NCBI GenBank assembly: GCA_030737835.1
Contig: CM060852.1
Location: 10,801,065-10,865,064 of the forward strand
Direction: 5' to 3'
Source of the DNA: Acorus gramineus
Lineage: Eukaryota > Streptophyta > Magnoliopsida > Acorales > Acoraceae
Length of the DNA: 64,000 nt
In this document: piece after piece, positions 1 through 64,000 of the stretch
Numbering within the stretch: position 1 is the stretch's first letter
How the letters are laid out: each line of letters opens with the position of its first letter
Position numbers and translations under genes: made by a program
The notes under the pieces: generated by a model
Seen by the model: only the letters and a program-made list of their open reading frames with translations
What the model was told of the DNA's origin: nothing
Database searches by the model: none

Positions 1-417
1 CCTAATTATTGAACAATATGTGACAGATTACAATGTGTTTGTGGTCTGTTGGAGAACAAATGTTACACTTTATTAACCTTTTGGAAGGATGAAGTCCCGA
101 AATTCATATATTACCCCAACAAGGAATAAATCAAATGATGAATGATGCTAAAATAGCCTTTCATTATCTACTATTTGCATTTCAAGTTACAAAATATAAC
201 CCTCAAATCTTATGGTTTAGTGATACAATTATTTCTATTACACATTCACAGATCAGAAGAGTTTGGTTATTTGGACATCACGTTCAAGCAAAATGATGAA
301 TGATGGTTCTCGTCCATAAAAGGCATAATAAGTGAAATTCATATCCCAGAAAGTAATGAATGATCCTAATTTGGAATATTAATTATTCAGAAGAAATATA
401 ATGTCGAAGATATTTAC

Positions 418-3400
418 CTTATCTGGAGTTGATGCACCTGAAGTTACACCAATTGTAATGGGACCTTCTGGTAGCCAGTTTTCTTTCTCAACCAACTCCC
501 CGTGCTGTCGGAAATAGAAAGATATGTTAAAACTATAGTGGTAGACAAAACTCCTAGGTCTCTGCAAGAATCTAGCAAGACTAAAAGAGTGCCCCTTTGG
601 TGCTTACATTTAACTTATAGCTTATTCTGTTCCCTGGCCCTATTCTCTGCTCACTATCTATCCAATATGAAGGAATACCGTAGAGCTCCGCAATCTCTTG
701 TAGATGTGAGGTGTTACTGGAATTCCATCCACCAACCACCAACATGAGATCAATTTTCTCTTCCACCAGTTTATACATAGCATCTTGCCTTTCCTGAAAG
801 AACATGCATTCAGATATTACTCCAAGATAATATCATAAAGTAAAGAAAATTCATATCAATAACGGGAACTTGGAAGTCATACTTATGTGACTAACATTTA
901 TGCAAAAGATTATAAACTGTGAAGAAAAAGTTAACCTCGTTTCTGAATATTTAAATATAAATAATCAAACAATGATAAGAACCATAACCATGCAATATGT
1001 ACCCTGAGATGTAGCATTCTTAACAAGGTTCTTAGTGTTGAATCTATGCTTCTTCTTTTTTTGGGGTCTGCGGGCATGTGTGTTGAATACCCATTTAAAT
1101 GGACATAAAATAACATTGTCTATATTTTGTACAGATGAAGAGCACTCCCAAGAAATTATATCCTAGGAATCCTTATCCGGAAATGAACAATCAACCAATT
1201 GCACAGTAATAACATATCACCTCTTGATCAACAACAATTATTGCAAAGGACCTGTTTACCTGAGTGGCATCGCATATGGTGTTAAAGCTCATAAAATGCT
1301 CATTTACATTTTCCACTCCATACTTGCGCATCATGGTCTTCTCCACCAATTTTCCTAGGAAGCAGGAACAAAATGGATGTAAAAACACTCGATGGAACAC
1401 AAAGAAGAAAGCAAGTAATAACAGGTTGTTTTATACAATCAATACCCACCAATTTCCTCAGTTTCTCCTTTAAGCATTGTAGTTTGATTGGCAATCCCTA
1501 GTTTTTGCAGATCAACATCTGGGTCAAAATCCGCAGAAACGGCATTTTTGAATTTCTGCAGACATGCCAACCACATAATGATCAAATGCTTAAAGGTCAA
1601 AATAATGATCCACTTTTTCATATGTACATTTAACATAATTTAAATAAAACTTGGAATATAAGACCAGCAGCTGAAGGAAAAAAACCCAATCCCTTCTCTT
1701 TGAACCATGAGGAATGAGTGAGCTTATCTTAAACCTACTGTTGAACCAGATCTCTAGTTTGTAAATGATAGATAGAATAAAATTTACCTCAGTTTTGGAT
1801 GGGTAATCATAATTTCTAGAGACAACTGCATAGGCTCAGATACATATCCAATGCTGCAAAATAAATTAAAATTCCCTCATCCAGGGGGACTACATTCTGT
1901 CCATGTGATGTTTAAGTTGTCTATGGTATCGTTAATCATGATTTATTTTGACAGGTTTTTATAAGGGGCGTATCATGACATATGCATCAATCAGAAATTT
2001 GATATATGCAGAAAACTTGAGCCATTTTTTGATACATCTTATACAAGTTGACGAAATTATGTGTTTCTAACATCAATTTAATTCCACTACCAGGGTATTC
2101 TACATATAAAATTTTCCTTTTTCTTTTTTTTTTCACAAACTTCTTGCTATGTTCTCATTTTAAATTCTAGTCAACTGAGAATCAAAACTGAGATGATTTG
2201 TAGATCCCACCAAACATCTATAAACCAGTATGAAAAGCCTGATCATTGTTATTGTACCTTGAGAAAATCCTCTTTAGTAGAGCTGGATCCATCAAGCTCA
2301 CCACCAAGAATGTAATCACATGCATACATTGCCTGATTTCAAAGATAAATTCAAATATAATTATATAAATTTACAAAGATAAACTTAAAAAAACTAATGA
2401 AAATGCATTCAAACAAATTTGAGGTGATGCAGCAGTATACCTCAGTCATGTTCTTCACAATAATATACTTCCCTGCAAAAGATGCCGTTGCAATAGTCTC
2501 TTCATGAGAGTATTTACCATGGATGATTGAAGTGTATTCTTTCTTCTTATGTTTTTCTACAGTGTTCCAAACCTTGACAAGAAAAATCGTGATACAATCA
2601 AATTAATAAGAAATGAGTTGAACCAACTGTAACATTCTAGCATGTGGAAGATGAAATCAAGAAAAAAATACCTTTGATACCCATGGGCAAGTAGTGTCTA
2701 CTATCTGTACATTTTTTTCACTCAAAGCCAACATCTCATCCACTCCAGCTCCAAAAGCAGGCAGAATGACAACATCATCCTTGTCAACAACATCAAATTG
2801 TTTCTTCCCATCCTCCAGAGGAATATTTTGGACTTCCATCTCCTCTAACCTCTACAATTCACAAATAAATAAATCACTTAAAAACGAAGGGATGCAAATC
2901 ACCATCATAACATAAGTTGCTAATTCCAAAAAAACAAAAGAATAAATATGACAGGGAAAACTTCAGATGCCATACATTCCAAAAATTAAATATAGTCAAG
3001 GAAATCCTAAGTGACCATAAAACACTATTCAGTTGCTGTTAAAACACACTTATCAGAACCAGATTCTATCTGGCATAAGTGACTCCACAATTGTTTAATT
3101 GATTCTGCCACTGTAGAATTGGTTTGCCAAATAATTGGTTCCAGACCATTCCCTTCATAGTTTGGATTTTAATTTTGGTTTGGGACATTTGCGTGTAAGG
3201 ATGTGAACAAAATCAGCTCTTTGGAACAACATGAAAGAATCAATTATTTTCAAGTGATTTTCTAAATAATCAGTTATTGAAAACTGTTTCCAAACTCACC
3301 ATTAGACTCCAATTTCACTCCGAAAAATGAAAGACAAAACAAGGGGAAAAAAGTTTTCTTTTACCAAAAAAAAAAAAAAAACCTGACCTGACCCATCAGT

Positions 3401-4465
3401 TGAACCGGTTAAATCTTCATCTGCTTTGAATTCTAGTTCGGTTTACCCTTAAAATCTGATGATATAAAAAATCGATAAAACTCAGTCAACTCACCGATTG
3501 AACCAACGGTTTTTGTGAACCGACTACGGATTTATTAAAGGGAATGATTCTTTATTTATAGAAATTGTGATTAATCACTTATTAAAATATAAAATCTATT
3601 AAAAAATTTAGATTTTATATACAAAAATTATGTTATGATGTTAAGTAAAAATTTTATGCAAAGATTTTTAATATGTTTCACATTTTTTATTTAGTAATAA
3701 TAATTAATATATTTATTAAAATATAATAATGTCACGGTTCAAATCCAGTTGGCCCAACTATTGAACCAGTGATCCCTTGACCCGTTCATTTTTTCAGTTC
3801 ATTAAACAATTGAGTTTTTAAAACATTGAAGCAAAACAAAGCAAAGAAACAACAAAAACAATGAAAAAGAAAAGAAAAGATGGGATCTTTATTGATCAGC
3901 AACCTTATTCACTGACGGGTTGTGAATGATTTCATTGGTAATCCAGATCTTCTCCTGGGGGAATTGCTTCCTCGCCTCATACGCAATCTGCACCGCCCGC
4001 TCCACTCCCCAGCAGAACCCGTACGCCTCCGCCAGCTTCACCGTCACGTTCCCCCATGTGTACTCGTTGTTGTTCTCCTTCAATTTCTTTATCACGTCAC
4101 CTGAAACGCAATCCCCCCAAATTGAATCGCCAATTCCAATAAAAGAAAGCCCAAATCCATCACCAGAAAGAGAGAGACCACTCACTCGTGTACTCCCGGT
4201 TCATCAATTCTAGGGTTTCTTCCTTGTGACCGAACCCCTTCCGATTGTAGTTCGCGCTCCTCGTCAGGTTGTACCTGAACGCCTTCGCGTCGAACTCCGC
4301 CGACTCCGCCGCCGCGGTCTCCCCGTCGCCGCCTCCGCCGCACCGGACGGAGAGGGGGAGCCTCCGCCGTCCACCGCCCCTTCCAGACCGAGCCGCCGCC
4401 GCCAGCGACGACGAAGAGTCCGGCAGGAGGTTCGAGACTCGGCAGAACTGAAGCGACACCGCCAT
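418..4465 (-). CDS. HDR: 4-hydroxy-3-methylbut-2-enyl diphosphate reductase (HDR/IspH), 3' end outside window
   Basis: Last enzyme of the plastid MEP pathway; reduces HMBPP to IPP and DMAPP with a 4Fe-4S cluster. Exons I can read on the minus strand, with GT...AG borders and consistent phase: 4465-4186, 4100-3904, 2851-2672, 2572-2441, 2332-2258, 1555-1450, 1354-1260, 793-608, 504-418, together 446 codons. The Ser/Ala/Arg-rich N-terminus from MAVSLQF looks like a chloroplast transit peptide. Cluster cysteines lie in [20 protein letters not shown] and FNTICDATQ; active-site segments [17 protein letters not shown] and SGASTPD are intact. Plant HDRs end about 20 residues after the SGASTPDK segment. 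That last exon (expected to start VVEDV) is not in 1-417, so it lies beyond the window. An in-frame ATG 30 bases upstream at 4495 exists, but the family start is MAVS. Exon 1 is unusually GC-rich. Confidence 0.95.
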
Positions 4466-4710
4466 CGCAGAGACTGAACTGATGCGAGCGAACACTAAAA
4501 ACTATGGCTTTTATTATCGATTCTCTTTTTTTATAAACCTCTCGCGATTTTGGGTTCTTCTTTCGTCGTTTTACTGTGACGGTATTTCTGTAGACTTTGG
4601 TGGATTGACTAATTTAACCCTGCGCCTGTGGGGAAATTGAAGGTTTAAAGGGTGAGATTGTTAATGAAGAGTGATGGGTATTGTTGTCTTTTTCTGATGA
4701 TGGAGGAGTC

Positions 4711-4800
4711 CACGTGCAATGTGTTGGACGGCTGTTATGATTATCTTTGATTTCTTGAGGCTTTCGGTGAGTGGTTTGTCTGATGGGGGAGGAACACGTG
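4711..4800. promoter_or_regulatory. two G-boxes upstream of HDR
   Basis: The palindrome CACGTG occurs at 4711-4716 and 4795-4800, about 250 and 330 bases upstream of the HDR start codon. G-boxes bind bZIP and bHLH (PIF/HY5-type) factors and are common in promoters of light-regulated plastid isoprenoid genes. Regulation of this copy by light is inferred, not shown. Confidence 0.45.
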
Positions 4801-6000
4801 TATCACGAGTGAATGGCGCGCAAAAAATAAGGACAAAGTGAGGTGGCCTTGATGAGAACTCCCGCGTGAATCTGCTCCCGCTCCCTTCACGTTGAATTGA
4901 CTGATCTGCCCATGGTTACCCTTCGTTCAACATGGACCTAATGGATTGGGCTTTTTGCTGACGGGCTTTGGTCTACTACTGTACATAAAGCATTGTTACA
5001 CACCGTCTTAATGAATTGAAAATGCGAATTTTTTTTTTTTACAAGATATGTAATTAAATAAAATAAGTAGACATGATTAATGAGACATATAAAATCGTAT
5101 TTAAAATTATATAAAAATTTGAGTATAACATAGTTATTAGTTTTTCACTTTTGCGTTTCGAAGGATAAAAAATGTGATCATTACGTGAGTTGTGTTTTTT
5201 TTTTTTGGTATCCCAAAAATGTCACAAAGTGAGTTGGCATGTAATAATCCCCAATGAGAACCTCACGAGACTTGATCTCCATTTAATAATGTGAATGTGG
5301 TGGGGTTTTTGTGTTTGAAAATAATTCACGCAAACATGAAATCTGCGCGAGCATGTTTTTAAAATCACATACGGAGAAGATCTATCTTTTATTGATTTAT
5401 TTATTATTTTGTTAGGTAAGCTTTAGTACTTAAATTAAGACCACTTAATTATCATCTTTGTTATCAGATGTCTCCCGTGGCCATATCACAAATAAACACC
5501 TTCCCAACTTGATTATAAGATCAGTCACGAGATATTCCTCTAATATAAAATAAATAAATAAAATTTGTTGTCAGCCTTTGAGATTTGATTCAAATCCTGA
5601 TAAGAAAATCTAATATTCCTTTTGAAATACACAAGAAAATTAATTTAATTTGGAATCATTCATTCTTGTAATTTATCTATCAAAATTGAATTCTCTTTGT
5701 GATCAAAATTATCAAATTGACTCGGATTATAATATCCGTTTACCAATAACATCCAAATACCTTAAATTGAACTATAACACTATACATTAGTATAACGTTA
5801 CACAAGTGGTATCTAATTTAAATACATGTATTATAAATAAAACTCAACCCCTCAGGCACGGTTGAAAGAAAATAATTACCCTTCAATCACTTTCTGCAAG
5901 TCTACTAAACGCAAATTAAAAGTCATGCGGAAGCTCCCACGAAGTTTCTCTATTTTGTGTTCTGGTCAATCATCACATCACAATTTAGCTTTAGGTCTCA
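4801..6000. other. intergenic, AT-rich, one degraded retroposon tail
   Basis: No gene seen. Around 5490-5552 a stretch resembles the 3' part of the SINE-like insert at 47885-48033 (both have a cttccc/cttcct block, then a gatcagtcacg/ggtcagtcacg block, then tataaa and an A-rich tail). It is probably an old copy of that family. The rest is AT-rich spacer that must hold the divergent HDR and CML promoters. Confidence 0.4.
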
Positions 6001-6008
6001 TATATATA
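6001..6008 (+). promoter_or_regulatory. probable TATA box of the CML gene
   Basis: TATATATA lies 93 bases before the start codon, which leaves room for a leader of roughly 60-70 bases. A short (AC)n run follows at 6015-6030. Position and sequence suit a plant TATA box; the transcription start has not been seen. Confidence 0.45.
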
Positions 6009-6100
6009 GTTATACACACACACACACACTATACACATCCCAAACCACTCCACACACACACTCAAGACCCACTGCACTAATTAAAACCAACGTAACATCA

Positions 6101-6589
6101 ATGGCAGCAAAGCTTGTCGTCTCTAACAAACCTCCAAAGATCTCCAAAACAAGCCTCCCAACCGAATCCAGGACTCAGGAGCTCCTGGAGGTGTTCAGCC
6201 GGTTCGACGTGAACCGTGACGGGAAGATCACGGCTGAGGAACTAAAGCTTTTCTTCGCATCGATGGGAGAAGAGATGAAGACGGAGGAGGCGGAGCTGGC
6301 GATAGCGGAGCTGGACTCGGACGGGGACGGGGTGTTGGACTTCAAGGAGTTCGTGGTGTTGATGGAGACGACGACGACGACGGACTTGAAGGAGGACCTG
6401 AGGACGGCGTTCGGGATGTTCGAGGCGGAGAAGGGGTCCGGGCGGATAACGGCGGGGGGGTTGCGGCGGATGCTGGGTCGGCTCGGGGAGGAGAGTTCGT
6501 ATGAGGAGTGTGAGGTCATGATTCGGGCTTACGATGTTGATGGGGATGGGGAGCTTGATTTTTATGAGTTTCAGATGATGATGACTTGA
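6101..6589 (+). CDS. calmodulin-like protein with three good EF-hands (CML37/38/39 type)
   Basis: Intronless, 162 residues. Calcium sensor of the calmodulin-like family. EF-hand loops: residues 36-47 (DVNRDGKITAEE), 72-83 (DSDGDGVLDFKE) and 145-156 (DVDGDGELDFYE), each with acidic residues at positions 1, 3, 5 and 12. The third loop (about 108-119, EAEKGSGRITAG) lacks the acidic residue at position 12 and probably binds no calcium. The reading frame is open upstream, but the ATG at 6101 opens the family-like N-terminus MAAKLVVSN, follows a probable TATA box, and the upstream part is low-complexity leader. The open C-terminal EF pair and degenerate third hand suit the CML37/38/39 (rgs-CaM-like) group, which is stress-induced and intronless. 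Codon use is strongly GC-rich against an AT-rich setting. Exact orthology is uncertain. Confidence 0.9.
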   Translation: MAAKLVVSNKPPKISKTSLPTESRTQELLEVFSRFDVNRDGKITAEELKLFFASMGEEMKTEEAELAIAELDSDGDGVLDFKEFVVLMETTTTTDLKEDLRTAFGMFEAEKGSGRITAGGLRRMLGRLGEESSYEECEVMIRAYDVDGDGELDFYEFQMMMT

Positions 6590-6603
6590 TTTTTAATTGT
6601 AAT

Positions 6604-6728
6604 GTGTGTGTGTGTGTGTGTGTATGGAGTTTTTCATATTTGTGTTTTTTTTTTAAAAAAAAATGTTTTGCAGTTTGTGTTCGTGTGCAATTCTCAAATA
6701 TATATATATGTATATCTTATTGAATAAA
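6604..6728 (+). terminator. CML 3' UTR: (GT)n run and AATAAA signal
   Basis: A (GT)10 microsatellite at 6604-6623 starts 15 bases after the stop codon. A canonical AATAAA is at 6723-6728, a plausible polyadenylation signal. Near 6766-6830 an approximately 35-base segment containing GGTTAGAGAA and ATGTGCTGT is imperfectly repeated. Confidence 0.4.
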
Positions 6729-7257
6729 TGTGAACGTAAACCTGTACAGGATGGACCAATACACAGGTTAGAGAATGTGCTGTAACGTGGTAAAAATACT
6801 AGGTTAGAGAAAATGTGCTGTTACGTGTGCATGGGATATATGTTTCGTTCGTTTAAAACATTTTTTTTTTTTTTTTTTTTGTATTACACAAATTTATAAA
6901 CAATTTGTTTTTTTATAAAGAAATTAAAAATTCATGCTAATGACTCCCTAACAGAAGTCAACCAGTTGATTATGATCTGATGTTCCCCTCAACCGTTCTC
7001 ACATTTTTTACTCCCTCAATCATCCCGTGAACATAATAAAACTGTTACCACATTCAAGCCTGGCATCGGCAACCACCGGCCCTGGCCCGTGGAAAGCCGG
7101 TTCAATTTGAGCCCTTAGTCCAGGCCCACGGGCTTTTTCTGGATAGTGGGCCTGAGGCTGAGCAGGCCCGCGGACTCAGGCCTGAACGAAATCCGACGGC
7201 CCAGTCCTGGACTTCGGGCCTGTAGGCGGCCTAGATAAAAAAAAAAAAAAAAAGTGT

Positions 7258-7776
7258 TGTTACACTCAATCTTTTGGGGAGCTATATTTCCACATTTATA
7301 GTTCTCTATCCCACCCCTCAAAAATAATTATTTGGAAAGTGGCAATGAGAGAGGCGCGTGCATGATCGAATTGGTGCGCAACGCCGGCCACGTTCACTGG
7401 CTCTGCTTGCGACAGAGTGGCCGCGCCTGGTCTCTCTCATCTCCTCTTTCCTCTCCTTTCTTCTTATTCTCTAACCCACCCCAAATAATTTTTTTGAGGG
7501 GTAAGTTAGAGAACTATAAGGGTGGAAATATAGCTCCCCAATCCTTTTAAGTCTTAAAAAAATATAGTCCCATGTATCTAGTGAAGCCTTCAATACTCAC
7601 CATAGTAAGATATATCATTAGAAAATTATTTTATATTTTTTTATATAAATAATATTATTCAATTTATTAGAGTATATAACTTATTTTTTTATTTATATAA
7701 ATATACATCACAAATTTTTATAAAAGAAAACATGTAAAAACTGCATTTGTGATTGTAAAAAAGATTAAGTGTAACA
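7258..7776. mobile_element. TIR element (TGTTACACTCAATC family) interrupted by a second element
   Basis: The ends are TGTTACACTCAATC at 7258 and its near complement GATTAAGTGTAACA ending at 7776. The same kind of ends bound the elements at 8039-8287, 48213-48477 and 59261-59484, so this is a family of short non-autonomous DNA transposons. No coding capacity. This copy carries the insertion at 7276-7539 just inside its left end. The superfamily is not assigned, because I could not identify a target-site duplication. Confidence 0.55.
7276..7539. mobile_element. 264-bp MITE nested in the element above (hAT-like)
   Basis: Terminal inverted repeats begin GGGGAGCTATATTTCCAC and continue, less exactly, for about 60 bases (ATAGTTCTCT and AGAGAACTAT also pair). 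Flanks aatctttt (7268-7275) and aatccttt (7540-7547) form an 8-bp target duplication with one mismatch, as expected for hAT transposition. No protein-coding capacity. Confidence 0.7.
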
Positions 7777-8768
7777 TAAAAACAAAAGAGGGAGGCCCTC
7801 CCTCAACCCGCCCTATACAGGCGGGCCAGTGGGTCGGGTCCTTAGAAAGTTAGTAAGTCTGACCCGGTTTTGGTACTCCGAATTGGGGGGGTTGAATGGG
7901 TCGGGTTCGCGAACTTTGGACCAAATGCTATGTCTACGAGCCCCACGCCAAGTTTTGCGGACTCAAAACAACAGTATCTCTTTGGGCTTGAATGTTGGTT
8001 TAAGTAAATCTGAGGCTTATAGAATGATTAAAGAAAAATGTTACCCTCAGTTCTCTGTATAATTCAGATAGTAGACCAAATATATTTTTATTTTTAAAAA
8101 AAATAGTAAACATTGTTTAATAATATATATGTTTTAATAAAAAATAAATATCGTGCTATTTAGGATTGAACGAATCCATTTTTAACAAGGTATATGCATC
8201 GTCGAACGATGCATATATTTCACTAGATAACTAACGAGGTATACGAGAAAACAACAGTTAGGATTATAAAAAAGACTGAGTGTAACAACGCAATTCAACT
8301 GAAATATGAAAACCACGAATAACAAAAACAATGATCAACATAGTAAAACCATTGACTGAATATATACACATCCACATATAAAAACATTCCAGCATCTCAT
8401 GCTATAATTGTGAACACCATAATTCTTGATGAGTTTTTTATTTTTATTTTTTTAGCGAAATATAGAATTTGCTACCGCAATTTCATTTTTAAATATTGTA
8501 GTATAATTCTGAATGAGATGAGAAGAAAAAAAAAAAAAAAAAAACAAAATGAAAGAAACACACTCGCCTGCTCCCTTCCGGGTGGAAGAGATATCTAACC
8601 CGGGTGGGCAGCGACGAGGTTGACCCGCGGTCTACTCCTCGCTAAGTAAGGGCCCCCTGAAAGCTTGATCTCGCGCACCTCTGCAATATTATCTCCCCCA
8701 ATTTGTCAGGCACGACCAAAACATATCTCACATGTTCTCCCAATAAGTTCGCATTCTTCTCTCATCAA
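7777..8768. other. intergenic between MITEs and the LysM receptor
   Basis: Holds a GC-rich repeat-like patch at about 7795-7960, the TIR element at 8039-8287, and an A-rich stretch followed by a GC-rich block at about 8565-8660. No convincing gene; the open frames here match no family I know. Confidence 0.4.
8039..8287. mobile_element. TIR element, TGTTACACTCA family
   Basis: Left end TGTTACCCTCAG and right end CTGAGTGTAACA are inverted copies. The interior is AT-rich and non-coding. Same family as 7258-7776, 48213-48477 and 59261-59484. Confidence 0.55.
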
Positions 8769-10577
8769 TCAACGAGCGATTACAGGATTTACAATCTGAA
8801 GTTTCTCCTCCAGTCCCAACATCCAAGACCTCTCACAACCCACGCTGCACGTCTGCTGCGCAAGCACAGACAGCCCAAACACAACCTCTCCAATGCTCGG
8901 TCTCTCCGAAGACCTCTCCCAGGTGCACGCCCTCGCCATGCACGCCAAGCTCATCGCCCCCTCCATCGGATAAAACCCCTTCAAATTCTGGTCCATCCAC
9001 CCCTTCAGCCTCTCCTCCCTCTCCTCCCCGTCTTCGAGTATCCCCTGTATCTCCTCCCACGCCATCGCGATCTCCCCTCCCCTGCTCTCCATCGCCTTCT
9101 TCCCCGAAAGCAGCTCCAGCAACACCACCCCGAACGCAAACACGTCCCCCTTGGGACTCACATTGTCCGAGGCCAGCCTCGCCATCGAGAAGTTGGAGAT
9201 CTTCGCCTTGAAATGTGCGTCGAGCAGCACATTAGTAGTCCTTATGTCCCCATGCACGATGCTTGGGCGCGCGTGCTCGTGCATGTACTGGAGGCCATTC
9301 GCGACGTCCAATGCTATGTTAAGCCTCTGCCTCCATGAAAGGAAGCTCACCGAGCTCGAAGAGGGGTACAGCCATTGCTCCAATGACCGATTCTCTGCAT
9401 ATTCATAGACCATGAAGACATCCCCATGCGCATCGGTTGAGACTCCTGAAAGCTTCACCAGATTCGCATGGTTCACCCTCTGCAGCAGCTTCAGCTCCTC
9501 CGAAACATCCCCTTGAGTCCTCTTGACCGCAAACGTCTCTCCATCGATGTTGGCTATGTAGACTGAACCGGCAATTCTGTACCTCTCATCAAGGTTCATC
9601 GTAGCTTCTAAGATGGAGTCCATCTCATAGATGACTGGTTTGTCTAAGTAGTCTGAAATTCTAGGCAAGAACTTGCTTTTCGCTGTCTTCGGACAAAAAT
9701 TCACTTCATCTTTCACATGTTCTTTGAAACAAAGGAAGTTGATGCTCTCCAAACTGAAACCAGGAAGACCCACTTTCTTGGTTTTTCTATATCTGTAACA
9801 AAGAAAGATCAGAGCCCAGAAGACCATGGAGACCAGAAGTCCTCCTGTTGCACTCAAAGCTATGATCCGGATTCGAATGGAGGGAGACTTGGGTGACATG
9901 TAAGACAGTTGAGTGAGGAGTGGTAGTTCCTTTACAGGGATTAATATGGGGAGACCTACAACAGCTGTGAAGTTTGGGTGGTCGTTTACAGATAGAACTT
10001 CTTCAGGCAAGGCATTCAATGTCTTGCTCAGCTCGGTCACATCATCTCTTGCTTGCCAAACATAGGTGAGAAGGAATTTGAGGCCTGAATCCAACTGGGT
10101 CTTACTGGGACACCTACAATACAATGGAAAGATCACCTGGACGTTGTCCTTCAGCTTGGTCGGATCCAATGTCGGGTTGAGATCCTCCACGACGTGGTAG
10201 TCGGTGAGGTTCTCAAACGAGGTGATGGACACCGAGTAGAAGCTCTCGTGGTGCTTCATCTGATGAGTCGTGTTCGCGAAGGAGCGGTTGCCAGTGCAAC
10301 CACATGTGATTGGTATAAGCAAGAGCTGGCCCTCATAAAGGGCCAGTTCTTCATAGGGGAGGTTGCTGGCTTTTGCTATCGATTGAGGGGTCACATTGAA
10401 GAGGTCGGATATGTGTCCGATGTCTATGAAGTCCGGGGCCTGAGCACGGTACACGACGTAGGTGTTGCAGAGGCTGGATGAGTTGGATGAGCAAGTGAGG
10501 GTGGATGGTGAAGTTTGTGAGATGACATGGGTGGCGTGGAAGACTAATGAGAGGAGAAACAGAGCATGTAAAGCCAT
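8769..10577 (-). CDS. NFP: LysM receptor-like pseudokinase, NFP/NFR5/LYR1 type
   Basis: Plasma-membrane receptor for chitin-like symbiotic signals (Nod factors, Myc-LCOs); family members act with an active LYK kinase. Intronless like NFR5 and NFP; 602 residues from the ATG at 10577 (an in-frame ATG 13 codons upstream is less likely because MALHALFLLSLVF opens a signal peptide). Order: signal peptide 1-21; LysM ectodomain about 29-220 with CxC pairs at 92-94 (CGC) and 154-156 (CRC) and many NxS/T sites; membrane helix about 236-260; kinase-like domain about 330-580, ending in the family tail VIAR. The kinase looks inactive: no glycine loop, HGD (442-444) instead of HRD, SNF (461-463) instead of DFG, and a shortened activation segment. 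Loss of DFG and the short loop are family traits; HGD also removes the usual arginine. The ectodomain segment SIAKASN and the juxtamembrane EMDSILEATMNL are very NFP-like. Function in this plant is inferred. Confidence 0.92.
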   Translation of the reverse strand: MALHALFLLSLVFHATHVISQTSPSTLTCSSNSSSLCNTYVVYRAQAPDFIDIGHISDLFNVTPQSIAKASNLPYEELALYEGQLLLIPITCGCTGNRSFANTTHQMKHHESFYSVSITSFENLTDYHVVEDLNPTLDPTKLKDNVQVIFPLYCRCPSKTQLDSGLKFLLTYVWQARDDVTELSKTLNALPEEVLSVNDHPNFTAVVGLPILIPVKELPLLTQLSYMSPKSPSIRIRIIALSATGGLLVSMVFWALIFLCYRYRKTKKVGLPGFSLESINFLCFKEHVKDEVNFCPKTAKSKFLPRISDYLDKPVIYEMDSILEATMNLDERYRIAGSVYIANIDGETFAVKRTQGDVSEELKLLQRVNHANLVKLSGVSTDAHGDVFMVYEYAENRSLEQWLYPSSSSVSFLSWRQRLNIALDVANGLQYMHEHARPSIVHGDIRTTNVLLDAHFKAKISNFSMARLASDNVSPKGDVFAFGVVLLELLSGKKAMESRGGEIAMAWEEIQGILEDGEEREERLKGWMDQNLKGFYPMEGAMSLACMARACTWERSSERPSIGEVVFGLSVLAQQTCSVGCERSWMLGLEEKLQIVNPVIAR

Positions 10578-11587
10578 AGCTTTTGTTTTAGCTATGTTTT
10601 GAAAACTGAATAACATGGAAGAGGTTTTGATGTTTGTTCAGTATAGTTAATGGAATAGAATAAACCTTTTCATCTATTAGAGAAAAGAAAAACTTGGAAG
10701 GCTTTTGTCCTGACCTTTGTAAGAAGGATTCCTTTTGTTTTTAGCTCCTTCCAATTGATTCCTTGGTTGAACTGGTTGGCAATATTAGTTGGAGGCATAT
10801 GCTCATTGCATCAGCAATATTGGTTTAGTATTGGTTTGAAAATGTCAACAACGAACTCTGAAGAGGATTTAAAGTTACAGGTTTTTAACAGGTTTTAAAG
10901 TTACAGTGAAGATTCAAGGCCATGACTCTACATATATGCATGAACTGTAAATGGAAATACAGACTTCAATCAATTAAAATTTCAAGATTTCCAGAGAGTT
11001 TGAGTTATTTTTCATACCTTTTTTCCACTTGAATTCTATTTTCCTATTTCTCCTATTCATATATACCAAGTGAAACAATACTGGAAAGTGAAACAAACAT
11101 CAGTTTTAAAAGCAAGAATTAAAGAATAGGAAATGACAAGAGACATTGTCAATGTCAACAACAAATAAAAAAGGCCGCCTTGGCCGACCAGCATGGTTTT
11201 CGTTGTACCTGTGCCGTTGATTATATATAAAATTCATCGAAGTCATTAATTAAATAAATTGAAGCATTGATAGGAGAAATCTAATGACACGTTTATATAA
11301 TGGACATGAAGATATACAAGACTGGGAAGGAGAAATCCAATTAATGATACTGAATTCCCAACTTCATAGAATTGATGATCATCTCCAATGTATACACAAA
11401 CCACTAATGAAAGTTTACAATTTGCATGTATAGAGAGAGCTTACATGTATAGAGGCATCATTTTTCTTCTTCTTCTGATGACGTATTGATTATAAGCTTT
11501 GTCCCTAAACTCTAATATGAGGGCTCAGCAAACAAAATAACAAAAACAAATCCATTAGGATGTAAAAATCAAGTCATGCTCACAGTT
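10578..11587. other. intergenic, LysM receptor promoter side
   Basis: AT-rich spacer of about 1 kb between the receptor's 5' end and the 3' end of the DA1-type gene. I see no gene, no clear transposon ends and no distinctive promoter motif. Confidence 0.4.
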
Positions 11588-14500
11588 TCAATATGGAAAG
11601 CTCCCCGTAAGGCGAATATGATCAAGGGTGCGCCGCAGGCCATACAGTGAGACCGCACGATCACCGGCTCTAAAGCCATCCCCGTAGGCCGATGATGTAT
11701 CATGTTCAATCTGGTGTTTGAAGAAGTCACCTAGTTTCCTCTCGAATTGAGATCTTGTGCCCTTCTTCGATGAAGTGGAGGTTGAGGACGATGATGATGT
11801 TGACGGTATGTTACTGCCCGACCCAGAAATGATCTCTGAATCAAGCCACATGTGTGCTAGGACCTGGCAAATGCCTTCTTCCACTTCTTGGCTTAGACCA
11901 CGAAACCCTATATTGGCATGAAACAAATTTCAGTGACACTAATGGACAGTTTGGTAACTCTGGTCCAGAGTAAGAATTTCTCCTTTCACAAGAATAAAGT
12001 TTTGATAGATTCCGAGGGAATGATAAATCAAAAAAATTGTACAACCTGGCCATCCAAGAATGACCTTAGGAATGAAATATTACAAACACAATTTAATTGG
12101 GTAATCCAATAGAAGGCAAAGGGTTACAAAACTGGCCTTAAGTGTGTTTTGTTATATTATTGTTAATAATAAAAATATATGATCGATATGAAAAAAAAAT
12201 AAAAAATAAAGTACCATTAAGCCGAAGCCATGCATGCATCATCTCATGGGCTAGAATCGATCCGGTGAGTAATCTGTAGGTAAAAAGATTCAGCACAAAA
12301 ACAACTTAATTTAGATAATACCAATATGAAGGCAGGGAAATACTTGCAAGGTATGGAAGTATATGACAAAAAATGGGTTTTCGCTGATTAAGATAAAAAT
12401 AAATTTTCAGGTTGTTCTGATAAAGATTGGTTTGTATCAACATCGTTTTACAGAAGAATGAATACCTTGGGAGACCATATAGAATGAGTATAGCGGTCAC
12501 TTCACAACGGCGGGTGAGCCTATATGGCCCTGTTATCATGTCCATGATTCGATTTCCGGCCCCAATCATTGGCCGTTTCAGTATCTGAGATGGATGGGAA
12601 TTTAATATTGTCAAAGACGGTAAACAAGATCTATTGATTCAAAATTAGCATAGTAAAAAAAAATGCCTTACTGTGCTGACAGTCTGTTCTTCAGACAGGC
12701 AGAGACCTCTAGTTTCAGGCAAGTGATGATGCCCCTGCTCCATAAAATAGAGTTAATAAAGGGAGATAAAATGTTTTATATGACAGGAAAAAAGGAGGAA
12801 AAAACGGAAAATAAAGTTTTTCATAAAACTGCCCCACGTTCTTCTCTCCTTCCATGGCTTCATTTAGAGCCTGCCTCTCCACCAAAAGTAGCGGAACCTG
12901 CTGCTCCACCTTCATGTTTAAACCTTCATAAAATTCTTGAATATCAAAATAGAGAGGCTGACACTCGCTAGTATCCATGATTGCTGAATCCAGACACTCG
13001 AGACACAGCTTCCTGCCGTCGTCCAGGGAAACATATTTTGTGTCTATTGGCTGGTAGTTCAGCAAAAATTAGGGGATCAGTGAATTGTAACATATTAGAT
13101 AGTCTAGAAAACCAAAGAACAGAGAGAGTAGAAAGGAATGATTCAGATACTTCATGTTGAGTAATGAAGTCAGTTCAAGAAGTTTGACAGAAGGACAAAC
13201 TTGTAGGACTTGATCCTGCAGCTTACGCTGAATTAACAGCAAGAAGGGATGTCTTGATGGATCCATTAATTGAATTTTTATCACTCTTACATGCAATGTT
13301 TCTCTCAAATATTTTCATTTTAATTGATAACAAGATTTTTTTATATAAAACATACTACAGAACTGCCATCTATTATTATAGAATTTCATCATGACATCCA
13401 ATTCTTTTCATTTCCTTCATTTTTTATGCCCCTATTTGGGTAGAAGAATAAACATGCGGAATAAGTTGAAATGGGGGTAAGCATAAAAAAAATTGTTTGT
13501 TTACAAGGAATAGGTGGGTGTAGCTCTGCTAGAATAGCTGGTATTGATATTGATATGCAAATACAACTCATTGTGACAGTTTGCATGGTGATGAAAGGCA
13601 ATTTCCTAATCATTGTGCCTAGCTTTCCCAGCCATTCGATTCTTTAACAGTTCGATCTTTTCTATGTCCATTTTACAATGGACATATATTTAACTTACTG
13701 GTTAACTTTTCTTTGAATTTTTTTTTACAAAAAGTTGAATAAGGATGAGAAACCACAATGCCGCCTAGGCGACTAGGTGGTCTAGATGGACCTAGGCGAC
13801 CACCCGCCTAATAGCATGTTAATTAAGCGAGCGCTTGGGCCCGCCTACCCCCCTAAATCACACCTAGCCCGCCTTAATCACGCCTAGCCCGCCCAAACCC
13901 TTGCCTAACCTAAAAAATAAAACAAAAAAAAAACACAATCGAAGGATTGAAACATCACCTACCCTGCCGGCTAACCGTGCAGCGAATTCTCCCAATCCCA
14001 AGTGAGTCTCTATTGATTTTTTTGTCTCTCTCTCCTATCTCTCATCAAAAATTTTGAACTCTTATCTTGTTCTCCCTCAATCTCTTCCACATTTTCTCCT
14101 TCTTTAATGCCACTAGGGTTAGATTATATTAATTTTGTTGAAATGGACATGCATCAATAAATAACTTTGTTCATTTTAAGTAATATTCTTGGAAAAATTA
14201 AAAAATGGATAAACAGATAAATAACTTTAATATAATTACCAATTTAAATAATAAAATCTTAATTAAGCGCCGCCTAGGCACGCCTAGGCCGTTAAGTGGT
14301 TGGCCACCGCCTAAGCTCGCCTAGCCACCCAGACAACTATGGAAACCGCATTTGAGCACCACTCATTTCCTGGCCATTCAGCCACAACTGAGGTTTTGCC
14401 CCTCATGGATTTTGAACCATAATGGATAGTCATACTCAGGACTCGAAAATTTGAATTTAAATGAAATACCTCCATTCGCTCACAACTGCAGCAGCGGGGA

Positions 14501-17336
14501 GTATTATCAAGCTCATGGGATGGACAATACTTTTGGAACCAAAAAGGATGAGCCCTGTATTCAATTAGCCCATTAAAATTTGTTGGAATCTGCAACAGAT
14601 GCACACAATAGTAAGATAGTAGAATAAGTTACACATAATATTCCACTATACTCAAATCAAAAAGTGAAAACTTACAAAGAAAAGCATATTACTTTGTTTA
14701 TGACAACACAAATTCTTACTATATGATTCAGTAACAGATTAGAAAACAAAACAGTTGGAATGGGGATGAGAAACCACATTGGAACCAGTGATAAAGGTGA
14801 AACAAATTCAGGCTCTTTTAACTAATTGCATGAGTAATTCTACAAGAGCATGTTCTCTTATGTGTTGACAAACATATATAAGAGAACTAATATTTCTTGT
14901 TTGGTGCTAAAAAAATATATACATCCAGTGTTCTTTTCTCATCCTTAGAAGATGTCTAATGATAAGCAGTAGAAAGTCATCCATTCTACATAAAAAATGG
15001 AACTAGAGAAAGTAGACATCTAGTTAAGATAGAGAAATTCACTTACTAAAGAATAAAAATTACTTACAAATCGCTTGCAGACATCACATTTTGGGTGATA
15101 TAGATCCTTGTAACAAGCCTTGTGATATGGGTGATTCCCGGACATGGAATACTGGACATGAAAGGATGATGTAGAATAAGCAAATGTACAAGTGAATGAG
15201 CAGTTCTTATGTAAAGAAAGAAAATGTTGTACACAAAAGTTTATGCAACAATATACCAGCCAGATTTGTGAAAGATTCATTACCTCATAATCAGATATTG
15301 GTAGGTTACAAGCATGGCAGCGGAAACATTCTGGATGCCATAAAGCCCCCATACAACTAAGGAAGCGCCCATGGCCAATTTCAGTATTGCAACCAGCACA
15401 AATCCTGCATGAAATTTCCTTCAGTTGACACTGTTGTCCATTCACACTTAGTGTGCAGGGATGAGCAACACATAATTTAAAACAAAAAACTGGATTCAAG
15501 ATGAATTGCAAGGATATCCAAAACAAATGAATGTTTTACTTCCAGTTTGAGGTACATATAATAAACAACACAACGAGATCCTTATTTTCATTTACAGAAC
15601 AGTTTGACCTTCAAGGGATATATGAAATATACCGAGCAATGTTGCATTTCCATAATACATAGAAAAAGCTTATAAATCTATGGGATGCATATGCAGGTAC
15701 AAATGATTTATATGATACAAATACCTTAATGTACATTACTAAAGTAAACATATAGTTTTTATGCATAAATAAGGATGTTTGCACCCAGTTTCTAAGACAT
15801 ATTGATACTCTCCCTAGCTATATACAGATTCAAGAATGCAGAGAATTATTCAAGTTGCCTTGCTTCTGGAATTTGGCTAGGGTCATGATCTCCATAGACA
15901 TTTGACAACACAAACAACCCCCCAGGATATCTTCTTTATTCATTTATTCATTTCATATCATGAAATCTAAACCATGATTGGGATCAACAAGTCAACCCCA
16001 AAATCTTAAGATGATGTTCGTTCATAACAAAACCTCCTTTCCAGTTATTCCAATGCAGAACTACTACCTCACAGAAATTTTACTTTCAGAAAAAAATTTG
16101 TCACCAGGTAAACCTGCTGATTTCTAATATGCTGCACATACTTTTTAAGGGCTGAAAGAAAAAAATTGTTACTAAATCTTTCCACACCAAAGAAGGGTTT
16201 GTAAGGTCTGAGAGATTCATACCATGAATGAGCCTCTTGAAAACCTCCATTGACACTTTGATTGAAAGAAACTTTTAATCCATAAGCAGGAATAATATAT
16301 TGTTTCTTTTACGTGAGTGGGTGATGCACTTATGTGCCTCTTCACCCACCTATCAGTCCACTGAAATCTATATCAATTAAAGAAGCTTTTTATATGAAAA
16401 ATTGCAATTTTAATTGCTAAAGACTGATGCCACAATACAAGAAATCTTATATAGGGGTATATGGTTTCTGAATTGTGATGATAGCATACTTGATTTACAC
16501 TGTTAAAGAAAGAAACTGAAGAGACTAAAGCAAATATATAATTACAACCCAATATATACTAACCTAGATCCTGAAGTAAAAAAGAAGGGTATAGGCTGGT
16601 AACCATGTCCATTTTCCCGTGGAGGAGATTCAACATTCAAACTTTCTTGGAGAGCTCTGGCAAGTTGTTCATCTTCTTCTAGGTGAGAATCAATTTCTAG
16701 AAATGCATTAAAAATGAATTCATAACAAAGTAAAACACATGGTTGTCAATAAAATTTACACTACTATAGCAATAGAAAATTTACAACCTAAAGAAGTTGG
16801 CAGAAAACTCACCAGGTGCCTTTCTTTTTCTCTCTTCTTCTTCTGAAAGTGAAAGTGCAATAGCATGATCAATATCTTCATCCTCATTTTCTGTCAGCTT
16901 ATCCTTTTGTTCAAGTGTATCCTTTTGTTCAAGTTCCCAACAAAACAAAATTAGCACAATCAGCAATGCAGAACCAACCATAAAAATCCCACTATTCTGC
17001 ATTGAAATTTGAAGTTCATCAAAGAAAGATCAAGAAGAAAAGAAACAAGACTAAAAATAAAGATGATAACAATTTTACCAGCAAAACAAAATCAGACGAA
17101 AAATATTTATACAACCAAAGAAAAATGCAGGAGTCTTCTTCATTAACTTTAAAATATTGAGTTCTCAAAACATATAAACATTTGTACATAAAGGAATATT
17201 GTCAAGAAACAACTATTTCAATTACCACAGAATTAGAGGGTCCACTCCAGATCCCATCATCTCCATACTTCCCATTATATCGCCCCTCTGAAACTTTATG
17301 GCTTGAACCTTTAAAAATTTTGTTCAGCCAACCCAT
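11588..17336 (-). CDS. DA1: DA1-family ubiquitin-dependent peptidase (UIM, LIM, HEMMH)
   Basis: DA1 proteins are ubiquitin-activated peptidases that limit cell proliferation and so organ and seed size. Eleven exons with correct borders and phase: 17336-17226, 16921-16813, 16696-16564, 15404-15284, 15151-15068, 14589-14470, 13050-12838, 12734-12672, 12584-12466, 12273-12215, 11907-11588, giving about 483 residues (Arabidopsis DA1 has 532). Start [11 protein letters not shown] matches DA1/DAR1 N-termini. Ubiquitin-interacting motifs near residues 50-66 ([12 protein letters not shown]) and 80-94 ([12 protein letters not shown]). LIM domain from about 119 ([14 protein letters not shown]), then a second zinc-ribbon region ([20 protein letters not shown]). 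Zinc-peptidase motif HEMMH at 367-371. Conserved tail [19 protein letters not shown]. The exon 2 acceptor is the least certain border because AACAAAAG occurs twice. The N-terminal region is shorter than in Arabidopsis DA1. DA1 and DAR1 are hard to tell apart without alignment. Confidence 0.93.
13757..14341. mobile_element. CCTAGGCG-rich inverted element in a DA1 intron
   Basis: Both ends are dense in CCTAGGCG/CGCCTAGG units in opposite orientation, with an AT-rich middle. The flanks gaaaccac (13749-13756) and gaaaccgc (14342-14349) could be an 8-bp target duplication with one mismatch, suggesting a hAT-like MITE. It sits between DA1 exons 14589-14470 and 13050-12838 and carries no coding sequence. 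Confidence 0.45.
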
Positions 17337-19594
17337 AATGCTAGATTATATATGAACGTTGCTGTACCAACTTTTTCCTGCATATACAAAACAAAAAAAA
17401 AAATGAAAAGCCCAACCTGCCAATGAGATCACCAGAATCCAAACTCTTGATACATTGTATAGTGTGATGCTCATTGTTCAATAAAATAAAAGTATTTCAA
17501 TTAATAAAATGTGATAAAGTTTATAGTTAAAGTTTCAAAGACCAAATTCCTGAAAGTTGATGCAGAGTTGCCATGGGGCATATCTCGGAAAATCAAGAAA
17601 AAATAAAGAAAAGTTTATGACTAACAGTGAACCTGATGTTGATGCACACAAAGAACTATGTCACTGTTCCTGGTTAGAGCCAGTAACAGGAAAGCATTGG
17701 GACTACCAGATATTGATATAAAAATATGCTTGAATTATAAAACCTATACATGAATGACAAACAAGAAAAGAAACAAACACACAAGATCTACATATACAAA
17801 CAACAAATACAGCTAATCATCCATGAACTAAATACAAGGAGGGTTAAACACAAACTTGAATACAAACAATCAGGAATCATTGCTTCTTCAAAACACCAAT
17901 GATAGAATCTGATATATGGAAATGGAGCAGTTCGCATTTCAGTAGAAGATTATCAGGATATACCACATAATTATGAGTAATGACAAAAGAAAATATCAAA
18001 TGAGAACAGCCATAGCATGAGTGATGGAAAGAAATGCAACGCTATTATAACATTCTTAAGGTCAGTTAAATGCGGTTATAACTCAGGTATAAGAGAGCTT
18101 AAAATGATGAGAACTGTAAATATTGTACAATGACAGGAGAAAATAATTCAGTGACAACAATCCTTATAAAAAGATCCAAAAACAGGTCACCTTCAAATGA
18201 AACTGTTCTTAAAAAAAATTTAAAAAAATAAGAAACTACAAATGACAGAATCTAATTGGATTAACTTGGCCACCCTCCAAGAAATTTCTCCAATTCTCAG
18301 CCTATTTTTAGACAGTCTTGATGGCAAAATCTTTGTGGTGGCATCAGTAGTCCAAGGTAGATGAATCACCCCCTGTTATAGTAACAAAAGCTATACAGGT
18401 AAATCGGGATGTCCACTTGGAGAATATATTCAGTCCTTTCTAGAATTTTTTAAGGTTAATACAACAACTAAACCATTGTGCCAGTGTTTAATGAGCAAGA
18501 AAAGAAAAAATGTGATGACAATTTGCAGAAGACTCAAACTGGAAGGACTTAACTTAAAATATACAAGGTGCTGTCGAGACCAGACAAACTCAATGGAAAT
18601 ACTTAGCATAACTAGTAGCAAAGAGAATCTATATAAACAAGTTTAAGAAAAACAAACTGTAACCTAAAAAACTATGTAGAATGGCCCCCCACTAATCAAT
18701 ATACTAGGACTGCTATTGCACACAGACTATTCAATCAACAAAACCTAGTCGCCGAGAAAATCCACCTACATGTCAAGCGGATGACCTACTTCATTTTCAA
18801 ATTTAGGACATCCACACTACATATCCAAATGGGAAAGGTTACATGCTTATAAGAAAAGATGAACAGCACATGTGTTAATTATTTTTCAACTTATGAATTC
18901 AAATCTTCTTCAACTAACCACCTTATATGGAAAGAAAGGGAAGGCCAGGCACGTTATTGAATGTGAGGACCAAAACGGAAATAAACGGCGCACAACAAGC
19001 AATCCTATACATAAGAATATTTCCTGTATATCTAAAATTAGGGTGAAGGAAACATAGAAATCCATATCCAATCATATGTTCAAAACCCCGTTTCAGTGAT
19101 CAACACAATACAAAAACCACAATTAAAAGAATGAAAGAACTTAAATACATCAACCAAACTGTGAAACACCCACTGAAGATGGCAATCATCAAATTCTCAC
19201 CACAAGGCAATGCAGCACAAACCAGGAACAAGAACAGATGAGGTAGAAAGACAAAATCATCGGCTCCACACGTCGGTTAACCATTAATACACCATGAACA
19301 GGACAAAATAAATACATCCAAACAAAAAAAAAACAGAGCCCACCTCAATTAATCAGTGCACCATGAACAAATGGAATAAAATTTCTTCCAACCCAGATAA
19401 AGAGCAAGAACTCGCGCCAATCATCGATGGAACCGCTGACCCATATCTTCTTTTATCTTCCTTTCTGATCAAATTTGTGAAACAATCAAAACCCAGATCA
19501 AGAAGGAAAGGAAAAGAATGAATTTTCTTACGTGGGCTACTATTCCACCTTTCTCTATCTCCGCCACCAACTCCATCAAAGAAGCAAAACCCAT
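17324..19594 (-). promoter_or_regulatory. possible DA1 5' leader intron and overlapping upstream ORF
   Basis: A good donor (CAC then GTAAG) ends at 19532 and a good acceptor (polypyrimidine, then TATGCAG) precedes 17377, so a 2.15-kb leader intron (17378-19531) is likely. If spliced this way, an ATG at 19594 opens 38 codons ending at TGA 17326-17324, overlapping the DA1 start codon (17336) in another frame. Such a uORF would lower DA1 translation. Both the exon and its use are inferred from sequence only. Confidence 0.35.
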
Positions 19595-22500
19595 TAAAAA
19601 AATAGCCTTATTTCAGATCAGCCAACCAAACCCATAATGGAATTATTGAAATCGTCTTGGGTTTTACTTCTTGAACCCTCTCCAACCTTTCCTTGCAAGT
19701 GGGTCCTGATTGGCTTTTGCACCACAAAAATAACCCACAAAAAAAAAAAAAAAAAGAACCCTCTACAATGATGAAAGGGTGTTTCGAAAAGAAAGCCGCA
19801 ATGTGTGACTCATGTATGTGAAAAGCTTCTATTCTTTGGATGTCCTGCAGGAGTAACAAAAACTGGTGAGAACAAAAGATCATCATGAGAGATTTTGTAG
19901 ACCCGAAAAGGAAACTCTAACAACCAATGAAAACTAAAAAGTGACATTGAAGGATCAAAGAGAGGAGAATAGTAGTTACAGCTAGTTGAGTTTGTGTGTG
20001 TGTTTTTTAAGGATCCACCAACCTCACAAAATAAGGGATTGCAAAGGAAAAGGTGGTGAATTTTTTTTTTTTTTTGGGAGTTCTTGAGAAAAGAAAGTCT
20101 GACATTTACAACGGAAGGAAATATGTGTAGGATCTGCTCACCACATGGTGAGAATAACCGGTTTGTGTTCCGTGGTTTTCATCTGAGCCGGTCGTAATAC
20201 AAAGGAGAATAATGTTTCTAGATATTTAATTTTTTAAACATATTTTAGGAAACTTAATTTCCATATTTTTTTCTATTTTTTATAGGCCGTTAGATTTTTT
20301 TAAACATATATAAAAATATTCCGATATTAGCGTGAAATTGTGTAAATCATTATGCATTTTTCATAAGAAATTAAATCATACACATGTTATCCGTCCAAGT
20401 ACATTGGTATATCAATTTTTTACATTATTATGCATCTAACACATAGATTATATTTGAATGTATAATGATATATATAGTCCTGTGTTGAGCTCTCGTTGAT
20501 TTTTTTTAAAACAAATATACATTTATCTACTGAATTATATACTGTTACACAAATTGATTTATATATTTAGATATATTAATATATTTTTTTCTTTAAAAAA
20601 AAAGTCAACTATCAATTATGTTTTTGGATAGAAAGGTCAAAGGCTAGAAAAAATACTTGAAATCAATTTGTTCTAATAATTTTTTAAGTCCATCAATTAT
20701 CTTAGGGCTATTTGAAAAATGAGCTTTCATTTTTGTAAAAAAAAAAAAAATGAAAAGCATATTCAAATAGTTGTGAAAATATAGATTTAATTAAAAAAAT
20801 TATTTTATTTTTAATTAAAAAATATATTTATTAGAAATTAAAAAAAATGAATTTTTTTTTAATCAAATTTTATTAAATTAAATTTTACACCAATCATATT
20901 TTTCAAACTTTGAACCTCCAGGAACAAAATTCTTGGATCATGTGAAGGGGGTGGCAAAATATTCTTTTCACGGGGACCAACTTCTTTCTTTGGATTGAAA
21001 GGCAATCCACACAAGATCCGAAATTGCAAACCCAATGAAAGTAAGAAAAAGTGATCGACTTTGTCAGTTATTAATATTAGTCAATAAAGGCATATGAAAA
21101 GATGACATGGACAAAACAATGTAACGCAATTTGTTTAATTCATTTCCAACGTGTTTTTATTAGATTTTGGATCTATAATTCAATGTTTCACCGTAAAAAT
21201 TTTATTGATTCATTTTTATTTATCTATCATAAATTCATTTTCATTTCTGTTGCTGCGTTAGAGACTGGGGATGCTTCATGGTCGGAATGAAGGAGGTGAA
21301 TTTCCAAAACGAGCGCATAACGATCACGGAGTAGCAGGATGACGATGACGGCCTATGATCTGGGTTAGATTCCTCTTTAACCAGGATTCGACCGTCAAGA
21401 TCTCCGCTTTATATTTTTTTTCTTTCTTTCTGTATGTCTTCTCACTCCATCAGAATTATACTTTGAAATCAGAAATGAAATTGTGGTAGCTATTTCTCTT
21501 TTTTTTTTTTAAATCATAAATTGAATTATCCATCAAACATACCATTTGTATGTTCAGACAAAAGTGAGTCATTAATGTTGCTAATGTCATCTAACTTTAG
21601 GTGACGATATTTTGAAGTAGGATGACTGGCAAAGTTGATGAAACAAACAAAGTGGTCAGTGTTGATTGAAAATGAAGGTTGGACAACTGGTTTTCTCTTC
21701 ATCTCATGTTCATTATCATCAAAACACTTGTTATATATTCTGTCATTGTCTCACATTAAAAAAACAAAACAAAAAAAAAACACATGACATCTACTGTCCG
21801 TCTGAGATTCAAATTTTAAGTGAAACCGAGAAATCCAAATTGGTTTAAAAAGAGAATCAATTCGAATCACAATGAATTTGCCATGTATGCATGCTTGAAA
21901 GGATAAAAAAAGAAAAAGAATGAAAGGTAGAGTTGGATAAGTTTCAAGTCCAAAGTTGATGGTCGGAAAGGATGTGTGAGACACAAATTCAAAAATATCC
22001 TTTTCAAAAAGGCTCAGGAGTTTGTATTATTTGTGGATTTGGCTCATCACATTAATACGGATCTATTCACCACCGTTCCTTGAAAAAAGAAAAGCTATTG
22101 AGATAACTGTTGAAGTATGTGAATATGTGATATAATACTCTACGGTGTTCCGCAGGTTTCTCTGATATATATAAAAAAAAAAAAATAGTCTATACTTTCA
22201 TATTATATATATTATTTTTATTTAAGAGAATAGACTATCCTAATTAAATTTAATATATAATTTTTCTGATTGAGTATATATTTGATTAAAAGTGTATGTA
22301 CTTTATTAAGAAAAATATAAAAGGGTACGCATTCAATTTAATCGAATATATAATTTATCTTTTATATATATTTTATTAGACAATTACATGTATTTTAAAA
22401 AAAATTCAAAACATGTTGAAATTACATGAATTAAACAGTTCCTCACATTATCATGAACTTAAGTTCTCTCATGTCTCTATAAGACTTAGAAAGATCTCTC

Positions 22501-22794
22501 TGATCACCAAGGAATCATTTCTAAATTCTAATAGCCACTCCAACGGATATACATATGTGACTCACATAAGCTAAAAAAATAGGGTTTTATACAAAATAAA
22601 TAATTAGGAACTGTTCTATAACAATGGTTTGTTGTTTTTTTATAAAAATATTTACTACCATATTTAAAATTTATTTGAATAACGACTACTTAAAAAAAGA
22701 AATCTCGTGTCTTAGCATGACCTAGTGACCCAAAACTTGAACATGAATATAGGTCATGTAAGATCTGATCATCTAATGTGTCTGTCTCTCTATC
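19595..22794. other. DA1 upstream region and AT-rich spacer
   Basis: Presumed DA1 promoter side (19.6-20.2 kb), then AT-rich intergenic DNA to 22.8 kb with several homopolymer runs. I recognise no gene here; short open frames lack family features and codon bias. Confidence 0.4.
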
Positions 22795-23822
22795 TAGGGG
22801 TGATAAACAAGTTGAGTTTTGACATGTTCAAACTTGACTTGTTTATAATTAATAAGTTCAGCTCGGGTTCAGAATTGAGTTTAATTTTGTGTTCAAACTC
22901 GACTCGTTGTGTTATAAAAATCTCGATTGAAGCTCGGATCGACTCGTTTATAAAATCATAACATAACACTAATCAATACAAGGTTATGCTCGTTTAGGCT
23001 CATGAGCTTGGTTTATTTAGGCTAAAATTTTGTGTTCAACCCCTAAAAACATAAGACCTCGTTTGGTTCGTGTCATTATTTTATATGGATCTACTTTACT
23101 AGGAATCACTCTACCAATAATCATTTTATTAGGAATATAGATTCCATATTGTTTGGCTAGCTAATTAATTTATGCAAAGAATAATTTTTCAGTCTTTGGT
23201 TCACACATGAAAAATAATAAAATGATTTGATTTAAATATCTAAAATACCCTTACTAATAATATCATACATATACTTGTAAAATTTATTTCTTTACTCATA
23301 TCATAATTATAAAAAATAAGTAATATTTTTATAAATATTTAACAAATGCAATTAAATAAAATTGGTGGGATTCAAATTTCACCCTATTTTTATTAAGATA
23401 TAATTAATTTGTTAAGAGTATAATGGTCATTAAAAAAATCAATTGCATAATCCACCAGGATTTTCAGAATCCTACCAAATGGGTGGGATTCAAATTCCGT
23501 CTTATTTTTCTTCCCACATGGATTTTGAATAATGTATGACCCATATTTTCTTTCATGATAATCACCAATCAAATGATAAATTTTAACACTTTTTCAGTAA
23601 TATCAAGGTGGAATTAGAATCCGCCCTAAAATGACATGAACCAAACGGGGCCTAAACTGAAAAATATTACTAAGTTCATTTATGCTTGTGAGCTCGACCT
23701 AACGAGTTTTAAAAATTGTTCAAACTCGACTCATTTGTTTAATTAAATGAGTTTGAACGAGCTCCAATTGAGTTAAGTTCAAGCAGAGCCCCGAGCCGTT
23801 TGGTTGATTTACTACCCACCTC
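22795..23822. mobile_element. hAT-like MITE (TAGGG.TGRTAAAC family), split by a nested element
   Basis: Starts TAGGGGTGATAAACAA and ends in the degenerate complement GATTTACTACCCACCTC. The interior repeats gctcg/cgagc words (AGCTCGGGTTC, GAGCTCGAC). The same family occurs at 29473-29975 and 52322-52729. Removing 23055-23652 brings the two halves together. Non-coding. Confidence 0.6.
23055..23652. mobile_element. PIF/Harbinger-like MITE nested in the hAT-like element
   Basis: Terminal inverted repeats: GACCTCGTTTGGTTCGTGTC on the left, and GACATGAACCAAACGGGGCC on the right. Flanked by taa at 23052-23054 and 23653-23655, the 3-bp TAA/TTA target duplication typical of PIF/Harbinger (Tourist-like) elements. 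About 598 bp, non-coding. Confidence 0.7.
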
Positions 23823-24095
23823 TCCATTTTAACTGCGCGAAGATATTTTCTTTTATTTGCATACCCCCCATTATCAAGATCTAATTAAAACACCCCCATA
23901 GATTTATTAAATATAATTTTGACTTTATTTGCGCACCCCAATGTAAGAAAACAAATCCCCTTGTTCGTTCACTCGTGAAACCCTAAAAAACCTCCACAAC
24001 CTCTCCTCGTCAGCGACTCATCCTTGCATCGAGTAACCGCTTCCACCGTCCTAACAAATCCCAGAGCGAGAGAGGGAAACATTTCAACAACGGTG

Positions 24096-24113
24096 ATGAA
24101 TAATAATGAATAA
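24096..24113 (+). promoter_or_regulatory. five-codon uORF overlapping the start codon of the next gene
   Basis: ATG at 24096 reads five codons to TAA at 24111-24113 and so runs over the ATG at 24106 in another frame. A ribosome starting at the first ATG would terminate just past the main start codon; leaky scanning or reinitiation would be needed. It assumes the leader begins upstream of 24096, which is likely. Confidence 0.45.
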
Positions 24114-25141
24114 TGATCCGAAGAGGTCCCGATTTCACGAAACCCTCATTAGCATCCTCTATCCCCCTCAATCACCCCCTCCTCAGGTAAATCAATCCTT
24201 CTCTCTTCCCTTTTTATTATTTAAAATTCATTCTATCTATCTGTCTGAGTGGTATCACTGTATTCCGTGGATTGTTCCATGTTGTTTGAATCATATTCCG
24301 ACTAAAGGTAGATTCCATTGCTAAAATCAAATTACCATATCCCGACTGTTGAGCTTAAAATGTATGTTTTAATGTCGCAACGAGTCTTTACTCTTTATTT
24401 GACAGCCACAACCAGCCAAGGATGAACCTGCGGAAGACACCCTTGGAGCTCTAGTTCCGGAATTCCATGTGGGTATGTATTTCTCTATAAATTATGTCGT
24501 TATAATTCGACTTTGTTGTTGTTCTAACTTCTAACATGGATGTGAAGCTGCATTTTAAATTAGTTTTTCCAAGAAACATATTTTTGTTAGATTGCTGAAA
24601 AGCTTCTTTTTCAATTGCTTTTGTTAGATAACTAAAAGTCTTTTCTTGCTTTCTGTAAATTCTTTAAAAGGTGGACCCACTGGGGTGATTTGTCTCCACG
24701 TTTGGGTTAAGTATGATTTCTGCAATAATATAATCTCCAAAATGCGACCTTGGTAGCGATATCTACAGTTAAATCATTCACATATGAATATCCGAATTTA
24801 GAGCTTCTCACATTTGGAGTGTGTGTATGTATGTATGAAGAATGTAGAACTATTTTAAGAAACATCAGTTTAATTGCACTTCAAGAGATACTTAGTACTT
24901 GCTCATACTTGCATTTCAACCAGCAGTTGATGCAGAGGAGCCAGAAAAGGAGAAGTCATCCAGCGAAGGAAGCGAATGTGGGCTTCTGAAGCTCACGAGG
25001 GCGCAGAGGAAGAGGATACGGAAGAGGAAGTTGAAGGAATCTGCTTCAGTCCGTAGGAAGGTAATCGGTCCTCTGTTGGCATCTGGATATGAAGACGTCG
25101 GTGAAGCCAAGCAGACTGACCAACAAAACAAGAATGCCTGA
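24106..25141 (+). CDS. small basic plant protein of unknown function
   Basis: Three exons: 24106-24186, 24406-24472, and 24924 (or 24927)-25141, giving 120 or 121 residues. I do not recognise a named family. Visible features: a short N-terminal segment (MNNDPKRSRFHETLISILYP), a Pro/Gln stretch at the exon 1/2 join, an acidic middle (EDTLGALVPEFHV, then AEEPEKEKSSSEGSE), and a strongly basic block LTRAQRKRIRKRKLKE followed by RRKVIGPLL. The basic block could be a nuclear or nucleolar signal or an RNA-binding patch; that is inference. Phases fit at every border (27 codons; 22 codons plus 1; 2 plus the rest). Exon 3 has a tandem CAGCAG acceptor at 24921-24926. Conserved intron phase and codon bias argue that it is real. 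Confidence 0.75.
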
Positions 25142-26248
25142 TGAGATCCTCGTATTGGTGTTGTGTGAAAGACAATTGGACAAGTGAAGGAGACACTGGT
25201 TTTAGTGAAAGCTTAGGAAGTAAGTGTAATCATACTATAATTGCGTTCCTTTCAATCAATATAATTGCTTATTTTGATGATTCTGTAGTGCTACCATGAA
25301 GAAAAAATCATCTACTCAAGATAAATTTCCATCGTATCTTGCTAACCATTATAAAAAATATGTACATTCACAAAGTTCTCTCAATTTAAAAATGAAGTAT
25401 ATATATACTATAATGAATTATATATGTACTTCTCTATGCAAAAAAAAAAACATATTTCATCTGACATAACATATGCCTCTTCAGAAGAAATTGTAACACA
25501 CTGGCTATACACAGTCACAAAGTTCTCTGAATGTAGAAGAGTTCTCCGATTGAATACCTGAACATAGGGTTTTCTTTATACATTATATTCCAAATAGTGT
25601 GCATAATTACCATGGTTGGACATATAATATAGGCATTGGAAAATGCTAGGGAGAGTCACTTCTATAGTTCCTAACACATTTTAATTTTTTTTGGAGGTAT
25701 ATACTTGTTTAATGAATTACATGACTTCACAAAAAAATGAAGTATATATTTGAAATTTTGAATGAATTGAATTCATACCTCCTTGAATTTTTATTAATAG
25801 ACTATATACTTGCCTAACCAAATATATATTATATTAGAGATCTCACATACTGGATTAGAATTACAGGGATGAGGATGATCGAGTGTACCAGTGCCCTACA
25901 CGCCTTTGTAATACCCATAACCATGCACTACACTCACCGTAAGCATAGACCTAAAGATCATGAATTTCAACACCTCATCAACTACAGAATCTCTAACCCT
26001 TTTTTTTAATAACAAGTGGTGTGAAAAAAACAGCTAGTTAGTCTCAAGTTTCAACATTCCCAGTTTTTAAATAGTTTTGGCCTGTACTTCATAGAATATA
26101 ACTAAGCTTTATTTTGCAAAGCACATGATTTCTCTTGTGAAACTGATGGTTTTCTTTCCTTCTACACCGTGAAACACTGATATGAATTTATTGATGCTAT
26201 GACACCCCATTTGGATACAAGTCCCAGCAAGTTCTACTGCAGTTCTAT
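25142..26248. other. convergent spacer, 3' flank of GULLO copy A
   Basis: No gene. From about 25990 the sequence is repeated near 36240, before copy B, so this point marks one edge of the tandem duplication. Before that it is AT-rich and unremarkable. Confidence 0.5.
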
Positions 26249-27700
26249 CTACAACAGCCCGTCGTCCTCTCTACGACACACCCTCGCTTCAGTGTAAACC
26301 ATCCCAGGCCGACAGAGGTACCCCTTCTCTGGCGCACAGTGCTCATCCCTCGAGCAAATGCAGAGCCCCTCAAGAGCACACCCCTTCTTGTCAACAGTCA
26401 GGGCCTTCCCGCGCAGCCCCAACACCGCATCGCTCCAGTCGGAAGAGAACAATCCTTCCGGGTCATACTTCTCCATTGCCTTGACGAACAGGTCACCCTT
26501 CACCCCTAGCTTCTCCCTCATCCCTACAAATCCAACGTTCCGGTTCTTCCCCAGGTGAGGCATGCCTTTATATTTGAACAGCGCCATCTGCTCGATCTCC
26601 TCCAGTACGTCCTCGTCCAGCCGTGGATCAAGCGGGTCGTTGGACCGGTAGTACGTGATGTCAATGTCCACCGAGTCGGCCGTCTTCCCCAAATAAGCGT
26701 TGAGGCCTTGTTGAACCTCATTAGGAAGCCAGAGTAGATTTCGACACCGCAGAGGGAGTCATGGTTGATGTCTCTCAGTTTCTTTACATCGGAAATGAAG
26801 CTCGTGATGTTGGGCAATGGTATGCTCACGCTGGTCTGGTGGTAGAGCAACCCATGGATCCGCCTGTCCCACCCGCATGCGGTGAGGAGGAGGTCATCCT
26901 TCCCGTTTAGACATGACCCTGTGCACAAAATCATGATCAAACTAACTGATGTGATGTTGATGTGATATTATCATGCGGGTATACCTGAAGTTTGCATGTC
27001 ACTTTGGTTACCGATCACTGGATATTCGGTGAAATCCAGTAGTCTTCCATCCCTGTTCTTGAGCCCGAAACCTGATGCAAGCAGAACAGTCACTTGCCCT
27101 TTCGACAACACGCATTTGCCGGATGGATTATGAGTCGCTTCCAACAACTCCTCTGTCACACCATATCAAACATTTGGTAATTCATTCATTAGAGCACATT
27201 ATATGTAGTTAGTGATTCACAGTGAGTACCAGTGGTCCGGATGCCCTCAATTATGAGGCGGGGCTGTGCCCGGAATCCGGTGAAATCGTTTAGGCCATTC
27301 CCTGTGGTGGTGATGGGAACTCTGAAGTCGTCGCGGAAGATGACCCTGCCTTGTGAAGGGTACCATGTGATGTCGCCGAATTCGGTCATTGATCCGAAGG
27401 CTGCAATTTGATTCTCGAAACCGTCGTCCCCCTCAACACGGTTTGTAATGGAGCGCTTGAACATTGGCTCTAGTTGCAGTGTCACCTGAAAGAGCAGTAA
27501 ATTTTAACTGTTAGAAAGCATTGTCTTCCAATCCTAATAACAAATTTGGGATTCGGTAATCATTCGGTGTGGATTTTATTCAGTACAGTTTCAATAGAGA
27601 AAGGTAAGTTTTTTTTTTCTTTTCTTTTGATGGGTAGCAAGGCAAAGTTAGTGCAGTTAGCATTATGTTTATCCTTAGCATTAATGTTTATCCATGAACC

Positions 27701-27937
27701 ATCCCCGGACTCATGGCGCGGCGGTTAGGACACCTTCCCCCTTTAGGGGAGGAGTGAGGTTGAGTCCTGCTGTGAACGCAGGAAGAGAAAACATGTTGTT
27801 AGTCTCTTTAGGTACTGATGTATTTATGGACTCGCATGCCTAAGTTTCTGCAGCCATGTAGGGTGAGTTATTCAGAGGAGTCTTATGACTTGCACCCTAT
27901 GCTCGGATACATTGCTTTTCTATATATAAAAAAAAGA
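27701..27937 (+). mobile_element. tRNA-derived SINE in intron 1 of GULLO copy A
   Basis: A-box-like TGGCGCGGCGGTTAGGAC near 27714 and B-box-like AGGTTGAGTCCT near 27758, as in a tRNA-like RNA polymerase III promoter, with an A-rich tail ending at 27937. Flanked by ttatccatgaacc (27688-27700) and ttatccgtcaacc (27938-27950), a 13-bp target duplication with two mismatches. About 237 bp, non-coding. The same insertion is in copy B. Confidence 0.7.
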
Positions 27938-28587
27938 TTATCCGTCAACCTGTGGATAGGTATTCAGATGCAGTCAGGCTGTGTCATCATCGTTATAATC
28001 ATAACACTTTGCAGATCTATGTAGTAAAAGCATTTAAATTTAGGGTTAAAGGCATATCTGCATCCCTGTAAACATAGGTAATCCCGTACAAGTCCATTTG
28101 AAAGTTGTGGCGGATACACGAGTCCCTTAAAACTAACAAAAACCTAATTATCGTTATTGGGTTAAAATTTTATTCAAATTTAAAAGAATATTTTATCATC
28201 ATGTAATTGTGCAAACACTATAATCTCCATAAATAATCATAAAAATAAATTAGTCCATACAAAAATTAAATTATTCTTGTAAGACTTTTTATGTTTCTTT
28301 CATTTCCATTGAGGTATTGATTGAAAATGGTAAAAAATTTGAGCATAATTTAATAATTTCATGGTTATAGGTTAAAGTTAAATAGGATAAGTTGGGTTAT
28401 GATTAATTTTTGTTAAAACTAAGAATGTATATAGGTATTTATGAGTTTTCAAAGATTTGTAAGTTTGTTCAAACTTTGATAAAGATTTATATGAGATTAT
28501 TCATGTAATGTTTTTAAACTCTTACATTTATTGATAAATTTCCTATGTGAATGTTCATTTATTCAACATGGCCGAAATTTGTCCAAC

Positions 28588-28650
28588 CCACGCATGGCGT
28601 GATTGTTAGGACACCCCCATCACAGGGGGGGTGCATGGTGGAAAGGACGA
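28588..28650 (+). mobile_element. truncated SINE head
   Basis: ATGGCGTGATTGTTAGGACA followed by a CCCCC...GGGG hairpin resembles the first 50 bases of the SINE at 27701. The 3' part is missing. The same fragment is near 38920 in copy B, so it predates the duplication. Confidence 0.4.
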
Positions 28651-29247
28651 AAAGGGCAAAAAAACATGGCTGAAATTTAAACCATGTTTTTATCAAAAGC
28701 TTAATCATTTCATGCCAGATCGGCCATGTGTATGGATTCATTATTTATATCTCTAACAAACTGATGATGATGATAATGATAGTAAGAATTAAAGACCAAC
28801 TTTATTTATTTATACATATAAATATTTGGATAATGCATAATTGAAATCCAACTATTTCTCATTAAATGCAGGTAGACAGGTAAGAAAACATCAACCAAGA
28901 TATTCATTTATTTCTATTTTTTGTATGGTCCGTTGGTGGTTGCATCTTCCATGAACATTTAAAAACATAAAATCATTCATTGCATACAAGACCTAAACCT
29001 TCGGTTAATCAATTCCGTAAGAAAATTATCTCCAAGTACAACCTAACACCATTTAACACCTTTGTCGATTACTTATTAATGTAAGGACTTGTTGTGAACC
29101 GATCTTACTTGTTATGCCAACCAAAAAGCAGAAGAGCTGATAGAATTAGTTACAAATATATACACCAATATTACACCTTATAAATTTACATAGGCATACA
29201 AGCTGCCTTCTTAATTATATTCACCAACTACTTAACAATTCTTATAA

Positions 29248-29281
<34 letters not shown>

Positions 29282-29472
29282 CACAAAGGGAAAACAAACC
29301 ATATATGTGAATAATCTATAGATTCCGTGTATACATGTGATCTTATTTTTGTGTCTTCGGAGAGTTCTAACCACCGTTCAATCGCACCACAATCAAACAA
29401 AGCAGTTATCTGTATCAAAAAAGCTTATGTCATATCCAAATGAGAACAACGGTAGTGTTGATTGGATGTGGC

Positions 29473-29975
29473 TAGGGCTGGTAAATGAATTGAGTAGCTC
29501 GGGCTCGGGTTCTGCTCCAGTTCGACTCGGTTAAAGCTCGCTCAGGCTCGTTCGATTAGACAAACGAGTCGATCTTCAACAATTTTTAAAGTTCGGTTTG
29601 TAAACGAGCCGAGTCCGAGTCGAGCCGAATCCGAGTCTAGACGAGCTCATTTACTTAACAGAAAAAATGAGCCCGAACTTATGTTACTTTCACATGTATA
29701 AAGTATTGGGATTTGTGAAATGTAACTTTTCAAATATTAAACAAGATTTTTTTTTAGCTAAACGAGCCCGAACAAAGCCTTGATTCAAGCTTTGGCTTGA
29801 CTTGTTTAACAAACGAGCCGAGACGAGCTTCAACCAAGCTTTTTACGAGCCCAACGAGCCGAGCTTGAATACAAAATGAAACTCATTCTCGAGCCGAGCC
29901 CGAGCAGAGCCTGATACTAAATGAGCCGAGTCTGCACAGATCAGAGCTCGACTTGTTCGACTCGTTTACCACCCA
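29473..29975. mobile_element. hAT-like MITE, TAGGG.TGGTAAA family
   Basis: Left end TAGGGCTGGTAAATGAA, right end CTCGTTTACCACCCAATG, with repeated CGAGCC/GGCTCG words inside. Same family as 22795-23822 and 52322-52729. Lies in intron 1 of GULLO copy A and is not found in copy B. Confidence 0.6.
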
Positions 29976-30235
29976 ATGTTTACATATAGTTTTCATTATT
30001 ACATAATATATATTACAATATTTGTATTTTTTTTATTATACAAATTTAAATTCATATTTATGTCGATTTTGTGTTACAAAATTAAAAAAAAAAAACTAAA
30101 CTAAAAAAATTATAACAACATTTTTCAAAACCTAAGTTATAAAAACTATTATCACTCTCATGTCCAAACGAAGTCACAATATTTATCAATCTAGAGTAAA
30201 TATTTTTTTTTTCTAAAAACAAATTAAAAATAAAA

Positions 30236-31081
30236 GGGAAAAATCGATCTAGCTCTATGAAAACTTATGAAAATTAGAAAAAGTCTCTGTAAAATTGACA
30301 AATCCCCTCAGGTCCTTATCTTATTAGATAATATTTATTTGATCAGATATGTGGTTAACCCTAACCATGCATGGTAAATTATTGTTATACCCTTTTAAAA
30401 TTTATTTTCTTTATTAGAAAAAATTTATATAACTCCCTGAAAACTTATGAAAATCGAAAAAAGTCCTTGTGAAATTAAAAAATCGTCTTAACTCCCTGAA
30501 ATCTTCTAAAAATCGTAAAAAATCCATGTGAATATCTAAAAATATATACTGATTTATTTAAATTTTATGAAACAAATTATAGTTTTATAGTCAACGTGTT
30601 ATGCTTTTTATTGGTAGTAATTGAGTTAAGAATGTATTATAGAATTTTGATTTGATTTTTAAATTGTTTTCTCTACTGATTTTGTAATGAAGTTAATGAA
30701 ACTATAATTTTTTTTTGTTCAATCTCTATAATGAGATTGAGGAGGGAAAAATGTTGAAAAATGATTCAATTTTGTAGATCAAATTAAGGTTTGACGGATT
30801 TTTTTTTTTTTTACAGATGAAGATGATATTTCAAGATATGAGGATATTGAAAATGACGAGGGTATTTTTGTCTTACAAAAGAACTAAATCTAATTATATA
30901 AAGTTTGTAGGGACTAAATCCAATTTTAATAAATTTCTGATGACTTATTTCAATATACTCTTGATGGGGGATTAAATTCGTTAACCATATACACTTTGTG
31001 AGGATATATGATGATTTTATGATTTTAGAATGACTTTTTATGATTTCAAGAAGATTTCATAGAGTTATGAATATTTTGTCC
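30236..31081. mobile_element. Mutator-like MITE in intron 1 of GULLO copy A
   Basis: Ends resemble GGGAAAAATCGATCTAGCTC and its complement. Flanked by aaaataaaa (30227-30235) and aaaatgaaa (31082-31090), a probable 9-bp target duplication with one mismatch. The same family as 40172-40932. The corresponding place in copy B, just before exon 1, has no insert. Confidence 0.55.
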
Positions 31082-31864
31082 AAAATGAAAACAGAACAAA
31101 TTAAAAATAAAACCTTACTTGAGAGATAACCCCCAAGACACCAAGAGAAACCTTAGCCGCCAAGAGCTCCTCATCCCCCTCCACCAACCCCACCACCCTC
31201 GCATACTTACCATCACCACCAGCACTTGTACTTGGAACCACTAACCTAACCCCAACGACGTACTCATGCACCGCCGGTCCCTTCCCACTCAACGAGCTCC
31301 CATGGGACCCAGTCCCGATCAACCCACCCAAAGTCATCCCCTCCCAAACGGCGAGTGAGGCAGAGCCAACCCGTTCTCCGCCGCCGCATCGATGAGACCT
31401 CGAAGGGTAATGCCACCCCCTACAGTCATCCGAACCCTCAAAGGGTCCACGTCCATGACACTGTTTAGGTTTTCTGTGCTTATCACGAGCCCTTCCCCGT
31501 CCGGTCCGCCTGGGCACGACAGTTTGGGTATGCTGTGTGAGTACACGGTGACCACCTTCATGTGTTGCTTCTTTTGGGAGGCGTCGGAGACCACGGAGAG
31601 GAGCTCGGACTCGTCGGCCGGGCGGGCGACGGAGGCGGCTTTACAGGTGGTTCTGTCTGGGTAGATGCCGTAGCCGTTGGTGACGATGCAGTTGACGTCG
31701 CCGGCGCTGCATGTCACGGTTGGGGGGGGAGGGCTCGCGTGGACAAGTGCTGATAGGGTTGTAAGTGTGAGGAGGAGATGAGACAAGTTGGTTTTCATGG
31801 TTAGGGTTTGTTGAGGTTTTGTATTGATATTGGTGTATAATCTGTGTTTTTTTTTGAAAATTAG

Positions 31865-31865
31865 G

Positions 31866-31914
<49 letters not shown>
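31865..31914. repeat. (TA)n(GA)n microsatellite in the copy A leader
   Basis: About 12 TA units followed by about 14 GA units, 65-115 bases upstream of the GULLO copy A start codon. On the coding strand this is a CT-rich then TA-rich leader, as in copy B. Confidence 0.85.
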
Positions 31915-31918
<4 letters not shown>

Positions 31919-31984
31919 TTAGTGAGAAGGATTGGCTTCCATGGAAGTAAGCTGGGAAGTGGTGGAAGGGGTCTGTCTTTTTAT

Positions 31985-34900
31985 ATATCATTGACCAACA
32001 TATATCTATACTGTATATAATTATTATATTATGTTAGAAAATTATTTTATTTTAGTTTTTATATGTGTTTTTTTATGTAAACTGTTGAAACAGTTTTTTT
32101 TTTCATTTGAATTTGTGTCAGTGATTTGAATATCATTTCATCTTTTCAAAGTGATTTGTAGCTTTGTTTTAAACTGTTTTTGGTTATTAAACGGTTGTGA
32201 ACTGTTTTGTTTCTCTGGGAGTGCTTTGGCATCTCTTGTAATAAAATATATGGGGTAGGGATGTTGGACAGAGAAGATATTATATTATACAAACCAGTCC
32301 GTCTAACACACAGAAAAAAGAAAAAAGAAATCAGGGAGCACCTACAGTGAGTCCGTCCGAGACAAACATTGAAATTAAAAGAAGAGAAAGCGGTCTCCTA
32401 TTCTTAAAGATTTACAGGTGTTCGCTAAAACCTCTTGTCACTTGAGTGCACTTTGAGAAGAATCAAAGATCGTCGTATCTTCAGAGTGGATCGTCATTGA
32501 ACCATTGCATCAAAGTAGGACGGAATCTGCTTTTCAGAAAGTGTTTTTACGTGCTCTGATTCACTAAATTTTTTAGATTTTTTTAAATCTATATTTAATT
32601 CTAATTTTGTTGTGATTTTCAAAATTAAAAAATTTAGTGTTTTTCCGACATATTACATTCTAATGCACCACGGTACGTCCAAAAATCACCCCACCACCGA
32701 ACTAAAAATTACACACTGTACATTACAATGCGTCCAAATTTCTCCTTCGGATGGTATTTCTGTCATTGTAGTCAGAACTGTTCCTCTGCTGTGATTCACG
32801 AAATCCTGTCTGTTCTTTCGCTCTTCATCAATTTTTTTTGTAAATTTTTTTAGGTATGGTTTGTTGGTTGGAAAGTGAAGAGAAAATACTGGCCTCGTTT
32901 TCACCACGGCTCGTTGATTGGAAGGTGCAGAGAAGGTATCATTTTCTTTTATGGATTTTTTATTTTTAACTTCATAAATTATATGATTTAATAATCGATC
33001 TCCCATTTCTTCGTATATTAATTTGAGTCTTCATTTTAAAAGATATGTTTTTTATAGTCTCTTAAAATGATTAAAAAGAAAACTAAATAATTTAAGGATA
33101 GGTCTCTCCCAGGAACTAATGAGAAACATACCCTTCGAGTTTAAAAACTAAAATTGAAATATGAAAAAATGAGATATCGATCACTAAATTATATAGTTTA
33201 CAAGGACTAAAAAATAAAAAACCCTTTCTTTCTTTTTTTTTTTTTTTTTTTTTGATACTGGAATTTTTTGTTGGGGGCGTTCTCGCTTGGACGTGTTTTT
33301 GGTGCAGAAATTTTTTGGGTCTGGGTGTTCTTGGTTGGAGGTATTTTTGGTGCAAGAATTTTTTTTAATGCATATCTTTTGCCGGCATTGTTGATGAAAC
33401 ACACGGATTCTTTGCCTGGCTTTTAAGTTCTATTGAGCTTTGTTGTTCTTCATGTTTTTACTTGAAATTCATAAGATGATCCAATTCATTAAATAATTAC
33501 TCAATATAATTTATTAAATATGACTCATATCATTATTTTATAAGAAACTTGTAAGTCTTGCTAAAGATTTATAATATATCTTGATTCGTTAGTGTACAGA
33601 ATATAGCTTTTAATTGTTCTTCCATTCTTGCTAAAGGTTAATAATATATTCCGAAATGGAACCTACATCCAGCCTATATAGAATACTTTTATACGATAAT
33701 CTATATTATGCATATGTTTAATTTTTAGTTCATACGATATGCTATACGGTGCTATATTTTGTCTTTCTATATTTTATTATGAAATATAACAGTTTCATGT
33801 GATCAATTTTTTCATTCGTTTCTATTTATTTTTTTAAAAAATTGTGCTTGTTTATGAATTAAATGTATTTCTGATCATACATGCATTCATTACATCTTAG
33901 ATCTGTTTGAGATATTTCATATCACATAGTATGATGAAATTTCTTCAACTGTCTATGTCTTGAACAATTTAAGTGATTTCATATAACATAGTATTATGAA
34001 ATATCTTGAATTGTTCATATTAGGCAGTTTGAGAATACAAAATTTCTGTATACACTTGTATAGTCGGAGTTCAAAACACAAAAACCTTTCTAGGCATTTC
34101 AACAATCAAATTCCTCTTTCAATTCACAATATTTTTTTATTATTTTCATTATCTCCTTATGAATATATTTCGAACAAGTTCAAATATAAGAAATTACATA
34201 CGTTTATTCATAACTCAATTCTACTCATCAAACATGTTTTCCAACAGAAAGAATTTATGACCTGTTCATATTATGATTCATTGAAAATTCCCACATTTCA
34301 TTCAATGTCAGTTGAGACTTGAGACCTCATCATGCTTGCAAAGCGCATAGCCTATTACTAGGAATAACGCATTAGACTATATGTTGTGCATAATTTTTGT
34401 TTATAAAGAATTTTAAACATGTCACTTCGCTTTGTATATTAGGCAGACGTACATACTTTAAATAACATCATGTGTATATATACTTTGAAGAACTTCGGCT
34501 AATCTTCTTGTATTCTGCAGTTCAAAGTACCACTTTTGCAGGTACACTTAAAAGAAGATTTGACATTTTTTATCACAATTAACATTTATTCAAAAATTAA
34601 AGCATAATTATACTGCTCTTCAAACATGTATTCTTCTCTCATACTCAACAATGGAGGAAAGAACACAAAAATGAAGAACAAGAATGTATCGTGACTCCCA
34701 CGGGCAAAAGGCTTATGTGTAATAGCACCGGCCTATACATTTTCATTGTAAAAGACATTATATTTTCATTGTAACATATTGCACATTCTTCTCTCTTTTC
34801 TATGACAGTGCAGGAAGTCATTCATTCATTTGTATATTTCATTGTAAAAGACTGTGAATTTTCATTGTAACATACTGTAAGTTTTAGGAGCCACTGTCTC

Positions 34901-35084
34901 CTCTACTCTAGAACAGTCTCAACTTACAGTTGGTTAACTTTTGTTCATTAATCATGAGGCCCAAAATATATGTTTATTTTTTTTTTCTCTAGAAGATGTA
35001 CTTACTACAATGATATTATGACACATTTTATGGCAGATTATATTTACTGCAATACATTAGTACGCGCAAATGACCAACATATAT
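31985..35084. mobile_element. 3-kb insertion in the 5' flank of GULLO copy A
   Basis: Copy B's 5' flank runs without break through tgaccaacatatat at about 42840. In copy A this 14-mer occurs twice, at 31992-32005 and 35071-35084, with about 3.07 kb between. The upstream homology resumes after the second. A 14-bp duplication suits a target-primed retroposon, but I see no reverse transcriptase, LTRs or clean poly(A) tail. The insert is AT-rich with no gene I can support. Confidence 0.5.
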
Positions 35085-35201
35085 GTTGCATGATCTAACG
35101 TGTTCAAAGAAGGGTTAAAATGGATATGTTTGATTTAAATTGGGAACTATTGAAAAAGGAACATATGTAATGGCGGCATCCATTCCAACATTGGACATTT
35201 A

Positions 35202-35430
35202 GGGTGCGTTTGGTTGCACGATTGCGTAGCGTTTGCGATTGCAGGAAGCTGCGTTTGCAATCGTGTAACTAAACAGTTTTACTATAACAGTTTCCTGCAC
35301 CCAGATTTTAGGCAAAGAGTACCCAAAGCTACGATTTCAAAATGCTGAGAAAATGAGCTTCCTGCATAATTAGTTTTAAAACCCAGATTTCTACATAATC
35401 AGTTTTGTAATCGCGCAACCAAACACACCC
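35202..35430. mobile_element. 229-bp PIF/Harbinger-like MITE with visible empty site
   Basis: Inverted ends GGGTGCGTTTGGTTGCACGA and its complement (ending CAACCAAACACACCC). Flanked by tta at 35199-35201 and 35431-35433. In the duplicated flank at about 42965 the sequence reads ggacatttagtttta with one tta and no insert, which proves insertion and the 3-bp duplication. Confidence 0.85.
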
Positions 35431-35791
35431 TTAGTTTTATCTTTTCTTTCATTTCAAAGTTCTATCTTTGCGGGTAAATATAAATTAGTTTATGAATATA
35501 TACCAATTTTTTCCATTCCCATATTGGACTTTTAGTTTAATCTTTTTTTCCACATCAAAGTTCTATCTTTGAAGGTAAATATTCTATTTTATAAATTGGA
35601 AAATTAAATTAGTTTATGGATGTTACCAATTTTCTCATGATGTTTAATTTGTTTAATAGTACATTATCTATTACTTACTTATTAAAGGGAAAGTGACCCA
35701 GCTGCGAAAGTGACCCAGCTGCTTTTTCATTTTTATTTTTTACTCTATCATAAATTTAGTAATTCCTTATATCCTATTTATTCAAAATTTA

Positions 35792-35895
35792 AGATTTCAA
35801 ATTAGATTTATATAAATCATAAATATATATTTTAGATTTCAAAATCAGATTTATATAAATCATAAATATATATTTTAGATTTCAAAATCAGATTT
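35792..35895. repeat. 43-bp tandem duplication
   Basis: Two and a half copies of a 43-base unit starting agatttcaaaatcagattta. The duplicated flank near 43316 has only one unit, so the repeat arose after the GULLO duplication. Confidence 0.75.
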
Positions 35896-36229
35896 AAGAA
35901 AAATCATATCAATATATTGAAATTTTATTAATAAAAAATTACATATATTATTAAATCTATCTCAATGAATTTTAAAAAAGTTTGTTATGTTATTTTTATT
36001 ATAATTTGAAATAATATTACATGGTATTCAAAATTACTATATATGTTAAAATCATGAAATGAGATTTTTTGAATAGTTTAATATTCTATAAACATTTCAT
36101 CTATATGGTGTAATTCATATGAATATTATAGTTACGAATAATATAATATAGAAGCACATAGAAATATGTATTTATTATTTTATTTAATCATTATTAAATT
36201 TTAACATTTTTTGTTATATTATTTACATA

Positions 36230-36245
36230 TACCACGAATCTCAAC
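36230..36245. other. junction of the GULLO tandem duplication
   Basis: Sequence to the left (35.1-36.23 kb) matches the 5' flank of copy B (42.85-43.7 kb). Sequence to the right matches the 3' flank of copy A from about 25990. The switch occurs near aatctcaacccttttttt. This is the breakpoint expected of an unequal crossover. A (GT)n microsatellite lies just after it, at 36338-36361. Confidence 0.7.
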
Positions 36246-36566
36246 CCTTTTTTTTAATAACAAGTGGTGTGAAAAAAACAGCTAGTTAGTCTCAAGTTTC
36301 AACATTCCCAGTTTTTAAATAGTTCTGGCCAGTACTTCGTGTGTGTGTGTGTGTGTGTGTATAATATAATATAATATAATATAAGTAAGCTTTATTTTGC
36401 AAAGCACATGATCTCTCTTGTGACTGCAAAGTTTTGAGAATCAAATAAAATCCCAGCAATTCTCACTTATACAAAACTGACGGTTTTCTTTCTTTCTACA
36501 CCTTGAAACACTGATACGAATTTATTGATGCTATGACACCCCATTTGTATACAAGTCCAGCAAGGG

Positions 36567-39500
36567 CTACAGCACTTCCATCTTCAACAGCCCGTCATCC
36601 TCTCTACGACACACCCTCGATTCAGTGTAAACCATCCCGGGCCGACAGAGGTACCCCTTCTCCGGCGCGCAGTGCTCGTCCCTCGAGCAAATACAGAGCC
36701 CCTCAAGAGCGCACCCCTTCTTCTCAACAGTCAGGGCCTTCCCGCGCAACCCCAACACCGCATCCGTCCAGTCGGAAGAGAACAATCCCTCCGGGTCGTA
36801 CTTCTCCATCGCCTTGACGAACAGGTCCCCCTTCGCCCCGAGTTTCTCCCTCATCCCTACAAATCCAACGTTCCGGTTCTTCCCCAGGTGAGGCATGCCT
36901 TTATATTTGAACAGCGCCATCTGCTCGATCTCCTCCAGTACGTCCTCGTCCAGCCGTGGATCAAGCGGGTCGTTGGACCGGTAGTACGTGATGTCAATGT
37001 CCACCGAGTCGGCCGTCTTCCCCAAATAAGCGGTTGAGGCCTTGATGAACCTCATTAGAAAGCCAGAGTAGAGTTCGACGCCGCACAGGGAGTCACGGTT
37101 GATGTCCCTCAGTTTCTTTACGTCGGAGATGAAGCTCGTGATGTTGGTTAATGGTATGCTCACGGTGGTCTGGTGGTAGCGCAACCCGTGGATCCGTCTG
37201 TCCCACCCGCACGTGGTGAGGAGGAGGTCATCCTTCCCGTTTAGACATGACCCTGTGCACAAAATCATGATCAAACTAACTAATGTGATGTTCATGTGAT
37301 ATTATCATTCTGGCATACCTGAAGTTTGCATGTCGCTCTGGTTACCGATCACCGGATATCCGGTGAACTCCAATAAACTTCCATCCCTGTTCTTGAGCCC
37401 AAGACCTGATTCGAGCAGAATAGTCACTTGCCCTGTCGACAACACGCATTTGCCGGATGGATTATGAGTCGCTTCCAACAACTCCTCTGTCACACCATAT
37501 CAAACATTTGGTAATTCATTCATTAGAGCACATTATATGTAGTTAGGGATTCACAGTGAGTACCAGTGGTTCGGATGCCCTCTATTATGAGGCGGGGCTG
37601 TGCCCGGAATCCGGTGAAGTCGTTCAGGCCAATCCCTTTGGTGGTGATGGGGACTCTGAAGTCGTCGCGGAAGACGACCCTGCCTTGTGAAGGGTACCAT
37701 GTGATGTCGCCGAATTCGGTCATTGATCCGAAGGCTGCGATTTGATTCTCGAAACCGTCGTCCCCCTCAACGCGGTTTGTGATGGAGCGCTTGAACATCG
37801 GCTCTAGTTGAAGTGTCACCTGAAAGAGCAGTAAATTTTATCTGTTAGCAAGCATTGTCTTCCAATCCTAATAACAAATTTGGGATTCGGTAATCATTCG
37901 GTGTGGATTTTATTCAGTACAGTTTCAATAGAGCAGGGTAAGTTTTTTTTTTCTTTTCTTTTGATGGGTAGCAAGGCAAAGTTAGTGCAGTTAGCATTAT
38001 GTTTATCCTTAGCATTAATGTTTATCCATGAACCATCCCCGGACTCATGGCGCGGCGATTGGGACACCTTCCCCCTTTAGGGGAGGAGTGAGGTTGAGTC
38101 CTGCTGTGAACGCAGGAAGAGAAAACATGTTGTTAGTCCCTTTAGGTACTGATGTATCTATGGACTCGCATGCCTAAGTTTCTGCAGCCATGTAGGGTGG
38201 GTTATTCAGAGGAGTCTTATGACTTGCACCCTATGCTCGGATACATTGCTTTTCTGTATATAAAAAAAAGATTATCCGTCAACCTGTGGATAGGTATTCA
38301 GATGCAGTCAGGCTGTGTCATCGTTATAATCATAACACTTTGCTGGTCTATCCATACAGTAAAAGCATTTAAATTTAGGATTAAAGTCACCTGTATCCCA
38401 GTAAACATAGGTAACCTATACAAGTCCATTTGAAAGTGGTGGCGGATACACGAGTCCTTTAAAACTAACAAAAATCTAATTATCGTTATTGGGTTAGAAT
38501 TTTATTCAAATTTAAAAGAATATTTTATCACCATGTAATTGTGCAAACACTATAATCTCCATAAATAATCATAAAAATAAATTAGTCTATGTAAAGATTA
38601 AATTATTCTTATAAGACTTTTTATGTTTCTTTCATTTCTATTGAGGTATTGATTGAAAATGATTAAAAATTTGAGGATAATCTAATCATTTCATGGTTAT
38701 AGGTTAAAGTTAAATATAATTGGTTGGGTTATGATTAATTTTGTTAAAACTAGAGATGTATATATGTATTTATGAGTTTTCAAAGATTTGTGTGTTTGTC
38801 CTAACTTTGATAAGAATTTATATGAGATTACTCATGTAATGTTTTTAAACTCTTAAATTTATTGATAAATTCCTTATTTGAATGTTCATTTATTCAACAT
38901 GGCCGAAATTTGTCCAACCCACGCATGGCGTGGTTGTTAGGACACCCCCATCACAGGGCGGATGCATGGTCGAAAGGACGAAAAGGGCAAAAAAACATGG
39001 CTGAAATTTAAACCATGTTTTTATCAAAAGCTTAATCATTTCATGCCAGATCGGCCATGTGTATGGATTCATTATTTATATCTCTAACAAACTGATGATG
39101 ATAATGATAGTAAGAATTAAAGACCAACTTTATTTATTTATACATATAAATATTTGGATAATGCATAATTGAAATCCAACTATTTCTCATTAAATGCAGG
39201 TAGACAGGTAAGAAAACATCAACCAAGATATTCATTTATTTCTATTTTTTGTATGGTCCGTTGGTGGTTGCATCTTCCATGAACATTTAAAAACATAAAA
39301 TCATTCATTGCTTATAAGACCTAAACTTTCGGTTAATCAATTCCGTAAGAAAATTATCTCCAAGTACAACCTAACACCATTTAACACCTTTGTCGATTAC
39401 TTATTAATGTAAAGACTTGTTGTGAACCGATCTTACTTGTTATGCCAACCAAAAAGCAGAAGAGCTGATAGAATTAGTTACAAATATATACACCAATATG

Positions 39501-42500
39501 ATGTCGCCGAATTAGGTCACCGATCCAAAAGCTGTGATTCGATTCTCGAAACCGTCGTCCCTCTCGACCCGGTTCGTGATCGAGCGCTTGAACATGGGCT
39601 CTAGTTGCAGAGTCACTTGAGAGAGCAGTAATTTTTTTTTTTCTTTTTTTCTGTTAGAAAAGCATTGGCTTTTGGCTTCTAATAACTAGTGTAGCTAGTA
39701 ACTAGTAACTGTAGTTAGCATTATTGTTTATCCATGAATGGGAATGCAATTCAAGTTGGACCTGGATACGTATTCACATGCAGTCAACCAGTGTCACCGT
39801 CCCTAAAATTATAACACTACAAATAGTGATGAGGGTTAACAATAGTAGGTTGGGTTATTAACTTATTGTTAAACTTTGTTGATAGCACAGGTGTATATGG
39901 ACTTTTGTGAGTTCTAAAATATTTGTATGTCTGTCCGTCTCAACTTTGATGAAAATTTATATGGGATTATCTTTATTTATAAGGACGTGAATGTTTTTAA
40001 ATCTTAAATTTATTGATATTTTTTCTTGTATAGATACATTGATTCAAGGTGATTGAAATATAAAGCATGTTATCCATCAAAAGCTGAATAATCATTTCAA
40101 GACGAAGATGATGATTATGATGCTGATAGTAAGAATTAAAGACTAACTTTTTTTTTATACATATTTGGATAGGAAAAAATCGATATAACTCTCAAAAAGT
40201 TAGTTAAATCAGTTTTAGTCTATGTAAAATTAAAAAATAGTCACAAGTTCATATGTCATTAGAAAAATATCGTTTCAATCCCTATCATCACCCCAACTAA
40301 TCTTGTACATGTTAACCCTAACTACACAATAAAAGTTACTAGAATACTCTCACTCTTATTTTCAAAAAATCGATATAGCTTCCTAGAAACTTATAAAAAT
40401 TGAAAAATGTCCCCAAAAAATTGGCAAATCTCCTTAAGTCTCTATTTCATTAGATAATATTTATTTTAGTCTCTACCATAACCAAAACTAACCATATCTT
40501 AGTTAATTGTAATTATACATGATAAATTATTGTAATACCCTTTCAAAATGTACTTGATAAATTACTATAATACACTAACTAGATTTGTGGTTGACTTTAA
40601 GGGGATTTACTGATTTTACTGAGACCTTTTTTTATTTTCATAAGTTTCTAGAGAGTTATATTGATTTTTTCCTTTTTTTATTGTTGGTGAGTAGAAGATA
40701 ACTAGAGAATTTTCAGGAAAAAAAAAACAGTGACATTGTTGTCATCAAAAGGACTAAATCGGATTTTTCGTATTTGTAGGGGCTTATTTGAATGTATTAA
40801 TTAGAGCAATTTAACTCATAAACTAAATGCGTTAATCATACGTACTTTCTAGAGACCTATGATGATTTTTCAATTTTACAGGGGCTAAAAAAGATTTAAC
40901 TAATTTTTCATAGAGTTATATCAATTTTTTCCATTTGGATAATGATAAATCAAATCCAACTCTTTCTCATCATATACAGGTAGACGGGTAAGAAAACATC
41001 AACTAAAATATCTATTTATATACATTTTTTTGTATAGTTGGTGGTTGCGTCTTCCATGAAAGTTTGTTTTTTTAAATATATCATTCATGCATACGGTGTA
41101 TGTAAAGCTACTCAATAATATTTTATATGGACTCTTAAGATCTAAACCTTCATTTAATCAATTCCGTGTCAAAATTGTCACCAACTACAACCTAACCTTT
41201 GTCGATGATTACTTACTTGGTTCTTCCATAAAAAAAAGCATTAAGCCAACTTAAAAGCGGTAGAGCTTTTCAAAAAAAAAAAAAAAACTTAAAAGCAGTA
41301 GAGCTAATAGAAATAGCTACAAATATATACACCAATATTACACACCTTATAAATTTACATAAGCATACAAGCATTCTTCTTAATCATTCACCAACCACCT
41401 AACAATTCTTTCAATGTATATATATACATATATCAAGGGAAAACAAACCATATATATGTAAATAATCTATAGATCGTGTATATACATGTGATCATATTTA
41501 TATGATTCTAGACCGTTCTAATCACCACTCAATCAGATCACAACCAAACAAAAAATGACATATTTCTTATCTATACTAAAATAGCTATTTATCTTAAAAT
41601 AACTTATATCATCATATCCAAACAAGGGTAGTCTTGGCTGGATGGGCCTACAGCCTGACCAATGTTAATTTTATATATAATTTTTATTATTACAATATTT
41701 TTTTATTTATACATAGAAAATCTTAAATCCATCATATTATTTATTTTAATGAAAGCACGTAATTTTATCTAAGGATTTATTTGGATTCACATATGGGCAT
41801 TTCAAAATTCCTAAAAAACTAAACTAAAAAAGAAAAATTTTAAAAACCATAAAAACTACGTTTTTAAAAGCTAAATTTTAAACATGATATCATAAGAACT
41901 ACTATTTAGCAAAACCTTATTTATCATATCTAGAGTAACTATTTTATTTCTAATAAAAAAAAATTAGCCTATCCAAAAAAAAATTAAATTAAAAATAAAA
42001 ACTTACTTGAGAGATAACCCCCAAGACACCAAGAGAAACCTTAGCCGCCAAGAGCTCTTCATTTCCCTCCACCAACTCCACCACCCTCGCATACTTACCA
42101 TCACCACCAGCACTTGTACTTGGAACCACTAACCTCACCCCAACGACGTACTCATGCACCGCCGGTCCCTTCCCACTCAACGAGCTCCCATGGGACCCAG
42201 TCCCGATCAACCCACCCAAAGTCATCCCCTCCCAATAGGGTGAGTGAGGCAAAGCCAACCCGTTCTCCGCCGCCGCATCGATGAGCCCTCGAAGGGTAAT
42301 CCCACCCCCTACAGTCATCCGACCCCTCAAAGGGTCCACGTTCATGACACTGTTTAGGTTTTCTGTGCTTATCACGAGCCCTTCCCCGTCCAGTCCGCCT
42401 GGGCACGACAGTTTGGGTATGCTGTGTGAGTGCACGGTGACCACCTTCATGTGTTGCTTCTTTTGGGAGGCGTCGGAGACCACGGAGAGGAGCTCGGACT

Positions 42501-42702
42501 CGTCGGCCGGGCGGGCGACGGAGGCGGCTTTACAGGTGGTTCTGTCTGGGTAGATGCCGTAGCCGTTGGTGACGGTGCAGTTGACGTCGCCGGCGTTGCA
42601 TGTCACGGTTGGGGGGGGAGGGGTTGCATGGATTAACGTACTGAGAAGTGTTGATAGGGTTAGTGTGAGGAGGAGATGATGATGAGACAAGTTGGTTTTC
42701 AT
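36567..42702 (-). CDS. GULLO: GULLO-type L-gulonolactone oxidase, copy B, intact
   Basis: Four exons: 42702-42007, 37819-37564, 37486-37319, 37252-36567, giving about 601 residues with consistent phase. Plant GULLOs oxidise L-gulono-1,4-lactone towards ascorbate, probably in the apoplast; activity of individual members is often weak. Features: signal peptide about 1-26; FAD-binding PCMH domain with [23 protein letters not shown] and [17 protein letters not shown] domain with [29 protein letters not shown] and GKNRNVGF; Cys-rich tail [20 protein letters not shown]. Length and domain order match the family. Intron 1 is 4.2 kb and contains a second, decayed exon 2 (39503-39618), which must be skipped. 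The leader directly before the ATG is (TA)n, 5' of it (CT)n on the coding strand. With copy A broken, this may be the only functional member here. Confidence 0.93.
38035..38271 (+). mobile_element. tRNA-derived SINE in intron 1 of GULLO copy B
   Basis: Nearly identical to 27701-27937, with the same boxes, A-tail and target duplication (38022-38034 and 38272-38284). Being at the same intron position, it was copied with the gene rather than inserted twice. Confidence 0.7.
39503..39618 (-). pseudogene. relict GULLO exon 2 inside intron 1 of copy B
   Basis: Reads like the first 38 codons of exon 2 (EPMFKRSITNRVE, then DDGFEN) but with TAA in place of the glutamate of the MTEFGD segment, and it stops abruptly at 39503. 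The splice acceptor has drifted from CAG to CAA, moving the AG by one base, so splicing there would also break the frame. The rest of the ancestral exon is missing. Sequence from 39620 to about 41340 is a diverged second copy of the intron. Confidence 0.85.
40172..40932. mobile_element. Mutator-like MITE in the older intron copy
   Basis: Ends GGAAAAAATCGATATAACTC and, inverted, GGAAAAAATTGATATAACTC (one difference). Flanked by a perfect 9-bp duplication atttggata (40163-40171 and 40933-40941). The younger intron copies read tatttggataatgc once, near 28825 and 39150, i.e. the empty site. About 761 bp, non-coding. Confidence 0.8.
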
Positions 42703-42705
42703 GGT

Positions 42706-42762
<57 letters not shown>
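42706..42762. repeat. (TA)n(GA)n microsatellite abutting the GULLO copy B start codon
   Basis: TA units from about 42706 to 42730, then GA units to 42762. On the coding strand the TA run ends 3 bases before the ATG at 42702, so the 5' leader itself is a microsatellite and likely variable in length. Confidence 0.85.
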
Positions 42763-42766
<4 letters not shown>

Positions 42767-42839
42767 TTAGTGAGAAGGATTGGCTTCCATGGAAGTAAGC
42801 TGGGACGTGGTGGAAGGTGTCTGGCTTTTTATATATCAT

Positions 42840-43730
42840 TGACCAACATATATGTTGCTCTAATGTGTTCAAAGAAGGGTTAAATTATATTGGATATGTT
42901 TGATTTAAATTGGGAACTATTGAAAAAGGAAGATAAGTATTGGGGGGCATCCGTTCCGACATTGGACATTTAGTTTTATCTTTTCTTTCATTTCAAAGTC
43001 CTATCTTTGAGGGTAAATATTAAATTAGTTTATGAATATATTAATTACCAATTTTTTCCATTCCCATATCGGACTTTTAGTTTAATCTTTTTTTCCACAT
43101 CAAAGTTTTATCTTTGACGGAAAATATTCTATTTTATAAATTAAAAAATTAAATTAGTTTATGGATGTTACCAATTTTCTCATGATGTTTACTTTATTTA
43201 ATAATGCATTATCTATTACTTACTTATTAAAGAGAAAGTGACACTGTTTTTTTCATTTTCATTTTTATTCTATCATAAATTTAGCAATTACTTATATCTA
43301 TTTATTCAAATTTTAAGATTTCAAATTAGATTTACATAAATCATAAATATATTTTTAGATTTGAAAATCAGATTTAAGAAAATCATATCAATATAATAAA
43401 ATTTTATTAATTAAAAATTAAAGATATTATTAAATCTATCTCAATGAATTTTTAAAAAGTTTGTCATGTTATTTTTATTATAATATAAAATAATATTACA
43501 TGCATGGTATACAAAATTACCATATATGTTGAATGCATGAAATGAGTTTTTTAAATAGTTCAATATTCTTTCGTCTATATTGTGTAATTCATATCAATAT
43601 TATAGTTACAAATAATATAATATAGAAGCACATAGGAATATGTATCTATTAATTTATTTAATAATTATTAAATTTTTGCATCATTTTATTATATTTTTTC
43701 AATATTATAACGCATGCTTTTAGCACATGT
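42840..43730. other. 5' flank of GULLO copy B, duplicated at 35.1-36.2 kb
   Basis: Aligns by eye over about 0.9 kb with the flank of copy A. It lacks the PIF-like MITE, the 43-bp tandem repeat and the 3-kb insertion. No gene inside. Confidence 0.7.
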
Positions 43731-43837
43731 ATATATAACTAATATATAAATAACAAGAAAATTGTGATCCCCTTTTATCTCTTCATGATCCTCACCATCC
43801 CATTATGTAAATTTTAATTAGATATTGAGATGAAGAA

Positions 43838-44056
43838 CGGGTTAGCTCTAACAAGCGTTGGGATAATTTGATTGTCCAACGCATTCGTAACTATTCAATC
43901 TTATAATTTTGAGATATATAAATTGATTGAATCCTAAAAATAAATATTTTAAAATTTAATTGTATTCTAAGTTTAATTTTAAAATTTTACAAAGTATTGA
44001 ACGGTCACGAATGCGTTGGATAATCAAATTGTCTAATACCTGTTGGACTTAACCCG
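43838..44056. mobile_element. MITE with long (about 60-bp) inverted repeats
   Basis: Left arm CGGGTTAGCTCTAACAAGCG and right arm (complement) CGGGTTAAGTCCAACAGGTA; further in, both contain AATTTGATT(G/A)TCCAACGCAT. The arms make up over half of the 219 bases, so the transcript would fold into a hairpin. Target duplication unclear. Confidence 0.65.
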
Positions 44057-44544
44057 ATTCCGTTGAGATGATAACTACGATGAATGATTTATCATATTTT
44101 ATCCGGTATTTTTAATATTTTATATTCTTGAGTAGAATAGTAAATCCGATTCAAATGAAAGTTTGATGCAATTTAATAATTAATTTAAACAAAAACCAAT
44201 ATAAGATTAGTTTACAGAATCAAATGAGCACAACTCCCCTCGTATTGCATATCTCTAAAATATATACAATTAAATATATAGCATGAGAGTTATAAAAGTG
44301 GACAATTCATAATTAAATTATATATCAAATGTTACAAAAGTGGAATCAGTCAAATCTTGTGAGTGCAAAACGTTGGACGACTTATAGAACTATTTAATTT
44401 TTTTTTCACTGTTTCAAAGAAACAGAGATTTCTTCATGCATTCACCCACTCATACAACCATTAGATAATCTAAAATTGAACTACACAACCTGAAAAATCA
44501 TGTAAATATGATCAAATGAAAGATTCACCAACACAGTGTGTCAT

Positions 44545-47500
44545 TTATAAAGGATTTTCAGAGATCCACCGTCGAAACATCGCCGAGCATTCTTTAGGCC
44601 TATACTCTGGAGCAGTGTGACCTCCACCCTAAAGTAGCAATCACCACTATGTATCATTTTTGTGTTTGTCTTCAATGTAATTTCTACCATACAAGATAGT
44701 CATAGAGCACATTTATCTTACCTTAATTGTTGCAAATGTTAAGTTGTTTGAATACATCCTTGTGAATCTGAAAAAGCCAACACCATCAATCATATAGCAA
44801 GTGCTTAATATTTTGAGATTGGATTGTTTATGAACTGATTCAAGTTCATTCTGATACTCACCCTGCAACTTGGCCATCCACAGACCATGGTCGCCAATCA
44901 TCGACAATGGAAAACCCCAACGATTTTATCCATGACTGTGTGCTTATATGTGGCACAATCATGTCATGATCACCACTGCGACGAGAGAGTGTTACAAAGA
45001 GAGTATTATTTATGAACAAACAAGTTTGGATAAGAGACTAAATGTAACTTCAAAACACCTGTACACTAGAGCTCGATAGCCTTTACTAGTGAGATTATGA
45101 TGATAATTCACCACGCTGTTTATAACCCTGACATAAGGTAAACTTTGATCGCACCTCTTCCATTGCCTAACTGTATCCTGTATTCATCAACCAAATCTTG
45201 ATCTAAATCGATTTAATTTGAATAGGTATAGCCAAAAAAAAAAGAATCTAAATTGATCACACCTCATGGACATGTAAAGCTCGTCTTACAGTCTCATCTT
45301 CTTGCCAGTAGTAAGAAAGCAAATAACCATAAGTCTGCATAAGCATAAGTAAAAACACATTAAACTAAAAAAACTGTTAGTTTTCAATCATGTCATGCGA
45401 TGGCAGAGAGAGAGAGAGAGAGAGAGTTACTCTGCATCCCACATTGAGAGGTAACTCCTCTCTCATATGCTCTGCAAGAGATCTTCTACCCACTAGGTCT
45501 CCTCTTGGCTTTGGGGCTATATAAAAGCATACTGGCTCCAAGATTTGGGCATCATTGATTCCTGAAACACACTGCATGGCAAGAATTTTATGAACTGGAT
45601 CTTTCATCCACATTGAAGTACAATCACATTTGGTGCACAGAAGGCCAACCTCATTCACCAAGTCGATGCACTTTGCACATTGTTCATTAGAAGGATTCAC
45701 ATATTTCCCATTGCAGCTTCTCTTTGTCAACTGTTCAGGGCAACAAACATGATTGAAAGTTGAAGGGAAATGAATAGAATTGGAATTCAAGTTTTTATTC
45801 TATTAATTGGCCATGTGTGGCCCATTAAAGGGTGAGATGAGAGAAAATGCAATGCGTTGTGTGCTTCTATGTGAGTATAATTCTTACATACCATGACTTG
45901 TTTTAATTAAAATTTCGTATGACTGGAGAGGGACAAAACACACAATATATAAAAAATGATTAAGAAATGAAATCACCTCATAAAATTCGTCAGGTATGAG
46001 ACCCATCCCATGACAATATGGAATTTTTGCCTGGTCATCAAAGTCTCTATCTGTTACTGGATTCCCAAGCAAATAACCCTGAATGCATTGGCAGAGTATA
46101 TGAACAACAAATAAGGACTTTCCACAGCATGACCTTTTCTTTTATGTATAAGTCAAATGCAATACACATGATTGAAGAAATTTTAGACAAGAGCAACAGC
46201 ATAAGGGCAACACCATGCCTGCTATCAATCAATGGTGTAGACTAATCCCCACAATAATAGAATAATTGATCATGTGATAACACAAATTTGAGTTGCTAAG
46301 AGATCTTGTATCTTATTTGTTTTCTATAATGAATTATTCACCTTCTCCTCCGTGGATGTAGACAAGCCACCCAACCTCATACAGATTTGTGTTATGTTGT
46401 GTGCTTTGTTTGGTTTTCATAGGAGACATTATCAACTTCTACAAATCCTTTGGCATCGGATTTGATTGTCACATGAAATCACACTCTATAGGGAAAAAAG
46501 AGGATGAAAGATGAGGGCTATAAAAAGAATCACATACCTTGAGATTGAACCGTGGTTCATCTCCCACTTCAATACCTAAAAGAAAGAACAAAAAAAATTA
46601 ATCTCATGAAATCATCCTGGTGACTTACACAAGAAGCAGAGAATGACAGAATTTTAATTATTAATTTGATCAACGCCATCATAAATGAAATCCTGCTGTT
46701 TTTGGTACGAAAAAAAGATGGATTAAACATGATAATCAAAGATTACCATTTGATATCTCTTGAGTGAGAACTGGGACTGTGATGCCAGAATATGAATCAC
46801 CACCAATGTATAGAGAATTTGAGAGGAACTCAGGATGATCAGCAAACCACTGGAACAAGAACAATCAAACATTGTTGTTAGACCAACTATTCAATTAATG
46901 ATATTCTTCTTTCGCATTTTTAAGTATATAATCAATTTTACCTTTATCAAAAACTGGTAGACTTCCTTAGATGATCTAAGATCATTGGTTGCATAACTTT
47001 TCAAGCGTTTCGAATACGAGTATCCGGTCCCAATCGGGGCGTCGATGTAAATGATATTAGCAACCTAAGCAGTGATATTAGTTTAGAGAAACACTATATT
47101 CATAGGAATTAAGGGAGAGAAAAAAAGTCAGGGACAATGATTTGGCACCTTTGTCCATGAATTTGGGTTGTTCACTAAATTGGGCAAGCTCCCATTGTAC
47201 TCCTCAACATTAAAAATTACAGGACCTACAAAATTGAAATAATAAGCTCACAAGTAAGTCATCAACTTGCCACAAAATTTGAGTTTCATCATCTGGCCAT
47301 GAAAGTACTAAGCTTTCAATACTATAACATTGAGACCCATATGGTTCAGGTGATGACATGCATTATTCATATTCAAGGCTAAACCTAGAGTACATATTGT
47401 TAAAAATTATCGAAACTTAAATGGTAAGACTCAATAGTTGAAAGTGGCATTAGAGCTTACAATGTAATTCATAATTAAAAATAGAGCATTGATACACAAT

Positions 47501-50500
47501 CTTTTTTCTAAGCCTGATTTAAGTCACATATATTTTATTAACGTCATATACTCATATTAATGAGGTATAAATCTCGTTAGAAATTTTTCACAATTCTAAA
47601 AATGAATCCATCAATATTTACTTTTTTTTTTTTTTTTTTTATAAAAGCATATACCTCATTAGATGTGATATACTATTTTAAAACAAATCAAATGAGATTG
47701 TACGTAACATTTTCCTTAATAATATTATTACATCTTCAATGCATGTTTTCTATGCAATGAAAAATATGCCTTTACAAAGATAGATAATATATAATATAAG
47801 ATAATTAATTGAATATACAAAAAATCACAAAGTATGTAATTTGTTAGAAAAATAAAAGTAGATTTGTGACAACTTTCATTCGTTGGCGCTAATTTATCCA
47901 CCTGTTTGTTGGCGATTATTCGAAAGAATTTTTCATGGGACCGCGGGGTAAACAGGCCGAGGTAACCTTCCTAGCTCGACCGTAAGGTCAGTCACGGAAG
48001 TCCTCCGATATAAAAAAAAAAAAAAAAAAAAAAAACTTTCCTTCGTTATTGGGTCAGCCAACTACGAGGATGGTTCATGGTCCAAGTCAGACCCCAGATA
48101 GAGAGCCCATTGGACTTTCATCTCTCCCGGGAAATGTGATGTTTGACGAATGGCCCACATTGACATTAATGATAGATGCAGTTTTGGACTATAGACATTA
48201 ATAATGAAAAAATGTTAGACTCAATTATTTTTACTAATCAAAACTCAGATCACACATGTTATTTTTTTTAAAAAATAATAAACATTACCTAATAAGGTAT
48301 ATATTTTAATTAAAAGTGTATATTGATACATTCTGAGTTGAATGAACTCATTTTCAGTAAGTGTATGAAAAAATTGAACGAGATATACACATCGTCTAAC
48401 AAAATATATATTTTATTAAGTTTATAACGAGATATATAAAACTATATCTTGGTTGGTAAAAAAAACTGAATGTAACAAAGCTCTTAATAATGTGAACAGA
48501 TGAATACATCAAAAGTGGAAAGTGACACCCACTCCCATTTTGATGGGGTTTGGGGACAAAAGTGGAAGCAACCTTTTGGCTGGTATGTAATGATGGGCTT
48601 TTTAATTGCCCTACTTACCTATGTAACAAAAAAAAAAAAAATGTTGATACACGGAGTCTGTTTTTACAATTCGTATGTCATGATAATGTAGTATATATTG
48701 CATTATCATAGTGTATACTACACTATCATAATATATACTGCAGTTTGTTTTTTTTTATTTTTTTTTCATGAAAAAATATGCACTAATGCATCTCAGTATA
48801 TACTTTATTTCATATAAAAGCATGCACTTCAAAGGGTGAGTGTTAATTTTATTTAAAAAAAAATAGGATGAACTGTAATTAAGACTGTAACAGGAGTTAC
48901 GTGTATCTTTTTTTCAAAAAAAAAATAAAATCTCATGTACTTCAGTTTCATGTTAAATGAATACTGAACAGGGATAATATATGTTTTTTTCTTTGGATTC
49001 TTATGGCGATAGGTAAATGAATAAATGTTATTATTTTAATTTATATTTATTATAAAAAATTCATATTTGTGAAAAAATTAATTTTGAGACCATATTTATT
49101 CCAATCGTGCTCTACGTTCGGAACTTAGCCCTCATTTGAATATCCAGAAATAAAGCGGAACATGAGATTTTGGTTGTTTGAATACTCGTCACGGATGACC
49201 TAAGCCTGGATAATCTTGCGTAACCTTGCATTGACATTCCATGTATCAGCTTCAGAGCATGTAATATACATGTCGGTGGGCTTAAGTGGGCCCCACGATT
49301 AAAACACAAAATCGAGAAGCTTTTTTTGCTTTTGCAGTGATTTTCATAGTACTCCCTCTCTCACCAGTCCCATCTCTTCCTCGCTTTTCGTCCACATGAT
49401 TTCATGGTACACATGTTAAATAGTATTAATATTTTTAAATATGATAAAATTATTTAATTATTTTTAAAATTTAAAAATAGATAAAAGTAAAATATATCTC
49501 ATTAGAAAATAAGTAAAAAAACAAAAGAATGGACCCCACTATTTTTAGAGTGGGGCCCATTGTCTAGGAACTCCTCCTTTGATCAAGACAGACCAATTCC
49601 AGTCCTTATTTAATTCCTCGTTTTGAAAAGCCCACTAATGTTTAGCTAAAAGCAGTCCTTATCATTGGAGATGCTAAGGTCAGTTGCGTATTTGTGGTCA
49701 CTTACTCCAAGTACAAAAGTCCTCGGATTGAAAAGACTATTTTATAGTCAACAACAAAAACCTAACTTATTAGATTATTATAATTGGTTCCCAAATCTTT
49801 CGTAATCATCAAATCAGTGAAAAGGAGATAGAAAAGGTAAAGGTTACGGACGGCCCTTTTTTTTCCGTTCAATTTCAATGTATATGTTTTGGTTTTATTA
49901 AAATAATATTAACGATTTAATATTATCTTCAATTCTTATTAAAACCTATACTCAAATCTCATTAATAATTTGAGTAAAAGTTTCGTTTGTTATAATGTGT
50001 GTCTAACAATTTATTCAAATTTTTTTAAAAAATTCTTATCTTCCCTCAATCATTCATTAATTAGGCTTAAAATAGAGATCTGCAATGGTAAAATTAGAGT
50101 CTCTTCTGATTTTGGATAAATTTTTTAGTCTCTCTTCATTTGATATGAGTTTGGGTCAAGGGTTGGAAATGATTTTGTGGGATTTTTATTCGAATTTAAA
50201 TTTATATGTGCATCGACGTAGAATTAGAGATGCTCTAATTAAGTATTTATTTTTTATAATGATAAAAGTATATATACTCCAATACATTATATAGAACATT
50301 TTTAGAAAATATAAAAAATTTCTAACAATGTATATATCTTGTTAATTTGAGTGTATCTATCGATATATATGAGATTTAAATTGAGGCTTAAAAAAAGACG
50401 GTGCATAACAAAGCTCGAACAAAAAAAATCACATAGTTGATCAAAATTCATCCTACCACCACACTTCACCAAAAAGAGAAATTAAACATTCATCAATCAG

Positions 50501-50995
50501 AAAAGAAGATGAAATAAATTTTGAATTGTAAGCTCTATGAGTTATCATGATATATATGTATAATCATATCTAAGGATTAGCCAGGAGAAAAATGAGGGAA
50601 TTAATTAATACCATTCTCGAAAGCAAAACCCATGAAAGAAGAGCAACCAGGGCCTCCGGTGAGCCAGACAATGAGAGGGTCTTCTCTTGGGCTTCTCTCT
50701 GACTTCACAAAGTAATAAAACATGTATGACTCGTTCAACTCGTCTACCTCTATGTACCTGTTATTAACATACATGTATATCTGTCAGTGATAATAACAAA
50801 AGTACTTCTAGCTATGTGAGTTTTAGTTCATGAGAATCAGTTGGGGGAAGCTGACCCAGTTTCCAGATTGAAGGGTAGAGGACCAGAAAGACCAGGTAGA
50901 TCAGTCACTTTGAATGAGTGTGGCACTGAAGAAGCCATCACTAACTGTAGCAAGAGACCAATCACCCACCATGGGAGCTTCTTCTTTATCTCCAT
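44545..50995 (-). CDS. SCPL: serine carboxypeptidase-like protein 1 of the array (clade IA type)
   Basis: Secreted or vacuolar alpha/beta-hydrolase; clade IA members are peptidases or acyltransferases using glucose esters. Fourteen exons: 50995-50856, 50757-50612, 47225-47149, 47064-46942, 46849-46747, 46575-46538, 46078-45977, 45730-45650, 45571-45431, 45334-45263, 45177-45059, 44975-44862, 44767-44722, 44628-44545; about 461 residues. Signal peptide 1-25; ETGYIEVDE; oxyanion-hole segment [10 protein letters not shown]; catalytic Ser in GDSYSG (Ser181); catalytic Asp block [10 protein letters not shown]; catalytic His in GGGHTAPEY. Exon phases are identical to the two genes upstream, showing tandem origin. 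The 78-base intron 45572-45649 is in frame without a stop, so its retention would add 26 residues. A (GA)n run starts a few bases past the donor of exon 45571-45431. Intron 2 (3.4 kb) has collected transposons. Peptidase versus acyltransferase cannot be decided from sequence alone. Confidence 0.93.
47885..48033 (+). mobile_element. poly(A)-tailed SINE-like retroposon in SCPL intron 2
   Basis: A 149-base insert ending in about 23 A residues, flanked by aactttcattcgtt (47871-47884) and aactttccttcgtt (48034-48047), a 14-bp target duplication with one mismatch. No reverse transcriptase; I see no clear A or B box, so the parental RNA is unknown. A degraded relative is near 5490-5552. Confidence 0.65.
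48213..48477. mobile_element. TIR element, TGTTAxACTCA family, in SCPL intron 2
   Basis: Left end TGTTAGACTCAATTATTTTT and right end AAAACTGAATGTAACA are inverted. Same family as 7258-7776, 8039-8287 and 59261-59484. Non-coding. Confidence 0.5.
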
Positions 50996-52321
50996 GGTTT
51001 CCCCTCTCTCTCTCTCTCTCTCTCTCCAACCCCCCTCCCCCTTTTGTATGTTTATTCAACCAAGGTGGCAAGGAAATAATATTTTTTACAAGTGGCCACG
51101 GTGAGAGACGTATGTTACAAGTGGCCACGGTGAGAGACGTATGTGTCCAAAATTTGTTAAGGTTATTTTCACTGTTACGTGCAAATTATCTCCTTATCTT
51201 ATTTTAATTTATGAGAGTTTTATTCCGGTTATAAAAAAAAAAAAAATCAATCAATTCCATGACGTGGAACAATATTTTTTTTATTCATTCATACTAGTTT
51301 GAGTCACTAAATTGATAGTCTTTTTTTTTTTTTTTTTATCGTTGGATCAATTTATTATTATTATTATTATTATTATTATAACATGAGTTGGCATAATAAG
51401 GTTGATGAGCTTTTAAAATTAGAAAATTTTCATATCTGGAAGTATTTCATCAATACTTGTCCATATGAGTGACACGTATCCATCATAATGTATTAATAAA
51501 ATTTCTATTAATGATTTTTAATTAATAAAAAAATTTAATTTTTTGATGGACATGTGTCATCCATCTAAGCAAATACATATGAAAATCTCATCAGTACGTA
51601 TGGATATGAATTTTTTTTTTACTTTGGATGTATTTTAGGAGTTTGATGAAATTATTCTTGTAATTGTTGTACCATGACTTTGCATTTGAATTTATTATTT
51701 AAAATGTATTACTATTTCACATTTTGTCCAATGGATTTTTGTTTTTAAGTCCCTATAAATATGCATATTTAGGGATCGATCTCTCCCTTATTCATATTTC
51801 TTTTTAAGTTTTCATATTCAACCGCTTATTTGGTTTTTAGTCTATTCGTCAAACGTCCGTCTAGACACCGTTAATTTGTAAAATGTGATATTATTTTTAA
51901 GTCCTTGTAAACTATATTATTGAGTGATTAGTCCCTCCCTTCTTCATATTTCATTTTAAGTTCCTAATTTCAAACGCAGTTTTTGATATATCTATATGAT
52001 TCTTAAATAGATTTTGATTATAAATTTGAATTATTAAGAATTATCCGAATACATTTTTTATATTTAAATAGTCATCCAATAAAATTGTATGATTATATTC
52101 ATTAAATAATTCAAATTTATAATCAAGATCTATTTAATAATCACATAGATATATCAAAATCTGCGTTATTATAGTGTATAAGGTTCTATTATAGTATATG
52201 GTGCAAAAATACACTTGTGTATCTATATATATTTCAATTCATATAACAGCATGAACTTCAATGGAAAAGTGCGTGATTTTTTAAAAAAACAAATGGTATG
52301 CACTGCAATTGGTGCGGTACA
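50996..52321. other. SCPL 1 leader and upstream spacer
   Basis: The leader carries a (CT)n run at 51002-51026, i.e. (GA)n on the coding strand just before the ATG. Beyond the tandem repeat at 51086-51143 the sequence is AT-rich with an (ATT)n run at about 51353-51379. No further gene. Confidence 0.5.
51086..51143. repeat. 29-bp perfect tandem repeat upstream of SCPL 1
   Basis: Two adjacent copies of a 29-base unit containing CAAGTGGCCACGGTGAGAGA, 90-150 bases upstream of the SCPL 1 start codon, in the likely promoter or leader. A recent slippage or replication duplication. Confidence 0.85.
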
Positions 52322-52729
52322 TAGGGATGGTAAACGAGCCGAGCTTTGACATGTTCAAGCTCGGCTCGTTTATAAACGAGCAGAGCCGAGCTCACGAGCC
52401 TCAACGAGCTTAGTGTTCTTCTTTATTTTAGGATTTTTGGGGGTTGAAAACAAAATTTTAGCCTAAATGAGTCAAGTTTATGAGCTTAAATGAGCATAAC
52501 TTTGTATTGGTTTAATGTTTTAATTTTACAAAGTAGTTTAGCTAAGCTTCAACGAAGTGTTTTATAACACAAACGAGTCAAGTTTGAACACAAAATGAAA
52601 CTCGATCCAGGTCCCGAGCCTAACCGAGTTTTAAAAATTATTCAAGCTCGCTCGTTTATCTAATTGAACGAGTTTGAATGAGCTCAAACCGAGCCGAGCC
52701 CGAGCCGCTTGGTTCGTTTACCAGCCCTA
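52322..52729. mobile_element. hAT-like MITE, TAGGG.TGGTAAACGA family, best copy
   Basis: Ends TAGGGATGGTAAACGAGCC and, inverted, TAGGGCTGGTAAACGAACC. Interior rich in CGAGCC/GGCTCG. The clearest of three copies (others 22795-23822 and 29473-29975). Target duplication not clear. Non-coding. Confidence 0.65.
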
Positions 52730-54273
52730 GCTTTATAAGGGGCTGGACATACCATTTTCCTTAGAAAAATGTTAGATTCGGTCATTTTTACAATTCAAAA
52801 CTCATAATACACATGTTTTCATTTTTGTCTATGGACTAATAAGAAAAAAAAACGTTTGAAATTAGGGACGTAAAGTGAAATAATATAAAGAATGGAATGG
52901 CTAATAACTAAATAACATGGTTTACATGGATTTAAAAACAAAATCACATTTCACGATATATGGACGAACGTTTTACGGATGGACTAAAAATCAAATAAGC
53001 GGTTGAATATAGGGACTTAAAAAAAATATAAAGAAAAGAGTGATCGATCCTTAAATAGTCATATTTCCAGGAACTTAAAATTAAAAATGCCTTTTGTCCG
53101 AATGTTAATTTTTATTTTCTATTGAAGTATTTATTTAGCAATGAACTGTTAACCACGTTCAATCACGTGCGCTGAACAAAATTGTAATTAATCGTTACAT
53201 ATCCGTGCTAGTTTGGAACAAATTGAAAATTAGTAGTCGCACTTTCACTCACTCCTTTTTAGAAATTTTGAGGAAGGACAGTGTTCCCCTCATTGATTTG
53301 GTTCTGGACCCACGACTACAAAGTGTAACAGATCTGTAACAGATCTCGAGAGTGTGACCCAGACACACCAAAATGTAGCAGATCTGCTAGAACACATACA
53401 TACATACATACATACATACATACAACTCGGTTAGAGCTCTGACTCTTATCTTTCATAAGAGTGTAAGCTAGCCCCAGTTTGGATGGAGAATAAGATCTAA
53501 AATATATGGGAATTAGCCAGAATAACTTAAAAATAGGGGTTTAAAAGGCTAAAATAAATAAAAATATGTATTACAGAATTAACTAATATAAAGTAGTATA
53601 TGAATTCCAGTCAACCCTTAGAATTAAGTTATTTCAGGTTATTCAACTCAAAAACATATGTGGACCCACTTTCAAATAGTTATTTCATCACCTCTTATAA
53701 ATCAATTGTCATCATTTTTTTACATTTAATAAATCTTTATCGACACCTTATTTGTATTTTATCCAAACAACAAAAATTTTATTAATGCGTTTCCTAATGA
53801 AAAAAATTTAAAACATACCAAAAACAAAAAATCACTATCATTATTTTTATTAAAATAGTTATAAACTTCAAAATAACTTAATTCTTTTAATTAAAAAAAA
53901 AAAGAGGATTACAGTCCTCTCACGGCGTCAGGTTTGGCCTCTTGTTGGCGCTAAGAGCATCTCCAATGGACATATTAGTTAACCAAGATATTAAAGTGTC
54001 ATGTCAGCACTTTATCACTCAACTAGGCACTCATTTACTATATTATTATTTAGTTGGTTGTTACTCTAATGGACTAGCTAAATAACTAGCGAAAATAATA
54101 GTGGACCCACCTCTCCACCCATTCAAACCTCTTCACTCACCCAAAATAATATTTTTTTGAATCTTTTAAATGGTGGGGCCCACATTTGGTTGGTAAAAGT
54201 AATAGCCACATTTAACACTTCCCTTAACATATGACAGGCGGGGCCCACATTTACCTTACCCTTAACTGCTTAA
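52730..54273. other. transposon-rich spacer
   Basis: No gene. Contains an (ACAT)n microsatellite at about 53394-53424 and a stretch from about 53950 starting GAGCATCTCCAATGGAC, a signature of a common plant MITE, though I cannot fix its other end. Confidence 0.45.
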
Positions 54274-54726
54274 GCCCCGTTTGTTTTGAGAATAAGCCCC
54301 TGGATAACCCCGAATAACATCATATAAGGGATAAAGGGTATTTGGAAACCCCGGATAACCCTTGATAAAGTATACTAGAATAAACTGGTATAAAGTGGTA
54401 TATGGATTCCAACCAACCCCTGAAATTAAAGTTATCCGAGGTTATTCCGCTCAAAGAATATGTAGGCCCACTGTCAAATCAATTATCATCACCTCTTATA
54501 AATCAACTGTCAAATCAACTATCATTATTTTTTCACTTTTTATAAATCCTTATTCATATTTTATTCATATTTTACCAAAACAACAAAATATTTATTCTTA
54601 CGTTTACCAACGAAAATAATTCAAAACACAACCAAACACAAAATCACTTTATCCTTATTTATACTCACTTATGCTTAGATAAATATGTATCTAAAAATAA
54701 ATCCTATTTTCGTTCCAAACGGGAGC
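54274..54726. mobile_element. PIF/Harbinger-like MITE
   Basis: Left end GCCCCGTTTGTTTTGAGAAT and inverted right end GCTCCCGTTTGGAACGAAAA, flanked by taa at 54271-54273 and 54727-54729. 453 bases, non-coding. Confidence 0.6.
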
Positions 54727-56625
54727 TAAGACTTCTATTGAAACACTATTTTTATATTTTTTAAAAATATGATACTAACTAGTGAGTTAACATGTTCTAA
54801 GGGTCAATAATGTATGAGATCCGCACATTCAACCATATGGACAAAATAATAAGGGACCGATTATACCCACCAATCAATTTTTTAACCCACAACCCTAAAA
54901 AAATGTATAATATAGTTTCTTTCTGTTAAAAAAACAGTTAATCCCACCACCTCCCTTTCCCACTCCTTTCCACGGAGACGACGACGGCGGCGCTAACGGC
55001 GGAGGGAGTCGAGGGCGGTGTAGTAGGGAGGAAGACAGCGGAGGAGGTGGTGGTGGAATTGCAGGTGGTGAGTTTAATAGAGTAGTGGGGACATAAAAAT
55101 AAGTCGGGGAGTATCTGTTCCCTTTTTATACGTTGATAGAATATCCAATCCAACATGTATTTCTTTGTGCACTTTTGGGTGACAATGAATGAATATTATA
55201 AACGAAAAAAAATGAACGATTACCATTTTTAAATGAGGGTTCCTGATCTGTTTTTATTTTTTTAGTGCTCCTAAATAATTTTTTATTTGACAAGTAAAAT
55301 CTTATATGTGAAGGGGAATATCACGATTGAGGAGAAATCTTTGGTGTAGATTATTGATTTTGTTTGTTTGTTTTCTTGTTAGACTCATTCTCTATTTTTT
55401 AGTGTTTTGGGCATATTTGCTTTGATTTTGAAATAAAATTAGAACGCATGCCTACTATTTAATAAAAAAATATACATGTATAAACGTGCCTAATTAAATT
55501 AATCACCCGTGTTATATACATGTCACATATACATGTAGGAAAATGATTTTCGGCCCCCATGCATCCTCATTTGCTGTCTCCCTTGTTTTTCTTTTTAAAT
55601 TATACTCTCTCATTGAAATACATATTGTTATATAAAATAAAATATATACTACAGTACAATTACATAATTTTTTCTTTTTTAAAAATAAATTTTTTTACTC
55701 TTTTGTATATAATAGTACAGTATACATTGCGACATTATACTATCATAGTATCATAGTATATGAGATTAAAAAATAGATTAAGTGTATCACTGCTCTTACA
55801 TATATAGTTTAATCACATGGTGAGGAAATTTGGATGGCGTTTAAGACCACTTTTTTTTTATTAATGGTTAGAATTTTACTTTCATCACAGTTTGCCATAG
55901 ATTTGGCCCATGAGTTGGTTTTGACTCAAGTTGAGATTAAATACATCCAACCTCAATATACTCGATGATGAGAGATGGATACTCTTATCGATAATTAATG
56001 AGGATGATGAGTAGCATTTTTAACATGTAAATTTGTGACATCTTTGACCACTCATTAATTCCACATCCGGGACAACTTTAACGGGTTAGCATTTTATCGA
56101 CTTAGATCTCAATCATAATAAATTAATAAAAAACAGAAATCCATTATAACTAAATTTAAAGAATCTTAAAAGATCTTTGAAATTAATAGAAATCAAATAT
56201 GAGTTGTTATGACAAAGATACGCAAAATTGTTATTTTGAGAGCCTGAAAATAGAAAAAAATGAAAAAATAAATGCGCATTGTAGTATAGCGTAGCGATAA
56301 CTTTTGAAGATCTCCTCGATATCTAGCTCTAATATACGCCTTTTATTTCTAGCCGGTTTTTCTGCAAATACTTGAAAATCTCAAAGTAGACCCTATCGGG
56401 TTCATCACTCCCGAAACGCGTCGACCACCCGGTCTACATCTCTCTCTCTCTCTCTCTCACACATATTAATAACATATAAATTTATATTTGGAGCTAAAGA
56501 ATAAGATAATGAAGATTCATTGGCATTGTTACGGTGAAGCTCCCTTGTTTCAAAAAGACAAATCAGAATCACTACAGTGTTTAAAGCAAAACCAACTTCT
56601 GCAAAATATTAATACGGCCTGAAAC
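54727..56625. other. AT-rich spacer
   Basis: A small GC-rich island at about 54960-55010 holds repeated CGGCGG/CGACGG words but no supported gene. The remainder is AT-rich; 55600-55790 resembles the ends of other AT-rich repeats in the window. Confidence 0.35.
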
Positions 56626-57382
56626 TAGGCCTATCAACGGGTCAAGTCTGGGTCAGGTCGGGGTGGACCTGGACCCGACCCGTTTGATTGTCGGGTCCTT
56701 CGGGTCGGGTCTATATCGGGTCTCGGGTCGGATCGGGTCGACTCATTAACAAGTTCAGGCAGAACAAAGAGAAGTTCAGAAACTTTTTAAGGGCCTACAA
56801 TGGCTTTATTTTTTTTCAGGTCGGGGTGGACCTGGACCCGACCCGTTTGATTGTCGGGTCCTTCGGGTCGGGTCTATATCGGGTCTCGGGTCAGGTCGGG
56901 TCGACCTATTAACAAGTTCAGGCCATACAAAGAGAAATTCAAAAACTTTTTAAGAGCCTACAATGGCTTCATTTTTTTTTCTTTTTAATAGAGTCTAATG
57001 TATTTTAAATAATTGTTCACTATTTTAATTTTTAAATATTTTATGAGAAAACATTTGGACTACGTTTTGGATTATTATGTTTTTATGTGAAATCAAAATG
57101 TTGTAAAAATATTTCAAATGTTTAAAATTTTAAATGATTATTCAATATTTAGTTATAAATGTTTGGTTGAATCATGAGTATTAGGTTGGATCATAAATAA
57201 AGAAAAATTACATATTCTTTGGGTTGAGTCAATCGAATTCAACGGATCCATAGGATCAGGTCGTGGTGGACCTAGACCCGACCCGTTTTGATTGTCGGGG
57301 CTTTCAGATCGAGTATTTACGTCTTTTATCGAATCAGATCCAAATCGGATCCGGATCGACCCATGACCCGTTCACAGGCCTA
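56626..57382. mobile_element. hAT-like element with internal 163-bp tandem duplication
   Basis: Ends TAGGCCTATCAACGGGTCAAG-like on the left and, inverted, TAGGCCTGTGAACGGGTCAT. Flanked by cctgaaac (56618-56625) and cgtgaaac (57383-57390), an 8-bp duplication with one mismatch. Inside, a 163-base unit rich in GGGTCGGGTC words occurs twice (from 56653 and from 56816). It sits about 150 bases past the stop codon of SCPL 2. Confidence 0.7.
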
Positions 57383-57529
57383 CGTGAAACTAATCATGCC
57401 TCTTTGCATTTTAAAACAAAACCCAAATTCATCCAAGGCTGATGATTCTTAAAAAAAATCTGTATAATTTATGATGATGTGCCCAAGAAACCAAACACTT
57501 CATACCTCAAACTGTCTAGAACAGCTGAA

Positions 57530-60500
57530 TTACAGAGGCTTGTAAGCGATCCACCTCTCAAACATATTATAACACTCCTTTGGCCTGCGCTCTGGCGATG
57601 TGTGCCCCCCACCCTATGAATTCAAGATCTGCTAGCTTTTAAAGATTGAAACCGCTCAAAAAAGACTTACAAATTTAGAGTTCGCAACCATGCAGTGCAT
57701 TTGATGAATGTGAGTTGCTTACCTTTACTAGTGCAAAGGTCAAGTTGTTGGCATATGACCTAGTGTAACTATTTTGAAAAAAGAAAAGAAAATTAAAATT
57801 AAGTTAGATTAACTCCCTTGTGAGGTGAATTCATTGGGAAAAAAAAAAAAGTGATATAATGATCTCACCCTGCAACTTGGCCATCCACAGACCAAGGCCT
57901 CCAGTCATCGACTATTGGAAAATTGAGGGTTTTTATCCATGCTTGTGTTCCCACATGAGGGACATCCAAATCATGATCACCACTATTCAAGAACAAGAAA
58001 TATATGCCATAACAGGAATGGAAATTATGGAGCAATCAGTATGTATTCACATAGAATTCTGAATGTGGAAAATTAAGCTCACCTGTACACCAGAGCCCGA
58101 AAACCTCCAGTCGTGAGGATGTGATGATATGGAATACTGCTTGGAATGTCTTGGACATATGGTACATCAAAGTCACACCTTACCCACTCTTCAACTGTGT
58201 CCTGTATTATTATAAGCACAATATTTGTTAACTTATGAAACAAATTTAAGTATTCAACGACAATGTTGGGAGTTTCGTTATTGATACCAACAATACCCAA
58301 AGATACTGAATATAACATCATAAAAATGGATGAGTTCCACCAAAAAAAAATTGCAGTTACATACCATTTGAATATGAAGAGCCTCTCTAACTGTATCATT
58401 GTTTGCCCAATAGTTTGATAACATGAAACCATAGCTCTGCAGATAAATATCATTGTCTGTAAATATTTCTGTTTAAAAATCGTCAATTCTAAATGGATTT
58501 TGGTTGTTAATGTGTTTAAAAGTCAGAACTGTTTTATATAAAAAAAAAAAAAGGTTGGTTGAAAGTAACTTTTATTAAAAAAATCAGTTACTAATAGCTG
58601 TTGAGAATTTGAATTTTCAAATGGGGCCATAAAGCATTACCCGACATTTGATGTCAGGAAGTAAGAGTGGTGGCATAAGCTCTAAAGATTGATCCACCAG
58701 ATGTCTCATCTGTCTTGGGTGGGGGAGAAATGTCTCACATTTTGGCTCCAAAATATGACTTTTACTTAATCCTGAGATGCACTAATTAACAACAACATGT
58801 CAGTTCTTCCTCCTAGCAGAATTGAAGAGAGATGAGATTAATGAGATCAATTGTTGAAGTAGAACACCTCCTTTATAGCCCCAACATCCCTCACACATTC
58901 TGCATTCTTCGGCTTCGCATACTGTTCTCCTCTGCAGCTCTTCTTAGCTGACTAAAGGATCACAAACAAGTGAGTTTTTTTTTTTATTATTAACATTTAT
59001 TTGTCACAATATGGATATACATTATACCATGTATAGCTCTTCGGATATAAGTCCCATTCCAAAGGAGTAAGGGACAAACGAGTTGTCATCAAACTTTGCA
59101 TCTGTAAATGGATTTCCAGCCACATAACCCTGAGATATTCATCAATAATTAATGCTATTAATTAGCACCCAAGATGGAAATACTAAATAAATAGGCATAG
59201 TCTGACTAGAGCGACGCATGATAAATCTTACGAGGGACTATAAAATAATTTTGTGAAAAATGTTACACCCAGTACATTTTACGGTCCAAAACACAATCCA
59301 CACATGTTTTTATTTTTTATTAAAATCATATATCACATCTAATATCTAATGAAATATATACTTTTATAAAATGTAAAATATATACTTTAATGAATTGAAT
59401 GATATCATTTATAAAAAATATAAGGTATATACTTCGTAATAGTAAGTTAAAGGGGCTAGACTATAAAAAGGACTAAATATAACATCTCTCTCTCTAATTT
59501 TATTGATGAAAATTTGTGTATATAGTTGCATAGAATCCTTATTAAATTGACTAAAAAAAATCTAAACTACCTAAATCACAACCAACTATATCTAAATAAT
59601 CAATCCATCCACAAATCATCTTATCCTAGCATCCTTAAAACATAACTAAGACTACTAACAAACAAAATAAAGAAATAAAACATAAATTGTATCCCATATG
59701 CTGCATCACTATCTCACCAAATCAAATTAGTATGCAATGTGATAGAGAACAAACATTTTTAAGTGTATACCTTAAGATTGAGGAGTGGTTGTTTTCCAGC
59801 TTCAATATCTGGCATGATATATAAAGTTCAAGGAAGCTTGTCAATCTACTTGAAGAGGCAATGCTTGCTATTCTAAATGATTTCAATTGTCTGAATTTGA
59901 ATGCATGGCATAACTTCTCTATTGAATTCCCATAAACTAGAACTAGTTGTAACACAAGGATTACCTTTCACAATTTCAAGTGTAATGATGGGAGAAATCT
60001 TTCCAGAATATGAATCACCGCCAATGTAGAGAGGATTCGAAAAGAATTGTGGGTGATCATCCAGCCACTTTAAAGAACAAAAATTGTCCGAGGAGGAAAC
60101 ATTTCACATAATTAAGCTTTGCCCATTAAAATTTCAATAACTCAAATTTTATTCAGGGGATCCCACATTTTGAGTGCCACTAAATCTATATATACTTTCT
60201 CTTTCTCTTTGTGTGTTTTGTAGTTTTATTTGTTTGTCACTATTTTATTTATTTATTTTATTTTTTATTTATAAAGAACTAAATCAAATTGAGTTATTTA
60301 AATTTTTATTTCAATTTAATATTTTTTGTTGTTCCTTTTACGTTTATTTTTATATTCTTTTATTTTCTGTTCTTTATTTATTTTTATCAGGATTTTTATT
60401 TCAAAACTATTATATCTTATTTTTAAATTATCCATATTTTCTTGGTTGTTCTTTTTTTCTTACCATGATTTTATTTTACATATATATTATTTGAAAATAA

Positions 60501-61590
60501 AAATCAGATTCGGACATATGTTTATTTCTCTTCTTTTTTTTCTTTTTTCAGTTCTTGGTCATTCCTTTTTCCATTAGTTTTTATCTTATTTTATGTTATG
60601 TTTGTTATACATATGTGTTATTGTATTTTTTAATTTTTATTTATAATTCTTTCTTCTTATTTTATTAGGATTGATATTTGTTTTTATCAAGATTATTTAC
60701 ATCAAAAATAAAAATTATTTAAAATAGAAACAAAAAAAATCATGTGACATGGCCCCAACTCTCCATACTAATATTGTCTAAGGCTTTATACCTTTCTGAT
60801 GAATTTGGCAACTTGTTTGGTTGATTTAACATCCCCACCATAGTAGACCTCGGATCCCCTTGCAAATGAGAATCCAGTTCCGATCGGGGTATCGATGAAA
60901 AGAATGTTTGATACCTTAAACAAAAGTAGATGAAATTATGTGATACAATCACCTACTAAAATGAGACAAATCTTATGATAATTAATGAAGTCTTGAGAAG
61001 AAGCAAATGAAACCTTTGTCCATGAATAAGGATGCAAAACCAAATTAGGTAATTCCCCTTTATATTCCTTGACATCAAAACGCAGAGGACCTAAGTAGCA
61101 TCATATCAATTTCATTGAATATGTGATCAATGAAAGACAGATAAAAATTAAAAATAAAAATAAAAAAGAAAAATAAAAGAAAGAGTGCCCACCAATCTCA
61201 AAAGCCACGCCAGAGATAACAGAGCAACCAGGGCCGCCAGACATCCACACAAGGAGAGGATCCTCATCAGGGCTTCTCTCAGACTTTATGAAGTAGTAGA
61301 AAAGCTGCGCATCCCTCTCTTCATCCACTCTTATGTACCTGAACGTACCCAACATGCACACAAACATGTCTTCAATTCATTATACATTTCACTTCAACAA
61401 CACCTCCAAATACAACCCAAATCAGAGAGATAAAGAGAGGGGACCCAGTCTCCAAATGGAAGGGGAGAGGACCATCAAAGCCAGGGAGGGTCCTCACAAT
61501 CCAAGAAGAGGTGGAAAGAGAGAGAGACACACTTGAGATGAAGATCAGTAGTGCAAGTAGAAGAGATGGACCTCCACCCAGGCTACCCAT
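57530..61590 (-). CDS. SCPL: serine carboxypeptidase-like protein 2 of the array
   Basis: Fourteen exons with the same lengths and phases as SCPL 1 except exon 1 and exon 8: 61590-61445, 61338-61193, 61090-61014, 60914-60792, 60067-59965, 59808-59771, 59129-59028, 58951-58868, 58781-58641, 58436-58365, 58201-58083, 57982-57869, 57768-57723, 57613-57530; about 464 residues. Signal peptide 1-27 ([17 protein letters not shown]); [30 protein letters not shown] oxyanion hole; Ser183 in GDSYSG; Asp block [10 protein letters not shown]; His in GGGHTSPE. All catalytic residues present, so likely active. The intron matching SCPL 1's 78-base one is 86 bases here and carries stops. Intron 4 (60068-60791) has a strongly T-rich stretch, and intron 6 carries a TIR element. 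Substrate unknown; acyltransferase or peptidase both possible. Confidence 0.93.
59261..59484. mobile_element. TIR element, TGTTACAC family, in SCPL 2 intron
   Basis: Left end TGTTACACCCAGTACATTTT; right end resembles GGACTAAATATAACA. Ends are more diverged than in the other copies. Non-coding, inside the intron between exons 59808-59771 and 59129-59028. Confidence 0.45.
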
Positions 61591-62760
61591 TCTTCTCTTT
61601 GATTCTTCTTCACAAACACTCTGTTTCTTTGGTGATGGAAGAGACGAGAAAAGTAGCCAAGTTTCGTTCACGAGAGGTTCAGATGTCCCAGTTGGAAGTC
61701 GTTGATATTGTTCGTGTTCGATCTTTAATTTGTGGTCATGGTACGCAACCAAAGCAGGTGAGCAGTTCTATGAGAGCGACATTTCACACGGACATGACTG
61801 ACACTTTTGTTGTGATTTCTATAGACGCCAACCGGTATATGAAATACACACGGAGTCCGAATCCAATCAGAATTTGCTTCGATCAATTCCATCAACATCC
61901 AATTACACAACTTATAAATTAAATTATAAAATTTATAAATCGAATCAATCCCATCAGCATCGAATCATACAGTCTATAAATCGAATTACAATTTATGAAT
62001 CGAAACTGTACAGCTAATTGTTTGATACATGTTCAATTCTCCTATTTTATATAAGTCTATCGACAAGTCAGGTCCAGACTGGGTATACATACTTAATGAA
62101 AAAAGTGCATTCAATCTGACAACAAAATTTTAATCTTTTCACTATTATTGTAAATTGCATAGGGTAAGTGGAAGGAAACAATTCCAATAATCATTATATA
62201 TTCAAATTTAAACTAATAAAACGCTTCCAATTTTATTTTTTTTATCTCCGTCTCCTACTTCCAAGTTCCACTTCGAGCATCCAAATTGTACCTGTCAAAG
62301 AAAACATTAAAATGGAATTACGAGACATGTAGTTAAGTGATGGTTGGAAATGGAAATTCATTGTCATGAAAAAATAAGTGAAAATCAAGGATGGAACACA
62401 AAAAAAAGATTAAAAAAAAGCTTGCACTCTTTTTTTTTTATAATAAAATAATATATATCATCTTCTAAGATGACTTTTATAAAAAGAAAAAAGAATTTTA
62501 AATATATATTTCAATAAATTATATAGATTTATTTATAAACTGTATAAAAAAAATTTATTGAGATATATACCCCATTACAGGTACTACAAATAGTTAACAA
62601 AGTATATGGGATTAAACTGATCGTGCATGCCTCTTTGCATTTTAAAACAAAACCCAACTATTTCCAAGGCTGAATATTGATCAAATCTGTATAAATGATG
62701 ATGGTGTGCTCAAGAAACCACACACTTCATACCTCAAACTGTCTATCTAGATCAGCTGAG
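61591..62760. other. spacer between SCPL 2 and SCPL 3
   Basis: SCPL 2 promoter (61.6-61.9 kb), then AT-rich DNA. At 61920-62000 a short motif around AATCGAATCA is repeated. From about 62620 (tgcctctttgcattttaaaa) the sequence matches the 3' flank of SCPL 2 near 57397, so the 3' flanks were duplicated with the genes. Confidence 0.55.
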
Positions 62761-63984
62761 TTAGAGGGGCTTGTGAAAGATCCACCTCTCAAACATATTA
62801 TAACTCTCTTTCGGCCTGTGCTCTGGCGCTATGTGCCCCGCACCCTGTCAACACACACACATTACATATATGAGATATCTCTTACGAATTCTAGATTTGC
62901 TCGCTGTCAAAGAATGAAACCACTAAAAAAAGTCTAACAAATTTAGACTTCACAATCATGGAGTGCATTTGATGAATTTGAATTGCTTACCTTCACTAGT
63001 GCAAATGTCAAGTTGTTGGCAAATGACCTAGTGTATCTGTTTTGAACAAAAACATATTTTGAATTAGGTGAATTCATGAAAAATTACATTCTATGTGATA
63101 TAATGATCTCTCTAACCCTGCAACTTGGCCATCCACAGACCAAGGCCTCCAGTCATCGACGATTGAAAAATTAAGGGTTTTTATCCATGCTTGTGTTCCC
63201 ACATGACTGAGAGACAGATCGTGATCACCACTATTCAAGAACAAGAAAGTAATAACATGAGCGATTAGTATGTATTCACATTGAATTCTGAATGTGGAAA
63301 ATTAAACTCACCTGTACACCAAAGCGCGATAACCTCTAGTCGTGAGGATGTGATGATATGGAATACTGCTTGAAATGTCTTGGACATATGGTACATCATA
63401 GTCACACCTTACCCACTCTTCAACTGTGTTCTGTATTATTATAAGCACACAATATTTGTTAACTTCTTAAACAAATTTAAGTATTCAACTACAATGTTAG
63501 GAGTTTCGTTGTTGATACCAACAGCACCCAAAGATACTGTATATAACATCATAAACATGGATAAGTTCTACCAAAAACAAATTGCACATACATACCATTT
63601 GAATACGAAGAGCCTCTCTAACTGTATCATTGTTTGCCCAATAGTTTGATAACATGAAACCATAGCTCTGCAGATACACATCATTGTTTCAAAATATTTC
63701 TGTTTCAAAATAGTCAATTCTAAATGGAATTTGGTTGTTAGGTGTTAAAAGTAAAAAAAAAAAACAGTTTTATAAAAAAGAAAAAATCAGTTAAGAATAG
63801 CTTTTGAGAATTGCAATTTTCAAATAGAGCCATAAAGCATTACCCGACATTTGATGTCAGGAATTAAGAGTGGTGGCATAAGCTCTAAAGATTGATCCAC
63901 CAGATGTCTCATCTGTCTTGGGTGGGGGAGAAATATCTCACATTTTGGCTCCAAAATATGAGCTTCATTCAATCCTGAGATGCA
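62761..63984 (-). CDS. SCPL: serine carboxypeptidase-like protein 3 of the array, cut by window end
   Basis: Six C-terminal exons visible: 63984-63844, 63667-63596, 63430-63312, 63230-63117, 63036-62991, 62844-62761, with exon lengths identical to SCPL 2 and very similar introns, so this pair duplicated recently. The 5' part, including the catalytic Ser exon, lies beyond 64000. The Asp block is SGDHDLSLSH: the SGDHD core is kept but the usual V-P pair is L-S. The His block is GAGHIAPEH instead of GGGHT(A/S)PE. The frame is open throughout. Specialisation or weakened catalysis is possible but unproven. Confidence 0.88.
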
Positions 63985-64000
63985 CTGGTTAACGACAACA

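Follow-up and report, generated by a model that had tools for sequence, protein, structure and literature searches.

Sequence comparison supports the view that copy B, one of two tandem genes for a GULLO-like oxidase in Acorus gramineus, is a chimera, and that the damaged exon lying inside its first intron is exon 2 of an older paralog, here termed X. The most probable origin, to which a probability of roughly 0.68 is given, would be an end-joining fusion of X with an A-like tandem neighbor, followed by patchy conversion. The window, that is, the whole stretch of 64,000 nucleotides analyzed (C6:10801065-10865064), was compared with itself and with the genome (398.6 Mb searched, 137 contigs).

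The self-comparison of the window resolved two gene units, and the coding exons of copy B were placed within the second of them as follows:

25987-36230, minus strand: copy A unit, lying head-to-tail with copy B
36236-43705, minus strand: copy B unit, with ends homologous to those of the copy A unit
42007-42702, minus strand: copy B exon 1, with the donor CAA/GTAAGT
37564-37819, minus strand: copy B exon 2 (live), part of the joined coding sequence
37319-37486, minus strand: copy B exon 3, part of the joined coding sequence
36567-37252, minus strand: copy B exon 4 to the stop, part of the joined coding sequence

The joined coding sequence of copy B (42702-42007, 37819-37564, 37486-37319 and 37252-36567, minus strand) is open over 601 codons. 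Relative to it, copy A carries 1-base deletions, one each in exon 1 and exon 4, and its joined exons are frameshifted, with 27 stops read. The copy B protein matched the TIGR01677 profile (pln_FAD_oxido) with 798.4 bits against a cut-off of 383.1, full-length over residues 28-589, and PF22906, PF01565 and PF04030 all scored over their cut-offs. In this full-length match, and in its GULLO2-like C-terminal domain, B resembles the plant GULLO-like FAD oxidases, and it is by the profile match, not by the HWxK motif, that B is assigned to that family, its activity being predicted. HWxK is a conserved motif of aldonolactone oxidases; it is not known to be a defining character of the pln_FAD_oxido family. 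The motif was absent from exon 4 of A, of B and of A2, D and B2, the genes of a second assembled array described below, all five of which read HLGK. The C6 copies differ here from the two C3 paralogs fetched, which carry HWGK: PHLGKNRN was present in 5/5 C6 copies and PHWGKNRN in both paralogs. Elsewhere in the window, an open frame at 8769-10637 encodes a LysM receptor-like kinase of the NFP type (LysM1-3 and kinase domains), and a direct repeat (57395-58797 and 62626-64000) is 82% identical between its copies; a 147-residue stop-to-stop frame in the copy at 57395-58797 gave no Pfam match at E 0.001.

In gene sense, intron 1 of copy B runs from an old tract (42006 to 39617) through an exon 2 relic (39616-39499) into an A-like intron (39499-37820). 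The following features were recorded:

39617-42006, minus strand: old part of intron 1, putatively of the older paralog, extending between the exon 1 donor and the relic; ~16% differences and ~7 indels per 100 aligned bases relative to A
40172-40932, no strand given: transposon-like insert with inverted ends within the old intron, ATTTGGATA being present at both flanks (read by eye)
39499-39616, minus strand: exon 2 relic, the first ~117 nt of exon 2, with an in-frame TAA, the acceptor AG changed to AA, and no donor
39496-39502, minus strand: non-homologous junction of the relic and the A-like intron; base 39499 fits both sides, and the junction is identical in B and B2
37820-39499, minus strand: A-like section of intron 1 (U1), in which A and B alleles form a patchwork among the copies compared

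The original prediction that two intron copies lie here in series was borne out, the repeats of both copies being collinear and their common ending (39447-39499 versus 41286-41338) 89% identical. In the window self-comparison, A 25987-29171 corresponded to B 36236-39499 at 92.3% with gaps, the exon 2 stretch (27365-27505 in A and 37699-37839 in B) was repeated at 39496-39636 at 86-87%, and the diverged intron copy (40933-41552) corresponded to 28824-29401 at 68.6% with gaps. When the diverged copy was aligned with the relic kept and the transposon-like insert excluded, the best scores were 171 bits against B's A-like intron and 177 bits against A's intron, versus 27.4 bits or less for 60 other window slices of approximately equal length, so that the expected similarity to A's intron was found. 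A truncated, stop-containing exon 2 had been noticed at 39503-39618 and is indeed present, with TAA in frame, its coordinates now being mended to 39499-39616. Both intron copies also share an old dispersed repeat (39822-40026 and 38709-38867), for which the matches listed numbered at least 34, in at least about 30 other genomic places, at 70-79% identity.

When the genome was searched, the exon-1 end of the old intron turned up a second time, 125 kb away and at 99% identity, in a second array that carries the three genes A2, D and B2. The B2 relic (C6:10965603-10965717) is identical to the B relic at 115/115 nt, and around it B2 is 98.7% identical to B over 3,240 aligned columns and contains the same junction. 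B2 also displays features of its own, namely private substitutions, a ~78-base deletion in the adjoining intron and an insertion of ~7.6 kb in U1 (C6:10957728-10965323) that B does not have. More widely, C6:10812732-10865064 (window 11668-64000) corresponds to C6:10919343-10992296 in long collinear blocks that are 95-99% identical. The duplicate starts at the first base after a 10,000-N stretch (10919343, equivalent to window 11668), and its other end is the equivalent of the last window base, abutting the other 10,000-N stretch. Since it is bounded so exactly by N stretches, the duplicate is probably a second haplotype left unpurged in the assembly, with GULLO genes A-B on the one and A2-D-B2 on the other, B2 being the presumed counterpart of B. 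The same observations, namely a duplicate whose two ends coincide exactly with nearby 10,000-N stretches, mark the region as imperfectly resolved and would accord with an assembly artefact at 39.5 kb. A local misassembly is nevertheless highly improbable, because the same junction and relic recur in B2, which carries its own substitutions, deletion and U1 insertion; a check of the join in B, as far as the assembly allows one, did not show a misassembly.

The genes of the second array also record exchange between the copies. A2 has the exon 1 deletion in common with A, and 24 stops in its joined exons, while the frames of B2 and D are open. The promoter, exon 1 and intron 41339-41553 group A, A2 and D against B and B2, whereas exons 2-4 group A and A2 against D, B and B2. 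At positions where A and B differ, D carries the A allele in 9/9 cases within 39501-38902, is mixed within 38901-38302, and carries mostly B alleles from 38301 down. These groupings, together with the allele pattern in intron 1, mark D as an A-5′/B-3′ recombinant, of the kind that would be left between A and B if the two had exchanged unequally. Because D is without the exon 1 frameshift common to A and A2, it is not a direct product of today's A, and is either older than that lesion or was converted afterwards. A2 and B2 are likewise mixtures of A and B alleles within 38.9-37.9 kb, which points to repeated exchange in the intron. Between the copy A 5′ leader and its promoter-like region lie ~3 kb (32005-35071) that are mostly common to A2 and D and are absent from B, and from B2 save for two short matches.

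At the join itself, GACATC is followed by ATATTGG; the corresponding sequence is GACATCACATGG in the live exon and GTGTAATATTGG in copies A, A2 and D. Comparison with both shows that exon 2 abuts intron 1 at a single base that fits both sides, and that the join has no filler, zero extra bases being present. An unequal exchange had been proposed at this point, and in the form of an in-register crossover it is contradicted by a join between an exon and an intron that have a single base in common. The join is non-homologous, and an end-joining fusion of tandem neighbors fits it better than an in-register crossover does. Filler DNA is a frequent mark of end-joining fusions, and is not required.

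The relic reads CAA/GTG where the live exon 2 acceptor reads CAG/GTG, and it is without the donor and the distal part of exon 2. Over 38 codons, 10 synonymous changes, 5 non-synonymous changes (one of them the stop) and no indel separate it from B's live exon 2, with dS 0.53 and dN 0.06. Observing 5 or fewer non-synonymous changes among 15 has a P of 0.017-0.045 under a dead-from-birth model (live-branch omega 0.05-0.3) and of 0.0016 under neutrality throughout. Since the non-synonymous changes are few and no indel is present, the relic probably functioned for a long time as an exon in an older paralog. Decay of methylated DNA was considered as the source of its divergence and is not favored, with 4 G-to-A/C-to-T changes in the relic versus 5 in reverse (15 differing codons between relic and live exon, tallied by eye). 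The relic is also older than its surroundings: it differs from A at 11/26 synonymous sites, compared with 36/229 for the remainder of B exon 2 together with exons 3-4 (Fisher P 0.002), and 10/26 for the relic compares with 10/173 for exon 1 (P 2e-5, or 0.0035-0.005 with the C3 genes as yardstick). On the same codons, and again with a C3 paralog as yardstick, the relic distance relative to the C6-C3 distance has a median of 0.50 (95% 0.17-1.27), while that of B exon 1 from A is 0.09 (0.04-0.16); the relic comprises only 38 codons, and most of these age estimates come from tens of synonymous sites.

The old exon 2 had been described as a scar that splicing must ignore. The relic is intronic, as that description holds, but splicing need not skip an intact exon, since both normal splice sites are gone. 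It could be that the relic is not silent, and that a shifted AG (CAAG/TGAC) and a cryptic donor at 39436 (CAA/GTAAGA) yield a poison exon in some transcripts, lowering B output. The predicted exon (39615-39437, 179 nt) is stop-bearing, and its donor has a score of 4.2, compared with 5.5 for the live exon 1 donor, -1.0 for that of exon 2 and 4.7 for that of exon 3, these scores being rough and taken from a small matrix that gives the live exon 2 donor its -1.0. Such an exon is very unlikely; if it does form, B and B2 would differ in expression, because the donor stretch is missing from B2.

The divergence of B from A is far from uniform. The promoter is 6-8% different and exon 1 has dS 0.06, while dS is 0.155-0.231 in exon 2, depending on the part, 0.205 in exon 3 and 0.178 in exon 4; by synonymous counts (10/173 in exon 1 versus 41/254 in exons 2-4, P 0.001) exon 1 is the younger. 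U1 is only 3.8% different from A, with 6 indels over 1,674 sites. Differences in the old intron were found at 129/826 aligned sites (15.6%), with 55 indels, within the duplicated unit (39621-41338) and at 74/470 (15.7%), with 33 indels, beyond it (41339-41986), counts that derive from rounded identities with inserts excluded, and with 979 and 194 + 32 gap columns, respectively, not counted. The evenness of this divergence is aligner-dependent, and the alignment is uncertain where indels are dense: with looser gaps the old intron differed at 21.0% of 1297 sites within the unit, 10.8% of 204 at 41339-41552 and 16.9% of 284 near the exon 1 donor, and MAFFT gave 18.1% of 210 for 41339-41553.

The original prediction had an A-like 3′ half joined to the 5′ half of an older paralog. 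B does appear chimeric, with the relic as the older paralog's exon 2, but neither half is of a single age. The 5′ half is not uniformly old, its promoter and exon 1 contrasting with a relic dS of 0.5-0.6, and the 3′ half was not recently copied from A, since exons 2-4 (dS 0.15-0.23) adjoin an intron that differs by 3.8%. A simple recent chimera, with A's 3′ half set onto an old 5′ half, is therefore too simple for a gene with a young promoter and exon 1 and with exons 2-4 at dS ~0.18. On these distances the old tract is limited to the intron and the relic, and exons 2-4 of B are seen to have split from A well before the last homogenization of U1; the near-identity of U1 would reflect later patchy exchange, as the adjoining exons differ at dS ~0.18.

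The same figures bear on two other origins. One is a one-sided templated repair, in which a break in B's own exon 2 would have been extended on its 3′ side by copying ~1.8 kb of A-like intron and exon 2 start before being end-joined to the 5′ side, so that only U1 and the exon 2 start are foreign. The same anatomy would thereby arise from one event, and U1 is the part of B closest to A, the promoter and exons 2-4 differing more. This repair predicts, however, that the relic shares its age, measured against A, with the rest of exon 2 and with exons 3-4, which the Fisher comparison above (36/229 versus 11/26) contradicts. Nor is the first part of B exon 2 closer to A than the rest (5/25 versus 5/36 synonymous), although exchange among B, B2 and D may mask such a signal. 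The repair is consequently considered unlikely. Somewhat less likely again is an old internal tandem duplication of the exon 2 start and part of intron 1 within one gene, from which A later lost the extra copy. The common ending of the two intron copies would permit that loss by recombination, and under looser gap settings A is more similar to the stretch immediately past the unit than to the unit itself (10.8% versus 21% different). Against this, the duplication predicts that 41339-41986 is as A-like as U1, and it was found to be 15.7% rather than 3.8% different, with 33 rather than 6 indels; moreover, the relic spent most of its evolution under protein constraint. The duplication is thus disfavored by the divergence of the intron past the unit, less clearly so with the looser aligner.

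Neither a nucleotide search with 39480-40170 (40/224 candidates scored) nor a protein search gave an intact X among the matches listed. The 44 listed for 39480-40170 comprised B and B2, five live C6 exon 2s, three C3 GULLO exons and 34 instances of the dispersed repeat, and the protein search returned at least five genes on C6, at least three loci on C3, at least one place on C7 and at least one on C64. The array does contain A-like genes in the orientation that a fusion needs, the order and orientation of X itself being assumed, with two 10-kb N stretches nearby.

The end-joining fusion would then have proceeded as follows. In a tandem GULLO-like array, a long-functional paralog X would have been followed downstream by an A-like copy of like orientation. 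A break in exon 2 of X would have been ligated, with no use of homology, to intron 1 of this neighbor, with loss of the 3′ part of X and the 5′ part of the A-like copy. The fused gene could still work as exon 1, intron and exons 2-4, provided that splicing removes the two intron pieces together, and the first 117 nt of exon 2 of X would have been left behind and then died. One fusion does not predict a promoter and an exon 1 that have diverged less than the old intron, and additional conversion is needed to account for them; later conversion within the array would have made the promoter and exon 1 of B more A-like and homogenized the A-like intron. Finally, an unequal exchange in intron 1 between A-like and B-like genes probably produced gene D of the other assembled copy.

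If this reading is correct, B is a readable record of the fusion of tandem plant genes and of its partial smoothing by conversion, in which the promoter and coding parts look young and the old history survives in an intron. It also cautions against dating an exchange by the near-identity of an intron, and against gene annotation being led astray by a relic exon. With its additional gene D, the second array provides an internal check on the sequence of events.

The closest precedent is the maize p2/p1 chimeric Myb gene, in which neighboring tandem paralogs were fused and for which the authors invoke end joining (Goettel and Messing 2009, PMC2686159). The enlarged intron of p2/p1 contains a pair of imperfect direct repeats, 2,377 and 2,701 bp long, one after the other; the order of the exons and the coding sequence are preserved, and both break points are intronic, with 50 bp of filler at the join (PMC2686159). 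B is alike in having two diverged copies of one intron in series and a non-homologous junction, and differs in that one of its break points is exonic, which left half an exon behind as a dead remnant, and in having no filler at the join. B is ordinary in kind and unusually legible.
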